This document shows, in pieces, positions 1-36,760 of a stretch of 36,760 bases of DNA. The DNA lies in the IMG/VR virus record IMGVR_UViG_3300025732_000123, positions 1-36,760 of that record. One strand, written 5' to 3'. This DNA is from a virus. A program made the position numbers and the translations under genes. The first letter of the stretch is position 1. Each line of letters starts with the position of its first letter. The notes below the pieces were generated by a model, which worked only from the letters and a program-made list of their open reading frames with translations, had not been told where the DNA came from and made no database searches.

Positions 1-306
1 CTACCCTAAGCGCCTCCAGCACTGTTTCTGGAACGGGTTTTTCGACCTATCTTGCTTCGCCTCCAGCGATTGGATCGACTGCGGCTAATACAGGAGCGTT
101 CACTACCCTAAGCGCCTCTAGTACAGTTTCTGGAACGGGGTTTTCGACCTATCTTGCTTCGCCTCCAGCGATTGGATCGACTGCGGCTAATACAGGAGCG
201 TTCACTACCCTAAGCGCCTCCAGCACTGTTTCTGGGACTGGGTTTTCTACTTATCTGGCATCTCCTCCAGCTATTGGCGGAACTACTCCGGCGGCAGGCA
301 ATTTTA
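1..306 (+). repeat. Three tandem 102-bp repeats in the tail-fibre gene
   Basis: Units begin at 1, 103 and 205, each opening with CTACCCTAAG. Copies 1 and 2 differ at only about four bases; copy 3 diverges after about base 230. Each unit encodes 34 residues in frame, so unit gain or loss changes fibre length without a frameshift. More copies may lie left of the window. Confidence 0.9.
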
Positions 307-1343
307 CTACTTTAAGCGCGACAGGGCTGACAGTATTAAACGGCGCCATTGCCTCAGCTGTTGCAGGCGCGGAAGTATCTCTTATCGGAACGCTTCCAAC
401 CACAGGCTCTAGTGTTGCATACGGGCTTTGGTCAGATGTCACGATGCCATCAAATGCGACGGGTTCATCGTTTGGTATTAGCAGTCGAGTTTCCACAGCA
501 GCAGCATCGTTCACTGCCGGAACGATAGCCAACTACGCAGCAGGTTTTACATCGCTTGGAGCTGGCTCATCAATCACAAATTTATATGGATTTTTTACGC
601 AGGCAGGGCTCACCGTTGCGACCAGTGTAAACGCTGGTTTCTTTTCAAACATTGCCGCTTCTGGCTCCCTGAGGTGGAACTTTTACGCAAATGGTTCTGC
701 GCCGAATTACTTTGCGGGGCCGCTTGGAATAGGCGCAACGACGACCGGAGACCCGCTTAGGATTGCAGGGACCATAAATCATTCTGCGTTTTCTAATGCT
801 CAAATTATTGACGCGACGATTGGAAGCTCAGTAACAAGCGGTTTTCGCGGAATAATGAGTAGACCAATCACTCAGAATGCGGCGTTCACACTTGGCCAAC
901 TAACTCATTTTTATGTAAATCCGCAAACTAAAGGCGCAAGTTCAACAATCACAAACCAGTACGGATTTTTTGTAGAAAGCTCAGTCACTGACGCAACAAA
1001 CAATTTTGGGTTTTACAGCAACATTGCGGCTGCTTCTCAGCGGTGGAATTTCTACGCTGCTGGGACTGCTGCTAATTATTTTAATGGAAATGTTGGAATT
1101 GGGTCTAACGTATTTGGAACAAGTGCTACAAACACTATTTGCATAGCCACAGGAACAGCCCCGACGACTGGCCCTGCTGACACAATTCAGCTTTACAGCA
1201 CCGACCTAAGCGCAGGAAACACAATCCCAAGTTTTTATACAGAAGGGACAAACGTCGGAACCGGGACGCCGACCGCCAACCGAACCATCGCAGTCCGGTT
1301 TAATGGCACCGTATACTATTTACTTGCATCAACTATACCGTAA
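3..1343 (+). CDS. Tail-fibre protein, 5'-truncated by the window edge
   Basis: The reading frame is open from base 3 to the TAA at 1341-1343, so the true start lies left of the window; the internal ATG at 444 is not the start. The N-terminal visible part is three 34-residue repeats of the type common in phage tail fibres (TLSASSTVSGTGFSTYLASP, then PPAIGSTAANTGAFT). It is followed by two copies of a module built around ITNxYGFF ... GF(Y/F)SNIAA ... WNFYAxGxAxNYF, near bases 570-720 and 945-1085. The same module occurs in the fibre gene at 2818. The end has Gly/Thr/Asn-rich beta-type sequence and closes with TVYYLLASTIP. The inferred role is adhesion or host recognition as part of the virion. 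The family type is fairly sure; the receptor is unknown. Confidence 0.85.
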   Translation, partial: TLSASSTVSGTGFSTYLASPPAIGSTAANTGAFTTLSASSTVSGTGFSTYLASPPAIGSTAANTGAFTTLSASSTVSGTGFSTYLASPPAIGGTTPAAGNFTTLSATGLTVLNGAIASAVAGAEVSLIGTLPTTGSSVAYGLWSDVTMPSNATGSSFGISSRVSTAAASFTAGTIANYAAGFTSLGAGSSITNLYGFFTQAGLTVATSVNAGFFSNIAASGSLRWNFYANGSAPNYFAGPLGIGATTTGDPLRIAGTINHSAFSNAQIIDATIGSSVTSGFRGIMSRPITQNAAFTLGQLTHFYVNPQTKGASSTITNQYGFFVESSVTDATNNFGFYSNIAAASQRWNFYAAGTAANYFNGNVGIGSNVFGTSATNTICIATGTAPTTGPADTIQLYSTDLSAGNTIPSFYTEGTNVGTGTPTANRTIAVRFNGTVYYLLASTIP

Positions 1344-1352
1344 GGAGGAGAA

Positions 1353-1511
1353 ATGGAAATTAAACTCACGCTTTCCGTAGAGGAAGTAAACGCTATTTTG
1401 CAGACCCTTGGGCAGTTGCCCACGTCTTCTGGCGCGTGGCCCTTGGTAGTCAAGATAAAATCGCAGGCCGAGAGCCAGATTCCGAAGGCCCCTGAAGGAG
1501 ATAACCAATGA
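1353..1511 (+). CDS. Small conserved phage protein next to the tail fibre (52 aa)
   Basis: ATG at 1353 follows a strong Shine-Dalgarno (AAGGAGGAG at 1342-1350) directly behind the fibre stop. The protein begins MEIKLTLSVEEVNAILQTLG and continues with QLPTSSGAWPLVVKIKSQAE. This resembles small phage proteins found beside tail-fibre genes, with a hydrophobic helix followed by an LPxxSGAWPL segment. The TGA stop overlaps the next ATG (ATGA at 1508-1511), so the two are probably translationally coupled. The function is unknown; a helper or minor structural role is a guess from position. Confidence 0.75.
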   Translation: MEIKLTLSVEEVNAILQTLGQLPTSSGAWPLVVKIKSQAESQIPKAPEGDNQ

Positions 1512-1840
1512 TTACGTATACGTGGACGGTGACCGCGATGGAAGCCGTCACTGAGGGCAGCTTGGATAACGTAGTAGTTATCAGCTACTTCACATGCACT
1601 GGGGAAGAGAACGGACTTAAAGGCAATGCTTCAAGCGATTGCAGGCTGCTTCCTCCGAACCCCGGAAACTTTATTCCGCTTGATCAGATTACAGAACAGG
1701 AAGCGGTGACTTGGACACTGGAGGCCCTTGGTTCTTCAGGCGTGCAAAAATATGAGCAGATGGTGGCCGCGCAGATTGAAGGTCAAAAAACACCGTCTCC
1801 GCAGTTTGTAGACTTGCCATGGCTTCCTCCATCGGACTGA
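1508..1840 (+). CDS. Small tail-region protein (110 aa)
   Basis: It starts in an ATGA overlap with the 52-aa gene. It opens with MITYTWTVTAMEAVTEGSLD, then DNVVVISYFTCTG, and ends with helical EALGSSGVQKYEQMVAAQIE and a Pro-rich tail (PWLPPSD). The opening YTWxVxxMxxVxxxxxxxNVVxxxxxxxTG and the late EQM..QIE..KTP segment resemble small proteins encoded near tail-fibre genes in cyanophages and related phages. I infer a virion-associated or fibre-assembly role. No catalytic motif is visible. Confidence 0.7.
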   Translation: MITYTWTVTAMEAVTEGSLDNVVVISYFTCTGEENGLKGNASSDCRLLPPNPGNFIPLDQITEQEAVTWTLEALGSSGVQKYEQMVAAQIEGQKTPSPQFVDLPWLPPSD

Positions 1841-1851
1841 CGAGCAATTAG

Positions 1852-2805
1852 GTGAGCGCCTACTCTGACCAATATGTTGAATACGGATACTGGATATCAG
1901 GGTATGCGGTAGGAGACATCACCTACGGTGATGTCTCCGGTGTTTCTTGTACAGGTGCGGTTGGTACGGTTACTACCAGCCAGAATGTTAATTACACGGT
2001 TTTGGGGGTAAGTGGTACCGCCCAAATTGGAACCGTGACGGCATTTTCTTCCGTCACAATAAACGTTTCTGGGGTATTTGCAGCAGGTCAAGTAGGGGCG
2101 GTCTCTACTATACAGAACGTTTCGTTCTTGACGACCGGAGTTGGGGGAACTGGCAACTCTGGTACGGTATCGATTGTCACTGGGAATCTTATCGAGGTTT
2201 CTGGGACTTCTGGAACAGGACAAGTAGGCACAGTTCAAGCGTCTGGAAACGTGACCTATGTGGTTACTGGCGTATTTGGATCTGGCCAAGTCGGAACGGT
2301 ATCTACCGCACAGAACGTTTCTTTCTTGACGACTGGAGTCCAAGGGACCACGGCCCTTGGAACAGTTTCTACCACGACCGGTACGTTTATATCGGTTACC
2401 GGGACAGAAGCAGCAGGCGCGGCGGGGCAGGTTCAGACCTCCCAAAGCGTTGTTTACGAAACAACGGGGGTTTCTGGAATAGGTCAGGTTGGTACTGCGT
2501 CCGCGCTCCCGACAACTTTGGTATCCGTATCTGGGGTAAGTTGCTCTGGAGCGGCGGGAACTGTATCGGTATCCACTCTTTCTGGCGTCGTGGGCCTTGG
2601 TCAGTTGGGCTATGTTGTTGTTTGGGCGACAATAAACGACAATCAAACCCCCGGCTGGGCCGTGGTCAATGACGCCCAAACAGCCAACTGGCTGACTGTT
2701 TCAGACTCACAGACACCCGCATGGGCTGCCGTAGAGGGAACTTCTTCCCCGGGGTGGTCTGTTGTAGACGATTCCCAGACCACGACATGGTCACGAGTAG
2801 CATAG
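1852..2805 (+). CDS. Repeat-built tail protein (VSGVxGxGQVGTV repeats, W-rich end)
   Basis: Starts with GTG at 1852, with only a weak ribosome site; no better start is in frame. About residues 25-255 are degenerate 17-20-residue beta repeats of the form (V)SGVxGTGQVGTVxxxxxV, such as GVFGSGQVGTVSTAQNVSFL. Residues 258-317 switch to a second class, six W-starting units spaced 11 residues apart. The pattern suggests a beta-solenoid or beta-prism shaft with a different tip. It lies between two fibre genes in the same orientation and ends 12 bp before the next one. The inferred role is a fibre shaft or decoration protein. The repeats are certain, the role moderate. Confidence 0.75.
   Translation: MSAYSDQYVEYGYWISGYAVGDITYGDVSGVSCTGAVGTVTTSQNVNYTVLGVSGTAQIGTVTAFSSVTINVSGVFAAGQVGAVSTIQNVSFLTTGVGGTGNSGTVSIVTGNLIEVSGTSGTGQVGTVQASGNVTYVVTGVFGSGQVGTVSTAQNVSFLTTGVQGTTALGTVSTTTGTFISVTGTEAAGAAGQVQTSQSVVYETTGVSGIGQVGTASALPTTLVSVSGVSCSGAAGTVSVSTLSGVVGLGQLGYVVVWATINDNQTPGWAVVNDAQTANWLTVSDSQTPAWAAVEGTSSPGWSVVDDSQTTTWSRVA
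2623..2799 (+). repeat. 33-bp (11-residue) W-(x)-VxDxQTPxW repeat tract
   Basis: Trp codons recur every 33 bp from 2623 (W258, W269, W280, W291, W302, W313). Each unit follows the scheme W-x-x-V-x-D-x-Q-T-P-x. DNA identity between units is low, so the period is kept at the protein level. Confidence 0.8.
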
Positions 2806-2817
2806 GAGCGAGCGATA

Positions 2818-5622
2818 ATGGCTACATATACGAATCTTGGCATCAAGCAAATCACCACGGGCGACGAATCCGGCACGTGGGGCGATTCGACCAATACCAA
2901 TTTTGATTATTTTGACACGGCCATTGTTGGTTATGTCAGCGTTACGCTTGCTTCTGCGGGTAGTTCTGGTTCTCCGAACACGCTCAATGTTGCGGATTTT
3001 GCAGCGTCTAACGGGCGGAACAGGATTGTTGAATTCGTGGACGCGGGAGACCTTGGAGGCACGACCTACGTCCAGATTACCCCAAATGATTTTGAGGGGT
3101 ATTACTTTATTCGGAACGGGCTTTCGGGAAGCCGCAGTATTTTGCTGTTCCAAGGGACGTATGACGCTGCTCGTGACTACGAGATCCCGAACGGGAAAGA
3201 CATCGTTGTGCGTTGTTCTGGGGGCGGTAGCACGTCTTACATCTACAATGTGCTAGAAAACCTGCAGGTAGGGAATCTTTCGGTATCTTCGCTGACTGCC
3301 AGCACGGCGCTTGCGCTTGATGCGAACAAGAATGTGGCCAGCGTTACCAATACAGGCACTGGCAACAACGTTTTGGCCACCAGCCCAACTCTTGTTACTC
3401 CTGTCCTCGGCACGCCTACTTCTGGAACGCTGACGAACTGCACGGGGCTTCCCGTTTCCTCCGGAATTTCTGGATTAGGAACCGGGGTCGCAACGTTTTT
3501 GGCAACTCCCTCTTCCGCAAACCTTGCTGCGGCGGTTACTGATGAGACGGGCAGTGGAGCGCTTGTATTTGCAACGAGTCCGACTCTTGTCACCCCTGTT
3601 CTTGGAACGCCTACTTCTGGAACGCTGACGAACTGCACGGGGCTTCCCGTTTCCTCCGGAATTTCTGGATTAGGAACTGGGGTCGCAACGTTTTTGGCAA
3701 CTCCCTCTTCCGCAAACCTTGCTGCGGCGGTTACTGATGAGACGGGCAGTGGAGCGCTTGTTTTTGCAACGAGTCCGACTCTTGTCACCCCTGTTCTTGG
3801 AACGCCTACTTCTGGAACGCTGACGAACTGCACGGGGCTGCCTGTTTCCTCCGGCATTTCTGGACTGGGAACAGGGATCGCGACGTTTTTAGCAACCCCC
3901 TCTTCTGCAAACCTTGCTGCAGCGGTTACCAATGAGACGGGCAGCGGAGCACTTGTATTTGCGACGAGTCCGACGATCACAACTCCGGCAATTACAGGCG
4001 GAACCCTTGACAATACACAGATTGGAAATACTTCCGCGACATCCGCTAGGTTTAATTTTAATTCATCCAGTCCTACAGCGGTACGAGTTGACGGGGCAGA
4101 CACTGGGCCTACTGGGGCAAGTTATAGAATCACCTTTGAAGATACAGTAACTCTTTCTTCCGCTGTATCCGGGATAGGATCAACACATGTTTCTTATAAT
4201 GCAAACCCCAGCACCTCAGCCTCTACTGCATTAGAGGCTTATTATGCTTATCTTACTTATGGTATAGCGAAAGGAACTAGCGCTACTGTAGATAATCAAT
4301 ATGGATTTATAGTTGGAAACAGCCTTACCGACGCGACTACTAATTACGCTTTTTACACTAACCTAGGCGCTTCTGGAACTAGTCGCTACGGTTTTTACGC
4401 CGCAGGCAGTGCACCGAACTACTTCGGCGGTAGCACAGTAATCAGCGTCACCGACAACACTAATGCTGCTCTGCGCGTCACGCAGCTTGGCACGGGTAAC
4501 GCGCTGTTAGTCGAAGACAGCACCAATCCTGACGCGACGCCTTTCGTAGTTGACGCGTCTGGAAATTTAGTCAAAGGCTACACCTCCGCTGTTTCTACGG
4601 TTGGGATTAGTTCCGCCGTGTATACACCGGGAATTCAAGGACATACTGCGGGCAGCACACAGGGTAGTTTTGGTCTATTTACATGGTCTACAAACACTAC
4701 TTTTGCAAATATCATAAATTTTAGTCGAAGCAGTAATGCAACGGCGGGGTCTTACACGGCTGTAGCCTCTGGCACCAATCTTGGAGACATCCTCTGGTGC
4801 GGGGCTGACGGAAATTCTACTAGTTCCGAATTCGCTCCCGCCGCTAGAATTACTGCGCGATGCGATGGAACCGTTGCTGATGGTTCTGTTCCCGGGAAAA
4901 TACTTTTTGCTACCACGGCAGCGGCAGGGACAAACCCAACGACAAGAGTAAGTATTGATTCTAACGGGTATGTTGGAATTGGTAATACTTTTGTTGACCC
5001 CCAAAAGCTACTGGATCTTGCGGGGAGTAATCAGGGAGCGGCTTCGGATACCCCGGTAAACACCCTTCGATTCACTGATACCGACACCACGTCTGCCGCC
5101 AATCAGCCGATTGGTAAAATTGAGTTTTACAATTCAGACGCCACTAACGCGGCGGTTGGCGCTTACATCCTTTCGTCCTCGGCGGGTGTAGACGGCGGTG
5201 GTACGATTCGGTTTGGTGCTGCGGCTAACGCGGCGACTGTCGCCGAAATCTGTCGAGTTGCCGATACCGGCTTCACGATGACCAAGGATACTGCGGGCCT
5301 TGGTTATGGGACTGGGACGGGTGGCGCAGTTACTCAGGCCACCAGCAGAACGACAGGTGTCACGCTGAACAAGACGAACGGCGCGATTACGCTGGTCTCT
5401 GCGGCAGGCACGGCGACATGGCAGAGCTTTACGGTGACCAATAGCACAGTGGCTGCGACGGACGTGGTGATCGTGAACCAAAAGTCTGGGACTGACCTGT
5501 ATATGATGCACGTCACGAACGTTGCCGCTGGATCTTTTCGTATCTCATTTGCTACAACTGGCGGAACGACGACAGAGCAGCCGGTGTTTAATTTCGCGGT
5601 TATCAAGGCAGTGGCGGCCTAA
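2818..5622 (+). CDS. Large modular tail fibre (934 aa)
   Basis: ATG 2818 follows TAGGAG. The N-terminus (NLGIKQITTGDESGTWGDST, then NTNFDYFDTAI) matches the phage fibre pattern 'GDExGTWGxxTNTNxxxxxxA', likely the virion-attachment end. Residues about 187-381 hold three near-identical 65-residue repeats. Around residues 490-540 is the QYGF...LTDATTNYAFYTNL...YGFYAAGSAPNYF module shared with the fibre at the left edge. Next come an ALRVTQLGTGNALLVEDSTN repeat-type segment and a VSIDSNGYVGIGN head-type segment. The C-terminus (TNSTVAATDVVIVNQKSGTD) is a beta domain seen at the end of other phage tail proteins. The inferred role is host recognition; the tip specificity is unknown. Confidence 0.85.
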   Translation: MATYTNLGIKQITTGDESGTWGDSTNTNFDYFDTAIVGYVSVTLASAGSSGSPNTLNVADFAASNGRNRIVEFVDAGDLGGTTYVQITPNDFEGYYFIRNGLSGSRSILLFQGTYDAARDYEIPNGKDIVVRCSGGGSTSYIYNVLENLQVGNLSVSSLTASTALALDANKNVASVTNTGTGNNVLATSPTLVTPVLGTPTSGTLTNCTGLPVSSGISGLGTGVATFLATPSSANLAAAVTDETGSGALVFATSPTLVTPVLGTPTSGTLTNCTGLPVSSGISGLGTGVATFLATPSSANLAAAVTDETGSGALVFATSPTLVTPVLGTPTSGTLTNCTGLPVSSGISGLGTGIATFLATPSSANLAAAVTNETGSGALVFATSPTITTPAITGGTLDNTQIGNTSATSARFNFNSSSPTAVRVDGADTGPTGASYRITFEDTVTLSSAVSGIGSTHVSYNANPSTSASTALEAYYAYLTYGIAKGTSATVDNQYGFIVGNSLTDATTNYAFYTNLGASGTSRYGFYAAGSAPNYFGGSTVISVTDNTNAALRVTQLGTGNALLVEDSTNPDATPFVVDASGNLVKGYTSAVSTVGISSAVYTPGIQGHTAGSTQGSFGLFTWSTNTTFANIINFSRSSNATAGSYTAVASGTNLGDILWCGADGNSTSSEFAPAARITARCDGTVADGSVPGKILFATTAAAGTNPTTRVSIDSNGYVGIGNTFVDPQKLLDLAGSNQGAASDTPVNTLRFTDTDTTSAANQPIGKIEFYNSDATNAAVGAYILSSSAGVDGGGTIRFGAAANAATVAEICRVADTGFTMTKDTAGLGYGTGTGGAVTQATSRTTGVTLNKTNGAITLVSAAGTATWQSFTVTNSTVAATDVVIVNQKSGTDLYMMHVTNVAAGSFRISFATTGGTTTEQPVFNFAVIKAVAA
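3376..3960 (+). repeat. Three tandem 195-bp repeats in the large tail fibre
   Basis: Units start at 3376, 3571 and 3766 and a partial fourth opens at 3961. Each encodes 65 residues starting ATSPTLVTPVLGTPTSGTL and ending ETGSGALVF. Units 1-3 differ mainly at third codon positions, with one or two amino-acid changes (GTGV to GTGI, TDET to TNET). The near identity suggests recent expansion or gene conversion. Confidence 0.92.
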
Positions 5623-5633
5623 GGAGTGCGGTC

Positions 5634-7493
5634 ATGGCTCTTCTTCGTTTGGCATTAAAGCCGGGCATAGACAAACAAAATACAGAGTACGGAGCTGAGG
5701 GCGGCTGGACCGACTGCGACTACGTGCGCTTTCGCTATGGCCTTCCTGAAAAAGTAGGCGGCTGGACTTGGTTCGAGCAGCTTGAGACGTATCTTGTAGG
5801 AATTGTAAGTCACTCAAGATCTTGGACTTCACTGGCGGGTGTTCCTTACATGATGGTGGGGACAACAAAGAAACTGTACGTCTATTCTGGCGGTCTTTGG
5901 GACGACATCACGCCGCTGCGGGCAACGACTGCCGCTGGAGATGTTACTTTTGCGGCGACTAACGGGTCTTCGATCATTACAGTTACGGACACCGCTCACG
6001 GCGCGTCAGCTGGGGATTTTGTTACGTTTAGCGGGGCCAGTTCTCTCGGAGGAAATATTACGGCTTCTATTTTGAATGCCGAATATGAAGTTACCTCAGT
6101 TCTGACCGCGAACACCTATACTATAACGGCTCCCGTTAACGCCAATGCTTCTGACAGCGGTAACGGAGGAGCCTCTGTTGTAGGGGCGTACCAGATTTCG
6201 ATTGGTCTAGACATCAACTACTTTGACTTTGGATGGGGTGTTGGAGCATGGGGCGGTGGGACATGGGGAACTCCTCGCGCTGCCGGCCTAGGCCTGTTTG
6301 CTCGAATTTGGCAGTTCGATAATTACGGCGAAGACATGGTCTGCCAGCTGTATAACGGCGGTACTTACTACTGGGATACTAGCGCAGGCCCTAGCACGCG
6401 CGCTTCCCAGATATCGGGAGCGCCGACGAAGAGCACCTATGCGCTCGTCTCTACTCCTGACAGACATCTGGTGTGCTTTGGCACTGAAAGTACGATTGGA
6501 ACCCCTTCGACGCAGGACCCGATGTTCGTGAGGTTTTCCTCGCAGGAGGACATTGGGAACTTTGCCGAGACTGCGACCAACACGGCGGGGGGCCAACGCC
6601 TTACGGACGGCAATCAGATCGTGACGGCCATCCGCTCAAGAGGTCAAATTCTTATCTTCACGGATACGTCACTGCACGGCATGCAGTACATAGGACCCCC
6701 TTACACTTTTGGGTTCCAGCAACTTGGCGCTAACTGTGGTTGTATTGGGGCACATGCAGCGGCAGACGTGAACGGGCTTGCTCTTTGGATGGGCCATGAG
6801 GCGTTCTACGTGTTCGACGGTACGGTTAAGAAACTTCCATGCACCGTACAGGATTATGTCTTTGATGACATGAACTCGACCCAAGGCTCACGGTTCTTTG
6901 TTGGAATCAACTCTGACTTCAATGAAGTCACATGGTGGTATTGCTCTGAGAATTCGGACTACATCGACCGTTGCGTGACGTTTAACTACCTTGAGCAGGT
7001 CTGGAGCATTGGAACCATGGCTAGAACATGGTGGGAAGATGCTACTGTATTCAAATACCCCTCGGCATTCTCTTACTTGCCAAGCAGCACTGAAAGCACC
7101 ATTTCGACGATCTACGGCCTGTCGGCAGGAAGATCTCCCGCATACGCGCAGGAGTATGGTAAGAATGCGGTTGATGAAGCCATAACAGCCTATATTCGTT
7201 CGGGCTACTTTGACATTGGAGATGGCGACAACATGCTCTTCATGAGCAGGTTCTTGCCGGACTTCAAGGGGCAGGAAGGAGACCTTACGGTCCATTTGTT
7301 GCTTCGCGCTTATCCGCAAGGCACTGCCACACCAAGTTCTTTGGACCCGTACACGATCACGCCTACGACTACTAAGGTCGACACAAGGGCGCGTGGTAGG
7401 CAAATCTCGCTTCGGATCGAGAGTGACGAGATTGACACCAAGTGGCGATATGGAACCCTGCGGGTAGACTTGCAGCCGGACGGCCTTAGATGA
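5634..7493 (+). CDS. Virion structural protein, possibly a head-tail stabilisation protein
   Basis: ATG 5634 follows AAGGAG. The 619-residue protein opens with KPGIDKQNTEYGAEGGWTDC and DYVRFRYGLPEKVGGW. This 'PGI(D/N)xxxTxxxxxGxWxxxDxVRFRxGxPEKxGGW' opening is typical of podophage structural proteins often annotated as stabilisation or gp10-like proteins. A GWGVGAWGGGTWGT cluster lies near residue 200, and Asp/Trp-rich beta-propeller-like segments follow (LALWMGHEAFYVFDGTVKK). It sits after the fibres and overlaps the next gene by ATGA. The structural role is solid; equivalence to P22 gp10 is only a suggestion. Confidence 0.75.
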   Translation: MALLRLALKPGIDKQNTEYGAEGGWTDCDYVRFRYGLPEKVGGWTWFEQLETYLVGIVSHSRSWTSLAGVPYMMVGTTKKLYVYSGGLWDDITPLRATTAAGDVTFAATNGSSIITVTDTAHGASAGDFVTFSGASSLGGNITASILNAEYEVTSVLTANTYTITAPVNANASDSGNGGASVVGAYQISIGLDINYFDFGWGVGAWGGGTWGTPRAAGLGLFARIWQFDNYGEDMVCQLYNGGTYYWDTSAGPSTRASQISGAPTKSTYALVSTPDRHLVCFGTESTIGTPSTQDPMFVRFSSQEDIGNFAETATNTAGGQRLTDGNQIVTAIRSRGQILIFTDTSLHGMQYIGPPYTFGFQQLGANCGCIGAHAAADVNGLALWMGHEAFYVFDGTVKKLPCTVQDYVFDDMNSTQGSRFFVGINSDFNEVTWWYCSENSDYIDRCVTFNYLEQVWSIGTMARTWWEDATVFKYPSAFSYLPSSTESTISTIYGLSAGRSPAYAQEYGKNAVDEAITAYIRSGYFDIGDGDNMLFMSRFLPDFKGQEGDLTVHLLLRAYPQGTATPSSLDPYTITPTTTKVDTRARGRQISLRIESDEIDTKWRYGTLRVDLQPDGLR

Positions 7494-8182
7494 GCAAGAT
7501 TCTCAACGTCCGCCTGCCGAATGCTATTCCCCGGGAGTATAGCCCGGAGCAGTTCAACCAGCTTGTGCGGTCACTGGAACAGGTCATTTTCCAGCTCAAC
7601 ACGAGCTACACCCCGACTACGACCGAGAACACGGACGGGGCGGGGCGTTGGTTTGGAGGAACGGCAGGGCCATCAGGCATTTCTGGGCCGCAAGGTGCCC
7701 AGCAACTCCTTCTTCCTCACGGGGCTTTCAGGAGTAACCAAGACCAGACGGCGGCATCTACGACCGTTGGCTATGCAATCACGTACAACGTGACAGACCT
7801 GTCAGAGGGCGTGTATGTCACCAACTCCTCGCGGGTGAACGTGGACTACGCGGGGGTTTACAACGCCCAGTTTAGCCTTCAGTTGATCAATACGGACAGT
7901 CAAATACACGACGTTGATATCTGGTTCTCAAAAAACGGCACTAACATTGCAGATAGTAACAGTCGCTACAGCGTTACCTCCTCGCACGGGGGCGTGGACG
8001 GAGGAATAATCGCCGCTCTTAACTTCTATCTGGACCTTAATCCGGGGGATTACTTCGAAATTTACTGGAGTACGACGAATACGGCGGTATCCATCCAGCA
8101 ATTAGCCTCGGCGACCTCTCCGACCCGCCCAGCAACGCCTTCTGTCATCCTGACGGTGGGCTATATCTCATCTTTGAGCTAA
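7490..8182 (+). CDS. Putative decoration or fibre protein with C1q/TNF-like jelly-roll
   Basis: Starts in an ATGA overlap with the upstream structural gene. The N-terminus (RLPNAIPREYSPEQFNQLVR) has a predicted helix, followed by a short collagen-like patch (GPSGISGPQG, about residues 60-69). The C-terminal half is beta-rich (VNVDYAGVYNAQFSLQLINT; DVDIWFSKNGTNIADS; LNPGDYFEIYW), a pattern typical of C1q/TNF-like jelly-roll domains in phage head or tail fibres. I infer a trimeric surface protein. The fold call rests on motif pattern only. Confidence 0.65.
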   Translation: MSKILNVRLPNAIPREYSPEQFNQLVRSLEQVIFQLNTSYTPTTTENTDGAGRWFGGTAGPSGISGPQGAQQLLLPHGAFRSNQDQTAASTTVGYAITYNVTDLSEGVYVTNSSRVNVDYAGVYNAQFSLQLINTDSQIHDVDIWFSKNGTNIADSNSRYSVTSSHGGVDGGIIAALNFYLDLNPGDYFEIYWSTTNTAVSIQQLASATSPTRPATPSVILTVGYISSLS

Positions 8183-8186
8183 AAAA

Positions 8187-8519
8187 ATGGCAAACAAGTA
8201 CTTTCGGCAGCGGCTTTCCCCCAGTGCGACGACGGAAACCGACCTTTACACGGTTCCGCCTGCCAATACGGCGATTTTAAGCTCGTTGAGGGTGACTAAC
8301 GGCAATGGTTCTAGGGCCTCGATCACCGTTTCTCAGTACGTTAGCGGGTCGGCCACCGAATACTACCTGCTAAGGTCCTATGTCCTTGCCCCTAACAGTA
8401 CGATGGACGTTTTTAACGGCGTTCCCTGTATTTTGGAGGCAGGGGACAAGATTTCAGTGGAATCCTCAGTTTCGACGGTTTACTTCTATTTATCCTATCT
8501 AGAAGTGGACAGAAACTAG
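8187..8519 (+). CDS. Small beta-rich structural protein (110 aa)
   Basis: ATG 8187 is 4 bp after the previous stop; the ribosome site is weak. The protein (RLSPSATTETDLYTVPPANT; ILSSLRVTNGNGSRASITVS; LEAGDKISVES) looks like a small single-domain beta sandwich, of the type often encoded beside phage tail or head decoration genes. There is no signal peptide or membrane segment. The role is inferred from position alone. Confidence 0.65.
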   Translation: MANKYFRQRLSPSATTETDLYTVPPANTAILSSLRVTNGNGSRASITVSQYVSGSATEYYLLRSYVLAPNSTMDVFNGVPCILEAGDKISVESSVSTVYFYLSYLEVDRN

Positions 8520-8537
8520 GGTTTTGGAGCATTATTA

Positions 8538-8615
8538 GTGTCATATTCGCGTCCTTTCTTGGCGCGCGGCCCACGGGCCATGGCACATTACAGGAAAGGT
8601 ATGAAACATGGCTGA
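8538..8615 (+). CDS. Putative 25-residue basic microprotein with GPRA and YRKG motifs
   Basis: GTG at 8538 lies 8 nt after GGAG (8526-8529). The frame reads MSYSRPFLARGPRAM, then HYRKGMKHG, and stops at 8613-8615, overlapping the next gene's ATG (8608) by 8 nt. It fills the only gap in this block. It carries two motifs found in other basic proteins here: RGPRA (also near 27703, 29753, 29789, 33407) and an (F/Y)RKG-basic tail like the GG motifs at 28849 and 33480. These coincidences favour a real gene, but 25 codons can be open by chance. Confidence 0.4.
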   Translation: MSYSRPFLARGPRAMAHYRKGMKHG

Positions 8616-10524
8616 AGGTATCATGTCTTTAGGGGAGAACATGGATTCTTCCATGGCCCCGAGCGTCCCCGAAGTTTCTCCAGAAGAGATGCAGCAATTC
8701 GAGTCTGCCGTGCGAGAGTATGCTGCAGAAGACCCACAACGCTTCGGAAAAGATCTGATAGAAACCATCGAAAAGGCAGACCCTCGTCTTGTCGCCCAGC
8801 TCCGTGCAGTACTGGAAAGAGTAGCCCTCCCAGAAGAAGTCATCGATGCCTTGGGCAAAATGATAGATGCTCTCGTAAGCGAGCCGGAGAACTACGAAGA
8901 AAACCGACAGGGGTTTATTGACGAGGGGGTTCCGCCCGACATTCTTCCGGAAAGGTTTGATCCTGCTTTTTTTGCTGCGATGAACATCGTTTTGGACGAA
9001 CTTTCCGAAAAAATGTCGCAGCGGCCAGAGATCCCCTCCATGAATTTTGCGGAAGGCGGACTGGCAACCCTTAAGCCTCTTGCCGCCGCTGTTGCAGCGC
9101 AAGGACGCAAGCAGGACACGATGCTTGCCCACATCACCCCCTCAGAAGCACGTCTTCTACGTCGAAACGGGGGCAGCGGAACTATAAACCCCATCACAGG
9201 GCTCCCAGAATTCTTTTTGAAAAGTATTTTCAAGGCCGTTGGAAACATCTTTAGTGGGGTAGCTAAAGCCGTTACTGGCCTTGTTAAAGGCGTTGTCAAC
9301 GTCGTCAAGTCGGTAGCGTCCAATCCTATTGGGAGGGCGGTTCTGACGGTTGGGGCAACTTTTTTACTCGGGCCTGCCGGCCCGTTTGGGGCAGGTCTCG
9401 CAGGGTCTTTGGGGCTTGCGGCAATGCCTAATCTTGCTCTTGCCGTGAACACGATGGCCGCAAGCACTCTTGTTGGTATGGCAAGCGGGCAAAAGTTTGG
9501 AGACGCGCTTAAAACTGGGCTTATAACCGGCGCAACGGCGGGCATTGGTGCCAAGGTTTTTGGGCTAACTCCGACCTCATACAAAGAAGCCGCTGCTGCC
9601 GCCACTGCAAAAACAGCGGGTGCAACAGGAGCAGCGGGGGGCATTGAAACTCTTAGCAACGCAAAAACAGCGGGCATTGAGGCTGGAAAAGAGGCCGTTA
9701 CGCTTGATACGGTTCCGATGAAACCTTCGGATGTCGCCACTGGGGAGCTGTCAGCGGCCAAAGACGTGTTTACTCCCGCAGATGTAAACGCGTACACCTC
9801 TCCTGCTACTGCGGCGGCAGAGCCGTCGTTTTTCTCAAAAGCGGGGGACTGGGTCAATCAAAACATCATGCCCGGAGGAATTAAGGAAGCCGGGATGGCT
9901 AGTGCAAAAGAGGCTTACAACACCACCCTTTTGGAAACCGGAAGTAAGTCGGCGGCAATGGAAGCGTTCAAGGCCGCGACCCCGGGTATTCTACGGACAT
10001 ACGGTCCTATCACAGCCGCAGGACTTGGGGCAGCGTATGCGCTTGGCGCTTTTGATACTCCGGAGGTAGAAGTTCCCCCTGAATTCAAGGGAATGATTGA
10101 TCAAAGGTATGCCGGAAAAACGGGATACCAGCTCCTTGAGGAAGACCCAGAAAAATGGGCTTTCAAACTTGGTGGGGCGGATACCGCTTACATCACAAAA
10201 GACCCCTACGCCTACCCAAACCTGTCGACAGATCCTAATGCTTACGACCTCGTTACGTCAGGCTTGACTCCCAACCAAATGGCGGCAGCGCCAGCGGTCG
10301 TAGCTGCCGCCTCTGGTGGAGAGATAAATCATTTTCCAAGAAAGACAGGACCCATTAACGGCCCCGGAACTGGAACTTCTGATTCCATCCCGGCGATGCT
10401 ATCGGACGGGGAGTTCGTGTTTACAGCCAAAGCAGTACGAGGAGCGGGCGAAGGCTCTCGCAGAAACGGTGCAAAACGCATGTATGCTTTAATGAAAGCA
10501 TTAGAGGGCAACTCCAATGGTTGA
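8608..10524 (+). CDS. Putative internal virion / membrane-active structural protein (638 aa)
   Basis: ATG 8608 follows AGGAAAGG. Residues 1-145 are acidic and helical. FAEGGLATLKP (about 148) carries the GG motif shared with other proteins here. Residues 170-204 (TMLAHITPSEARLLRRNGGS, then GTINPITGLPEFFL) form a motif seen in phage virion proteins. Residues about 205-310 are a long Gly/Ala/Val hydrophobic and amphipathic stretch that could insert into membranes. The C-terminus has GPINGPGTGTSDSIPAMLSD followed by GEFVFTAKAVRGAG and RRNGAKRMYALM, a conserved C-terminal block of many phage structural proteins. I infer an ejection or internal virion protein; a tail protein is the alternative. 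Confidence 0.7.
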   Translation: MAEGIMSLGENMDSSMAPSVPEVSPEEMQQFESAVREYAAEDPQRFGKDLIETIEKADPRLVAQLRAVLERVALPEEVIDALGKMIDALVSEPENYEENRQGFIDEGVPPDILPERFDPAFFAAMNIVLDELSEKMSQRPEIPSMNFAEGGLATLKPLAAAVAAQGRKQDTMLAHITPSEARLLRRNGGSGTINPITGLPEFFLKSIFKAVGNIFSGVAKAVTGLVKGVVNVVKSVASNPIGRAVLTVGATFLLGPAGPFGAGLAGSLGLAAMPNLALAVNTMAASTLVGMASGQKFGDALKTGLITGATAGIGAKVFGLTPTSYKEAAAAATAKTAGATGAAGGIETLSNAKTAGIEAGKEAVTLDTVPMKPSDVATGELSAAKDVFTPADVNAYTSPATAAAEPSFFSKAGDWVNQNIMPGGIKEAGMASAKEAYNTTLLETGSKSAAMEAFKAATPGILRTYGPITAAGLGAAYALGAFDTPEVEVPPEFKGMIDQRYAGKTGYQLLEEDPEKWAFKLGGADTAYITKDPYAYPNLSTDPNAYDLVTSGLTPNQMAAAPAVVAAASGGEINHFPRKTGPINGPGTGTSDSIPAMLSDGEFVFTAKAVRGAGEGSRRNGAKRMYALMKALEGNSNG

Positions 10525-13500
10525 TACCGTTACCACCCAGATCGTACGAGAAGCGCCAGAAGTAGAGGCGCAGCGCGCCGCTGTAATTAAATCGGCTCAA
10601 GACGAGATTGCAAAAACACTAGAACTTCCTGCTTACCAAGCCGCAGGTCTTTCACCTTTCCAGAAATTTGCAGAAACAAATCTACTAAAAGATCTCGGGT
10701 ATACCGGATACGACATCACGCCGGCTACAAAAACATCTCCTGCCATCTACACGCTAAAAGGGGATGGAATTTCAGGGTGGGAGGACTACCTAGCTGACGC
10801 CGACACCACAATAGGCTCCGGCGTTGATTATGCTGAGTTAGGTAAACAAGCCCTCAGCGACCTTAATTTGTCTACCTTATACTCCGGTGCACAGGGGGCC
10901 TATACGTCTGGGCTAACGGCAGCAGGAGCCGCTTCTACTCCGAGTCTAACAAACGCGCTGGGGTATTTGGACGCAGGAGCGGGATACGCAAAAGACGCGG
11001 GAGGCCGGGCTGACGACTACCTTGCGGCAAATCTTGCAAATGCCCAAACCACTATTGGCACTGGGACATCTGCTCTTACAGCGGCGACTCCTGACTATAC
11101 CAATGCAGTCACCGCGACCAACAACCTAGGCAATACCGTTGCCACCGCAACAAAAGGCGAGACCGGGATTGCGGGAGGGATTGCTGGGCTTAATTCCGCT
11201 CAGGCATTGATTGGGGGATTCACGCAGGCGAATCTAGCCCCTAGTCAGACCGCGATCAATGCCGGAATTGGTTCAGCAACGGCGATAGATCCGAACTTTT
11301 CCGCCGCCAACGCGGCGGCAAGTGGAATAGGGCAGTTTATCAACGCTGCAGACAACGGGCTTGATACAGTAGCCAAGGGAACTGCTGGAATGGGGCAAGC
11401 TGCGATGAAAGCTAGCCAGTATTCTGGAGCAGACCTAGCAGCAAGCGATGCTGCGTTGCGTCAAGGACTTTCTGCTGCGAGTAGCGTAGACCCTAATTTT
11501 GCCGCGTCTAGAGCAGTAGCTAACCAACTTGGAACTTATGCTGATGCCGCAGATAGCGGTATAGGGACGATTCAAAAAGGGGTCAGTGGAATGACCTCTT
11601 CTGCGCGAGATATAGGGCAGTATTCTCAGGCGGATTTAGGGCGTTCTCAGGCGTTTCTCGGACAGGCTGCACAGCAGGCAAGGGGCGCTGATGTTGACAT
11701 GGGAACGGCGAATAAGGCCGTTCGTGCAGGCCTTCAAAACGCCTCGAACGTTGCTGAGGCAGCTCTTCCCGCCCAGAAACAGGCAGCTAGAACTATCAAT
11801 CTAGGGATTGAGGGACTTTTGCAGGGCGCTGAAGCATATTCGCCAGAAGCTGCTCAGGAGTTTATGAACCCCTATCAACAGGCGGTGACACAAAAGGCGA
11901 TGCAGGAAATGCGTCGTCAGGCGAACATCGCAAGGCAGGATATGGCCGCGCAGGCAGTGCGGGCGGGGGCCTTTGGAGGGACTCGCGAAGGCGTTCAGCG
12001 AGCGGAATTTGAGCGAAACATCCAAGACCAGATGCAGCAAAAGATTCTGCAGGATTACGCTCAAAACTATGGGCAGGCGCAACAGGCCGCAATGGCAGGA
12101 TTTGAGCAACAGCAACAGCGTCAGCTGGGGCAAGGAAACCTTCTGGGTAATCTCGGTCTTTCGCAGAGCGAAATTGGGCAGCGTAGTGCCGCCGCCATTG
12201 CACAAGAAGCCGCGCTTCAGGGGCAGCTTGGTACGCAGGCAGGAGCACTGCAGTCCGCGCAGGCGCAGGCGGAACTTGCCCAAGCGCAGCAGCTGGCAAA
12301 TATCGGAACTCAGATGGGGCAACAGGAGCTTCAGCAAGCGCAGTTGGGGCAGCAGGCCGAAACATCCGAGGCGGCTATCTACCAGAACCTTGTTCAGGCT
12401 GGGTATGCTCCCGCGCAGATCGCTCAAATCCAAAGCCAGATACAAGCGCAGCGTGCGGGACTACTTACCGACGCGCAAACTCGCGAACTCCAGACAGAAT
12501 TGCAGAGGGCACAGCAGATCACGCAGTCTGGGCAGGCTATGGGGCAACAGGCTGTTCAGCAGGCGCAGCTCGGTCAGGCGGCCACAGGCCTTGAGGCAAA
12601 TATCTACCAAAACATGGTTCAGGCTGGGTATACGCCGGCACAGATTGCTCAGGTACAGGGGCAGATGCAGGCACAGCAGGCGGGTTTGCTGACGGACACT
12701 CAGTCCAGAGAACTTCAGGCAGAATTGCAGCGCGCACAGCAGCTCGTTGCCGCTGGCCAAACTCTTGGTCAGCAGCAAATTCAGCAGACCCAACTTGGCC
12801 AACAGGCTGCTCAGGCGCTTGCCGGAATGTCCTCGCAAGAAGCGCAGGCTGGCATGCTGTACGGAGATCTCGCCGCCCAAAGTGCGAATATATACAACCA
12901 GCAGGCACAGAATCTTGCCAACATGGAAACCCAAGAGGCACAGCTTGGTATTCAAAGGGGCCAGCAGCTTGTAAATGCAGGAAACGTGCTTGGGCAACAG
13001 GAGCTTCAGCAGACTCAGCTTGGTCAGCAGGGAGTGCAGAACATGGCTGCAGTCGGACAGGCCCTTGGGCAGATAGGAGCGCAGCAGGGGCAGTTGAGCC
13101 TTGGTTCGGGGCAGTTCGACCTTCAGAAGGGGCAGTTGTACGGGCAGCTTGGACAAGGGCTTGGAAGTATTGCTGGGCAGCAAGCAGAAGCGACCTTGGC
13201 CAAAGGACAAGGGCTTGGAAGTCTTGGCCAACAAATGGCGTCAATGGGCGTCCAGCAAGCCGCGCTTGGGCAAGCGCAGCAGCAGCTTGAACAGTCCGAC
13301 GTTTCCATGCTTTACAACATGGGCGTGGGCCAGCAGCAAAATGCACAAGCGCAACTTGATGCGGCCAGAGCAACCTCTCTTCAAAATGCTATGCAGGAGC
13401 GTAACGACGTTGCTTTCTTGTCTGACGTCGTCTCTCGCGTTCCTTCTACACAAATGTCTATGTCGGCAACAACTGCCCCATCAACTTCTCCCCTGCAGAC

Positions 13501-13567
13501 CATAGCGGGGATTGGAGCGGGCGTTCTTACAGGCGCAGGGGCTGCTAGCAGAGCCGGAATCATCTAA
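10517..13567 (+). CDS. Gln/Ala/Gly-rich repetitive virion protein (1016 aa)
   Basis: Overlaps the previous gene by 8 nt. Residues 1-90 are globular-looking. Residues about 100-430 are Ala/Gly helices with repeats (DPNFSAANAAASGIGQFINA against DPNFAASRAVANQLGTYADA). Around residues 460-530 is QAVRAGAFGGTREGVQRAEF, a motif recurrent in marine and freshwater phage structural proteins. Residues 540-960 are a long Gln-rich heptad-like tract with units such as AQLGQQAETSEAAIYQNLVQ and AGYAPAQIAQIQ repeated about every 80 residues. I expect an extended coiled coil, as in internal virion or tape-like proteins. It contains no enzymatic motif that I can recognise. Confidence 0.7.
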   Translation: MVDTVTTQIVREAPEVEAQRAAVIKSAQDEIAKTLELPAYQAAGLSPFQKFAETNLLKDLGYTGYDITPATKTSPAIYTLKGDGISGWEDYLADADTTIGSGVDYAELGKQALSDLNLSTLYSGAQGAYTSGLTAAGAASTPSLTNALGYLDAGAGYAKDAGGRADDYLAANLANAQTTIGTGTSALTAATPDYTNAVTATNNLGNTVATATKGETGIAGGIAGLNSAQALIGGFTQANLAPSQTAINAGIGSATAIDPNFSAANAAASGIGQFINAADNGLDTVAKGTAGMGQAAMKASQYSGADLAASDAALRQGLSAASSVDPNFAASRAVANQLGTYADAADSGIGTIQKGVSGMTSSARDIGQYSQADLGRSQAFLGQAAQQARGADVDMGTANKAVRAGLQNASNVAEAALPAQKQAARTINLGIEGLLQGAEAYSPEAAQEFMNPYQQAVTQKAMQEMRRQANIARQDMAAQAVRAGAFGGTREGVQRAEFERNIQDQMQQKILQDYAQNYGQAQQAAMAGFEQQQQRQLGQGNLLGNLGLSQSEIGQRSAAAIAQEAALQGQLGTQAGALQSAQAQAELAQAQQLANIGTQMGQQELQQAQLGQQAETSEAAIYQNLVQAGYAPAQIAQIQSQIQAQRAGLLTDAQTRELQTELQRAQQITQSGQAMGQQAVQQAQLGQAATGLEANIYQNMVQAGYTPAQIAQVQGQMQAQQAGLLTDTQSRELQAELQRAQQLVAAGQTLGQQQIQQTQLGQQAAQALAGMSSQEAQAGMLYGDLAAQSANIYNQQAQNLANMETQEAQLGIQRGQQLVNAGNVLGQQELQQTQLGQQGVQNMAAVGQALGQIGAQQGQLSLGSGQFDLQKGQLYGQLGQGLGSIAGQQAEATLAKGQGLGSLGQQMASMGVQQAALGQAQQQLEQSDVSMLYNMGVGQQQNAQAQLDAARATSLQNAMQERNDVAFLSDVVSRVPSTQMSMSATTAPSTSPLQTIAGIGAGVLTGAGAASRAGII

Positions 13568-13576
13568 GGTATAGCT

Positions 13577-15670
13577 ATGAAATCAAAAGTGCTTAATCGA
13601 AAAATGTTCCGTAAAGGCATGGACATTGAGAACGTGGGCATCATGGACGGCTTCAAGGACTCTATGCACGAGTCCCTTATGGAAGCTCTGTCAAAAAATG
13701 GAATGCCGGAAGAAGACGATGATGCACTAGAACGCGAAGACGACGACGAGGAGGGGGAATCCGGCAAGATGATCGGGCGCACGCCGCGCTCTCCAGAAAT
13801 CCTCATGAATACCCTGCGTGGAGACATGCGCTCTCCTGACGCTCGCCGTAAGGAATTGGCAGATCTCGTAGGCGAAGAAGCCGCCATGGAAACTCCCGAA
13901 GAAGTGCTTACTCTTCTTCAATCCAAACTCGGGCAGGGAATCGCAAGCGTTCCCGGCCAACAGAACGCGGGCCCAGCGCCCGGTGGGGCTACTCCTCCCC
14001 CCCTCCCGCCATCGGGCGCTGGTGCACCGCCCTCTCCCGCCGGGGGAGGCCTAGCGGACCTTGGGCAGCAGCTTCAGGGAGCGGGCGTAACGGCTGGGGT
14101 TCAGCCCCCCGCAATGCCCCCGGGAGGAATGCCCCCGGGAGGAATGCCCCCGGGAGGAATGCCCCCGGGAGGAGCGCTTCCACCGCTAAACATGGCTGAC
14201 GGGGGAGAGGTAAGTTATGCCCGTTATGCGGCGGGCGGGGAAGCTAAAAAAAAAGCTAACCCGTTTTCATCTTTAATCCGCCCCCTTGATTCTAATGCCG
14301 TTGAAAGTAATGCGAAGGCGTACGAGAGGCTGTTTTCTTCCGCCTTGGGGCAAGACCTAAAGCGAGACAAAGAACTAGAACGGGCGGCCCTGCTGGCGGA
14401 TATCTCGCGAAGAAGTTTTGCGTTTGCCGCGAACCAAGATGCCAGAGGAAACCCCTTGAGCGGCTCCTTTGCCTCACGTGCTGCAGGGGCCTTTGGTGAT
14501 GTCCCTTCGTTGGCCGTAAAGTCGGCAGGACGGATAAATTCCATGGGCCAAGAAGCACGGCTCGCGGCCCTGCAACAGGCTATTTCTGACGAAGTCATAA
14601 ACAGGAAACTAGAGGGCGAACTTACGGCAAGTGCGCTAAAGGATAGATCGACAGCAACTAAACCACTGGGAATGTTCTCTATCCAAGACAGTAGGGGGAA
14701 TATCCTAGCAAATGTGGAAAGGGTTATAAACGAAGATGGGGTCTCTACTTCCTTGGTGGATTTACGCTCAGGAAAGCCGTATGTTTTGGGAGAAGGCGAA
14801 CAGGTAGTTGAACTCCCAACGGCGTCAAAGAATAAGAGTAGCCCAAATTCCATTACTCTTTATGACATCAATAAACGCAGGGTGGTGGGGTCAGGAGTTG
14901 AACAAGACGGAAGGTTGTTTTTCCTAGACGGGACCCCGGCTCCGGCCAACATCACAGGCATGAAGATCAATCCGTCCATGGTTCCGGACACTGAGGAAAG
15001 AAAAGAAGATTCCGAAGTAAAAATTGATGCCGCAGACCAGATCTTAATGCCCGCACTAAGGGTGGCCCAAAGCATAACCGAGAACCCAGATTCAGCGACC
15101 TCTGTCAACAGGATTGCAGGGGCTTTGGGTGAGTTTGGCACAGAACTATCGGCGCTTGGTGGAAAATTTGGAGGGGATAGCGGGGCAGAAAAAATCAACG
15201 ACATCTTTAATCCCAATAACTATGCCGTTTTTGACGAGGCAAATATCACGTCAAACAACATGAGAACAGGTCTTCTCGCTCTTGCCTATGCCGTTGCAAA
15301 AGCACAGCGAGGAGGAAAAATTACTGCGGAGTTTAGTAACAAGGACATGGAGCAGGCGCTTATGTCGGTGGGTGCCGGAAGTGGTGACCCAAGGGTTATC
15401 TTGTCCAATGTAAATAACGTGGTAAGAGGAGCCTACGAAGGGGCGTTTATCAATCGAATGAATGCCTATGATGAACCGTGGGATCCCCCGAAGATTAACG
15501 GAATGATTGACGCCCATTTGAGATCAAAAGGGATAGACCCTGCGGTGTTTAATCCGCGTATTCCCCCTGCTGTAGGGAGCCAAGGGCCTTCATCCGAAAC
15601 TGGGATAGCCCCGTCTTCCAACGTGATCTACTCTGGGGATGGTTTCAGTATTGAAGCCGAAAACGATTAG
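13577..15670 (+). CDS. Large virion-associated protein with Pro/Gly linker and GG motif (697 aa)
   Basis: ATG 13577 has only a weak AAGG upstream. The N-terminal 90 residues are very acidic (PEEDDDALEREDDDEEGESG). Residues about 120-215 are a Pro/Gly/Ala linker containing MPPGG four times and then NMADGGEVSYARYAAGGEAK plus KKANPF. After the linker the protein is mixed alpha/beta. Its late segment (KINDIFNPNNYAVFDEANIT; LALAYAVAKAQRGGKI; FSNKDMEQALMSVGAGSGDP) is well structured and looks like a conserved domain, which I cannot name. It lies between two other presumed ejection proteins, so a virion or scaffold role is inferred. Confidence 0.65.
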   Translation: MKSKVLNRKMFRKGMDIENVGIMDGFKDSMHESLMEALSKNGMPEEDDDALEREDDDEEGESGKMIGRTPRSPEILMNTLRGDMRSPDARRKELADLVGEEAAMETPEEVLTLLQSKLGQGIASVPGQQNAGPAPGGATPPPLPPSGAGAPPSPAGGGLADLGQQLQGAGVTAGVQPPAMPPGGMPPGGMPPGGMPPGGALPPLNMADGGEVSYARYAAGGEAKKKANPFSSLIRPLDSNAVESNAKAYERLFSSALGQDLKRDKELERAALLADISRRSFAFAANQDARGNPLSGSFASRAAGAFGDVPSLAVKSAGRINSMGQEARLAALQQAISDEVINRKLEGELTASALKDRSTATKPLGMFSIQDSRGNILANVERVINEDGVSTSLVDLRSGKPYVLGEGEQVVELPTASKNKSSPNSITLYDINKRRVVGSGVEQDGRLFFLDGTPAPANITGMKINPSMVPDTEERKEDSEVKIDAADQILMPALRVAQSITENPDSATSVNRIAGALGEFGTELSALGGKFGGDSGAEKINDIFNPNNYAVFDEANITSNNMRTGLLALAYAVAKAQRGGKITAEFSNKDMEQALMSVGAGSGDPRVILSNVNNVVRGAYEGAFINRMNAYDEPWDPPKINGMIDAHLRSKGIDPAVFNPRIPPAVGSQGPSSETGIAPSSNVIYSGDGFSIEAEND
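14114..14173 (+). repeat. Four perfect 15-bp repeats encoding MPPGG
   Basis: ATGCCCCCGGGAGGA is repeated four times head to tail at 14114, 14129, 14144 and 14159. It is in frame with the 13577 gene and each unit contains CCCGGG. Each unit also looks like a Shine-Dalgarno plus ATG (GGAGGA-ATG), though spacing to the next ATG is too short for initiation. Confidence 0.95.
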
Positions 15671-15679
15671 GAGAAGAAG

Positions 15680-17812
15680 ATGGCCGCCCAGTCTTTTAGC
15701 ATCAATGTTGACGGCAAAAAGTACAAGATAACTGCGGACAGCCCCGAAGCAGCCGAACGCGGATTCAGGAAAGTTCAGGAGCTTCGGGAAAAAGAGACTT
15801 CTCCGCAGGGGTTTGCTGAGAAGGCATTGGATTTCGGACAAGGCGTTGCTGAGACCGGAATGACAATGGCTTCGTCGATGCTTGCCGAACCGCTTGCTGG
15901 GTGGAAGGGGCTTTATAACCTCGCGACAGGGGATCTGAACAAGGCCGCAGAGTCTGTCGAAAAAACGCAGGAAGAGATGACTTACGAGCCTAGGTCTAGG
16001 AGCGGAAAAGCGATTGTAGGAGCTGCTGGGCAGCTTATGGAGCCTGTAGCGAAGGCAGCCGACTGGACAGGCGAGCAGGCAGCAGAAGCTCTTGGTCCGG
16101 CGGCTGGAGCGGCTGTTCGTTCTGGAATCGAGTTTATTCCTAATTTGATCCCGGGCGGAGGAGTAGCCAGAGCCGCTGGAAATGTAAAATCTGGGGCAAA
16201 AAATCTGGCGAAGGGAGAGGCTAGAAAGGCCTTGGAAGACTTAACAGCGGCAGCCGCAAATGCAAACATATTTTCGGCTGTTTCTCCCGATAAACTAGGC
16301 AGAAAAGATCTCGTCAAGAAGGCCACCAAGCGCTTTGCTGAGTCCGGCATAGACTTGACTGAGCCAGTCGCGACGCAGGCCAAGCAATTTGTACTAAAAG
16401 CTAAAAATTTGTCTGGAAATCAGGTTCGTTATGCTGAACGACTGAAAGAAATTGCAGACGCTGGGCGGAGATTAGATCAAAGATACAAAGAAAAAGGGGA
16501 CGAGTTGTATACGCTCGCTTCTTCAAAGAAAGCAGCGATTCCTCAAAAAGCGTTCTTGGATTTTTCGGACGACATCACGAACTACATTAACGAGGGTCGT
16601 TTTGCGCTTGATGCAATGCCTCAGCTTAAGGCAGTTCTTAGTAACATAAAAAAACAGGCTGAAATGCCTGACGCTGTTCCCATGGGAGGGCCGAACGGAA
16701 TCGTTACGCTCAGAAGGGCTCTTGGGAAAAGAGTAAAGGGCGAAGAAGGCGCAGCATTTGGCCACATCCGGGCAAGGCTTGATGGCCTTATCCGTGATGC
16801 TTACGACAACCAAACAATGCTTGGGGATAGGTCTGTTTTTCCGGCGCTTATTGGCGCGGATAAGTTCTGGGCGAATTATCGGCGTCTATTTGACGAAGAA
16901 AAAGCAGTTCGAAAGATACTTAGCAACAAGGAGATCACGCCGGAGGAGGTTCGTAAATCCTTGTTTGGAGAAAGCGCGCAGAAGTACCCGGCGGGTGCCC
17001 AGCGTGTTATGTCTCGCTTAAAGGAAATTTTTGGAGAAGATAGCCCGCAGATAAAGGCTCTTTCAACAGAGGTACGTTATTCCGTGTTGCAGCCTCTTCT
17101 GGAAGAGAGAGATCTCAGCAAGTTCAAGGAAAACGTCGATAATCTTTTGCTTAAAAACTACAGCCTTGCAACGGAGCTTTTGTCGCAAGACGATATAAAG
17201 AATCTCCGCTCGATGCGAGACTGGGCATCGGCCTACGACGCCACAAAAATGGGCAAAGAAAAGATTTCAGAGGCGCTGGATAGGCCCGCAGCAATCCTCA
17301 TTGCCAATGCTCTGGGCGCAAATAACACACTGGCCCTGAGTACCCTTAAGCAACAGGCGCTGCAAAAAGTACTAGGCCTTGTGGGCAGAGGCGCGGACGT
17401 TGATAGAAAACGCCTGCTTTCTGAGATAGCCGGCGTCGATCTTTATAGCCCTATGTCTGACATAAAGACGGTTGCCGCTCCTGCGTGGTTGCAGGAAGCG
17501 TATAACATTGCAGAAGAAGAGGCCAAAGATAAGCTGCTCAATGAGGTATCCGCCAAAAGACGGATGGAGGCTTTTCGAGGGGCATTTGAAAAAAATGCTG
17601 CTGTCCCCTCCACAAGAGGAATGCCCGGGTCTCAGGCACCTGCTGCTCCAGCGCCGGCGGCACCTGCTGCTCCCGCTCCGGGAGGAGCGCCGAACAGCCA
17701 GAGCCGCATGATGCTTGAGCAGTTGTTCCCGAACGACCAGCTTTTGCAGGGGCTCACTCCCCCGGCACAGGCGGCAGTACCTCCCGAGGAGGAGCAGCAA
17801 CCTGCGGCGTAG
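15680..17812 (+). CDS. Putative internal virion / ejection protein (710 aa)
   Basis: ATG 15680 follows AGGAGAAG. It begins with FSINVDGKKYKITADSPEAA followed by ERGFRKVQEL, a compact beta-alpha unit often found at the start of phage internal or tail-associated proteins. Residues about 50-190 are Ala/Gly-rich and amphipathic. Residues 200-620 are mostly helical and charged. The end is a Pro/Ala linker (APAPAAPAAPAPGG) and NSQSRMMLEQLFPNDQLLQG before an acidic tail. It is the last plus-strand virion gene, and its final 59 bp overlap the convergent exonuclease gene. No lytic-transglycosylase motif was recognised. Confidence 0.6.
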   Translation: MAAQSFSINVDGKKYKITADSPEAAERGFRKVQELREKETSPQGFAEKALDFGQGVAETGMTMASSMLAEPLAGWKGLYNLATGDLNKAAESVEKTQEEMTYEPRSRSGKAIVGAAGQLMEPVAKAADWTGEQAAEALGPAAGAAVRSGIEFIPNLIPGGGVARAAGNVKSGAKNLAKGEARKALEDLTAAAANANIFSAVSPDKLGRKDLVKKATKRFAESGIDLTEPVATQAKQFVLKAKNLSGNQVRYAERLKEIADAGRRLDQRYKEKGDELYTLASSKKAAIPQKAFLDFSDDITNYINEGRFALDAMPQLKAVLSNIKKQAEMPDAVPMGGPNGIVTLRRALGKRVKGEEGAAFGHIRARLDGLIRDAYDNQTMLGDRSVFPALIGADKFWANYRRLFDEEKAVRKILSNKEITPEEVRKSLFGESAQKYPAGAQRVMSRLKEIFGEDSPQIKALSTEVRYSVLQPLLEERDLSKFKENVDNLLLKNYSLATELLSQDDIKNLRSMRDWASAYDATKMGKEKISEALDRPAAILIANALGANNTLALSTLKQQALQKVLGLVGRGADVDRKRLLSEIAGVDLYSPMSDIKTVAAPAWLQEAYNIAEEEAKDKLLNEVSAKRRMEAFRGAFEKNAAVPSTRGMPGSQAPAAPAPAAPAAPAPGGAPNSQSRMMLEQLFPNDQLLQGLTPPAQAAVPPEEEQQPAA

Positions 17813-18491
17813 CGTCATAGTAGGCGCTTACCCGGCGCAGCCATTTCTCCTGATGTTGGGCGAAATCGCGGCCCGTGGTCGTAAACTCCAGCATGGTATT
17901 CGCATCATCACGGCAAGCCATTAGGATTACGCCGTAATCGATGCGAGTACCGTGGACCATGTCGTGTGCAAGCGCATACGCTGCGAGTTGCTGAAAATAG
18001 CTGTCGATCCAGCCCCTTCTTTTGACCTTATTGGACTGTTTGAAGTCGATAATGGCCAACTGACCACGGTACACGGCCACCATGTCCGCTGTTCCAGCAT
18101 ACTTGTCCGGGTAGTACAGGGGCACCTCGGAGCCATGGATGGCGTCGATGTTCTTGAAGAAGGTATTGATGAGCCGATAGCCCATTTCATAGCCTTTTGT
18201 CATGGCCCAGTTCGTCGGCCTTGGCAGGTCTCGCATAGCCACCATTCGTTCGATCACAGAGTGCATGTGGGTGCCCACAAGGGATGCCTCTGTTTTGATG
18301 CGCTCTGCCTCTTCTGTTCCAACCCTGTTTTCCCAGTCTTTCAAGGCCTGTTTGTCGCCTGTTGACGACAAGATATGGGTCACGCTGGGAAGGCGCTGTT
18401 CACCGTACACGTACCGGCGCCCGTTGGGGCCGTCTTCCCGACGTAGTTCTTCGTATTTGAACTCTTTCCTGATGGGTATCAAATCAACCAT
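17754..18491 (-). CDS. PD-(D/E)XK exonuclease of the RecB/Cas4/MGME1 type
   Basis: ATG (18491 on the minus strand) lies 9 nt after GGGAGGA. The 245-residue protein has LPSVTHILSST (34-44), a common opening of this family. VGTHMHSVIE (72-81) supplies the conserved His. The core is YAGTADMVAV (D136), LAIIDFKQSNK (D149, K151) and the motif-IV-like YFQQLAAYALAH (Q167/Q168, Y172). This is the catalytic layout of PD-(D/E)XK exonucleases. It is encoded behind, and overlaps by 13 nt, a SNF2-type helicase, so the pair probably acts in recombination or DNA end processing. The Pro-rich C-terminal tail lies inside the convergent virion gene. Confidence 0.88.
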   Translation of the reverse strand: MVDLIPIRKEFKYEELRREDGPNGRRYVYGEQRLPSVTHILSSTGDKQALKDWENRVGTEEAERIKTEASLVGTHMHSVIERMVAMRDLPRPTNWAMTKGYEMGYRLINTFFKNIDAIHGSEVPLYYPDKYAGTADMVAVYRGQLAIIDFKQSNKVKRRGWIDSYFQQLAAYALAHDMVHGTRIDYGVILMACRDDANTMLEFTTTGRDFAQHQEKWLRRVSAYYDATPQVAAPPREVLPPVPGE

Positions 18492-19930
18492 GACCGGATG
18501 TCCTCCCCTAGCACCTGATTTGCGATGTCAATCTTGTCCCTGAGCGCCTTGACTATTTTTTCGTCAACTGTTCGAGGGCACATCAGGTCAACGTAGGTCA
18601 CGTTTCGCTTCTGACCAATTCGATGAGCGCGGTCCTCGGACTGCAGGCGGATTTCAAGGTCAAAACTATTACTGTAGTAGACCACCAGATTGGCGGCGGT
18701 CAGGGTAATCCCGTAGCCCCCTGTCCGGGGGTTTCCGATGAAAAAGCGCAAGGGACTATCAGGGTCTTGGAAGTCCCTGACCACGCGTTGCCGTTCTTCC
18801 CCTTCAGTGTCTCCGTAATAGGTACCGACGGTCTCCATTCCATAGGTCTTTTGAAGTTCGAGTTTGATCGCCTCGATGTCGTGCCGATACGTGGCCCAGA
18901 TGATGACCTTGCCATCGGATTCTTCCAGCACATTCAGCAGTTCTTTGAGGCGGTTGTTGGGAAGCGAGACTACCTCCCCGGAATCTAGCTTTAGGTGCCC
19001 GCATACAATCTGATGTAGGCGCATCAACTGTGTAAGCGCGTTGACTGTGCTGGCCATGTCACGCTCAATGCTCGCGACGGCCAGATGTTTCATTTCCATG
19101 TAGACACGGCCCTGCTCATCGGTCAGGTCTACCTCTCGCTTGATGTAGAGTTTTTCTGGTAGGTCTAGGCACTCGTCTTTCGTGACGCGGAAGCTGAATT
19201 TATCAAGGCGTTCTTTTAGTTCATCGAGTTTCCTGTAAGCGACGACCTTGCGGAACGAATGACTGCCCAAGGCTTTCTCGACGGTGACAGCGTAACGCGA
19301 CTGGAACGCGTAGTAGCTACTGAACCCCAAGCAATCCTCGTTGAGGAAGAAGCACTGTTGGTATAGGTCCATCGGCGAACGAGTCACGGGAGAGCCGGTC
19401 ATGATTCGCCGAAAACGCGCTAATTTGCCTATTTTTGCGGCATTTTTTGACCTTGTCGCAGTATGGTTCTTGATGGTGGTGCTTTCATCAATGACCATGA
19501 GCGCCTTGTACATGTTCAGGAAGAACCTTGCGAAACTTGTTCCCTTGGACGTGGACAGTGCTTCGATATTCATGACCAGAATTCGCAGGTCTTCTGAGGA
19601 CTCCAGAAGGTCGTCCATCGCCTTCTTTTCCGCTTTTCGTGGGGCATGGGACCATAGTGCAATGCGGTGCACCACATGGCTGGGCATGTGCCTAGGGATT
19701 TCTGTGTCCACCCAGTTCCGATAGACGCCCTTCGGGGCGACGATGAGAGCAGCATTGATACGGCCAAGGTCGTACAGCATGGCAATGTTGTTGATCACCA
19801 TATACGACTTGCCTGTTCCCATCTCTGCAAAAAGGGCGGCGTTTTCTTTGTTCCAGAACCTAGCCAAATAGGCTTCTTGGTGTAGGAACGGCTTATTTTT
19901 GAATGGATAGTTGGCTAAAAATTGTTCCAT
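18479..19930 (-). CDS. SNF2-type DEAD-like helicase (483 aa)
   Basis: All superfamily 2 motifs are visible: Q-like FLHQEAYLARFW (16-27), Walker A AEMGTGKS (35-42, K41), motif II VIDESTTIKN (DEST at 148-151 in place of DEAH), and motif III MTGSPVTR. The C-terminal motif V is GNPRTGGYGITLTAANLVVY and motif VI is QSEDRAHRIGQKRNVTYVD. RAHRIGQ is characteristic of the SNF2/SWI2 group, and DEST variants occur in phage SNF2 proteins. It likely remodels DNA or protein-DNA complexes during replication, recombination or against host systems. It leads the only minus-strand operon in the window. Confidence 0.93.
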   Translation of the reverse strand: MEQFLANYPFKNKPFLHQEAYLARFWNKENAALFAEMGTGKSYMVINNIAMLYDLGRINAALIVAPKGVYRNWVDTEIPRHMPSHVVHRIALWSHAPRKAEKKAMDDLLESSEDLRILVMNIEALSTSKGTSFARFFLNMYKALMVIDESTTIKNHTATRSKNAAKIGKLARFRRIMTGSPVTRSPMDLYQQCFFLNEDCLGFSSYYAFQSRYAVTVEKALGSHSFRKVVAYRKLDELKERLDKFSFRVTKDECLDLPEKLYIKREVDLTDEQGRVYMEMKHLAVASIERDMASTVNALTQLMRLHQIVCGHLKLDSGEVVSLPNNRLKELLNVLEESDGKVIIWATYRHDIEAIKLELQKTYGMETVGTYYGDTEGEERQRVVRDFQDPDSPLRFFIGNPRTGGYGITLTAANLVVYYSNSFDLEIRLQSEDRAHRIGQKRNVTYVDLMCPRTVDEKIVKALRDKIDIANQVLGEDIRSWLI

Positions 19931-20012
19931 TGGTCTCTCTTTCTAGAGGGGATTGTATTTCCCACAGGGCCGAGTGTACTATCAGTCCTCGTTACAAAGA
20001 AAGGAGAAAACG
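19931..20012. promoter_or_regulatory. Divergent intergenic region with probable promoters both ways
   Basis: This 82-bp gap separates the minus helicase operon from the plus replication operon, so transcripts must start here or be read in from outside. On the minus strand TACAAT (complement of 19952-19957) is a good -10 element about 22 nt from the helicase ATG, with a poor -35. On the plus strand TTGTAT (19954-19959) and TGTACT (19976-19981) give a weak 16-nt-spaced pair. AAGGAG at 20001-20006 is the ribosome site of the plus gene. Confidence 0.4.
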
Positions 20013-20345
20013 ATGCCGACCGTCTACGTCGTGTCTGAGACCAAGCAGCACAACATCACTGGAGCGCTGAACTGGGGAGAAATCAAGGTGATTCTTCCCC
20101 CTAATGCTCAGGTGGCGTTCTCTGTTGAACCCACCGTTGCAAGAATCAAGCGCATGCTTGCAAACTTCGGAGACGAAGATTATCTTTTGTTCATCGGCGA
20201 CCCGACAGCCATTGGCATCATTAGTGCCGTGGCCGCTCACCGCAACAAAGGGCGCTTTAAGTGCCTGAAATGGGATAAGTTTGAGCGCCGATATATCCCA
20301 ATACAGATAGACTTGTTCCCGAGCAGAGGAAACGAATATGACTGA
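20013..20345 (+). CDS. Conserved small phage protein of the replication region (110 aa)
   Basis: The ATG at 20013 is chosen because AAGGAG lies 6 nt upstream; an in-frame ATG at 19953 lacks a ribosome site. The protein has VVSETKQHNITGALNWGEIK, LPPNAQVAFS, LANFGDEDYLLFIGDPTAIG and KGRFKCLKWDKFERRYIPIQ. The 'DDYLL..GDP.AIG...A.A...N.GR...LKWD...RRY.P' pattern is one I recognise from many uncharacterised phage proteins, but I know of no function. It overlaps the next gene by 8 nt at the head of the replication operon. It is probably an early protein. Confidence 0.8.
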   Translation: MPTVYVVSETKQHNITGALNWGEIKVILPPNAQVAFSVEPTVARIKRMLANFGDEDYLLFIGDPTAIGIISAVAAHRNKGRFKCLKWDKFERRYIPIQIDLFPSRGNEYD

Positions 20346-20883
20346 CCTCTTCGAAAAAGATGCTGCTGCATTCAGTATTGCAGATGATGCCTTATCCGGC
20401 ATTTCTGCCCTTGCCCGACGGGCCAAGGAACTTGAGAAAGAACTGGACGACATGGAGCAGAGCCTCAAGGAGCGGAAGGACCAGTACCGAAAGCTCACTG
20501 AGGAGTCCATCCCTGAAGCCCTTGCTACACTAGGCATGAAGTCGTTCAGGATGGACGACGGGTCTTCTATTGAGATCAAACCGTTTTACGGTGCGTCGAT
20601 CCCAGAAGGAAGGCGGGCGGAGGCTTACGAATGGCTGCGGAAACGCGGCTTCGATGACATCATTAAGAACACCGTCTCGGTGCGCTTTGGGCGCGGCGAA
20701 GACGAGTTGTGCGCTCGTCTTGTTCGGTTGCTGCGTGAGACGGGATACCCGCTTGAGCAGTCGGAGAAGGTAGAGCCCATGACCCTAAAGGCATGGGTTC
20801 GTGAGCAGGTGGAACGCGGAAATGAGTTCCCTCAAGAACTCTTCGGCGCATACATTGGCCAGAAGGCCGTAATCAAGTCATAA
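20338..20883 (+). CDS. Conserved phage replication-region protein with coiled coil (181 aa)
   Basis: Residues about 20-60 (LEKELDDMEQSLKERKDQYR) form a clear coiled coil, reminiscent in layout of Gam-like or siphovirus replication accessory proteins. It continues SIPEALATLGMKSFRMDDGS, PFYGASIPEGRRAEAYEWLR, FGDDIIKNTVSVRFGRGEDE-type sequence, and KVEPMTLKAWVREQVERGNE with PQELFGAYIGQKAVI. The C-terminal block is strongly conserved among phages that carry a neighbouring putative ssDNA-binding protein. Function is unknown. Given its position and coiled coil it may be a replication or recombination accessory factor. Confidence 0.75.
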   Translation: MTDLFEKDAAAFSIADDALSGISALARRAKELEKELDDMEQSLKERKDQYRKLTEESIPEALATLGMKSFRMDDGSSIEIKPFYGASIPEGRRAEAYEWLRKRGFDDIIKNTVSVRFGRGEDELCARLVRLLRETGYPLEQSEKVEPMTLKAWVREQVERGNEFPQELFGAYIGQKAVIKS

Positions 20884-20895
20884 GAGGAAAGAAAC

Positions 20896-21666
20896 ATGAG
20901 CAAAGATCTAGCACAGAAGGCCGAAACCGGCATGGTCGTCGTCAGCACGTTTGAGGAGGATGCTGCTGCGTCGGGTTTTGACGGAATGAATCAAGAAGAC
21001 TTTGCATTGCCGTTTTTACGGCTTCTGACGGCTTCCAGTCCAGAAGTTGGCGAAGTCGATGGAGCAATGCCCGGCATGGTGTACAACACCGTGACTGGTC
21101 AGCTGTACGACGGCAAGAAGGGGCTGATGGTGATTCCGTGCGCCTACGTGCGTCAGTATATTGAATGGGCTCCTCGTGGGTCTGGCAGTGGTGCTCCGGT
21201 TGCGATCTATTCGGCGACTAGCGACATTCTGTCCAGAACACACCGTGAGCCGGGGGACAATCGCGACTATCTTGATAACGGTAACTATATCGAGAACACC
21301 GCGAATCACTATGTGATGGTGCTGGACGAGAATGGCGTGCCTTCTCCCGCTCTTATCTCCATGAAGTCCACGCAGCTCAAGAAGAGCCGCAAGTGGAACA
21401 GCATGCAGATGAGCGTGAAGCTCCAGTCTAGTCAGGGCGGTCTTTATACCCCGCCGATGTTCAGTCAGATTTATCGACTGACCACGACCCAAGAATCAAA
21501 CGATAAGGGTAAGTGGTACGGCTGGGAGATCGAGCGTGTTGGGTCTGTGGAGGACATGGGTGTCTACCGTCTAGCGAAGGAGTTCGCCAATTCGGTGAAG
21601 TCGGGGGACGTTAAGGTCAAGCATCAAGACGAAGCTGCGACCACGGCGGAAGAAATCCCATTTTGA
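20896..21666 (+). CDS. Putative phage single-stranded DNA-binding protein
   Basis: ATG 20896 follows AGAGGAAAG. The 256-residue protein has QEDFALPFLRLLTASSPEVG, then MPGMVYNTVTGQLYDGKKGL and VIPCAYVRQYIEWAPRGSGS, a layout seen in phage proteins annotated as ssDNA-binding. It ends in an acidic tail finishing TTAEEIPF, like the DDDIPF-type tip that bacterial and phage SSBs use to bind replication partners. A strong terminator follows at once, separating it from the primase gene. The assignment rests on tail and context, with no recognisable classic OB-fold motif. Confidence 0.65.
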   Translation: MSKDLAQKAETGMVVVSTFEEDAAASGFDGMNQEDFALPFLRLLTASSPEVGEVDGAMPGMVYNTVTGQLYDGKKGLMVIPCAYVRQYIEWAPRGSGSGAPVAIYSATSDILSRTHREPGDNRDYLDNGNYIENTANHYVMVLDENGVPSPALISMKSTQLKKSRKWNSMQMSVKLQSSQGGLYTPPMFSQIYRLTTTQESNDKGKWYGWEIERVGSVEDMGVYRLAKEFANSVKSGDVKVKHQDEAATTAEEIPF

Positions 21667-21671
21667 CCCAT

Positions 21672-21697
21672 GCGGGGGCCTCGGCCCCCGCTTTTTT
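21672..21697 (+). terminator. Strong rho-independent terminator
   Basis: A perfect 8-bp stem GCGGGGGC / GCCCCCGC (21672-21679 and 21684-21691) with loop CTCG is followed by six T (21692-21697). It lies 5 nt after the SSB stop and 12 nt before the primase ATG. Only the plus strand has the T-run. It probably reduces transcription into the primase-helicase-polymerase genes. Confidence 0.92.
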
Positions 21698-21708
21698 GAG
21701 AAAGCAGA

Positions 21709-23238
21709 ATGACCAACGAACTCTCGCAATTCATGGCGATATTCGAGGGACTCGACATCGCCTATGGCACCTATCGAATTGAGGGGTCGAAATCCAATGG
21801 AAAACAAGCAGGAAAAGCGGTCGTCGTCAGACAACCTCCGACTAAGGACCTTTGGGAACGACATCTACGAGGAGGTGAGCCTTCTCTGGGAATTATTCCG
21901 ATTCGTGGCGATAATTCTTGTGGGTGGGGCTGTATTGATATTGACCAGTATCCTTTGGACCTTGGACTGGTTGTTCACAAGGTTCGCTCCCTTGGCCTCC
22001 CTCTAGTTGTTTGCCGCTCCAAATCCGGAGGCGCGCACGTATTTTGTTTTGTTTCCTCTCCTATCCCTGCTGGAGATATGCAGGAGTACCTGCGTGCCTG
22101 CGCGGCACTGATAGGTGAATCAGGTCGGGAAATTTTCCCAAAGCAGGCGGAAATTCTCATAGAGCGTGGGGACACGGGGAACTTCCTGAATCTGCCGTAC
22201 CACAACGCGGACGAGACGCTTCGATATGCGATCAAGGACAACGGCGAGGCGGCGACACTAGAAGAGTTCTTCGAACTCTACCGGCAGCATGTCCAGACGC
22301 CTCCGCTGACTATTCCGCAGGCTCCTAAGGCCGCAGAGAAGGTCATCGCCGACGGGCCGCCTTGCTTGCAGGCCTTGTGTTCACAGGGGTTTCCGGAGGG
22401 CACGCGTAACAACGGCCTGTTCAGCCTTGGCGTCTATCTGAAGAAGGCGTTCCCCGAAGCATGGGAGAACAAGCTCATGGAACACAACATGAACTACTTC
22501 TCGCCCCCGCTGGGAATCTCCGAACTGCAGATTGTCGTCAAGCAGCTCAACAAGAAGACATATAACTACAAGTGCAAGGACCAGCCGCTGGTTAGCTTCT
22601 GCAACAGTGGGCTGTGCCGCACGCGTAAATATGGAATAGGGTCCGAGGGTCCTGATAGCCCTCGCCTGACATCTCTCAGCAAGTACGCATCAGAGCCGCC
22701 GCTGTGGTTCTTGGACGTGAACGGGAAACGCATCGAACTGGAGACAGAGAGCCTGTTCAATCAGGCATCTTTCCAGAAGGCTTGCATGGAGAAGATTAAC
22801 GTAGTCCCTCCGACGCTGCGTAAGAACGACTGGGAAAGTGTCCTGAATGGACTTCTCCGCGAGATGGTGGAGCTGGAACATATTCAGGACGCCTCAGAGG
22901 ACACGACCACGACGGGGCGCTTCAACGACCTTCTCGAAGAATTTTGCACGCACCTGCATCAAGCCATGGACCGTGATGAAATCCTCATGGGCAGGCCATG
23001 GACGGACGAAGAGCAGGCAGCGGTGTACTTCCGAATGAAGGACCTAGAGGCGCACTTGAAGCGCAACAACATGCTTCTTTCATCTCCTAAAGTAGCGCAG
23101 CGACTACGCGACCTCGGAGGGCAGTCTCAAGTGCTGTGGCTCAAGGCCCGCGCAACACGGGTCTGGAAGATCGACGCATTCACTAAACAGGACTCCCCGT
23201 TCCCAACGCCGGAACAAAGCTCGGGTGCTCCGTTCTAG
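21709..23238 (+). CDS. Archaeo-eukaryotic-type (TOTE-like AEP) DNA primase
   Basis: The 509-residue protein has the AEP signature: WGCIDIDQYP with the metal-binding DxD (D77, D79), RSKSGGAHVFCF (SGGxH, 106-110), then EILIERGDTGNFLNLPYHNA (residues 148-167). The third acidic residue probably lies in this last block. A C-terminal half starts PPCLQALCSQGFPEGTRNNG and carries three spaced Cys (C289, C298, C303) plus C219/C224, which may bind zinc or an Fe-S cluster. This matches TOTE-type primases of phages. It would make primers for the polymerase encoded two genes on. It sits behind a terminator, with no strong ribosome site. Confidence 0.88.
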   Translation: MTNELSQFMAIFEGLDIAYGTYRIEGSKSNGKQAGKAVVVRQPPTKDLWERHLRGGEPSLGIIPIRGDNSCGWGCIDIDQYPLDLGLVVHKVRSLGLPLVVCRSKSGGAHVFCFVSSPIPAGDMQEYLRACAALIGESGREIFPKQAEILIERGDTGNFLNLPYHNADETLRYAIKDNGEAATLEEFFELYRQHVQTPPLTIPQAPKAAEKVIADGPPCLQALCSQGFPEGTRNNGLFSLGVYLKKAFPEAWENKLMEHNMNYFSPPLGISELQIVVKQLNKKTYNYKCKDQPLVSFCNSGLCRTRKYGIGSEGPDSPRLTSLSKYASEPPLWFLDVNGKRIELETESLFNQASFQKACMEKINVVPPTLRKNDWESVLNGLLREMVELEHIQDASEDTTTTGRFNDLLEEFCTHLHQAMDRDEILMGRPWTDEEQAAVYFRMKDLEAHLKRNNMLLSSPKVAQRLRDLGGQSQVLWLKARATRVWKIDAFTKQDSPFPTPEQSSGAPF

Positions 23239-23241
23239 GCC

Positions 23242-24741
23242 ATGCGGGTCCAGAAAATATTTGGGCCTCCGGGTTCAGGCAAGACTACCTATCTTCTAGG
23301 CCTTGTTGAGAAGGAACTAGAAGAGGGGACCAGTTCCTCTGCGATAGGGTACTTCTCCTTCACCAGAAAGGCCTCAATAGAGGCTCGGGAACGCGCTATA
23401 CAGCGATTCCCGACCCTCGTTCCTGACATCGATTTCCCGTGGTTCAGGACGCTACATAGTCTGGCGTACTACTGCCTAGGCGTGAGTACAAAGGACATGA
23501 TGCGGCCCGAGAACTTCCGGGAGTTCTCCGCGCAGGTTGGGATCGAAATAGTCACCGAGACAGACGACGAAGTGTTTTCTGTTCGGGCAGACAATCCGAT
23601 TCTAAATCAAATAAACCTTGCCAGAATCAAGGGCGAGGACCTGCGCGTCCACTACAACAGAAGCAACATAGATATCGAATGGCATCACTTCGAGTACATC
23701 TCGCGTGCCTATCGTCACTATAAGGCGTCCAAGGAGCTGCTGGATTTTAACGACCTGCTAGAACGTATTCTGGAGCAGCCGGAGAGACTGCCGTCGCTAG
23801 ACGTGCTCATCATCGACGAGGCGCAGGACCTGTCGAAACTCCAGTGGCAGATTGTTGAACATCTCGTGAAGAAGGCGAAGCGTTCATACCTTGCGGGAGA
23901 TGACGATCAAGCCGTCTACAACTGGGCAGGGGCCGATGTCCATGCCTTTCTAGGCTTTGAAGGCGAACCTCTGGTCTTACAGCAGTCCTATAGAGTCCCG
24001 CTCGAAATCCATGCGCTGGCAAACCGCGTGGTCAAACGAATTCGCGTGCGTCAGGAAAAAATATGGCACCCTCGCGAGGAACGCGGGACGATAGCGTTCT
24101 ACAACGACTTCCAGAAAGTAGACCTGAGTTCAGGGCAGTGGCTCGTGCTCGCGGCGACCAATCACCTGCTCAACGAAATGCACACATGGCTCAAGGGCCA
24201 AGGGATTCTGTTCGAGCGCCACGGACAACGGAGCATATCCGAGGCCGTCCTTACCGCCGTAATGGGGTGGGAGACACTGCGACGCGGAGGAAGCGTGTCG
24301 TCAAAGACCGTCAAGGCAATCTACAAGTACCTTGGAACACCGTTCGTGGCCCGAGGACAGCGGTCCTTGGCGCTTCTGCCAGAAGAAGGCCTGTTCTCGT
24401 TGAACAGACTTCGCGAGAACTACGGGCTGCAGACAGACGCCATCTGGCACGAGACGTTAACCAAGATCGACGCTGCAAAGCGCGATTACATCATCGCTAT
24501 TCTCCGCAGAAAGACTAAGTTAACTGGAGAGATAAACGTTAAACTGTCCACGATACACGGCGCGAAGGGAGGCGAGGCCGACAACGTGCTGATGCTGACA
24601 GAACTTTCGACCAAGTTCGCTGACGAGTATCAGCGGAATCCGGATGACATCAACAGGCTCCTGTATGTGGGGATTACTCGCGCGAAGCAGTCTCTGCACT
24701 TGGTGCATCCACGCAATGCAAAAAAGGCCTTTTTCCTATGA
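23242..24741 (+). CDS. UvrD/PcrA-like superfamily 1 helicase
   Basis: Complete SF1A motif set in 499 residues: Walker A GPPGSGKTT (8-16), Ia-like FSFTRKASIEA, motif II VLIIDEAQDLSKLQ, motif III LAGDDDQAVYNWAGAD, motif IV LQQSYRVP, motif V STIHGAKGGEADNVLML and motif VI RLLYVGITRAKQSLHLVHP. It is shorter than UvrD (about 720 residues), lacking much of the 1B/2B insertions, as in many phage versions. It lies 3 bp after the primase and overlaps the polymerase ATG by 4 nt. It is the likely replicative or strand-displacing helicase, since no DnaB or T7-gp4-type helicase is visible. Confidence 0.95.
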   Translation: MRVQKIFGPPGSGKTTYLLGLVEKELEEGTSSSAIGYFSFTRKASIEARERAIQRFPTLVPDIDFPWFRTLHSLAYYCLGVSTKDMMRPENFREFSAQVGIEIVTETDDEVFSVRADNPILNQINLARIKGEDLRVHYNRSNIDIEWHHFEYISRAYRHYKASKELLDFNDLLERILEQPERLPSLDVLIIDEAQDLSKLQWQIVEHLVKKAKRSYLAGDDDQAVYNWAGADVHAFLGFEGEPLVLQQSYRVPLEIHALANRVVKRIRVRQEKIWHPREERGTIAFYNDFQKVDLSSGQWLVLAATNHLLNEMHTWLKGQGILFERHGQRSISEAVLTAVMGWETLRRGGSVSSKTVKAIYKYLGTPFVARGQRSLALLPEEGLFSLNRLRENYGLQTDAIWHETLTKIDAAKRDYIIAILRRKTKLTGEINVKLSTIHGAKGGEADNVLMLTELSTKFADEYQRNPDDINRLLYVGITRAKQSLHLVHPRNAKKAFFL

Positions 24742-26600
24742 GAACACTTCCTCTTTTCGCCCCTAAATCGGAGTGGGTTCCTCCTGCTTCTTTCCCGGAC
24801 CTGAGCGAGGCCACAGAAATCGCTATCGACCTCGAGACCTGCGACCCGCACATGGATACTCATGGACCGGGGTGGCCCAGAAAAGACGGATACATCGTAG
24901 GCTACGCAGTGGCTGTGGAGGGATGGAAGGGATACTTCCCTGTTGCCCACGCAGGCGGTGGAAACCTTGATCGCAAAGTTGTCGAGCGATGGATGACCAA
25001 GGTGCTTGAACTGCCATGCCCAAAGATTATGCACAATGCTGCCTACGACCTTGGGTGGCTGCTGGCGTCAGGGTTCAAAGTGAATGGCCGCATTCTGGAC
25101 ACGATGATTGCCGCCGGCGTCGTCGATGAGAATAGGTATTCCTACGCCCTCAACAGTCTTGGCTTCGATTTCTTGAAGGAGACCAAATCCGAGGTCGGCC
25201 TGAAGGAGGCGGCTGCCGATTTTGGCGTCCACCCGAAGAAAGAACTTTGGAAACTTCCGGCTATGTTCGTGGGGGATTACGCAGAACAGGACGCAGCGCT
25301 CACGCTGAAGCTCTGGCAATACCTGAAGACCGCGCTGCGTAAAGAGGACGTAGAAGCGATCTTCGAACTGGAGTGCGACCTTCTGCCCGTACTGGTGAAC
25401 GTTACCTTGAAAGGGGTCCGGTTCAACGTGGCCAAGGCAGGGGAGTTGATTCAGGAGATGGCGGGCGAAGAACGAAGGACCATTGACACCATCTCGGAGA
25501 TTGCAGGACAGAAGGTGGACATCTGGGCTGCGGCCAGCATTGCCCCTGCTTTTGACAAACTAAAAATAAAATACCCCCGGACGACGACCGGACTGCCAAG
25601 TTTCACACGGTCTTTTCTGGAATCCTGCGATGCCCCGATTGCACGTATGATCGTGTCTGCCCGGGAACTGAACAAAACCTACGGAACGTTCCTCAAGCCT
25701 TACATCGACTTCGCAGGGGACGGTCGCATCCATCCGCACATCAACCAGCTGCGTGGGGACGACGGCGGGACGGTCACAGGCCGCCTATCAATGTCGAATC
25801 CTAACCTTCAGCAGGTCCCTGCGCGGCACGAGGTCATCGGACCTACCGTCCGGTCGCTCTTCCTGCCAGAAGAGGGGCAACAGTGGGCCGCGATGGACTT
25901 TTCTTCGCAGGAGCCTCGCCTGCTTGTGCACTACGCAACCCTCCTCGGCCTACCGGGCGCGGAGACCATGGCACAGGCTTACCGCGAGAACCCTGACACT
26001 GACTTTCACCAGATGGTCGCGGATTTGGCCCAAATTAAGCGGAAACAGGCCAAAACTATTGGACTCGGTCTAATGTACGGGATGGGTAAGGCCAAACTGG
26101 CAGGGCAGCTCGATATGCCTGTGGAGGAGGCGTCGGAATTGATGGCCACTTTCCACCAGAAGGTGCCGTTCCTCCGGGGCACTGTTGATTCGGTCATGAA
26201 GAGGATCGAACATCCAGCCTCTGGCGGGGCCATCCGGACGCTACTGGGCCGCAAGTGCCGGTTCCCACTGTGGGAGCCCATTGAGTACGGCATCAACAAG
26301 GCGCTCCCCCGAGAGGAAGCAGCGGCCAAGTACGGTCCCCGCATCCGCAGGGCGATGACCTACAAGGGCCTGAACAGGCTCATCCAAGGGTCAGCGGCAG
26401 ACCAGACCAAGTCGGCTATGGTGAAGCTCTTCAAGGCCGGATTCCCTCCCCTGTTGCAGGTGCACGACGAGATTGCCATCAGCGTGAATAGCCGCGAAGA
26501 GGCCGAGGCTGCGGCCGAAATCATGCTGAATGCGGTCAAGTTGGAGGTTCCCAGCAAGGTTGATATTGAAATCGGTCCCTCATGGGGCGAAGCCTGTTGA
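24738..26600 (+). CDS. polA: Family A DNA polymerase with 3'-5' exonuclease domain
   Basis: Starts in an ATGA overlap with the helicase. The exonuclease domain has AIDLET (D31, E33), MHNAAYDLGWL (D104) and YAEQDAALT (Y181, D185). The polymerase domain has TGRLSMSNPNLQQVPAR, motif A AAMDFSSQEPRLL (D387), motif B KRKQAKTIGLGLMYGMG (R435, K439, Y447) and motif C LLQVHDEIAIS (H576-E578). There is no N-terminal 5' nuclease; 620 residues fits phage PolA. The residue matching E. coli Phe762 is Leu (L443), a variant linked in virome studies to slower, more faithful synthesis. All catalytic residues appear intact. Confidence 0.97.
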   Translation: MRTLPLFAPKSEWVPPASFPDLSEATEIAIDLETCDPHMDTHGPGWPRKDGYIVGYAVAVEGWKGYFPVAHAGGGNLDRKVVERWMTKVLELPCPKIMHNAAYDLGWLLASGFKVNGRILDTMIAAGVVDENRYSYALNSLGFDFLKETKSEVGLKEAAADFGVHPKKELWKLPAMFVGDYAEQDAALTLKLWQYLKTALRKEDVEAIFELECDLLPVLVNVTLKGVRFNVAKAGELIQEMAGEERRTIDTISEIAGQKVDIWAAASIAPAFDKLKIKYPRTTTGLPSFTRSFLESCDAPIARMIVSARELNKTYGTFLKPYIDFAGDGRIHPHINQLRGDDGGTVTGRLSMSNPNLQQVPARHEVIGPTVRSLFLPEEGQQWAAMDFSSQEPRLLVHYATLLGLPGAETMAQAYRENPDTDFHQMVADLAQIKRKQAKTIGLGLMYGMGKAKLAGQLDMPVEEASELMATFHQKVPFLRGTVDSVMKRIEHPASGGAIRTLLGRKCRFPLWEPIEYGINKALPREEAAAKYGPRIRRAMTYKGLNRLIQGSAADQTKSAMVKLFKAGFPPLLQVHDEIAISVNSREEAEAAAEIMLNAVKLEVPSKVDIEIGPSWGEAC

Positions 26601-26601
26601 C

Positions 26602-26629
26602 GGTATCGCAGTTTTTACGATACCTTTCT
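26602..26629 (+). terminator. Possible weak terminator or stem-loop after polA
   Basis: GGTATCG (26602-26608) pairs perfectly with CGATACC (26618-26624), leaving the loop CAGTTTTTA. TTTCTC follows, so the T-run is poor. It starts 1 nt after the polymerase stop and may act as a weak terminator or an mRNA-end stabiliser. Confidence 0.4.
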
Positions 26630-26649
26630 CGGCCTAGGGAGGAAAGACG

Positions 26650-26940
26650 ATGACAAAGAAAGTTCAGACTTTTGGCAAAAGATATGGCAAACGACGCCAT
26701 GCCCGGCAACCGGGCGACCCGGTGAAGTACGTGTCACCGGCAAGGCGTCGAGAGCCATGGACCACGGTCACCGTTCGATCAAGCCACTACGCCATGATGC
26801 GTGAACTTGGCGAACTCTGGCAGTGCTCCGTTGGGATGGTCTGCATGCGACTGGTCGAAAAAGAATTTAAGAAAGTTCTTTGGGAGCAGGAACACGCGGA
26901 CAAGATGAAGAAGGTGGGTGCACATGCCGCGCGTCCATAA
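26650..26940 (+). CDS. Small basic protein, possible ribbon-helix-helix DNA-binding protein
   Basis: ATG 26650 follows AGGGAGGAAAG. The first 40 residues are Lys/Arg-rich (KRYGKRRHARQPGDPVKYVS). Residues about 45-85 read WTTVTVRSSHYAMMRELGEL, then WQCSVGMVCMRLVEKEFKKV. A short beta strand, a helix, a turn and a second helix are as expected for an Arc/MetJ-type ribbon-helix-helix fold. A transcriptional regulator is a reasonable guess, but no operator was identified. It follows polA after the stem-loop and overlaps the next gene. Confidence 0.65.
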   Translation: MTKKVQTFGKRYGKRRHARQPGDPVKYVSPARRREPWTTVTVRSSHYAMMRELGELWQCSVGMVCMRLVEKEFKKVLWEQEHADKMKKVGAHAARP

Positions 26941-27145
26941 AACCGTGCTCCCGCTGGAAGTTGAAGTGGAGTATCAGGAATTTCCTGAGGACACGGAGCT
27001 AGACCTCCCTCCTCAGGTGGAAATTGTGGGCATTTTTGCCCTTCCCTCTGAGAACTCTCCTCGGGCCAGACGGGCTAACTTGCTGTACTCGCTTAGTGAA
27101 GCAGAGGTCATCAACCTTGAAGACGAAATACTGGGGGATTTGTGA
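26924..27145 (+). CDS. Small acidic protein of unknown function (73 aa)
   Basis: ATG 26924 is preferred: AAGGTGG at 26911-26917 sits 6 nt upstream; GTG 26918 is also in frame but too close. The gene overlaps the upstream one by 17 nt. The protein (TVLPLEVEVEYQEFPEDTEL; QVEIVGIFALPSENS; SEAEVINLEDEILGDL) is acidic, in contrast to its basic neighbours, with a central beta-rich part and a helical end. I do not recognise the family. Confidence 0.65.
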   Translation: MPRVHKTVLPLEVEVEYQEFPEDTELDLPPQVEIVGIFALPSENSPRARRANLLYSLSEAEVINLEDEILGDL

Positions 27146-27228
27146 CAGGAGAAACGTTCGCCGAATGGTTCATCATTGCTATAAGCTCTATAACACTGTG
27201 CTGCTGCTTATGGCTCGATATCTTGTAG
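27142..27228 (+). CDS. Putative single-pass membrane microprotein (28 aa)
   Basis: GTG 27142 overlaps the previous stop as GTGA. The frame encodes TGETFAEW followed by a hydrophobic run (FIIAISSITLCCCLW) and ends LDIL before TAG at 27226. The segment is long enough for one transmembrane helix, with Cys-Cys-Cys at its centre. The ribosome site (GGGGGA, 4 nt away) is close. It overlaps the following frame. It could be spurious, but GTGA coupling is used elsewhere in this genome (29306, 30256). Confidence 0.3.
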   Translation: MTGETFAEWFIIAISSITLCCCLWLDIL

Positions 27229-27368
27229 AACTCCTGAGAGGGTCAAAGGACAGGCTCACCCGCGCTGACCGGGAGGAAATCGCGGATGAAATTGAAACCC
27301 TGATGCTCAGACTGGAGCTGGAGAAAACGCTCAGAACAGCGCTTACGCAGGAGGACAAAAAACCATGA
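27165..27368 (+). CDS. Small helical protein of unknown function (67 aa)
   Basis: The frame ends in an ATGA overlap with the next gene, supporting its reality. The start is uncertain: ATG 27165 lies 13 nt after AGGAG, while ATG 27210 would give 52 residues without a clear ribosome site. The common part (MARYLVELLRGSKDRLTRAD; REEIADEIETLMLRLELEKT) is charged and helical with a likely short coiled coil. I do not recognise it. If the membrane microprotein at 27142 is real, 27210 would be the better start. Confidence 0.5.
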   Translation: MVHHCYKLYNTVLLLMARYLVELLRGSKDRLTRADREEIADEIETLMLRLELEKTLRTALTQEDKKP

Positions 27369-27565
27369 GCACGCCTGAGCCCTTGCGATATTTTTATCAG
27401 GGGCCTCAGGTCCCGAATGTGCCATTCCGGATGTCGGAATTTCGGGGCTATTTCCCGTCTGAACAAGCGTTCAGACGGGCGATGGCATGGGCAGCGGAAC
27501 TGGAACGACGGAATTGCCCCAGACGCGCTTGGAGAGTACGATTAGGGCTGGATGGCACAGATTAA
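27365..27565 (+). CDS. Small unknown protein (66 aa)
   Basis: ATG 27365 overlaps the previous stop and follows AGGAGGAC by 8 nt, a good start. It encodes TPEPLRYFYQGPQVPNVPFR, then MSEFRGYFPSEQAFRRAMAW and a basic end (RRNCPRRAWRVRLGLDG). The central SEFRGYFPSEQAFRRAMAWA looks like one amphipathic helix. I recognise no family. Confidence 0.6.
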   Translation: MSTPEPLRYFYQGPQVPNVPFRMSEFRGYFPSEQAFRRAMAWAAELERRNCPRRAWRVRLGLDGTD

Positions 27566-27576
27566 GGGCCCCGTCA

Positions 27577-27900
27577 ATGCCAAAAAAGCGCAAGCCGCGC
27601 CGGTACTCCGGCGGCGGCAACGTTGCCCCTAAAGAAGGGGACAATGTTGTCCCTAAAAAAGAGACGCAAGAAGAGCTTATGGCGTCTCTTTTGAACGTGC
27701 GTGGACCACGGCCCACGAAGCCATCTATTCGATCTCCTAATGCCCAAGCGGTAATCCCCCGCAAAAAAACCCCTCTCACCAGAAAAAAACCTGTTCCAGT
27801 TGCCTCGCAACGCATGGAAGAGGTTCCAACACCACAAGCAAAGTTCTGGCGAGGGGGGTCAGTCAAACCCATAGGTCGTGCGCGGCCTCGTTCCAGATAG
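27577..27900 (+). CDS. Small basic low-complexity protein with GPRP and WRGG motifs (107 aa)
   Basis: ATG 27577 is chosen because AAGGG (27564-27568) lies 8 nt upstream; the frame is open further left without a ribosome site. It begins PKKRKPRRYSGGGNVAPKEG with a VAPKEGDN/VVPKKE doublet, then NVRGPRPTKPSIRS and PRKKTPLTRKKPVPVAS. It ends AKFWRGGSVKPIGRARPRSR. It is very rich in Lys, Arg and Pro and likely disordered. The RGPRP and RGG-basic tail recur in neighbouring genes. DNA binding or virion packaging is conceivable; no function is known. Confidence 0.65.
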   Translation: MPKKRKPRRYSGGGNVAPKEGDNVVPKKETQEELMASLLNVRGPRPTKPSIRSPNAQAVIPRKKTPLTRKKPVPVASQRMEEVPTPQAKFWRGGSVKPIGRARPRSR

Positions 27901-27912
27901 GAAGGAAATTAA

Positions 27913-28971
27913 ATGCGAACTCCGAAGAAGGCGATGCCCGGTCGCGGCAAGAAGGTCATGGCGAAGAAGCCCGCTGCTAAGAAGCCCGCTGCTAAAAAGG
28001 TCATGGCCAAGGGCAAGGTTCCTGTCCAGAAGTATCAGGTAGGTGGTGTGGCCGCTCCCGCTCGGACCGCGATGGCGACTACTCCTGCAGCGCGTCCGGG
28101 AATGGCCGTCCCCGGACGCGGGATGGCCGTCCCGCGTCCGGGCATGGGTGGTTCGATGATTGCCAACAATGGCGGTGGCATGGGCCGTGGAGTGCCTCGT
28201 CCGGGCATGGGTGGTTCGATGATTGCCAACAACGGCGGTGGGATGATGTCTCCTCCGTCTCGGCCCAACATTCCGGGGATCACTCCTCCAATCAATCGCC
28301 CCGTTCGCACTCCGCCGCAGCCGCAGGGGATGCCGCAGGGAATGAGCCCGGCAATGCAGCAGTACGCTCAGATGATGCAGCAGCGGCAGGGGATGCGCGC
28401 TGCTGGTGGGATTGGCGGGCATTCAGGGCTGCAGGGGATGGACCCAGCAATGCAACAGCAGTATCAAAGGCAGCTGGAGCAGGCCGCGCAGCAGCGGCAG
28501 GGGATGCCGCAGCAAGGGCAGCAGCAGTTCATGCAGTCTGTCAGGGCAGGTGCTCCTACAGCAGGACCGACGGCGCAGGTATACCCCGCAATGCCGTCAG
28601 GACCGACGGCGCAGGTATACCCCGCAATGCCGCAGCGGCAGGGGATGCAGGGTATGCAGGGACTGGGCGCGGGGCAGGGAATGGACCCAAAAATGCATCC
28701 GGATTATCAGTCGCCGGAGACCATCGACTTGCGGGATCCTGCGATGGCTGCTCGGTATGGGCATCTGGGTCGTGAGCCGCAGCCGTTGACGCAGGAGCAG
28801 TTGCAGCAATTGCAGCAGTTTGGGACGCCGCTGCCGCGCTTCAGGAAAGGCGGCGAGGCCAAGAAAAAGGCCGCAGCGCAAGGTCGCATGGCCAAGCCCG
28901 CAGGGCGGGGCCGCATGACTAAACCCGCAGTGCGTGGCCGCATGGCCAAGCCGACACGAGGGAAGAAGTAA
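27913..28971 (+). CDS. Histone-H1-like Lys/Ala/Pro, Met/Gln/Gly-rich protein (352 aa)
   Basis: ATG 27913 follows AGGAAG. The N-terminus (residues 1-45: KKAMPGRGKKVMAKKPAAKK, then PAAKKVMAKGK) resembles histone H1 tails. The middle is Gly/Met/Pro/Gln-rich with internal duplications (PRPGMGGSMIANNGGGM twice; GPTAQVYPAMP twice). The end is FRKGGEAKKKAAAQGRMAKP followed by further GRGRM(T/A)KP units, a second basic tail. The whole chain is probably disordered with two DNA-binding-like ends. I infer a DNA-condensing or virion-packaged protein; no solid homology is claimed. Confidence 0.65.
   Translation: MRTPKKAMPGRGKKVMAKKPAAKKPAAKKVMAKGKVPVQKYQVGGVAAPARTAMATTPAARPGMAVPGRGMAVPRPGMGGSMIANNGGGMGRGVPRPGMGGSMIANNGGGMMSPPSRPNIPGITPPINRPVRTPPQPQGMPQGMSPAMQQYAQMMQQRQGMRAAGGIGGHSGLQGMDPAMQQQYQRQLEQAAQQRQGMPQQGQQQFMQSVRAGAPTAGPTAQVYPAMPSGPTAQVYPAMPQRQGMQGMQGLGAGQGMDPKMHPDYQSPETIDLRDPAMAARYGHLGREPQPLTQEQLQQLQQFGTPLPRFRKGGEAKKKAAAQGRMAKPAGRGRMTKPAVRGRMAKPTRGKK
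28135..28635 (+). repeat. Internal duplications in the H1-like gene (63 bp and 36 bp)
   Basis: A 63-bp unit starting CGTCCGGGCATGGGTGG repeats at 28135 and 28198, near identical over about 48 bp. A 36-bp unit (GGACCGACGGCGCAGGTATA onward) repeats at 28564 and 28600, almost perfectly. Both are in frame. Confidence 0.9.
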
Positions 28972-28985
28972 GGGGGAAATCGAGA

Positions 28986-29309
28986 ATGAATCCAGCTCAA
29001 AAGCGTCAGCTAATGGATAACCCTGACTTCGAAAAAGAACTCATTAAAAGGGCTCCAGAAGCACGTCCATTGTTTCAGGCCGCAGAGAAAATCGGGCTGG
29101 CTGCGCGGCAAGCGATTGCTAACTACGTTCAAGGAGAAATGATGCCCCGCAAAGCCGCCTCAGGCCTATATGCCAACATCCACGCCAAACGAGCCCGCAT
29201 CGCTGCGGGCTCTGGCGAAAAGATGCGCGCCCCGGGGAGCAAAGGCTCCCCAACGGACAAGGCGTTTCGTGTATCGAAGCGCACAGCTAAAAAAGGAAAA
29301 TCAAAGTGA
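28986..29309 (+). CDS. Small phage protein with the NIHAKRxRIAAGSGEKMR motif (107 aa)
   Basis: ATG 28986 follows GGGGGAAA. The N-terminal half is helical (FEKELIKRAPEARPLFQAAE). The C-terminal half is YANIHAKRARIAAGSGEKMR followed by APGSKGSPTDKAFRVSKRTA and a Lys-rich end. The 'NIHxKRxRIxxGSGExMRxPGxxGxPT' block is one I recognise at the end of many small phage proteins of unknown function. It is basic and may touch nucleic acid. Its stop region is followed by a GTGA-coupled gene. Confidence 0.75.
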   Translation: MNPAQKRQLMDNPDFEKELIKRAPEARPLFQAAEKIGLAARQAIANYVQGEMMPRKAASGLYANIHAKRARIAAGSGEKMRAPGSKGSPTDKAFRVSKRTAKKGKSK

Positions 29310-30259
29310 AAAAAATGTCGAAGTCCGAAATTGCGCGCCTTGATGCGCGAATGGCGGAACTGGATAAATACTTGAACGATCCCGACCTCGTTCTAACTCG
29401 TGGGCCTACCGGGAAACTCCAGTTCAGATCAAAGTCTGATACGGCCCAAGATCCCTCGGAAGAAACGCCACGCGCTAGGGCAGCTGCAACACCCCCTGCT
29501 TCAAAAGCAGAGATGCCCTCTACAAAGTCTATGCTGCCCCCCGTCTCTGACGTGTCTGGAAAATATCGACCCTCATGGGGCGGCTCGATGAAGCCCGTTC
29601 CAAGCACCAGCACCGCCGCGCCAGCAAACAAACGACGCCCCGGAATGGCGGAAAGTCTTTCGAACTACGCGGGGGACATGGCAAAGGGTTTCGGGGAAGG
29701 CATGGCCTCGGGGGTCTCTTTGTTGTTCGGGAAAGGTAAGCCCAAGGCCCGCGCACCACGGACCTCTGGCGGCGCTATGACTGAAAGCGGCCCACGGGCT
29801 GTTTTTCGTGGGCGCTCTTACCCGCAGCAGGAACCTGCAGGACTTTCTGCGCCAGCGGCGATGCCGCGTTTGGGGTCGAGTAGTACCCCTCGTTTGGGAA
29901 GCCCACCTCCGCGACTTGCCGCGCCTAAGCCGGCTAAGGTTAAAGAAAAGAAAGCCTCTATTTACGCCCCTAAGGCGGACGTCATTGGAAAGCGTAAGCC
30001 GCGTGCATCCGCTACCCTGAGCAGACCCACTGCTCGACAGGGGCGGGACATTTCCTCCGTGTCCACTGGAGCACGTCAGGACACAATTCGAAGCACTACA
30101 CGTAAGCGTAAATACAAGCCGGGGACCTCCAAAAAAGCACAAAGGGTTCGTAGTGCAGTAGAAGCACACCGCCAAAAACTGGTGACGCCGGATGAAGCCA
30201 TGGCCATGATGCAGGGCCTTCGCTACGGCGGCGAGGTACGTCGGCAGAAGCGCAAGTGA
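29306..30259 (+). CDS. Basic disordered protein with GPRA and LRYGG motifs (317 aa)
   Basis: GTG 29306 (GTGA overlap; AGGA 8 nt upstream) is preferred to ATG 29315. The N-terminus is helical (SKSEIARLDARMAELDKYLN). The long middle is Pro/Ser/Ala/Lys-rich with RAPRTSGGAMTESGPRAVFR (residues about 149-168). The C-terminal 60 residues are strongly basic (TSKKAQRVRSAVEAHRQKLV; TPDEAMAMMQGLRYGGEVRR plus QKRK). The terminal LR-aromatic-GG-basic motif matches the end of the 33203 protein (LRHGGLAKKR). I recognise no family; a nucleic-acid-binding virion protein is possible. Confidence 0.65.
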   Translation: MKKMSKSEIARLDARMAELDKYLNDPDLVLTRGPTGKLQFRSKSDTAQDPSEETPRARAAATPPASKAEMPSTKSMLPPVSDVSGKYRPSWGGSMKPVPSTSTAAPANKRRPGMAESLSNYAGDMAKGFGEGMASGVSLLFGKGKPKARAPRTSGGAMTESGPRAVFRGRSYPQQEPAGLSAPAAMPRLGSSSTPRLGSPPPRLAAPKPAKVKEKKASIYAPKADVIGKRKPRASATLSRPTARQGRDISSVSTGARQDTIRSTTRKRKYKPGTSKKAQRVRSAVEAHRQKLVTPDEAMAMMQGLRYGGEVRRQKRK

Positions 30260-30663
30260 GAGAACCTAAAAAGACCGCTAAGAAGGCTGTGAGGAATCTG
30301 GCTAAAGGGGGCGCTAAACTGCCCCTTGAGCCTATGCCCTATACCAGCCCGGATTTTCAAAAAAGGATAGATTATCCTGAGCGGTCTCCTGTTTTGCGTA
30401 ATAAAAACGGACAGGTTGAAACCCATCGAATGGCTGCGGAGCGAGGAGAAGATGGGAAATGGTACGTCTTCCCCACCGTACAAAACATAGGTGGTAAACT
30501 TAAAAAGTTCTCTAGCGTTCCAAGCGCTTTTAGTTCCGCCATCAAACGCGGAGATTACTATCGGTTCAATACAAAAAAAGAAGCTATTCCGTATGCTTCT
30601 GGGGCATATAAAACGCCTAAATTTAAGCAGTTCTATAAAGAACTTCCCGGTAGTAAAAAATGA
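30256..30663 (+). CDS. Phage protein with a compact DNA-spaced 'VETHRMA...FPT' domain (135 aa)
   Basis: GTG 30256 is coupled to the previous stop as GTGA. After a basic leader (KKTAKKAVRNLAKGGAKLPL) comes a compact domain: DYPERSPVLRNKNGQVETHR, MAAERGEDGKWYVFPTVQNI, SAIKRGDYYRFNTKKEAIPY and YKTPKFKQFYKE. This 'LRNxxGxVxTxxMAAExxxxGxWYxFPT...G....F.....A..YA...YK' layout recurs in phage proteins of unknown role. It overlaps the endolysin start as ATGA, so it belongs to the run-up to the lysis genes. Confidence 0.65.
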   Translation: MREPKKTAKKAVRNLAKGGAKLPLEPMPYTSPDFQKRIDYPERSPVLRNKNGQVETHRMAAERGEDGKWYVFPTVQNIGGKLKKFSSVPSAFSSAIKRGDYYRFNTKKEAIPYASGAYKTPKFKQFYKELPGSKK

Positions 30664-31010
30664 TCGAAACCCTCGGACAGCGACAGCGGCGCTTTACGCT
30701 CTATGTCGGCAAGCTCATTCTCTGGGCGTACGACAACGGGTTTGAGTTGACCGTGGGCGATGCCTATCGCTCTCCCGAGGCGGCGAAAATATACGCGGAG
30801 CGTGGCATCGGCTCGGCCACCAGCCTGCACTGCGAACGTCTGGCCATCGACCTGAACTTGTTCATCAAAGAAAAATACCAGACCGACACAGCGGCCTATG
30901 CGCCGCTCGGCAAGTACTGGAAGTCTCTTCACCCTGACTGTGCGTGGGGCGGAGACTTCCGCCGTCAAGACGGGAACCATTTCAGTCTACGCTACGGGAA
31001 CATGGCATGA
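30660..31010 (+). CDS. Endolysin, M15-family peptidase
   Basis: Starts in an ATGA overlap. The 116-residue protein has the M15 (VanY / L-Ala-D-Glu carboxypeptidase) layout: GDAYRSPEAA (R37), SLHCERLAIDLNLF with zinc ligands H57 and D64, then HPDCAWGGDFRRQDGNHFSL with H107 as third ligand. It should cut peptide crosslinks or stems in peptidoglycan at lysis. It has no signal peptide, fitting release by the holin encoded next, with which it overlaps by 4 nt. Length matches T5-like minimal endolysins. Confidence 0.93.
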   Translation: MIETLGQRQRRFTLYVGKLILWAYDNGFELTVGDAYRSPEAAKIYAERGIGSATSLHCERLAIDLNLFIKEKYQTDTAAYAPLGKYWKSLHPDCAWGGDFRRQDGNHFSLRYGNMA

Positions 31011-31423
31011 TCGCAGACGCAATCGCTGGAGTCGTCGGAAAAATAATCGACCGTGCATGGCCAGACCCTGCACAGAAAGCTGCCGCGCTTCTCGAACTGG
31101 AGAAGATGAAGCAGGCAGGCGAGTTCAAACAGCTTGATGCAGACATCCAAGCTATGCAGATGCAGGCCGATGTCAACAAAGTCGAAGCAGCCAGCACCGA
31201 CCCGTTCACCTCGCGGTGGCGTCCCTTTGTGGGATGGGTGTGCGGCTCTGCCTTGGCATGGCACTACATTGGTCGACCGTTGGCCGGATGGGTGCTGTTG
31301 CTTGCGGGAAATTCCACGCCAATCCCGGCAGTGGATTTGGGGGACCTCATCGTGATTCTGCTCGGGCTCTTAGGGCTCGGAGGTCTTCGCTCGTATGACA
31401 AACGTTTTGGGACTGCAAAATAA
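31007..31423 (+). CDS. 3TM holin of the gene-transfer-agent type (138 aa)
   Basis: ATG 31007 in an ATGA overlap with the endolysin. It matches the 3TM holin family first defined for gene transfer agent release: an N-terminal amphipathic segment (ADAIAGVVGKIIDRAWPDPA), a Lys/Glu helix with QADVNKVEAASTDPF, then TSRWRPFVGWVCGSALAWHY and a C-terminal hydrophobic stretch (LGDLIVILLGLLGLGGLRSY). It would make the inner-membrane lesion that lets the endolysin through. No Rz-type spanin was found beside it. Confidence 0.9.
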   Translation: MIADAIAGVVGKIIDRAWPDPAQKAAALLELEKMKQAGEFKQLDADIQAMQMQADVNKVEAASTDPFTSRWRPFVGWVCGSALAWHYIGRPLAGWVLLLAGNSTPIPAVDLGDLIVILLGLLGLGGLRSYDKRFGTAK

Positions 31424-31964
31424 AAGACGCTGTGGTTACTGCCACGAAATAAAACCCCTCACAGAATTTTTCGCATCCTTAACCAAACCTCTCGGCAAAC
31501 AGCACACATGCAAAGTCTGCCAAAAATATTTACGCGCAAAATATCGCAGCGGCCCAGAGGCCAAGAAGAAACGCTCCGAAGAGGATTTGAAAAAAAGATA
31601 CGGCATAACCTCCGACCAGCTCCAGCGTATGATCGCAAGTGTTGGAGGGGTGTGTGAGATTTGCCAAAAGCCGCCGTCGCGCTCACGATTGTTCGTGGAC
31701 CATTGTCACTCGTCCAAGCGCGTGCGGGGCCTGCTGTGTTCACCATGTAATCTTGGCCTAGGGAGTTTCAGAGATGACATCGACACCCTACGCCGCGCAA
31801 TCCATTACCTAGTCTATGACCTGCAGATGCCAGACCGCTGGGAGATTCTCCTCAATGAAAAAATTCGTCCCCGTAGAGCCAGACCGCTGGCAAGTGCTCG
31901 GCGACCACGCAATGCCGACCGACAACGTAAATCGCCCAGCGCACTATCAGAGGGGCAACCTTGA
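31395..31964 (+). CDS. Recombination endonuclease VII (HNH/treble-clef)
   Basis: ATG 31395 overlaps the holin by 29 nt; GGAGG lies 11 nt upstream. Residues 13-42 contain two Cys pairs (C13/C16, C39/C42), an extra zinc knuckle. The endonuclease VII core runs from about 65 to 140: EEDLKKRYGITSDQLQRMIA, CEICQKPP (C87, C90), LFVDHCHSSKRVRGLLCSPC (D102-H105, C115, C118) and NLGLGSFRDD. It should resolve branched or Holliday DNA before packaging, as T4 gp49 does, or act as a homing-like nuclease. The Arg-rich tail from residue 154 overlaps the next gene. Confidence 0.9.
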   Translation: MTNVLGLQNKRRCGYCHEIKPLTEFFASLTKPLGKQHTCKVCQKYLRAKYRSGPEAKKKRSEEDLKKRYGITSDQLQRMIASVGGVCEICQKPPSRSRLFVDHCHSSKRVRGLLCSPCNLGLGSFRDDIDTLRRAIHYLVYDLQMPDRWEILLNEKIRPRRARPLASARRPRNADRQRKSPSALSEGQP

Positions 31965-32130
31965 GTGCATCGACTGCATCGACGCGGTGACTGAAAACCT
32001 CGCCGGCTTCGAAGCCGTCTACACCGCACAAGTCGTTAAGTACATCTGGCGCTGGAAAGAAAAGAACGGCGTCGAGGACCTCCGCAAAGCGAAGTGGTAC
32101 CTCGACCGTTTGATCAAAAAGCTCATCTGA
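31855..32130 (+). CDS. DUF3310-type phage protein (91 aa)
   Basis: ATG 31855 (GGAG 11 nt upstream) is preferred; ATG 31912 is possible but has no ribosome site. The protein reads DNVNRPAHYQRGNLECIDCI, then VVKYIWRWKEKNGVEDLRKA and KWYLDRLIKKL. 'VNxPxHYxxG..E.ID.I....FxxGNxxKYxxRxxxKNGxEDLxKAxxYL' is the DUF3310 signature common in phages, probably a nucleotide- or DNA-metabolism accessory protein. The first 110 nt are read in another frame as the tail of endonuclease VII. Confidence 0.85.
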   Translation: MKKFVPVEPDRWQVLGDHAMPTDNVNRPAHYQRGNLECIDCIDAVTENLAGFEAVYTAQVVKYIWRWKEKNGVEDLRKAKWYLDRLIKKLI

Positions 32131-32147
32131 GGACCCGTCATGCCAAA
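32131..32147 (+). repeat. 17-bp direct repeat, left copy, at the ART-gene start
   Basis: GGACCCGTCATGCCAAA, with the ATG of the 32140 gene at positions 10-12. An identical copy at 33194-33210 contains the ATG of the 33203 gene. Flanks on both sides do not match. Confidence 0.95.
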
Positions 32148-33099
32148 GCCCTCTTCTCCGAAGCCCTCTTCGCCAAAGAAGGATTCCGTTAACGAGTTCA
32201 TTCGCTCCGCCCTTGGAAGTACGAAGCGTGAGCCCGGCTGGGAATACGGAAACGTCCTTCCCGTCCGCATGCGAAAGAACAAACAGGGTGAGAAGGAAAG
32301 AGAGTGGGGCCTCGGCTATAGCAATACTGCCAAGTCAATGCTCGATGCGTTTACCCTCCCTCGCCGTGCGATGGAAGGAGAGGAAGTAACGCCAGAACAG
32401 GCCATGGAAATGGCCATGAACGTCAGTGCTCCGGGCGTGGCCACGGCGCGTTATGCCCCCGGCGTCCTCAACATGCCCACGGTGTACCACGGCACCCCGC
32501 ATAAGTTTGAGCCTACGCCAGACAATCCTCTTGGGGAGTTCAGGGCTTCGCAAATTGGGACTGGGGAGGGTGCTCAAAAAATGGCGGCAAGTAACGCCGA
32601 AGATATTCCAGAAAAAGAAGGATATCTTCGTTTATACCACGGGGGGCACGACTCAGGGTTTGAGCAAGTCCCAAAGGGCGGGACATTTGATGGTTTTTTT
32701 GCGTCTGTCGGGAAAGTGCGCGGGCATGGGTCCGGTCACAATTATTTTGCGGATATTCCGGAGCATAAAATTTTAACGAATTACGATTTGAACTATGAAT
32801 TACCGTACAAAAAAGTCTTAGATGTATTCAGCAAAATAACAAAAATAAAGGAAAATGATCCAGAGTTTGAATCGGCATGGAAAGCAATCATTGAAGAAAC
32901 GAGCGACGCCGATGAGTTGGCTTTGTCTGCGGGATTGGCTGATGACTACGCAGAAGCCAGCATGGTTGCTCAAAAAATGCGAGGCCAAATTGCAAAACAA
33001 TTAGGCTATGACGCAGTAGAAATGCAAGACGAGCATGGGACAAGTTACCTTATTTCTCCGGGTGTTTCGTTAAAATACATCGGGGAAGCAGAAAAATAA
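32140..33099 (+). CDS. Chimeric ADP-ribosyltransferase-like phage protein (319 aa)
   Basis: Residues 1-110 include a PKPSSPKPSSPK tail and a TPEQAMEMAMNVSAPGVATA linker. Residues 115-146 (VYHGTPHKFE; GEFRASQIGTGEGAQ) match the start of ART-type domains of phage polyvalent proteins but break off. A second HG-type core follows: YLRLYHGGHDSGFEQVPKGG (162-181), DGFFASVGKVRGHGSGHNYF (184-203), and LGYDAVEMQDEHGTSYLISP near the end, which could carry the catalytic acid. GC drops from about 67% (32401-32460) to about 30% (32761-32880), so the second core looks imported. Likely NAD-dependent modification of host protein, if active. Confidence 0.65.
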   Translation: MPKPSSPKPSSPKKDSVNEFIRSALGSTKREPGWEYGNVLPVRMRKNKQGEKEREWGLGYSNTAKSMLDAFTLPRRAMEGEEVTPEQAMEMAMNVSAPGVATARYAPGVLNMPTVYHGTPHKFEPTPDNPLGEFRASQIGTGEGAQKMAASNAEDIPEKEGYLRLYHGGHDSGFEQVPKGGTFDGFFASVGKVRGHGSGHNYFADIPEHKILTNYDLNYELPYKKVLDVFSKITKIKENDPEFESAWKAIIEETSDADELALSAGLADDYAEASMVAQKMRGQIAKQLGYDAVEMQDEHGTSYLISPGVSLKYIGEAEK

Positions 33100-33193
33100 A
33101 AAAAACAGTAGGTAACATCAAGATGCGTGAGTCTTGCAAATAGCAGATCACAAGCTCAATACAGGAACCCGCAATAAAGAGAACAGTAACCAA

Positions 33194-33210
33194 GGACCCG
33201 TCATGCCAAA
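33194..33210 (+). repeat. 17-bp direct repeat, right copy, at the next gene's start
   Basis: Identical to 32131-32147. It contains the ribosome site region and ATG of the 33203 gene. Together the copies bound a 1046-bp segment holding the ART-like gene and its 95-bp tail. Confidence 0.95.
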
Positions 33211-33508
33211 ACTCACCCCGCCCCCGGACTTCTATACATGGCCCGCTGCCAAACAGCAGCGCTGGACGCGTGATATGAACGCGCTCGCTGCCGAACAGGA
33301 GGCCTACTCGCAACCCCGCAAGGCCGTTGCGCCCACTGTAAGGCCCAAGGTGGCGAAACCCGCCGTCCCCGCGACACGAGCTAAGGCTGCCCCAGCCAAG
33401 GCCCAAGGACCACGGGCCCCATCCCTCCCGGGAACGCTCAAGGCTATCAAAGACCGCAACAAATACCTGCAGGGGCTTCGACACGGAGGTCTCGCAAAAA
33501 AACGGTGA
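33203..33508 (+). CDS. Small basic protein with GPRA and LRHGG motifs (101 aa)
   Basis: ATG 33203 lies in the repeated start region; the frame is open 23 codons further left but without a ribosome site. It reads LTPPPDFYTWPAAKQQRWTR, an Ala/Pro/Lys linker with AKAQGPRAPSLPG, and then the basic end KDRNKYLQGLRHGGLAKKR. The GPRA and LR-x-GG-basic tail link it to 29306, 27577 and 27913 products. I recognise no family; a nucleic-acid-binding or virion-packaged protein is possible. It is probably the last gene before the promoter region at 33516. Confidence 0.65.
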   Translation: MPKLTPPPDFYTWPAAKQQRWTRDMNALAAEQEAYSQPRKAVAPTVRPKVAKPAVPATRAKAAPAKAQGPRAPSLPGTLKAIKDRNKYLQGLRHGGLAKKR

Positions 33509-33515
33509 CAGGGTG

Positions 33516-33545
33516 TTGACGTGGGATAGAGTCCGGACGTAGACT
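33516..33545 (+). promoter_or_regulatory. Probable sigma70-type promoter
   Basis: TTGACG (33516-33521, 5/6 match to the -35 consensus) and TAGACT (33540-33545, 4/6 match to -10) are spaced 18 bp. It lies in a 78-bp gap before the small-gene/thyX operon. It overlaps an inverted repeat, suggesting regulation. Confidence 0.6.
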
Positions 33546-33568
33546 CTCTCCCACGCTGTTTGAGCGTG
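33521..33568. promoter_or_regulatory. Two inverted repeats (possible operator or leader stem-loops)
   Basis: GTGGGATAGAGTC (33521-33533) pairs with GACTCTCTCCCAC (33542-33554) with one mismatch around an 8-nt loop, covering the -10 element and probable start point. A second perfect 6-bp pair, CACGCT/AGCGTG (33552-33557 and 33563-33568), overlaps its end. No T-run follows, so a terminator is unlikely. Confidence 0.55.
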
Positions 33569-33586
33569 TGAATACAGGAGAAGATC

Positions 33587-33769
33587 ATGCGATACACATT
33601 CGATGACCGTCACTACGTGACGCTGTTCCACGACGCTTGGCACTTCCTGCCAAGCGAAGCCAATGTCCGCTGGTTCAAGGGCCTTGCCGAGTGGCACAAA
33701 CAGGCTCAGTGGGACCAGCTGCTCGACCTCGTCGGCTTCAACCGTGACTTCGACGAGGTGCGCTCATGA
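33587..33769 (+). CDS. Small unknown early protein (60 aa)
   Basis: ATG 33587 follows AGGAGAAG by 6 nt, the first gene behind the putative promoter. It reads YTFDDRHYVTLFHDAWHFLP, then ANVRWFKGLAEWHKQAQWDQ and ends LVGFNRDFDEVRS. It is rich in Trp, His and Asp and probably helical. It overlaps the next gene as ATGA. I recognise no family. Confidence 0.7.
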   Translation: MRYTFDDRHYVTLFHDAWHFLPSEANVRWFKGLAEWHKQAQWDQLLDLVGFNRDFDEVRS

Positions 33770-34074
33770 ACTGGGAAACTGTTGCACGCGGCGCACTGGC
33801 CGAGGGCCGAGGCTCATGGGACAAGCTCCATCGTCAGGAGCAGGCCTACATCATCTCCGACTGGACAGAACGCGAGGGCAGGATCGAGATGCTCAACACA
33901 TCTCCCGTAGACCTCGTCAACATGGTCGCGGACCTGTACGACCCAGAGTTGGACATGGACAAGAAATCAGGGCTCATGGAGCTTGGGAAAACCATTTGCG
34001 CCGGGTTTGCCGTGCATGCACGGCGCTCTGCTGAGAGCCTGTGGAAGCGTGAGGAGGTGCGTCATGGAGTTTGA
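33766..34074 (+). CDS. Small unknown early protein (102 aa)
   Basis: Starts in an ATGA overlap. It reads NWETVARGALAEGRGSWDKL, IISDWTEREGRIEMLN and VNMVADLYDPELDMDKKSGL, ending with a helix (GKTICAGFAVHARRSAESLW). It is mostly helical and soluble. Its last 11 nt overlap the next start. No family recognised. Confidence 0.7.
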   Translation: MNWETVARGALAEGRGSWDKLHRQEQAYIISDWTEREGRIEMLNTSPVDLVNMVADLYDPELDMDKKSGLMELGKTICAGFAVHARRSAESLWKREEVRHGV

Positions 34075-34336
34075 CATCACACTGCGCGGCGAGCCCGCCA
34101 CCGTTGTCGTCACTGCCTACTGCCCGGATCGTCCCGGGCAGTCCTCGGGCCACCCGGACACGTGGTATCCCGAGGAGCAGGGCTTCCTCGACTTCGACGT
34201 GTTCATGGGCGGAGAGAGGGTTTACGACCTGACGGACGCGGAGATCGAAGAGATTGAACAGGACGCGCGGGACCTTCTGGAATATGAAGCGGACCGTATG
34301 GCGGGGTATTACGAACAGGAGGAGCTGTGGGCATGA
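34064..34336 (+). CDS. Small acidic unknown protein (90 aa)
   Basis: ATG 34064 is chosen because GAGGAGG (34051-34057) is 6 nt upstream; an open frame extends left inside the neighbour. It begins EFDITLRGEPATVVVTAYCP, continues PDTWYPEEQGFLDFDVFMGG and ends EIEEIEQDARDLLEYEADRM AGYYE. It is strongly acidic in its C-terminal helix, with a beta-rich start. Acidic small phage proteins can mimic DNA, but nothing here proves that. It holds the left copy of an 18-bp repeat at its stop. Confidence 0.7.
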   Translation: MEFDITLRGEPATVVVTAYCPDRPGQSSGHPDTWYPEEQGFLDFDVFMGGERVYDLTDAEIEEIEQDARDLLEYEADRMAGYYEQEELWA

Positions 34337-34338
34337 AC
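34321..34338 (+). repeat. 18-bp direct repeat, left copy
   Basis: GGAGCTGTGGGCATGAAC, matching 34784-34801 (GGAGTTGTGGGCATGAAC) with one mismatch. The left copy spans the stop of the 34064 gene; the right is the ribosome site and ATG of the 34796 gene. They bound two small genes. Confidence 0.9.
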
Positions 34339-34356
34339 AGTAGAAGGAGTGCCATC

Positions 34357-34581
34357 ATGAGCGAGCAATATGCAAAGGTCCCATACATCCGAGTGACGAC
34401 CATCGATGATGGTATCAAGTGCACTATGAACTTTCCCTATACATTCCTACATAAAACTAAGTTCACGGAAGATGAGAAGTTCATCATCATGACCCTGTAC
34501 CATGAGGCCAACAACAAAACACTGTACAAGAACAGTGAACGAGTGTTTAACGGCATCATCTACGGTGTTGAAATATCATGA
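34357..34581 (+). CDS. Small unknown protein in the repeat-bounded cassette (74 aa)
   Basis: ATG 34357 is preferred because AAGGAG lies 8 nt upstream; ATG 34333 and GTG 34327 are in frame but belong to the repeated leader. It reads SEQYAKVPYIRVTTIDDGIK, NFPYTFLHKTKFTEDEKFII and SERVFNGIIYGVEIS. GC is about 40%, against about 73% in part of the gene before. It may be a cargo gene acquired by the phage. No family recognised. Confidence 0.65.
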   Translation: MSEQYAKVPYIRVTTIDDGIKCTMNFPYTFLHKTKFTEDEKFIIMTLYHEANNKTLYKNSERVFNGIIYGVEIS

Positions 34582-34784
34582 AAATGAAAACCAAAACCTT
34601 AATTAAGGCGATGTCCTGCAAAGGAGGGAGCTTGGGTTTAACGCATGAAGAAATGATCGAGATTATAAATGGAAATATGAAAATTACCGACCCTTTATTA
34701 CTTGACGCCGTGTATGCAGTAGCGGTGGATATAGAGATCGCGGTGATGGATAAGAATGGACTGCTAGAAAAAGAATGGGAATAG
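34578..34784 (+). CDS. Small unknown protein in the repeat-bounded cassette (68 aa)
   Basis: ATGA overlap with the previous gene. It begins KMKTKTLIKAMSCKGGSLGL and continues THEEMIEIINGNMKITDPLL and AVDIEIAVMDKNGLLEKEWE. It is low in GC (about 35-45%) and mainly helical. It ends right before the right 18-bp repeat copy. No family recognised; it looks like cassette cargo together with 34357. Confidence 0.65.
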   Translation: MKMKTKTLIKAMSCKGGSLGLTHEEMIEIINGNMKITDPLLLDAVYAVAVDIEIAVMDKNGLLEKEWE

Positions 34785-34801
34785 GAGTTGTGGGCATGAA
34801 C
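34784..34801 (+). repeat. 18-bp direct repeat, right copy
   Basis: GGAGTTGTGGGCATGAAC, the translation start region of the 34796 gene; one mismatch to 34321-34338. Confidence 0.9.
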
Positions 34802-35020
34802 GACATGATTGAGAAGATTGCGGATTGTTTGCTGCAAGATCACATTGATCTAATGAACCAGAACAAATTGCTCAGAGAATCCTTGAAGGAGTTGTTGGAC
34901 GAGTACCATCCAGAAGAATGCTGGACCGCTGAGCACATCGAATTTGAAACGGAGCAGGGGAACATGATGGCTCCAGTGGTCAAGCGCGCCTATGCCGCCT
35001 TACGTGAGGGGGATAAATAG
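34796..35020 (+). CDS. Small unknown protein before thyX (74 aa)
   Basis: ATG 34796 is chosen because AGGAG lies 8 nt upstream, inside the repeat. It reads NDMIEKIADCLLQDHIDLMN and KLLRESLKELLDEYHPEECW, then a MMAPVVKRAYAALREGDK end. The middle is a likely coiled coil. It is probably the ancestral partner of the 34064 gene, with the cassette inserted between. Function unknown. Confidence 0.65.
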   Translation: MNDMIEKIADCLLQDHIDLMNQNKLLRESLKELLDEYHPEECWTAEHIEFETEQGNMMAPVVKRAYAALREGDK

Positions 35021-35021
35021 C

Positions 35022-35678
35022 ATGCACGTAAGACTAATCTCGTACACCACAACGCCTCTGGGAATCATGGCCCCGGAGCAGTTGATTGCTTACTGCGCGC
35101 GAGTGAGTAACCCGCAAAACCAAGACAATCACGCGACGGCTGACAAGTTGTTGCGGTATTTGATTGATCACAAGCATTGGTCGCCGTTCGAGCTGGTGAA
35201 TGTTTGTATGGAGGTCAAAACCACCCGGGACATCGCCCGGCAGATGTTACGGCACCGTAGTTTTTCTTTTCAGGAATTCTCGCAACGCTACGCCGATCCG
35301 ACAGAGCTTGGGTATGTTTTCCGGGAAGCGCGGCTGCACGATCCTAAGAACCGACAGAATTCTATCGAAGGCGTCGGCCCGGAGTTACAGCAACGCTGGG
35401 ATGCGTACCAGAATGAAATCATAAAAGCAGCACTTGACGGGTATAAGTGGGCGAGGGAAAACGGCATTGCAAAAGAAGTCGCACGGGCCCTGCTGCCCGA
35501 GGGGATGATGGAGAGCGTGCTCTATATGAACGGTAGCGTCCGTTCGTGGATTCACTACCTTGATGTTCGCACCGACTCTTCTACCCAGAAAGAGCACCGG
35601 CAGGTGGCATTAGAGTGCGCGAAGATTATTATAGAGTTGATGCCGAGTCTAGTTAAGAAAGAAATCGAGGAAAGATGA
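35022..35678 (+). CDS. thyX: FAD-dependent thymidylate synthase ThyX
   Basis: ATG 35022 follows the previous stop by 1 nt with GAGGGGG upstream. The 218-residue protein has the ThyX signature RHRSFSFQEFSQR (77-89), matching RHRxxSxxxxSxR, and conserved HKHWSPFELVNVCMEVKT (50-67) and LDVRTDSSTQKEHRQVAL near the end. It makes dTMP from dUMP with methylenetetrahydrofolate, FAD and NADPH, feeding phage DNA synthesis. It overlaps the methylase gene as ATGA. Confidence 0.96.
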   Translation: MHVRLISYTTTPLGIMAPEQLIAYCARVSNPQNQDNHATADKLLRYLIDHKHWSPFELVNVCMEVKTTRDIARQMLRHRSFSFQEFSQRYADPTELGYVFREARLHDPKNRQNSIEGVGPELQQRWDAYQNEIIKAALDGYKWARENGIAKEVARALLPEGMMESVLYMNGSVRSWIHYLDVRTDSSTQKEHRQVALECAKIIIELMPSLVKKEIEER

Positions 35679-36109
35679 TCAACACCGGGCTATTCACTAG
35701 CGCTACACCTGAGTGGGCGACGCCACAGGATTTATTCGACAGGCTGGACGCCGTGCATCACTTTACTTTGGACGTGTGCGCTACTCCTGAGAATGCGAAA
35801 TGCGCGCATTACTTCACCAAGGAACAGGACGGATTGTCGCAGGAATGGTCAGGGCGGGTGTGGATGAATCCGCCTTATGGCAGGGAGATTGGGCTGTGGA
35901 TCGACAAAGCGCTTCACGCTTCACGGACCACGGCCAGTCTTGTCGTCTGTCTGTTACCTGCGCGGACGGACACCAAGTGGTTTCACGAGCTGTGTTTTCC
36001 GCACGGCAAAGTAGAGTTCCTGCGCGGGCGTTTGAAGTTCGGTGGGGTCAAGAATTCCGCACCGTTCCCAAGCATGCTCGTCACATTTGTAACCAAGGGG
36101 GAGAAGTAA
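35675..36109 (+). CDS. Phage DNA N6-adenine methyltransferase (Dam-type)
   Basis: Starts in an ATGA overlap with thyX. The 144-residue protein has the phage Dam family layout: EWATPQDLFDRLDAVHHFTL, DVCATPENAKCAHYFTKEQD and WMNPPYGREIGLW, with the catalytic NPPY at 65-68. KFGGVKNSAPFPSMLVTF forms the end. It lacks the N-terminal FxGxG SAM motif in classic form, as is usual here. It probably methylates adenine in phage DNA, protecting against host restriction or marking it. Confidence 0.93.
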   Translation: MINTGLFTSATPEWATPQDLFDRLDAVHHFTLDVCATPENAKCAHYFTKEQDGLSQEWSGRVWMNPPYGREIGLWIDKALHASRTTASLVVCLLPARTDTKWFHELCFPHGKVEFLRGRLKFGGVKNSAPFPSMLVTFVTKGEK

Positions 36110-36111
36110 AA

Positions 36112-36410
36112 ATGGCTAATGTGATTATTGATGGTATTGAGTATGCGCCGGTTGTTCGTGCTGCGGGCACACGCGCGGTTGTCGTTGTGGATCGCGGTTG
36201 GATCTTTGCGGGCGATGTGACGCGCGAGGGCAATCGCATCTTTTTGGACAGAGCGGTATGGGTTTTCAGGTGGGAGTCGATTGGATTCGACGGTGTGATC
36301 GCAAATCCAAAAGACGACAACGTCACACTTCGGAAGATGAAGACACGGGTCGAGATTCCGGCTCAGTCTGAAATTTTCTCGGTGCTTGTGTCGGACGACT
36401 GGGGAGTGTG

Positions 36411-36411
<1 letters not shown>
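36112..36411 (+). CDS. Small beta-rich phage protein of the DUF6948 type (99 aa)
   Basis: ATG 36112 follows GGGGGAGAAG; an open frame extends left inside the methylase gene. It reads VIIDGIEYAPVVRAAGTRAV, VVVDRGWIFAGDVTREGNRI, and FRWESIGFDGVIANPKDDNV. This 'GTRxVVVxDRGWIFxGDVxxxG' core is one I recognise as a small phage family (DUF6948, fairly confident of the pattern, less of the number) that sits next to Gly-Tyr repeat genes. The stop TGA overlaps the next ATG by one base. Function unknown. Confidence 0.75.
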
Positions 36412-36655
<244 letters not shown>

Positions 36656-36659
<4 letters not shown>

Positions 36660-36760
36660 GACCTGAAGAAAGCGTGATGAACTTCCTACCAGTAGGAAAC
36701 GGTTTCGGCTCCGGCTCCAACTCCAGCTACGGCTACGGCGATGGCTATGGCTATGGCTAT
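36656..36760 (+). CDS. Gly-Tyr repeat protein, second copy, cut by the window edge
   Basis: ATG 36656 lies 5 nt after GAGGAGG (36644-36650) in an ATGA overlap. It encodes RPEESVMNFLPVGNGFGSGS, NSSYGYGDGYGYGY and runs off the end. From Met8 on it repeats the first copy's NF(I/L)xVGxGxGSGS opening, so the two are tandem duplicates with diverged repeats. The in-frame ATG 36677 aligns with the start of copy one. Its length is unknown. Confidence 0.7.

Follow-up and report, generated by a model that had tools for sequence, protein, structure and literature searches.

Changes in the number of small domains or repeats within phage tail fibres are described in the available parts of several publications. 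In the Xanthomonas oryzae phages OP1, Xp10 and Xop411 duplication and deletion of tail-fibre domains has given the layouts -1-2-3-, -1-2-2-2-3- and -1-2-3-3-3-, and the repeats were suggested to be sites of recombination (PMC2248197). Tandem duplications were described in a tail fibre of Enterococcus phage EfV12-phi1 (PMC6365445) and duplications in the adhesin of T4 (Tetart et al. 1996, as cited in PMC2248197 and PMC6365445), while in the metaviromic islands of marine phages the tail-fibre genes vary within otherwise conserved natural populations (PMC3909814). The available part of PMC11323893 describes no tandem fibre repeats. Repeat-number change in tail fibres is already established, and the locus presented here is a natural, uncultured example with clear recombination footprints. 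As in the Xanthomonas phages, small in-frame fibre domains vary in number among close relatives; in those phages, which are isolates, the domains are, as far as described, N-terminal and changes in their number are linked to host range, whereas here the units are internal and belong to uncultured phages known from sequence alone. As in EfV12-phi1, the copy number of an in-frame tandem repeat changes in a tail-fibre gene within one population, but the EfV12-phi1 unit is 1.8 kb long and was observed during laboratory coevolution, whereas the units here are of 195 and 102 bp, are natural and carry the probable footprint of unequal crossing-over. In T4, too, a small fibre domain was duplicated, in that case of the adhesin, and the likeness is one set by description. 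In the marine islands it is the C-terminal part that varies and recruits poorly (PMC3909814), while the present fibres vary in the interior and are conserved at both ends.

The DNA analysed (hereafter the window) is a linear virus record of 36,760 bases. It derives from an uncultured aquatic phage of the class Caudoviricetes which carries two neighbouring tail-fibre genes with coding tandem repeats in their central parts; the features discussed in the text are listed in Table 1.

Table 1. Positions in the window of the fibre genes, their repeats and modules, and genes of possible relevance to recombination.
Feature	Position	Strand	Remarks
102-bp (34-aa) array, three units	1-306	+	Contig starts inside array
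Fibre gene 1	3-1343	+	5' end missing; 446 of the 542 residues of the complete open frame
YGF...NYF module, gene 1 copy 1	about 558-719	+	
YGF...NYF module, gene 1 copy 2	933-1088	+	
Gene between the fibres	1852-2805	+	GTG start; own degenerate repeats
Fibre gene 2	2818-5622	+	934 aa; matches to phrog_9942 (tail fiber) and phrog_18251
195-bp unit 1	3388-3582	+	
71-bp stretch common to units 1 and 2 (identical)	3412-3482	+	Holds the junction of the two-unit form in L003; L016 ends at its last base
195-bp unit 2, mosaic	3583-3777	+	3583-3644 as unit 3, remainder resembles unit 1
195-bp unit 3, most diverged	3778-3972	+	
YGF...NYF module, gene 2 single copy	4273-4438	+	
Fibre 2 C-terminal part, residues 761-934	5098-5619	+	83-94% identity in 9 of 11 relatives; L019 49%, L021 62%
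Exonuclease (phrog_298)	17754-18491	-	Possible recombination function
Recombination endonuclease VII domain protein	31395-31964	+	

The assignment of both genes to the tail fibres is a prediction which rests on profile matches, tblastn matches and gene neighbourhood. The tail fiber profile phrog_9942 covers residues 401-858 of fibre 2 (E 7.8e-9) and the phrog_18251 match sits at its C-terminus. Fibre 1 (P0001) was without a match in Pfam and PHROG searches, and its placement among the tail fibres follows from tblastn, which matched it to the tail fiber protein of Burkholderia phage BcepC6B and to virion and tail-fibre proteins of cyanophages; residues 1-173 are 55% identical to BcepC6B gp19, a likeness of sequence only. 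Next after fibre 2 comes a gene assigned to the virion structural proteins (phrog_3287), whose product shares 70% identity with the 'stabilization protein' of Phage DSL-LC04 (Dishui Lake). Fibre gene 1 was found complete in contigs L016, L003 and L119, as an open frame of 542 amino acids (537 from the ATG), and, the 195-bp array apart, these contigs are identical to the window over the lengths shared.

An earlier note on this DNA had reported three 102-bp and three 195-bp repeats. Both arrays were recovered, at 1-306 and 3388-3972, the latter in a register 12 bases away from the one originally given (3376-3960). Tandem Repeats Finder scored them at 470 and 1006, respectively, far from chance, and as both periods are multiples of three within open frames the repeats are in-frame. 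In the 102-bp array units 1 and 2 differ at 4 of 102 bases and units 1 and 3 at 26 of 102; in the 195-bp array the corresponding counts are 7 and 22 of 195, with 18 of 195 between units 2 and 3. In either array units 1 and 2 share 96% identity, and every change between them is synonymous (4 of 4 and 7 of 7), while unit 3 is older than units 1 and 2 in both arrays. Searches of Pfam, PHROGs and NCBIfam gave no convincing match for the repeat region or the 65-aa unit. Alignment of the 34-aa with the 65-aa unit by hhalign (probability 11.7, E 0.0025, over 19 columns) is suggestive of a common origin, which we do not claim.

Unit 2 of the 195-bp array is a mosaic of its neighbours. It contains 21 informative sites (two further sites are uninformative), of which the first 5 are unit-3-like and the next 16 unit-1-like; the probability of all five unit-3-like sites coming first is 4.9e-5, or about 1 in 20,000 arrangements. 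Because unit 2 starts like the last unit and ends like the first, the pattern points to unequal crossing-over between two two-unit arrays, although the same picture would be left by gene conversion that had these endpoints. The explanation proposed here, and considered probable as a whole, is that whole in-frame units of these repeat-bearing tail fibres are gained and lost through homologous unequal recombination between units, and that, in the longer term, blocks of units and interior modules are passed from one fibre gene, or one phage, to another, the two ends of the fibre staying largely fixed. The likely consequence would be an altered spacing or flexibility of an interior segment of the shaft, possibly affecting adsorption. 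Given the phrog_298 exonuclease, the endonuclease VII domain protein and the helicases that it also encodes, the phage could, on its gene content, recombine by its own means.

Turnover of this kind would be visible as one-unit differences between closely related contigs, and such differences were found. Contig L003 (sample 3300006875) equals the window over 1-3482 and 3607-5357, yet has two 195-bp units, exactly one fewer; its first unit is window unit 1 joined to unit 2 within the 71-bp identical stretch, and its second is window unit 3. Three units are present in L002 (sample 3300006802), which has zero differences from the window over 10,927 bases, but the two perhaps stem from overlapping data sets and were not treated as independent. 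In a second lineage L007 has two 195-bp units and L009 one, with no mismatch over L007 23-1545 and 1730-11502 (approximately 11 kb) and a junction placed within 11 bp; since the two L007 units differ from each other at 13 of 195 bases while the flanks are identical, the one-unit form of L009 would most simply be a deletion. A third contig, L011, is 93% identical to L007 over 4.6 kb and lacks the 195-bp unit, and the sub-lineage L011, L009 and L007 forms a series of 0, 1 and 2 units. In the 102-bp family, L171, L173 and L174 differ from L176 and L177 by 159 bp in the array (160 for L174), the L171/L176 junction having an exact overlap of 3 bp, and the homologue of the gene between the fibres differs by one 66-bp unit between the near-identical L009 (7062-7236) and L014 (6996-7236). 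At 3032-4600 L174 is one base off the array length of L171 and L173 and its open frame is split there into two, through either a real frameshift or a sequencing error.

Differences in copy number between contigs might also be produced by short-read assembly which collapses or breaks at repeats while the true arrays are fixed, and collapse at tandem repeats is a known problem (PMC6868369, in the part available). The assembly trouble suspected in the earlier note was borne out, as several contigs end inside these arrays: L016 stops at 3482, exactly where a 71-bp shared stretch has its last base; L014 does so at the base that corresponds to L007 1692, which closes a shared stretch of 122 bp. Both ends resemble assembly-graph branch points, and L015 likewise terminates inside the array. 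As such ends are typical of short-read assembly at repeats, the L003 case, which could be a collapse at the 71-bp stretch, is alone no proof; collapse is also possible for L009/L014 and L136/L153, where the shared stretches are long (105-171 bp). The junctions of L009 (11 bp) and of L171/L176 (3 bp), however, are below the usual assembly word sizes and would not easily be explained by collapse. Furthermore, the first L007 unit is independently present in L014, and the mosaic unit 2 lies within an array that stands unchanged in L002, which may share data with the window. Fixed arrays miscounted by assembly are judged an improbable source of the differences as a whole. The contig ends at 3482 and L007 1692 were also considered as two alleles in one sample, a reading which was dropped, as the same end results from path extension in an assembly graph.

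To assess the extent of the variation, 100 merged array regions were compared; they came from 66 of the 218 loci that remained once duplicate handles of a contig had been removed. Eleven lineage-array comparisons had both flanks in at least two contigs, the lineages being grouped by eye; L007/L009 at the 66-bp array gave a partial row, which was excluded as L007 begins inside that array. Five of the 11 differed in length (the window phage at its 195-bp array, L007/L009 at 195 bp, L009/L014 at 66 bp, L136/L153 at 123 bp and the L171 group against the L176 group at 159 bp) and six were equal (the window phage at its 102-bp array, L043/L045 at 60 bp, L071/L074 at both 162 and 78 bp, L136/L153 at 54 bp and L161/L162 at 102 bp). 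A 78-bp shift between L071 and L074 was rejected as a unit change, as the runs do not overlap in the way of a unit deletion and both mapped arrays are of equal length. The 195-bp array varies in number (3 against 2 units, and 2 against 1), while the 102-bp array of the window phage showed no copy-number difference, each of the three contigs with a complete gene 1 (L016, L003 and L119) having exactly three 34-aa units. A copy number fixed in all relatives, with diverged units, had been named in advance as the finding that would speak against recent expansion; when checked, it was contradicted by the one-unit differences between otherwise identical contigs. Drawn from uncultured phages in several samples, these data provide evidence at the level of sequence that repeats in fibre genes grow and shrink in nature; for one of the pairs (L007/L009) collapse is improbable. 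They also serve as a warning that viral contigs are prone to break or be miscounted inside fibre genes.

Conservation along the fibres was high at the ends and low between them. In gene 2 the N-terminal 160 residues are 82-99% identical (five relatives compared), residues 386-540 are 40-45% identical (seven compared) and residues 541-760 mostly 44-56% identical (nine compared; 93% for L008), with identity high again in most relatives over the C-terminal part (Table 1). Gene 1 follows the same pattern, its ends being shared and its interior variable, except that L009 departs from it at the C-terminal end and that two alternative N-termini occur. With the ends conserved and the interior variable, the exchanged part would be mainly interior, and the idea that the paralogues swap tips found no support, since it is the interior that varies and the C-terminal ends that are conserved. 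Two relatives show an exchange between the positions of gene 1 and gene 2, involving the repeat array and a body segment; it could have taken place by way of the paralogue or of another phage alike. L018 carries the 195-bp array at the gene-1 position with a gene-1 C-terminus. Between one unit of this array and a gene 2 unit of L005 there are differences at 3 of 195 bases, whereas identity in the flanking gene-1 end is no more than about 74%; L019 fuses a gene-2-like body to a gene-1 end. L018 also has a neighbouring repeat-rich gene of 1225 amino acids (9110-12784).

The YGF...NYF module was found, as the earlier note had it, twice in fibre 1 and once in fibre 2. The high DNA identity attributed to the repeats at this locus is a property of the tandem arrays, the YGF stretches being only 62-74% identical over 39 bp. 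A tree of 53 YGF modules (31 different) requires no more than 2 switches from one gene to the other, compared to about 10 when shuffled, so that the modules of the two genes are almost entirely separate and appear mostly to stay in their own gene. Where recent expansion or gene conversion had been suggested, expansion by recombination was upheld by the mosaic unit and the one-unit differences between otherwise identical contigs, while conversion of the YGF module between the paralogues was not, in view of the low DNA identity and the tree.

Tail fibres are typical targets of diversity-generating systems, which is the sole point in favour of a dedicated system, such as a diversity-generating retroelement, acting on these genes. 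A reverse transcriptase (PF00078) was detected in 0 of the 9 records searched, some of them fragments (the control was positive in 3 of 14 genomes), and the changes consist of the gain and loss of whole units and of synonymous substitutions, with no directed pattern of substitution; a system of this type is thought extremely improbable.

The 65-aa unit encoded by the 195-bp repeat is widely distributed. One cultured phage with a related unit is Pseudomonas fluorescens phage PfAn1. At least 530 relatives were found in viral contigs (the best 80 of at least 530 were kept), as well as 23 loci in bacterial genome contigs (L222-L244), including Bradyrhizobium isolates and MAGs of candidate phyla, which points to a common fibre module unmatched in the Pfam, PHROGs and NCBIfam searches; a literature search gave no paper matching the peptide TNCTGLP. 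For comparison 162 units from 101 loci and 90 lineages were registered by an anchor motif. The nearest unit by DNA was in the same genome for 41 of the 89 units of multi-unit genomes, compared to 0.7 expected with shuffled labels, and in 31 of 41 pairs of neighbouring units at least 43% of the four-fold sites are different. As most adjacent pairs are strongly diverged, recent expansion as in the window is the minority state. On a tentative reading, which we regard as rather unlikely, the unit would be a mobile spacer cassette, unnamed as yet and widespread in the fibres of aquatic phages, and, being conserved in protein, tandem and present in several genes, would form a standing substrate for recombination, with populations holding several fibre lengths at once; it would then be the phage counterpart of the variable-length ('periscope') surface proteins of bacteria, as these are presented in the available part of PMC8201768.

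The consequence of a change in unit number, as distinct from the recombination itself, may be none. The units could form a permissive linker that expands and contracts neutrally, its frame kept only by selection against broken fibres, and we put the chance of this at somewhat less than even. Unit counts which range from 0 or 1 to 6 across phages, and a protein sequence that is conserved whereas unit number varies, are consistent with such a linker; against it are the precedents of OP1 mutants and T4, in which the number of fibre domains alters host range (PMC2248197, in the part available). It is a reasonable inference that unit number would tune fibre length, as the earlier note had proposed. 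AlphaFold2 monomer models of fibre 2 (13 sequences, mean pLDDT 39.5) and of the complete fibre 1 from L016 (10 sequences, mean pLDDT 35.2) were too poor to use, also with regard to a putative trimeric beta-structured shaft, and profile searches against solved structures listed 3 sequences in one case and 0 in the other up to an E of 1 (best 0.092), with no convincing relative.

Several other repeats and genes were observed in the window and its relatives. The window itself starts at the 102-bp array, and about 32 copies of the hexamer GGCTAC occupy 36435-36628 near its right end, so that both contig ends are at or near repeats. Another assembly break point is formed by the tryptophan-rich repeats that end the gene between the fibres, within which lie the start of L002 (2693) and the end of L119 (2769). 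Overlapping direct repeats that are 71% identical (12314-12576 and 12539-12801) lie in a gene of 1016 amino acids (10517-13567), and a perfect 15-bp repeat of 4.1 copies (14113-14173) encodes MPPGG repeats in the gene at 13577-15670. Finally, the protein encoded at 21709-23238 is primase-like, with a match to the archaeo-eukaryotic primase domain of the TOTE system (PF22548, E 1.6e-11).

Follow-up and report, generated by a model that had tools for sequence, protein, structure and literature searches.

A widespread phage replication module with a UvrD/Rep-type helicase as candidate fork motor and no recognizable ring helicase

Which enzyme opens the replication fork when a phage replication module encodes a primase, a polymerase and a helicase, but no recognizable ring helicase? 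To our knowledge, the cellular and phage forks that have been studied well almost all employ a ring helicase. The question arises from a 36,760-base IMG/VR fragment (the window, meaning the whole stretch of DNA analyzed). Sequence comparison identifies this segment as a piece of a common water-borne phage; it carries the replication module of a podovirus whose relatives include phage DSL-LC04 and the HTVC023P-type pelagiphages. In the block at 20896-26600 the gene for a Pam3_gp34-like protein comes first, followed by those for an AEP primase, a UvrD/Rep-type SF1A helicase and, last, a proofreading family A polymerase. A SNF2 translocase and a PD-(D/E)XK nuclease lie upstream in divergent orientation, and small Pam3_gp32- and gp33-like genes sit between this pair and gp34. 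The features are as follows.

17754..18491, minus strand: PD-(D/E)XK exonuclease (phrog_298, 5.5e-51; PDDEXK_1, weak; 63% identity in DSL-LC04)
18479..19930, minus strand: SNF2-type SF2 translocase (PF00176, 2.5e-23; Helicase_C, 7e-14; phrog_62, 4e-119)
19953..20345, plus strand: Pam3_gp32-like small protein (PF23992, 7e-26)
20338..20883, plus strand: Pam3_gp33-like protein (DUF7307, phrog_2378; PF23984, 1e-33)
20896..21666, plus strand: Pam3_gp34-like protein, probable ssDNA-binding protein (PF23977, 8e-67)
21672..21697, plus strand: terminator-like hairpin between gp34 and primase (8 G-C pairs, then T6)
21709..23238, plus strand: AEP-type primase (PF22548 (AEP-TOTE), 1.6e-11; phrog_21866 'primase', 1.7e-93)
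23242..24741, plus strand: compact SF1A (UvrD/Rep/PcrA-type) helicase (PF00580, 2.5e-32; phrog_1967, 1.5e-80)
24738..26600, plus strand: family A DNA polymerase with 3'-5' exonuclease (PF00476, 5.8e-59; PF01612, 1.5e-8)

Sequence conservation identifies the four open reading frames at 20896-21666, 21709-23238, 23242-24741 and 24738-26600 as real genes, with identity of 55-88% across tens of environmental relatives. Chance can be set aside because the catalytic residues are conserved across 131-193 homologues. Identities to the isolate DSL-LC04 are 77% for gp34, 70% for the primase, 62% for UvrD, 75% for PolA and 72% for SNF2. The sequence-only reading had named an AEP primase, a UvrD/PcrA-like helicase and a family A polymerase, with a SNF2 helicase and a RecB-like exonuclease on the other strand. 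The Pfam and PHROGs matches and the conserved motifs bear out the first three, and the SNF2 gene (18479-19930) and the phrog_298 nuclease gene (17754-18491) are both on the minus strand.

That reading had also placed the block in one coupled run, which holds for primase-UvrD-PolA, where a 3-bp gap is followed by a 4-bp overlap. It does not hold for gp34, which is set apart by the hairpin at 21672-21697, likely a terminator judging from its sequence. A resembling hairpin was seen in 15 of the 76 relatives of the window type and not in any of the 80 of the HTVC023P type, where about 7 bp separate gp34 from the primase. The surroundings of the module contain a single sigma-70-like site, fewer than expected by chance. 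The SNF2, PD-(D/E)XK nuclease and gp32/gp33 genes are proposed to form an adjoining recombination or DNA-handling module. The gp33-like homologue in DSL-LC04 carries the annotation 'putative DNA ends protecting protein', and the real start of the gp32-like gene is probably an internal ATG near 20013.

The primase retains D77, D79, S106, G108 and H110 of the DxD and SGGxH motifs, each at least 98% conserved among 193 primases, and its C-terminal region has four conserved cysteines (C219, C289, C298, C303). All 24 phage records that match most of the primase also carry the UvrD, which in Kokobel2 is cut at the record end. The primase and UvrD genes overlap in R5C, HTVC023P and Pan1. The otherwise unrelated Thermus phage Riverbug has a member of the same UvrD family overlapping a small gene annotated 'primase', to which Pfam and PHROGs assign no family. 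A -PF ending (SPF or APF) is also found on the primase in 82 of 195 relatives, those of the window type, and may act as a further SSB-like docking tip; the HTVC023P-type enzymes terminate in FRT.

The helicase has SF1 motifs I, II, III, V and VI in order (GPPGSGKT at residue 8, DEAQD at 192, GDDDQ at 219, STIHGAKGGEAD at 436 and YVGITRAK at 475), and the key motif residues are conserved in 181 homologues. Its AlphaFold model (pLDDT 92) aligns with Deinococcus radiodurans UvrD at Z = 33.5 and with E. coli Rep at Z = 33.2 over 383-390 residues. Residues 300-432 align to E. coli UvrD 332-553 with about 89 fewer residues in the region of the auxiliary 2B subdomain, which appears reduced. Rep monomers become active when 2B is deleted (PMC13238157). 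Within the window type, UvrD is less conserved than the primase and PolA (mostly 57-66% identity versus about 70%). The literature search turned up neither biochemical nor genetic work on this helicase family. Dinoroseobacter phage R5C (L086) and Pseudanabaena phage Pan1 (L085), which have queuosine-pathway genes, each contain a second UvrD-family match besides the module helicase, and R5C also has a Dda-like helicase.

The absence of a ring helicase was analyzed in the window and in its relatives. The sequence-only reading saw no hexameric helicase or TOPRIM primase in the window, and the 36.8-kb fragment indeed has no ring helicase, no TOPRIM primase and no DnaB_C match; its only real Walker A motifs belong to UvrD and SNF2. 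Half of a first set of 22 relatives were complete phage records, from isolates or circular (11), and the other half were IMG/VR contigs 45-62 kb long (11). UvrD, PolA and gp34 were present in 22/22 and SNF2 in 21/22, and none of the 22 gave a real DnaB match by PF03796 or phrog_19. A second set of 26 further records contained 23 with UvrD, and 0/23 matched phrog_19. The total is 45 UvrD-bearing genomes or long contigs (22/22 and 23/26), 11 of which are complete records of the same type. Three kinds of candidate were rejected in the first set. A DnaB_C match in one genome (G002, 11-13 bits) sits in a small kinase/nucleotidyltransferase-like P-loop gene and not in a helicase. The AAA_25 matches all fall under the curated cut-off and lie mostly on UvrD, SNF2 or Dda-like genes. 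A Toprim_2 match in G009 (14.6 bits) is also under the cut-off, and none passes it.

A profile-free Walker A scan of seven complete genomes took in every open reading frame with 100 residues or more. It recovered UvrD in all seven, and the other credible P-loops were terminase and a nucleotide kinase. SNF2 was picked up in DSL-LC04 only, its motif being degenerate elsewhere. Two phages have a ring-type ATPase instead of UvrD, and both are distant. Phage ct52p938 encodes DnaB and no UvrD; its AEP primase is a distant relative, only about 30% identical over part of its length. No other part of the module was detected in this phage, which comes from the same spring as the UvrD-bearing ct3Et533. 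Xanthomonas phage Carpasina has gp34 and SNF2 without UvrD or PolA, and a VirE-like AAA+ protein, of a class predicted to be helicases (PMC5862659), adjoins its RepB-type primase. Detection of the ct52p938 DnaB and the Carpasina VirE-like protein shows that the scans are able to find ring-type ATPases. The Carpasina gene content indicates that the SNF2/gp34 block travels separately from UvrD/PolA. In this phage the RepB-type AEP primase and its VirE-like neighbor lie at L228:4206-7039, the shared genes are gp32-gp33-gp34 and SNF2, and there is a Pol III. Two gp34-bearing contigs (G034, G035) have neither UvrD nor DnaB, the only two helicases looked for in them. A ring helicase elsewhere in the genome, the finding named in advance as refuting, was not seen in the complete relatives; the virus of the window itself is known from the 36.8-kb fragment alone.

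Because no ring helicase was found in complete relatives and a ring-type ATPase occurs where UvrD is missing, the UvrD-like protein emerges as the best candidate for the fork helicase, as the earlier reading had suggested. In the proposed mechanism the AEP primase would lay primers and the compact UvrD/Rep-type helicase would unwind the fork, probably 3' to 5' on the leading-strand template directly ahead of the polymerase. The Leu762 proofreading family A polymerase would extend both strands, and the gp34-like protein would probably coat the displaced single strand. We assign this mechanism as a whole a probability of roughly 0.6. The sequences show the gene identities, the intact catalytic motifs and the lack of a recognizable ring helicase in complete relatives; that UvrD drives the fork, the direction in which it moves, the binding of ssDNA by gp34 and every contact between the proteins are inferred.

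The sequence-only reading called the gp34-like protein an SSB, a name that no library gives it, and PF23977 is a named family without known function. The C-terminus is PF in 167 of 206 relatives and ends in F or Y in 201 of 206, and the same ending occurs in 0-1 of the gp33, UvrD and PolA sequences. Nanhaivirus-type members terminate in DEEIPF or KDDEVPF, closely resembling the DDDIPF tip of E. coli SSB. The last 12 residues have a mean net charge of -1.7, and PolA is equally acidic there (-1.6). The AlphaFold model (pLDDT 85.6) has a confident core and a low-confidence tail, so the tail is SSB-Ct-like in being disordered, acidic and aromatic at its end (x-PF).

The first neighbor of the gp34 model in a second-look structural alignment comes from the PhiC31 integrase-RDF (recombination directionality factor) excision complex, one chain of which matches over 150 residues (Z = 8.6, 9% identity). 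It hints at a fold that this RDF and the gp34 proteins may have in common. Ranks 2-5 are the BRCA2 OB region (Z = 6.5 and 5.2), RB69 gp32 (6.1) and T4 gp32 (5.4), with unrelated folds scoring in the same Z range. Lower ranks are mostly other ssDNA-binding OB proteins at Z = 3-4, values that unrelated folds reach too. Foldseek returned no significant match for the model. A gp34 profile searched against PDB sequences gave weak matches only, mostly antibodies. The SSB reading is complicated by the DMU1/PMBT28/K21lambda1 group, in which gp34 coexists with a second annotated ssDNA-binding protein encoded downstream of PolA. The SSB-like tail and the weak OB-fold similarity argue for, and the missing annotation against, the earlier assignment, which has moderate support overall; gp34 is a probable ssDNA-binding protein.

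Four other accounts of fork opening were weighed against the UvrD mechanism. The polymerase might separate the strands itself by strand displacement, leaving UvrD as an accessory for repair, recombination or protein clearing. Position 762 of PolA is Leu in 131 of 131 aligned relatives, window included, and the exonuclease residues D31, E33, D104, Y181 and D185 are conserved. Strand displacement was reported for 2 of 5 active Leu762 PolAs, and the displacing enzymes were linked to SNF2-carrying phages (Keown et al. 2022, PMC9069017); the window PolA is likewise a Leu762 enzyme accompanied by SNF2. However, displacement was reported at high enzyme concentration and with long incubations (PMC9069017), and it leaves unexplained both the motif-intact UvrD in every genome of the type and the ring-type ATPase in phages without UvrD. 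The AEP primase, moreover, implies lagging-strand priming. We consider this account unlikely.

Recruitment of host DnaB as the fork helicase, with UvrD again an accessory, is a good deal less probable still. Bacterial hosts have DnaB, and its use is established for lambda-like phages, but this phage has its own AEP primase and PolA. No DnaC-type P-loop loader was found in the seven complete genomes, a search whose scope was P-loop proteins and not non-P-loop loaders such as lambda P. Nasko et al. argue that close polymerase-helicase contact bars phage polymerases from host helicases (PMC6302109).

SNF2 as the fork motor is highly improbable: it is near-universal in the group (21/22), but SNF2 proteins are regarded as translocases without strand separation (PMC9069017), and in Carpasina SNF2 coexists with the VirE-like ATPase, which argues that it is not a substitute for a ring helicase. 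Equally improbable is that this phage encodes a ring helicase outside the sequenced part, or one too diverged for any of the searches: although the contig is a fragment (36.8 kb versus 56-62 kb in near relatives), two DnaB profiles found none in the 56-kb contig of relative L007 (module 72-88% identical) or in the complete 61.5-kb DSL-LC04, where the P-loop scan found none either.

The UvrD-based replisome was called an unusual arrangement in the sequence-only reading, a description that does not stand: relatives of this primase occur in at least 590 environmental contigs in IMG/VR, and the replisome was described in 2018 (PMC6302109). The present observation is an independent sighting of a known arrangement. 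According to that study (Nasko et al. 2018, PMC6302109), Leu762 Group II PolA genes of Chesapeake Bay virioplankton have UvrD-like and SNF2-like neighbors, as in the window, with UvrD always accompanied by SNF2, and this replisome ranks second in abundance among those with PolA in one estuarine (Chesapeake) virome. The same text remarks on the non-ring helicases and on the poor processivity of known UvrD/Rep enzymes without partners. It is contig-based and links the group to temperate phages. Its available part shows, for this group, neither that complete genomes are free of ring helicases nor an AEP primase or gp34 partner. New here are the complete-genome evidence of no recognizable ring helicase, the AEP primase and gp34 partners, the conserved SSB-like tail, the apparently shortened 2B and a set of 26 genomes of the type in which no tyrosine integrase was found. 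This search, which covered tyrosine integrases and not serine integrases, does not agree with the proposed temperate lifestyle. The distant phage Riverbug has a tyrosine integrase. Absence of ribonucleotide reductase is a further trait of Leu762 Group II phages, and none is annotated in DSL-LC04.

A broader proposal, for and against which we see even odds, is that a widespread dsDNA phage group, from podoviruses to siphoviruses and without tyrosine integrase in the genomes searched, has no ring helicase. An SF1A helicase of compact build, its autoinhibitory 2B region shortened, would form a ringless replisome with an AEP primase and a Leu762 PolA, and the gp34 family would be a new SSB family. 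If a non-ring helicase does act alone in this abundant group, a ring would prove dispensable for a processive dsDNA phage fork. The 45 relatives, the 11 complete records of the type and the ring-type ATPases where UvrD is missing make the 2018 association directly testable.

A close relative is DSL-LC04 (OR003939), a complete circular genome of 61,547 bases in which the block keeps its gene order and the SNF2/nuclease pair is likewise divergent. HTVC023P-type pelagiphages (MN698239, MN698241, PMC9599517) have the same gene block and order, with 27-53% identity in the module among cultured members. The downstream genes of the window differ from those of both. A repetitive open reading frame (27913-28971) has an N-terminus that is histone-like and rich in Lys and Ala (KKPAAKKPAAKK), continues with Gly/Met/Pro/Gln repeats and is poorly conserved in relatives. 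A lysis cassette (endolysin-like gene and holin) followed by an endonuclease VII-type gene occupies 30660-31964; the endolysin-like and holin genes are 91-97% identical in the 56-kb relative L007. Adjoining open reading frames at 34992-36109 match thymidylate synthase (phrog_85) and DNA methyltransferase (phrog_111), both shorter than the profiles. Phages with adenylosuccinate synthetase (PurZ-type) genes (PMBT28, DMU1 and Klebsiella K21lambda1) share the AEP primase, SNF2, gp34, UvrD and PolA families and also have no DnaB. They differ in their low identity (about 22-36%), altered gene order and 2-aminoadenine-type purine genes.

A UvrD/Rep-type SF1A enzyme is a fork motor elsewhere, as E. 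coli Rep drives phiX174 and P2 replication. Those systems use the host Rep enzyme, rolling-circle initiation by a nicking protein and Pol III, whereas no nicking protein of that type was identified here. The helicase-primase pair of the window can also be likened to herpesvirus UL5/UL52 and baculovirus P143/LEF-1, in which an SF1 helicase and an AEP-superfamily primase drive the viral fork. Homology of the pairing is not claimed, and UL5 is a 5'-3' enzyme of another SF1 branch that works with a family B polymerase. If the UvrD mechanism is correct, a helicase-primase pairing for which herpesviruses are otherwise the known example could be studied in these phages, in a tractable bacterial setting.
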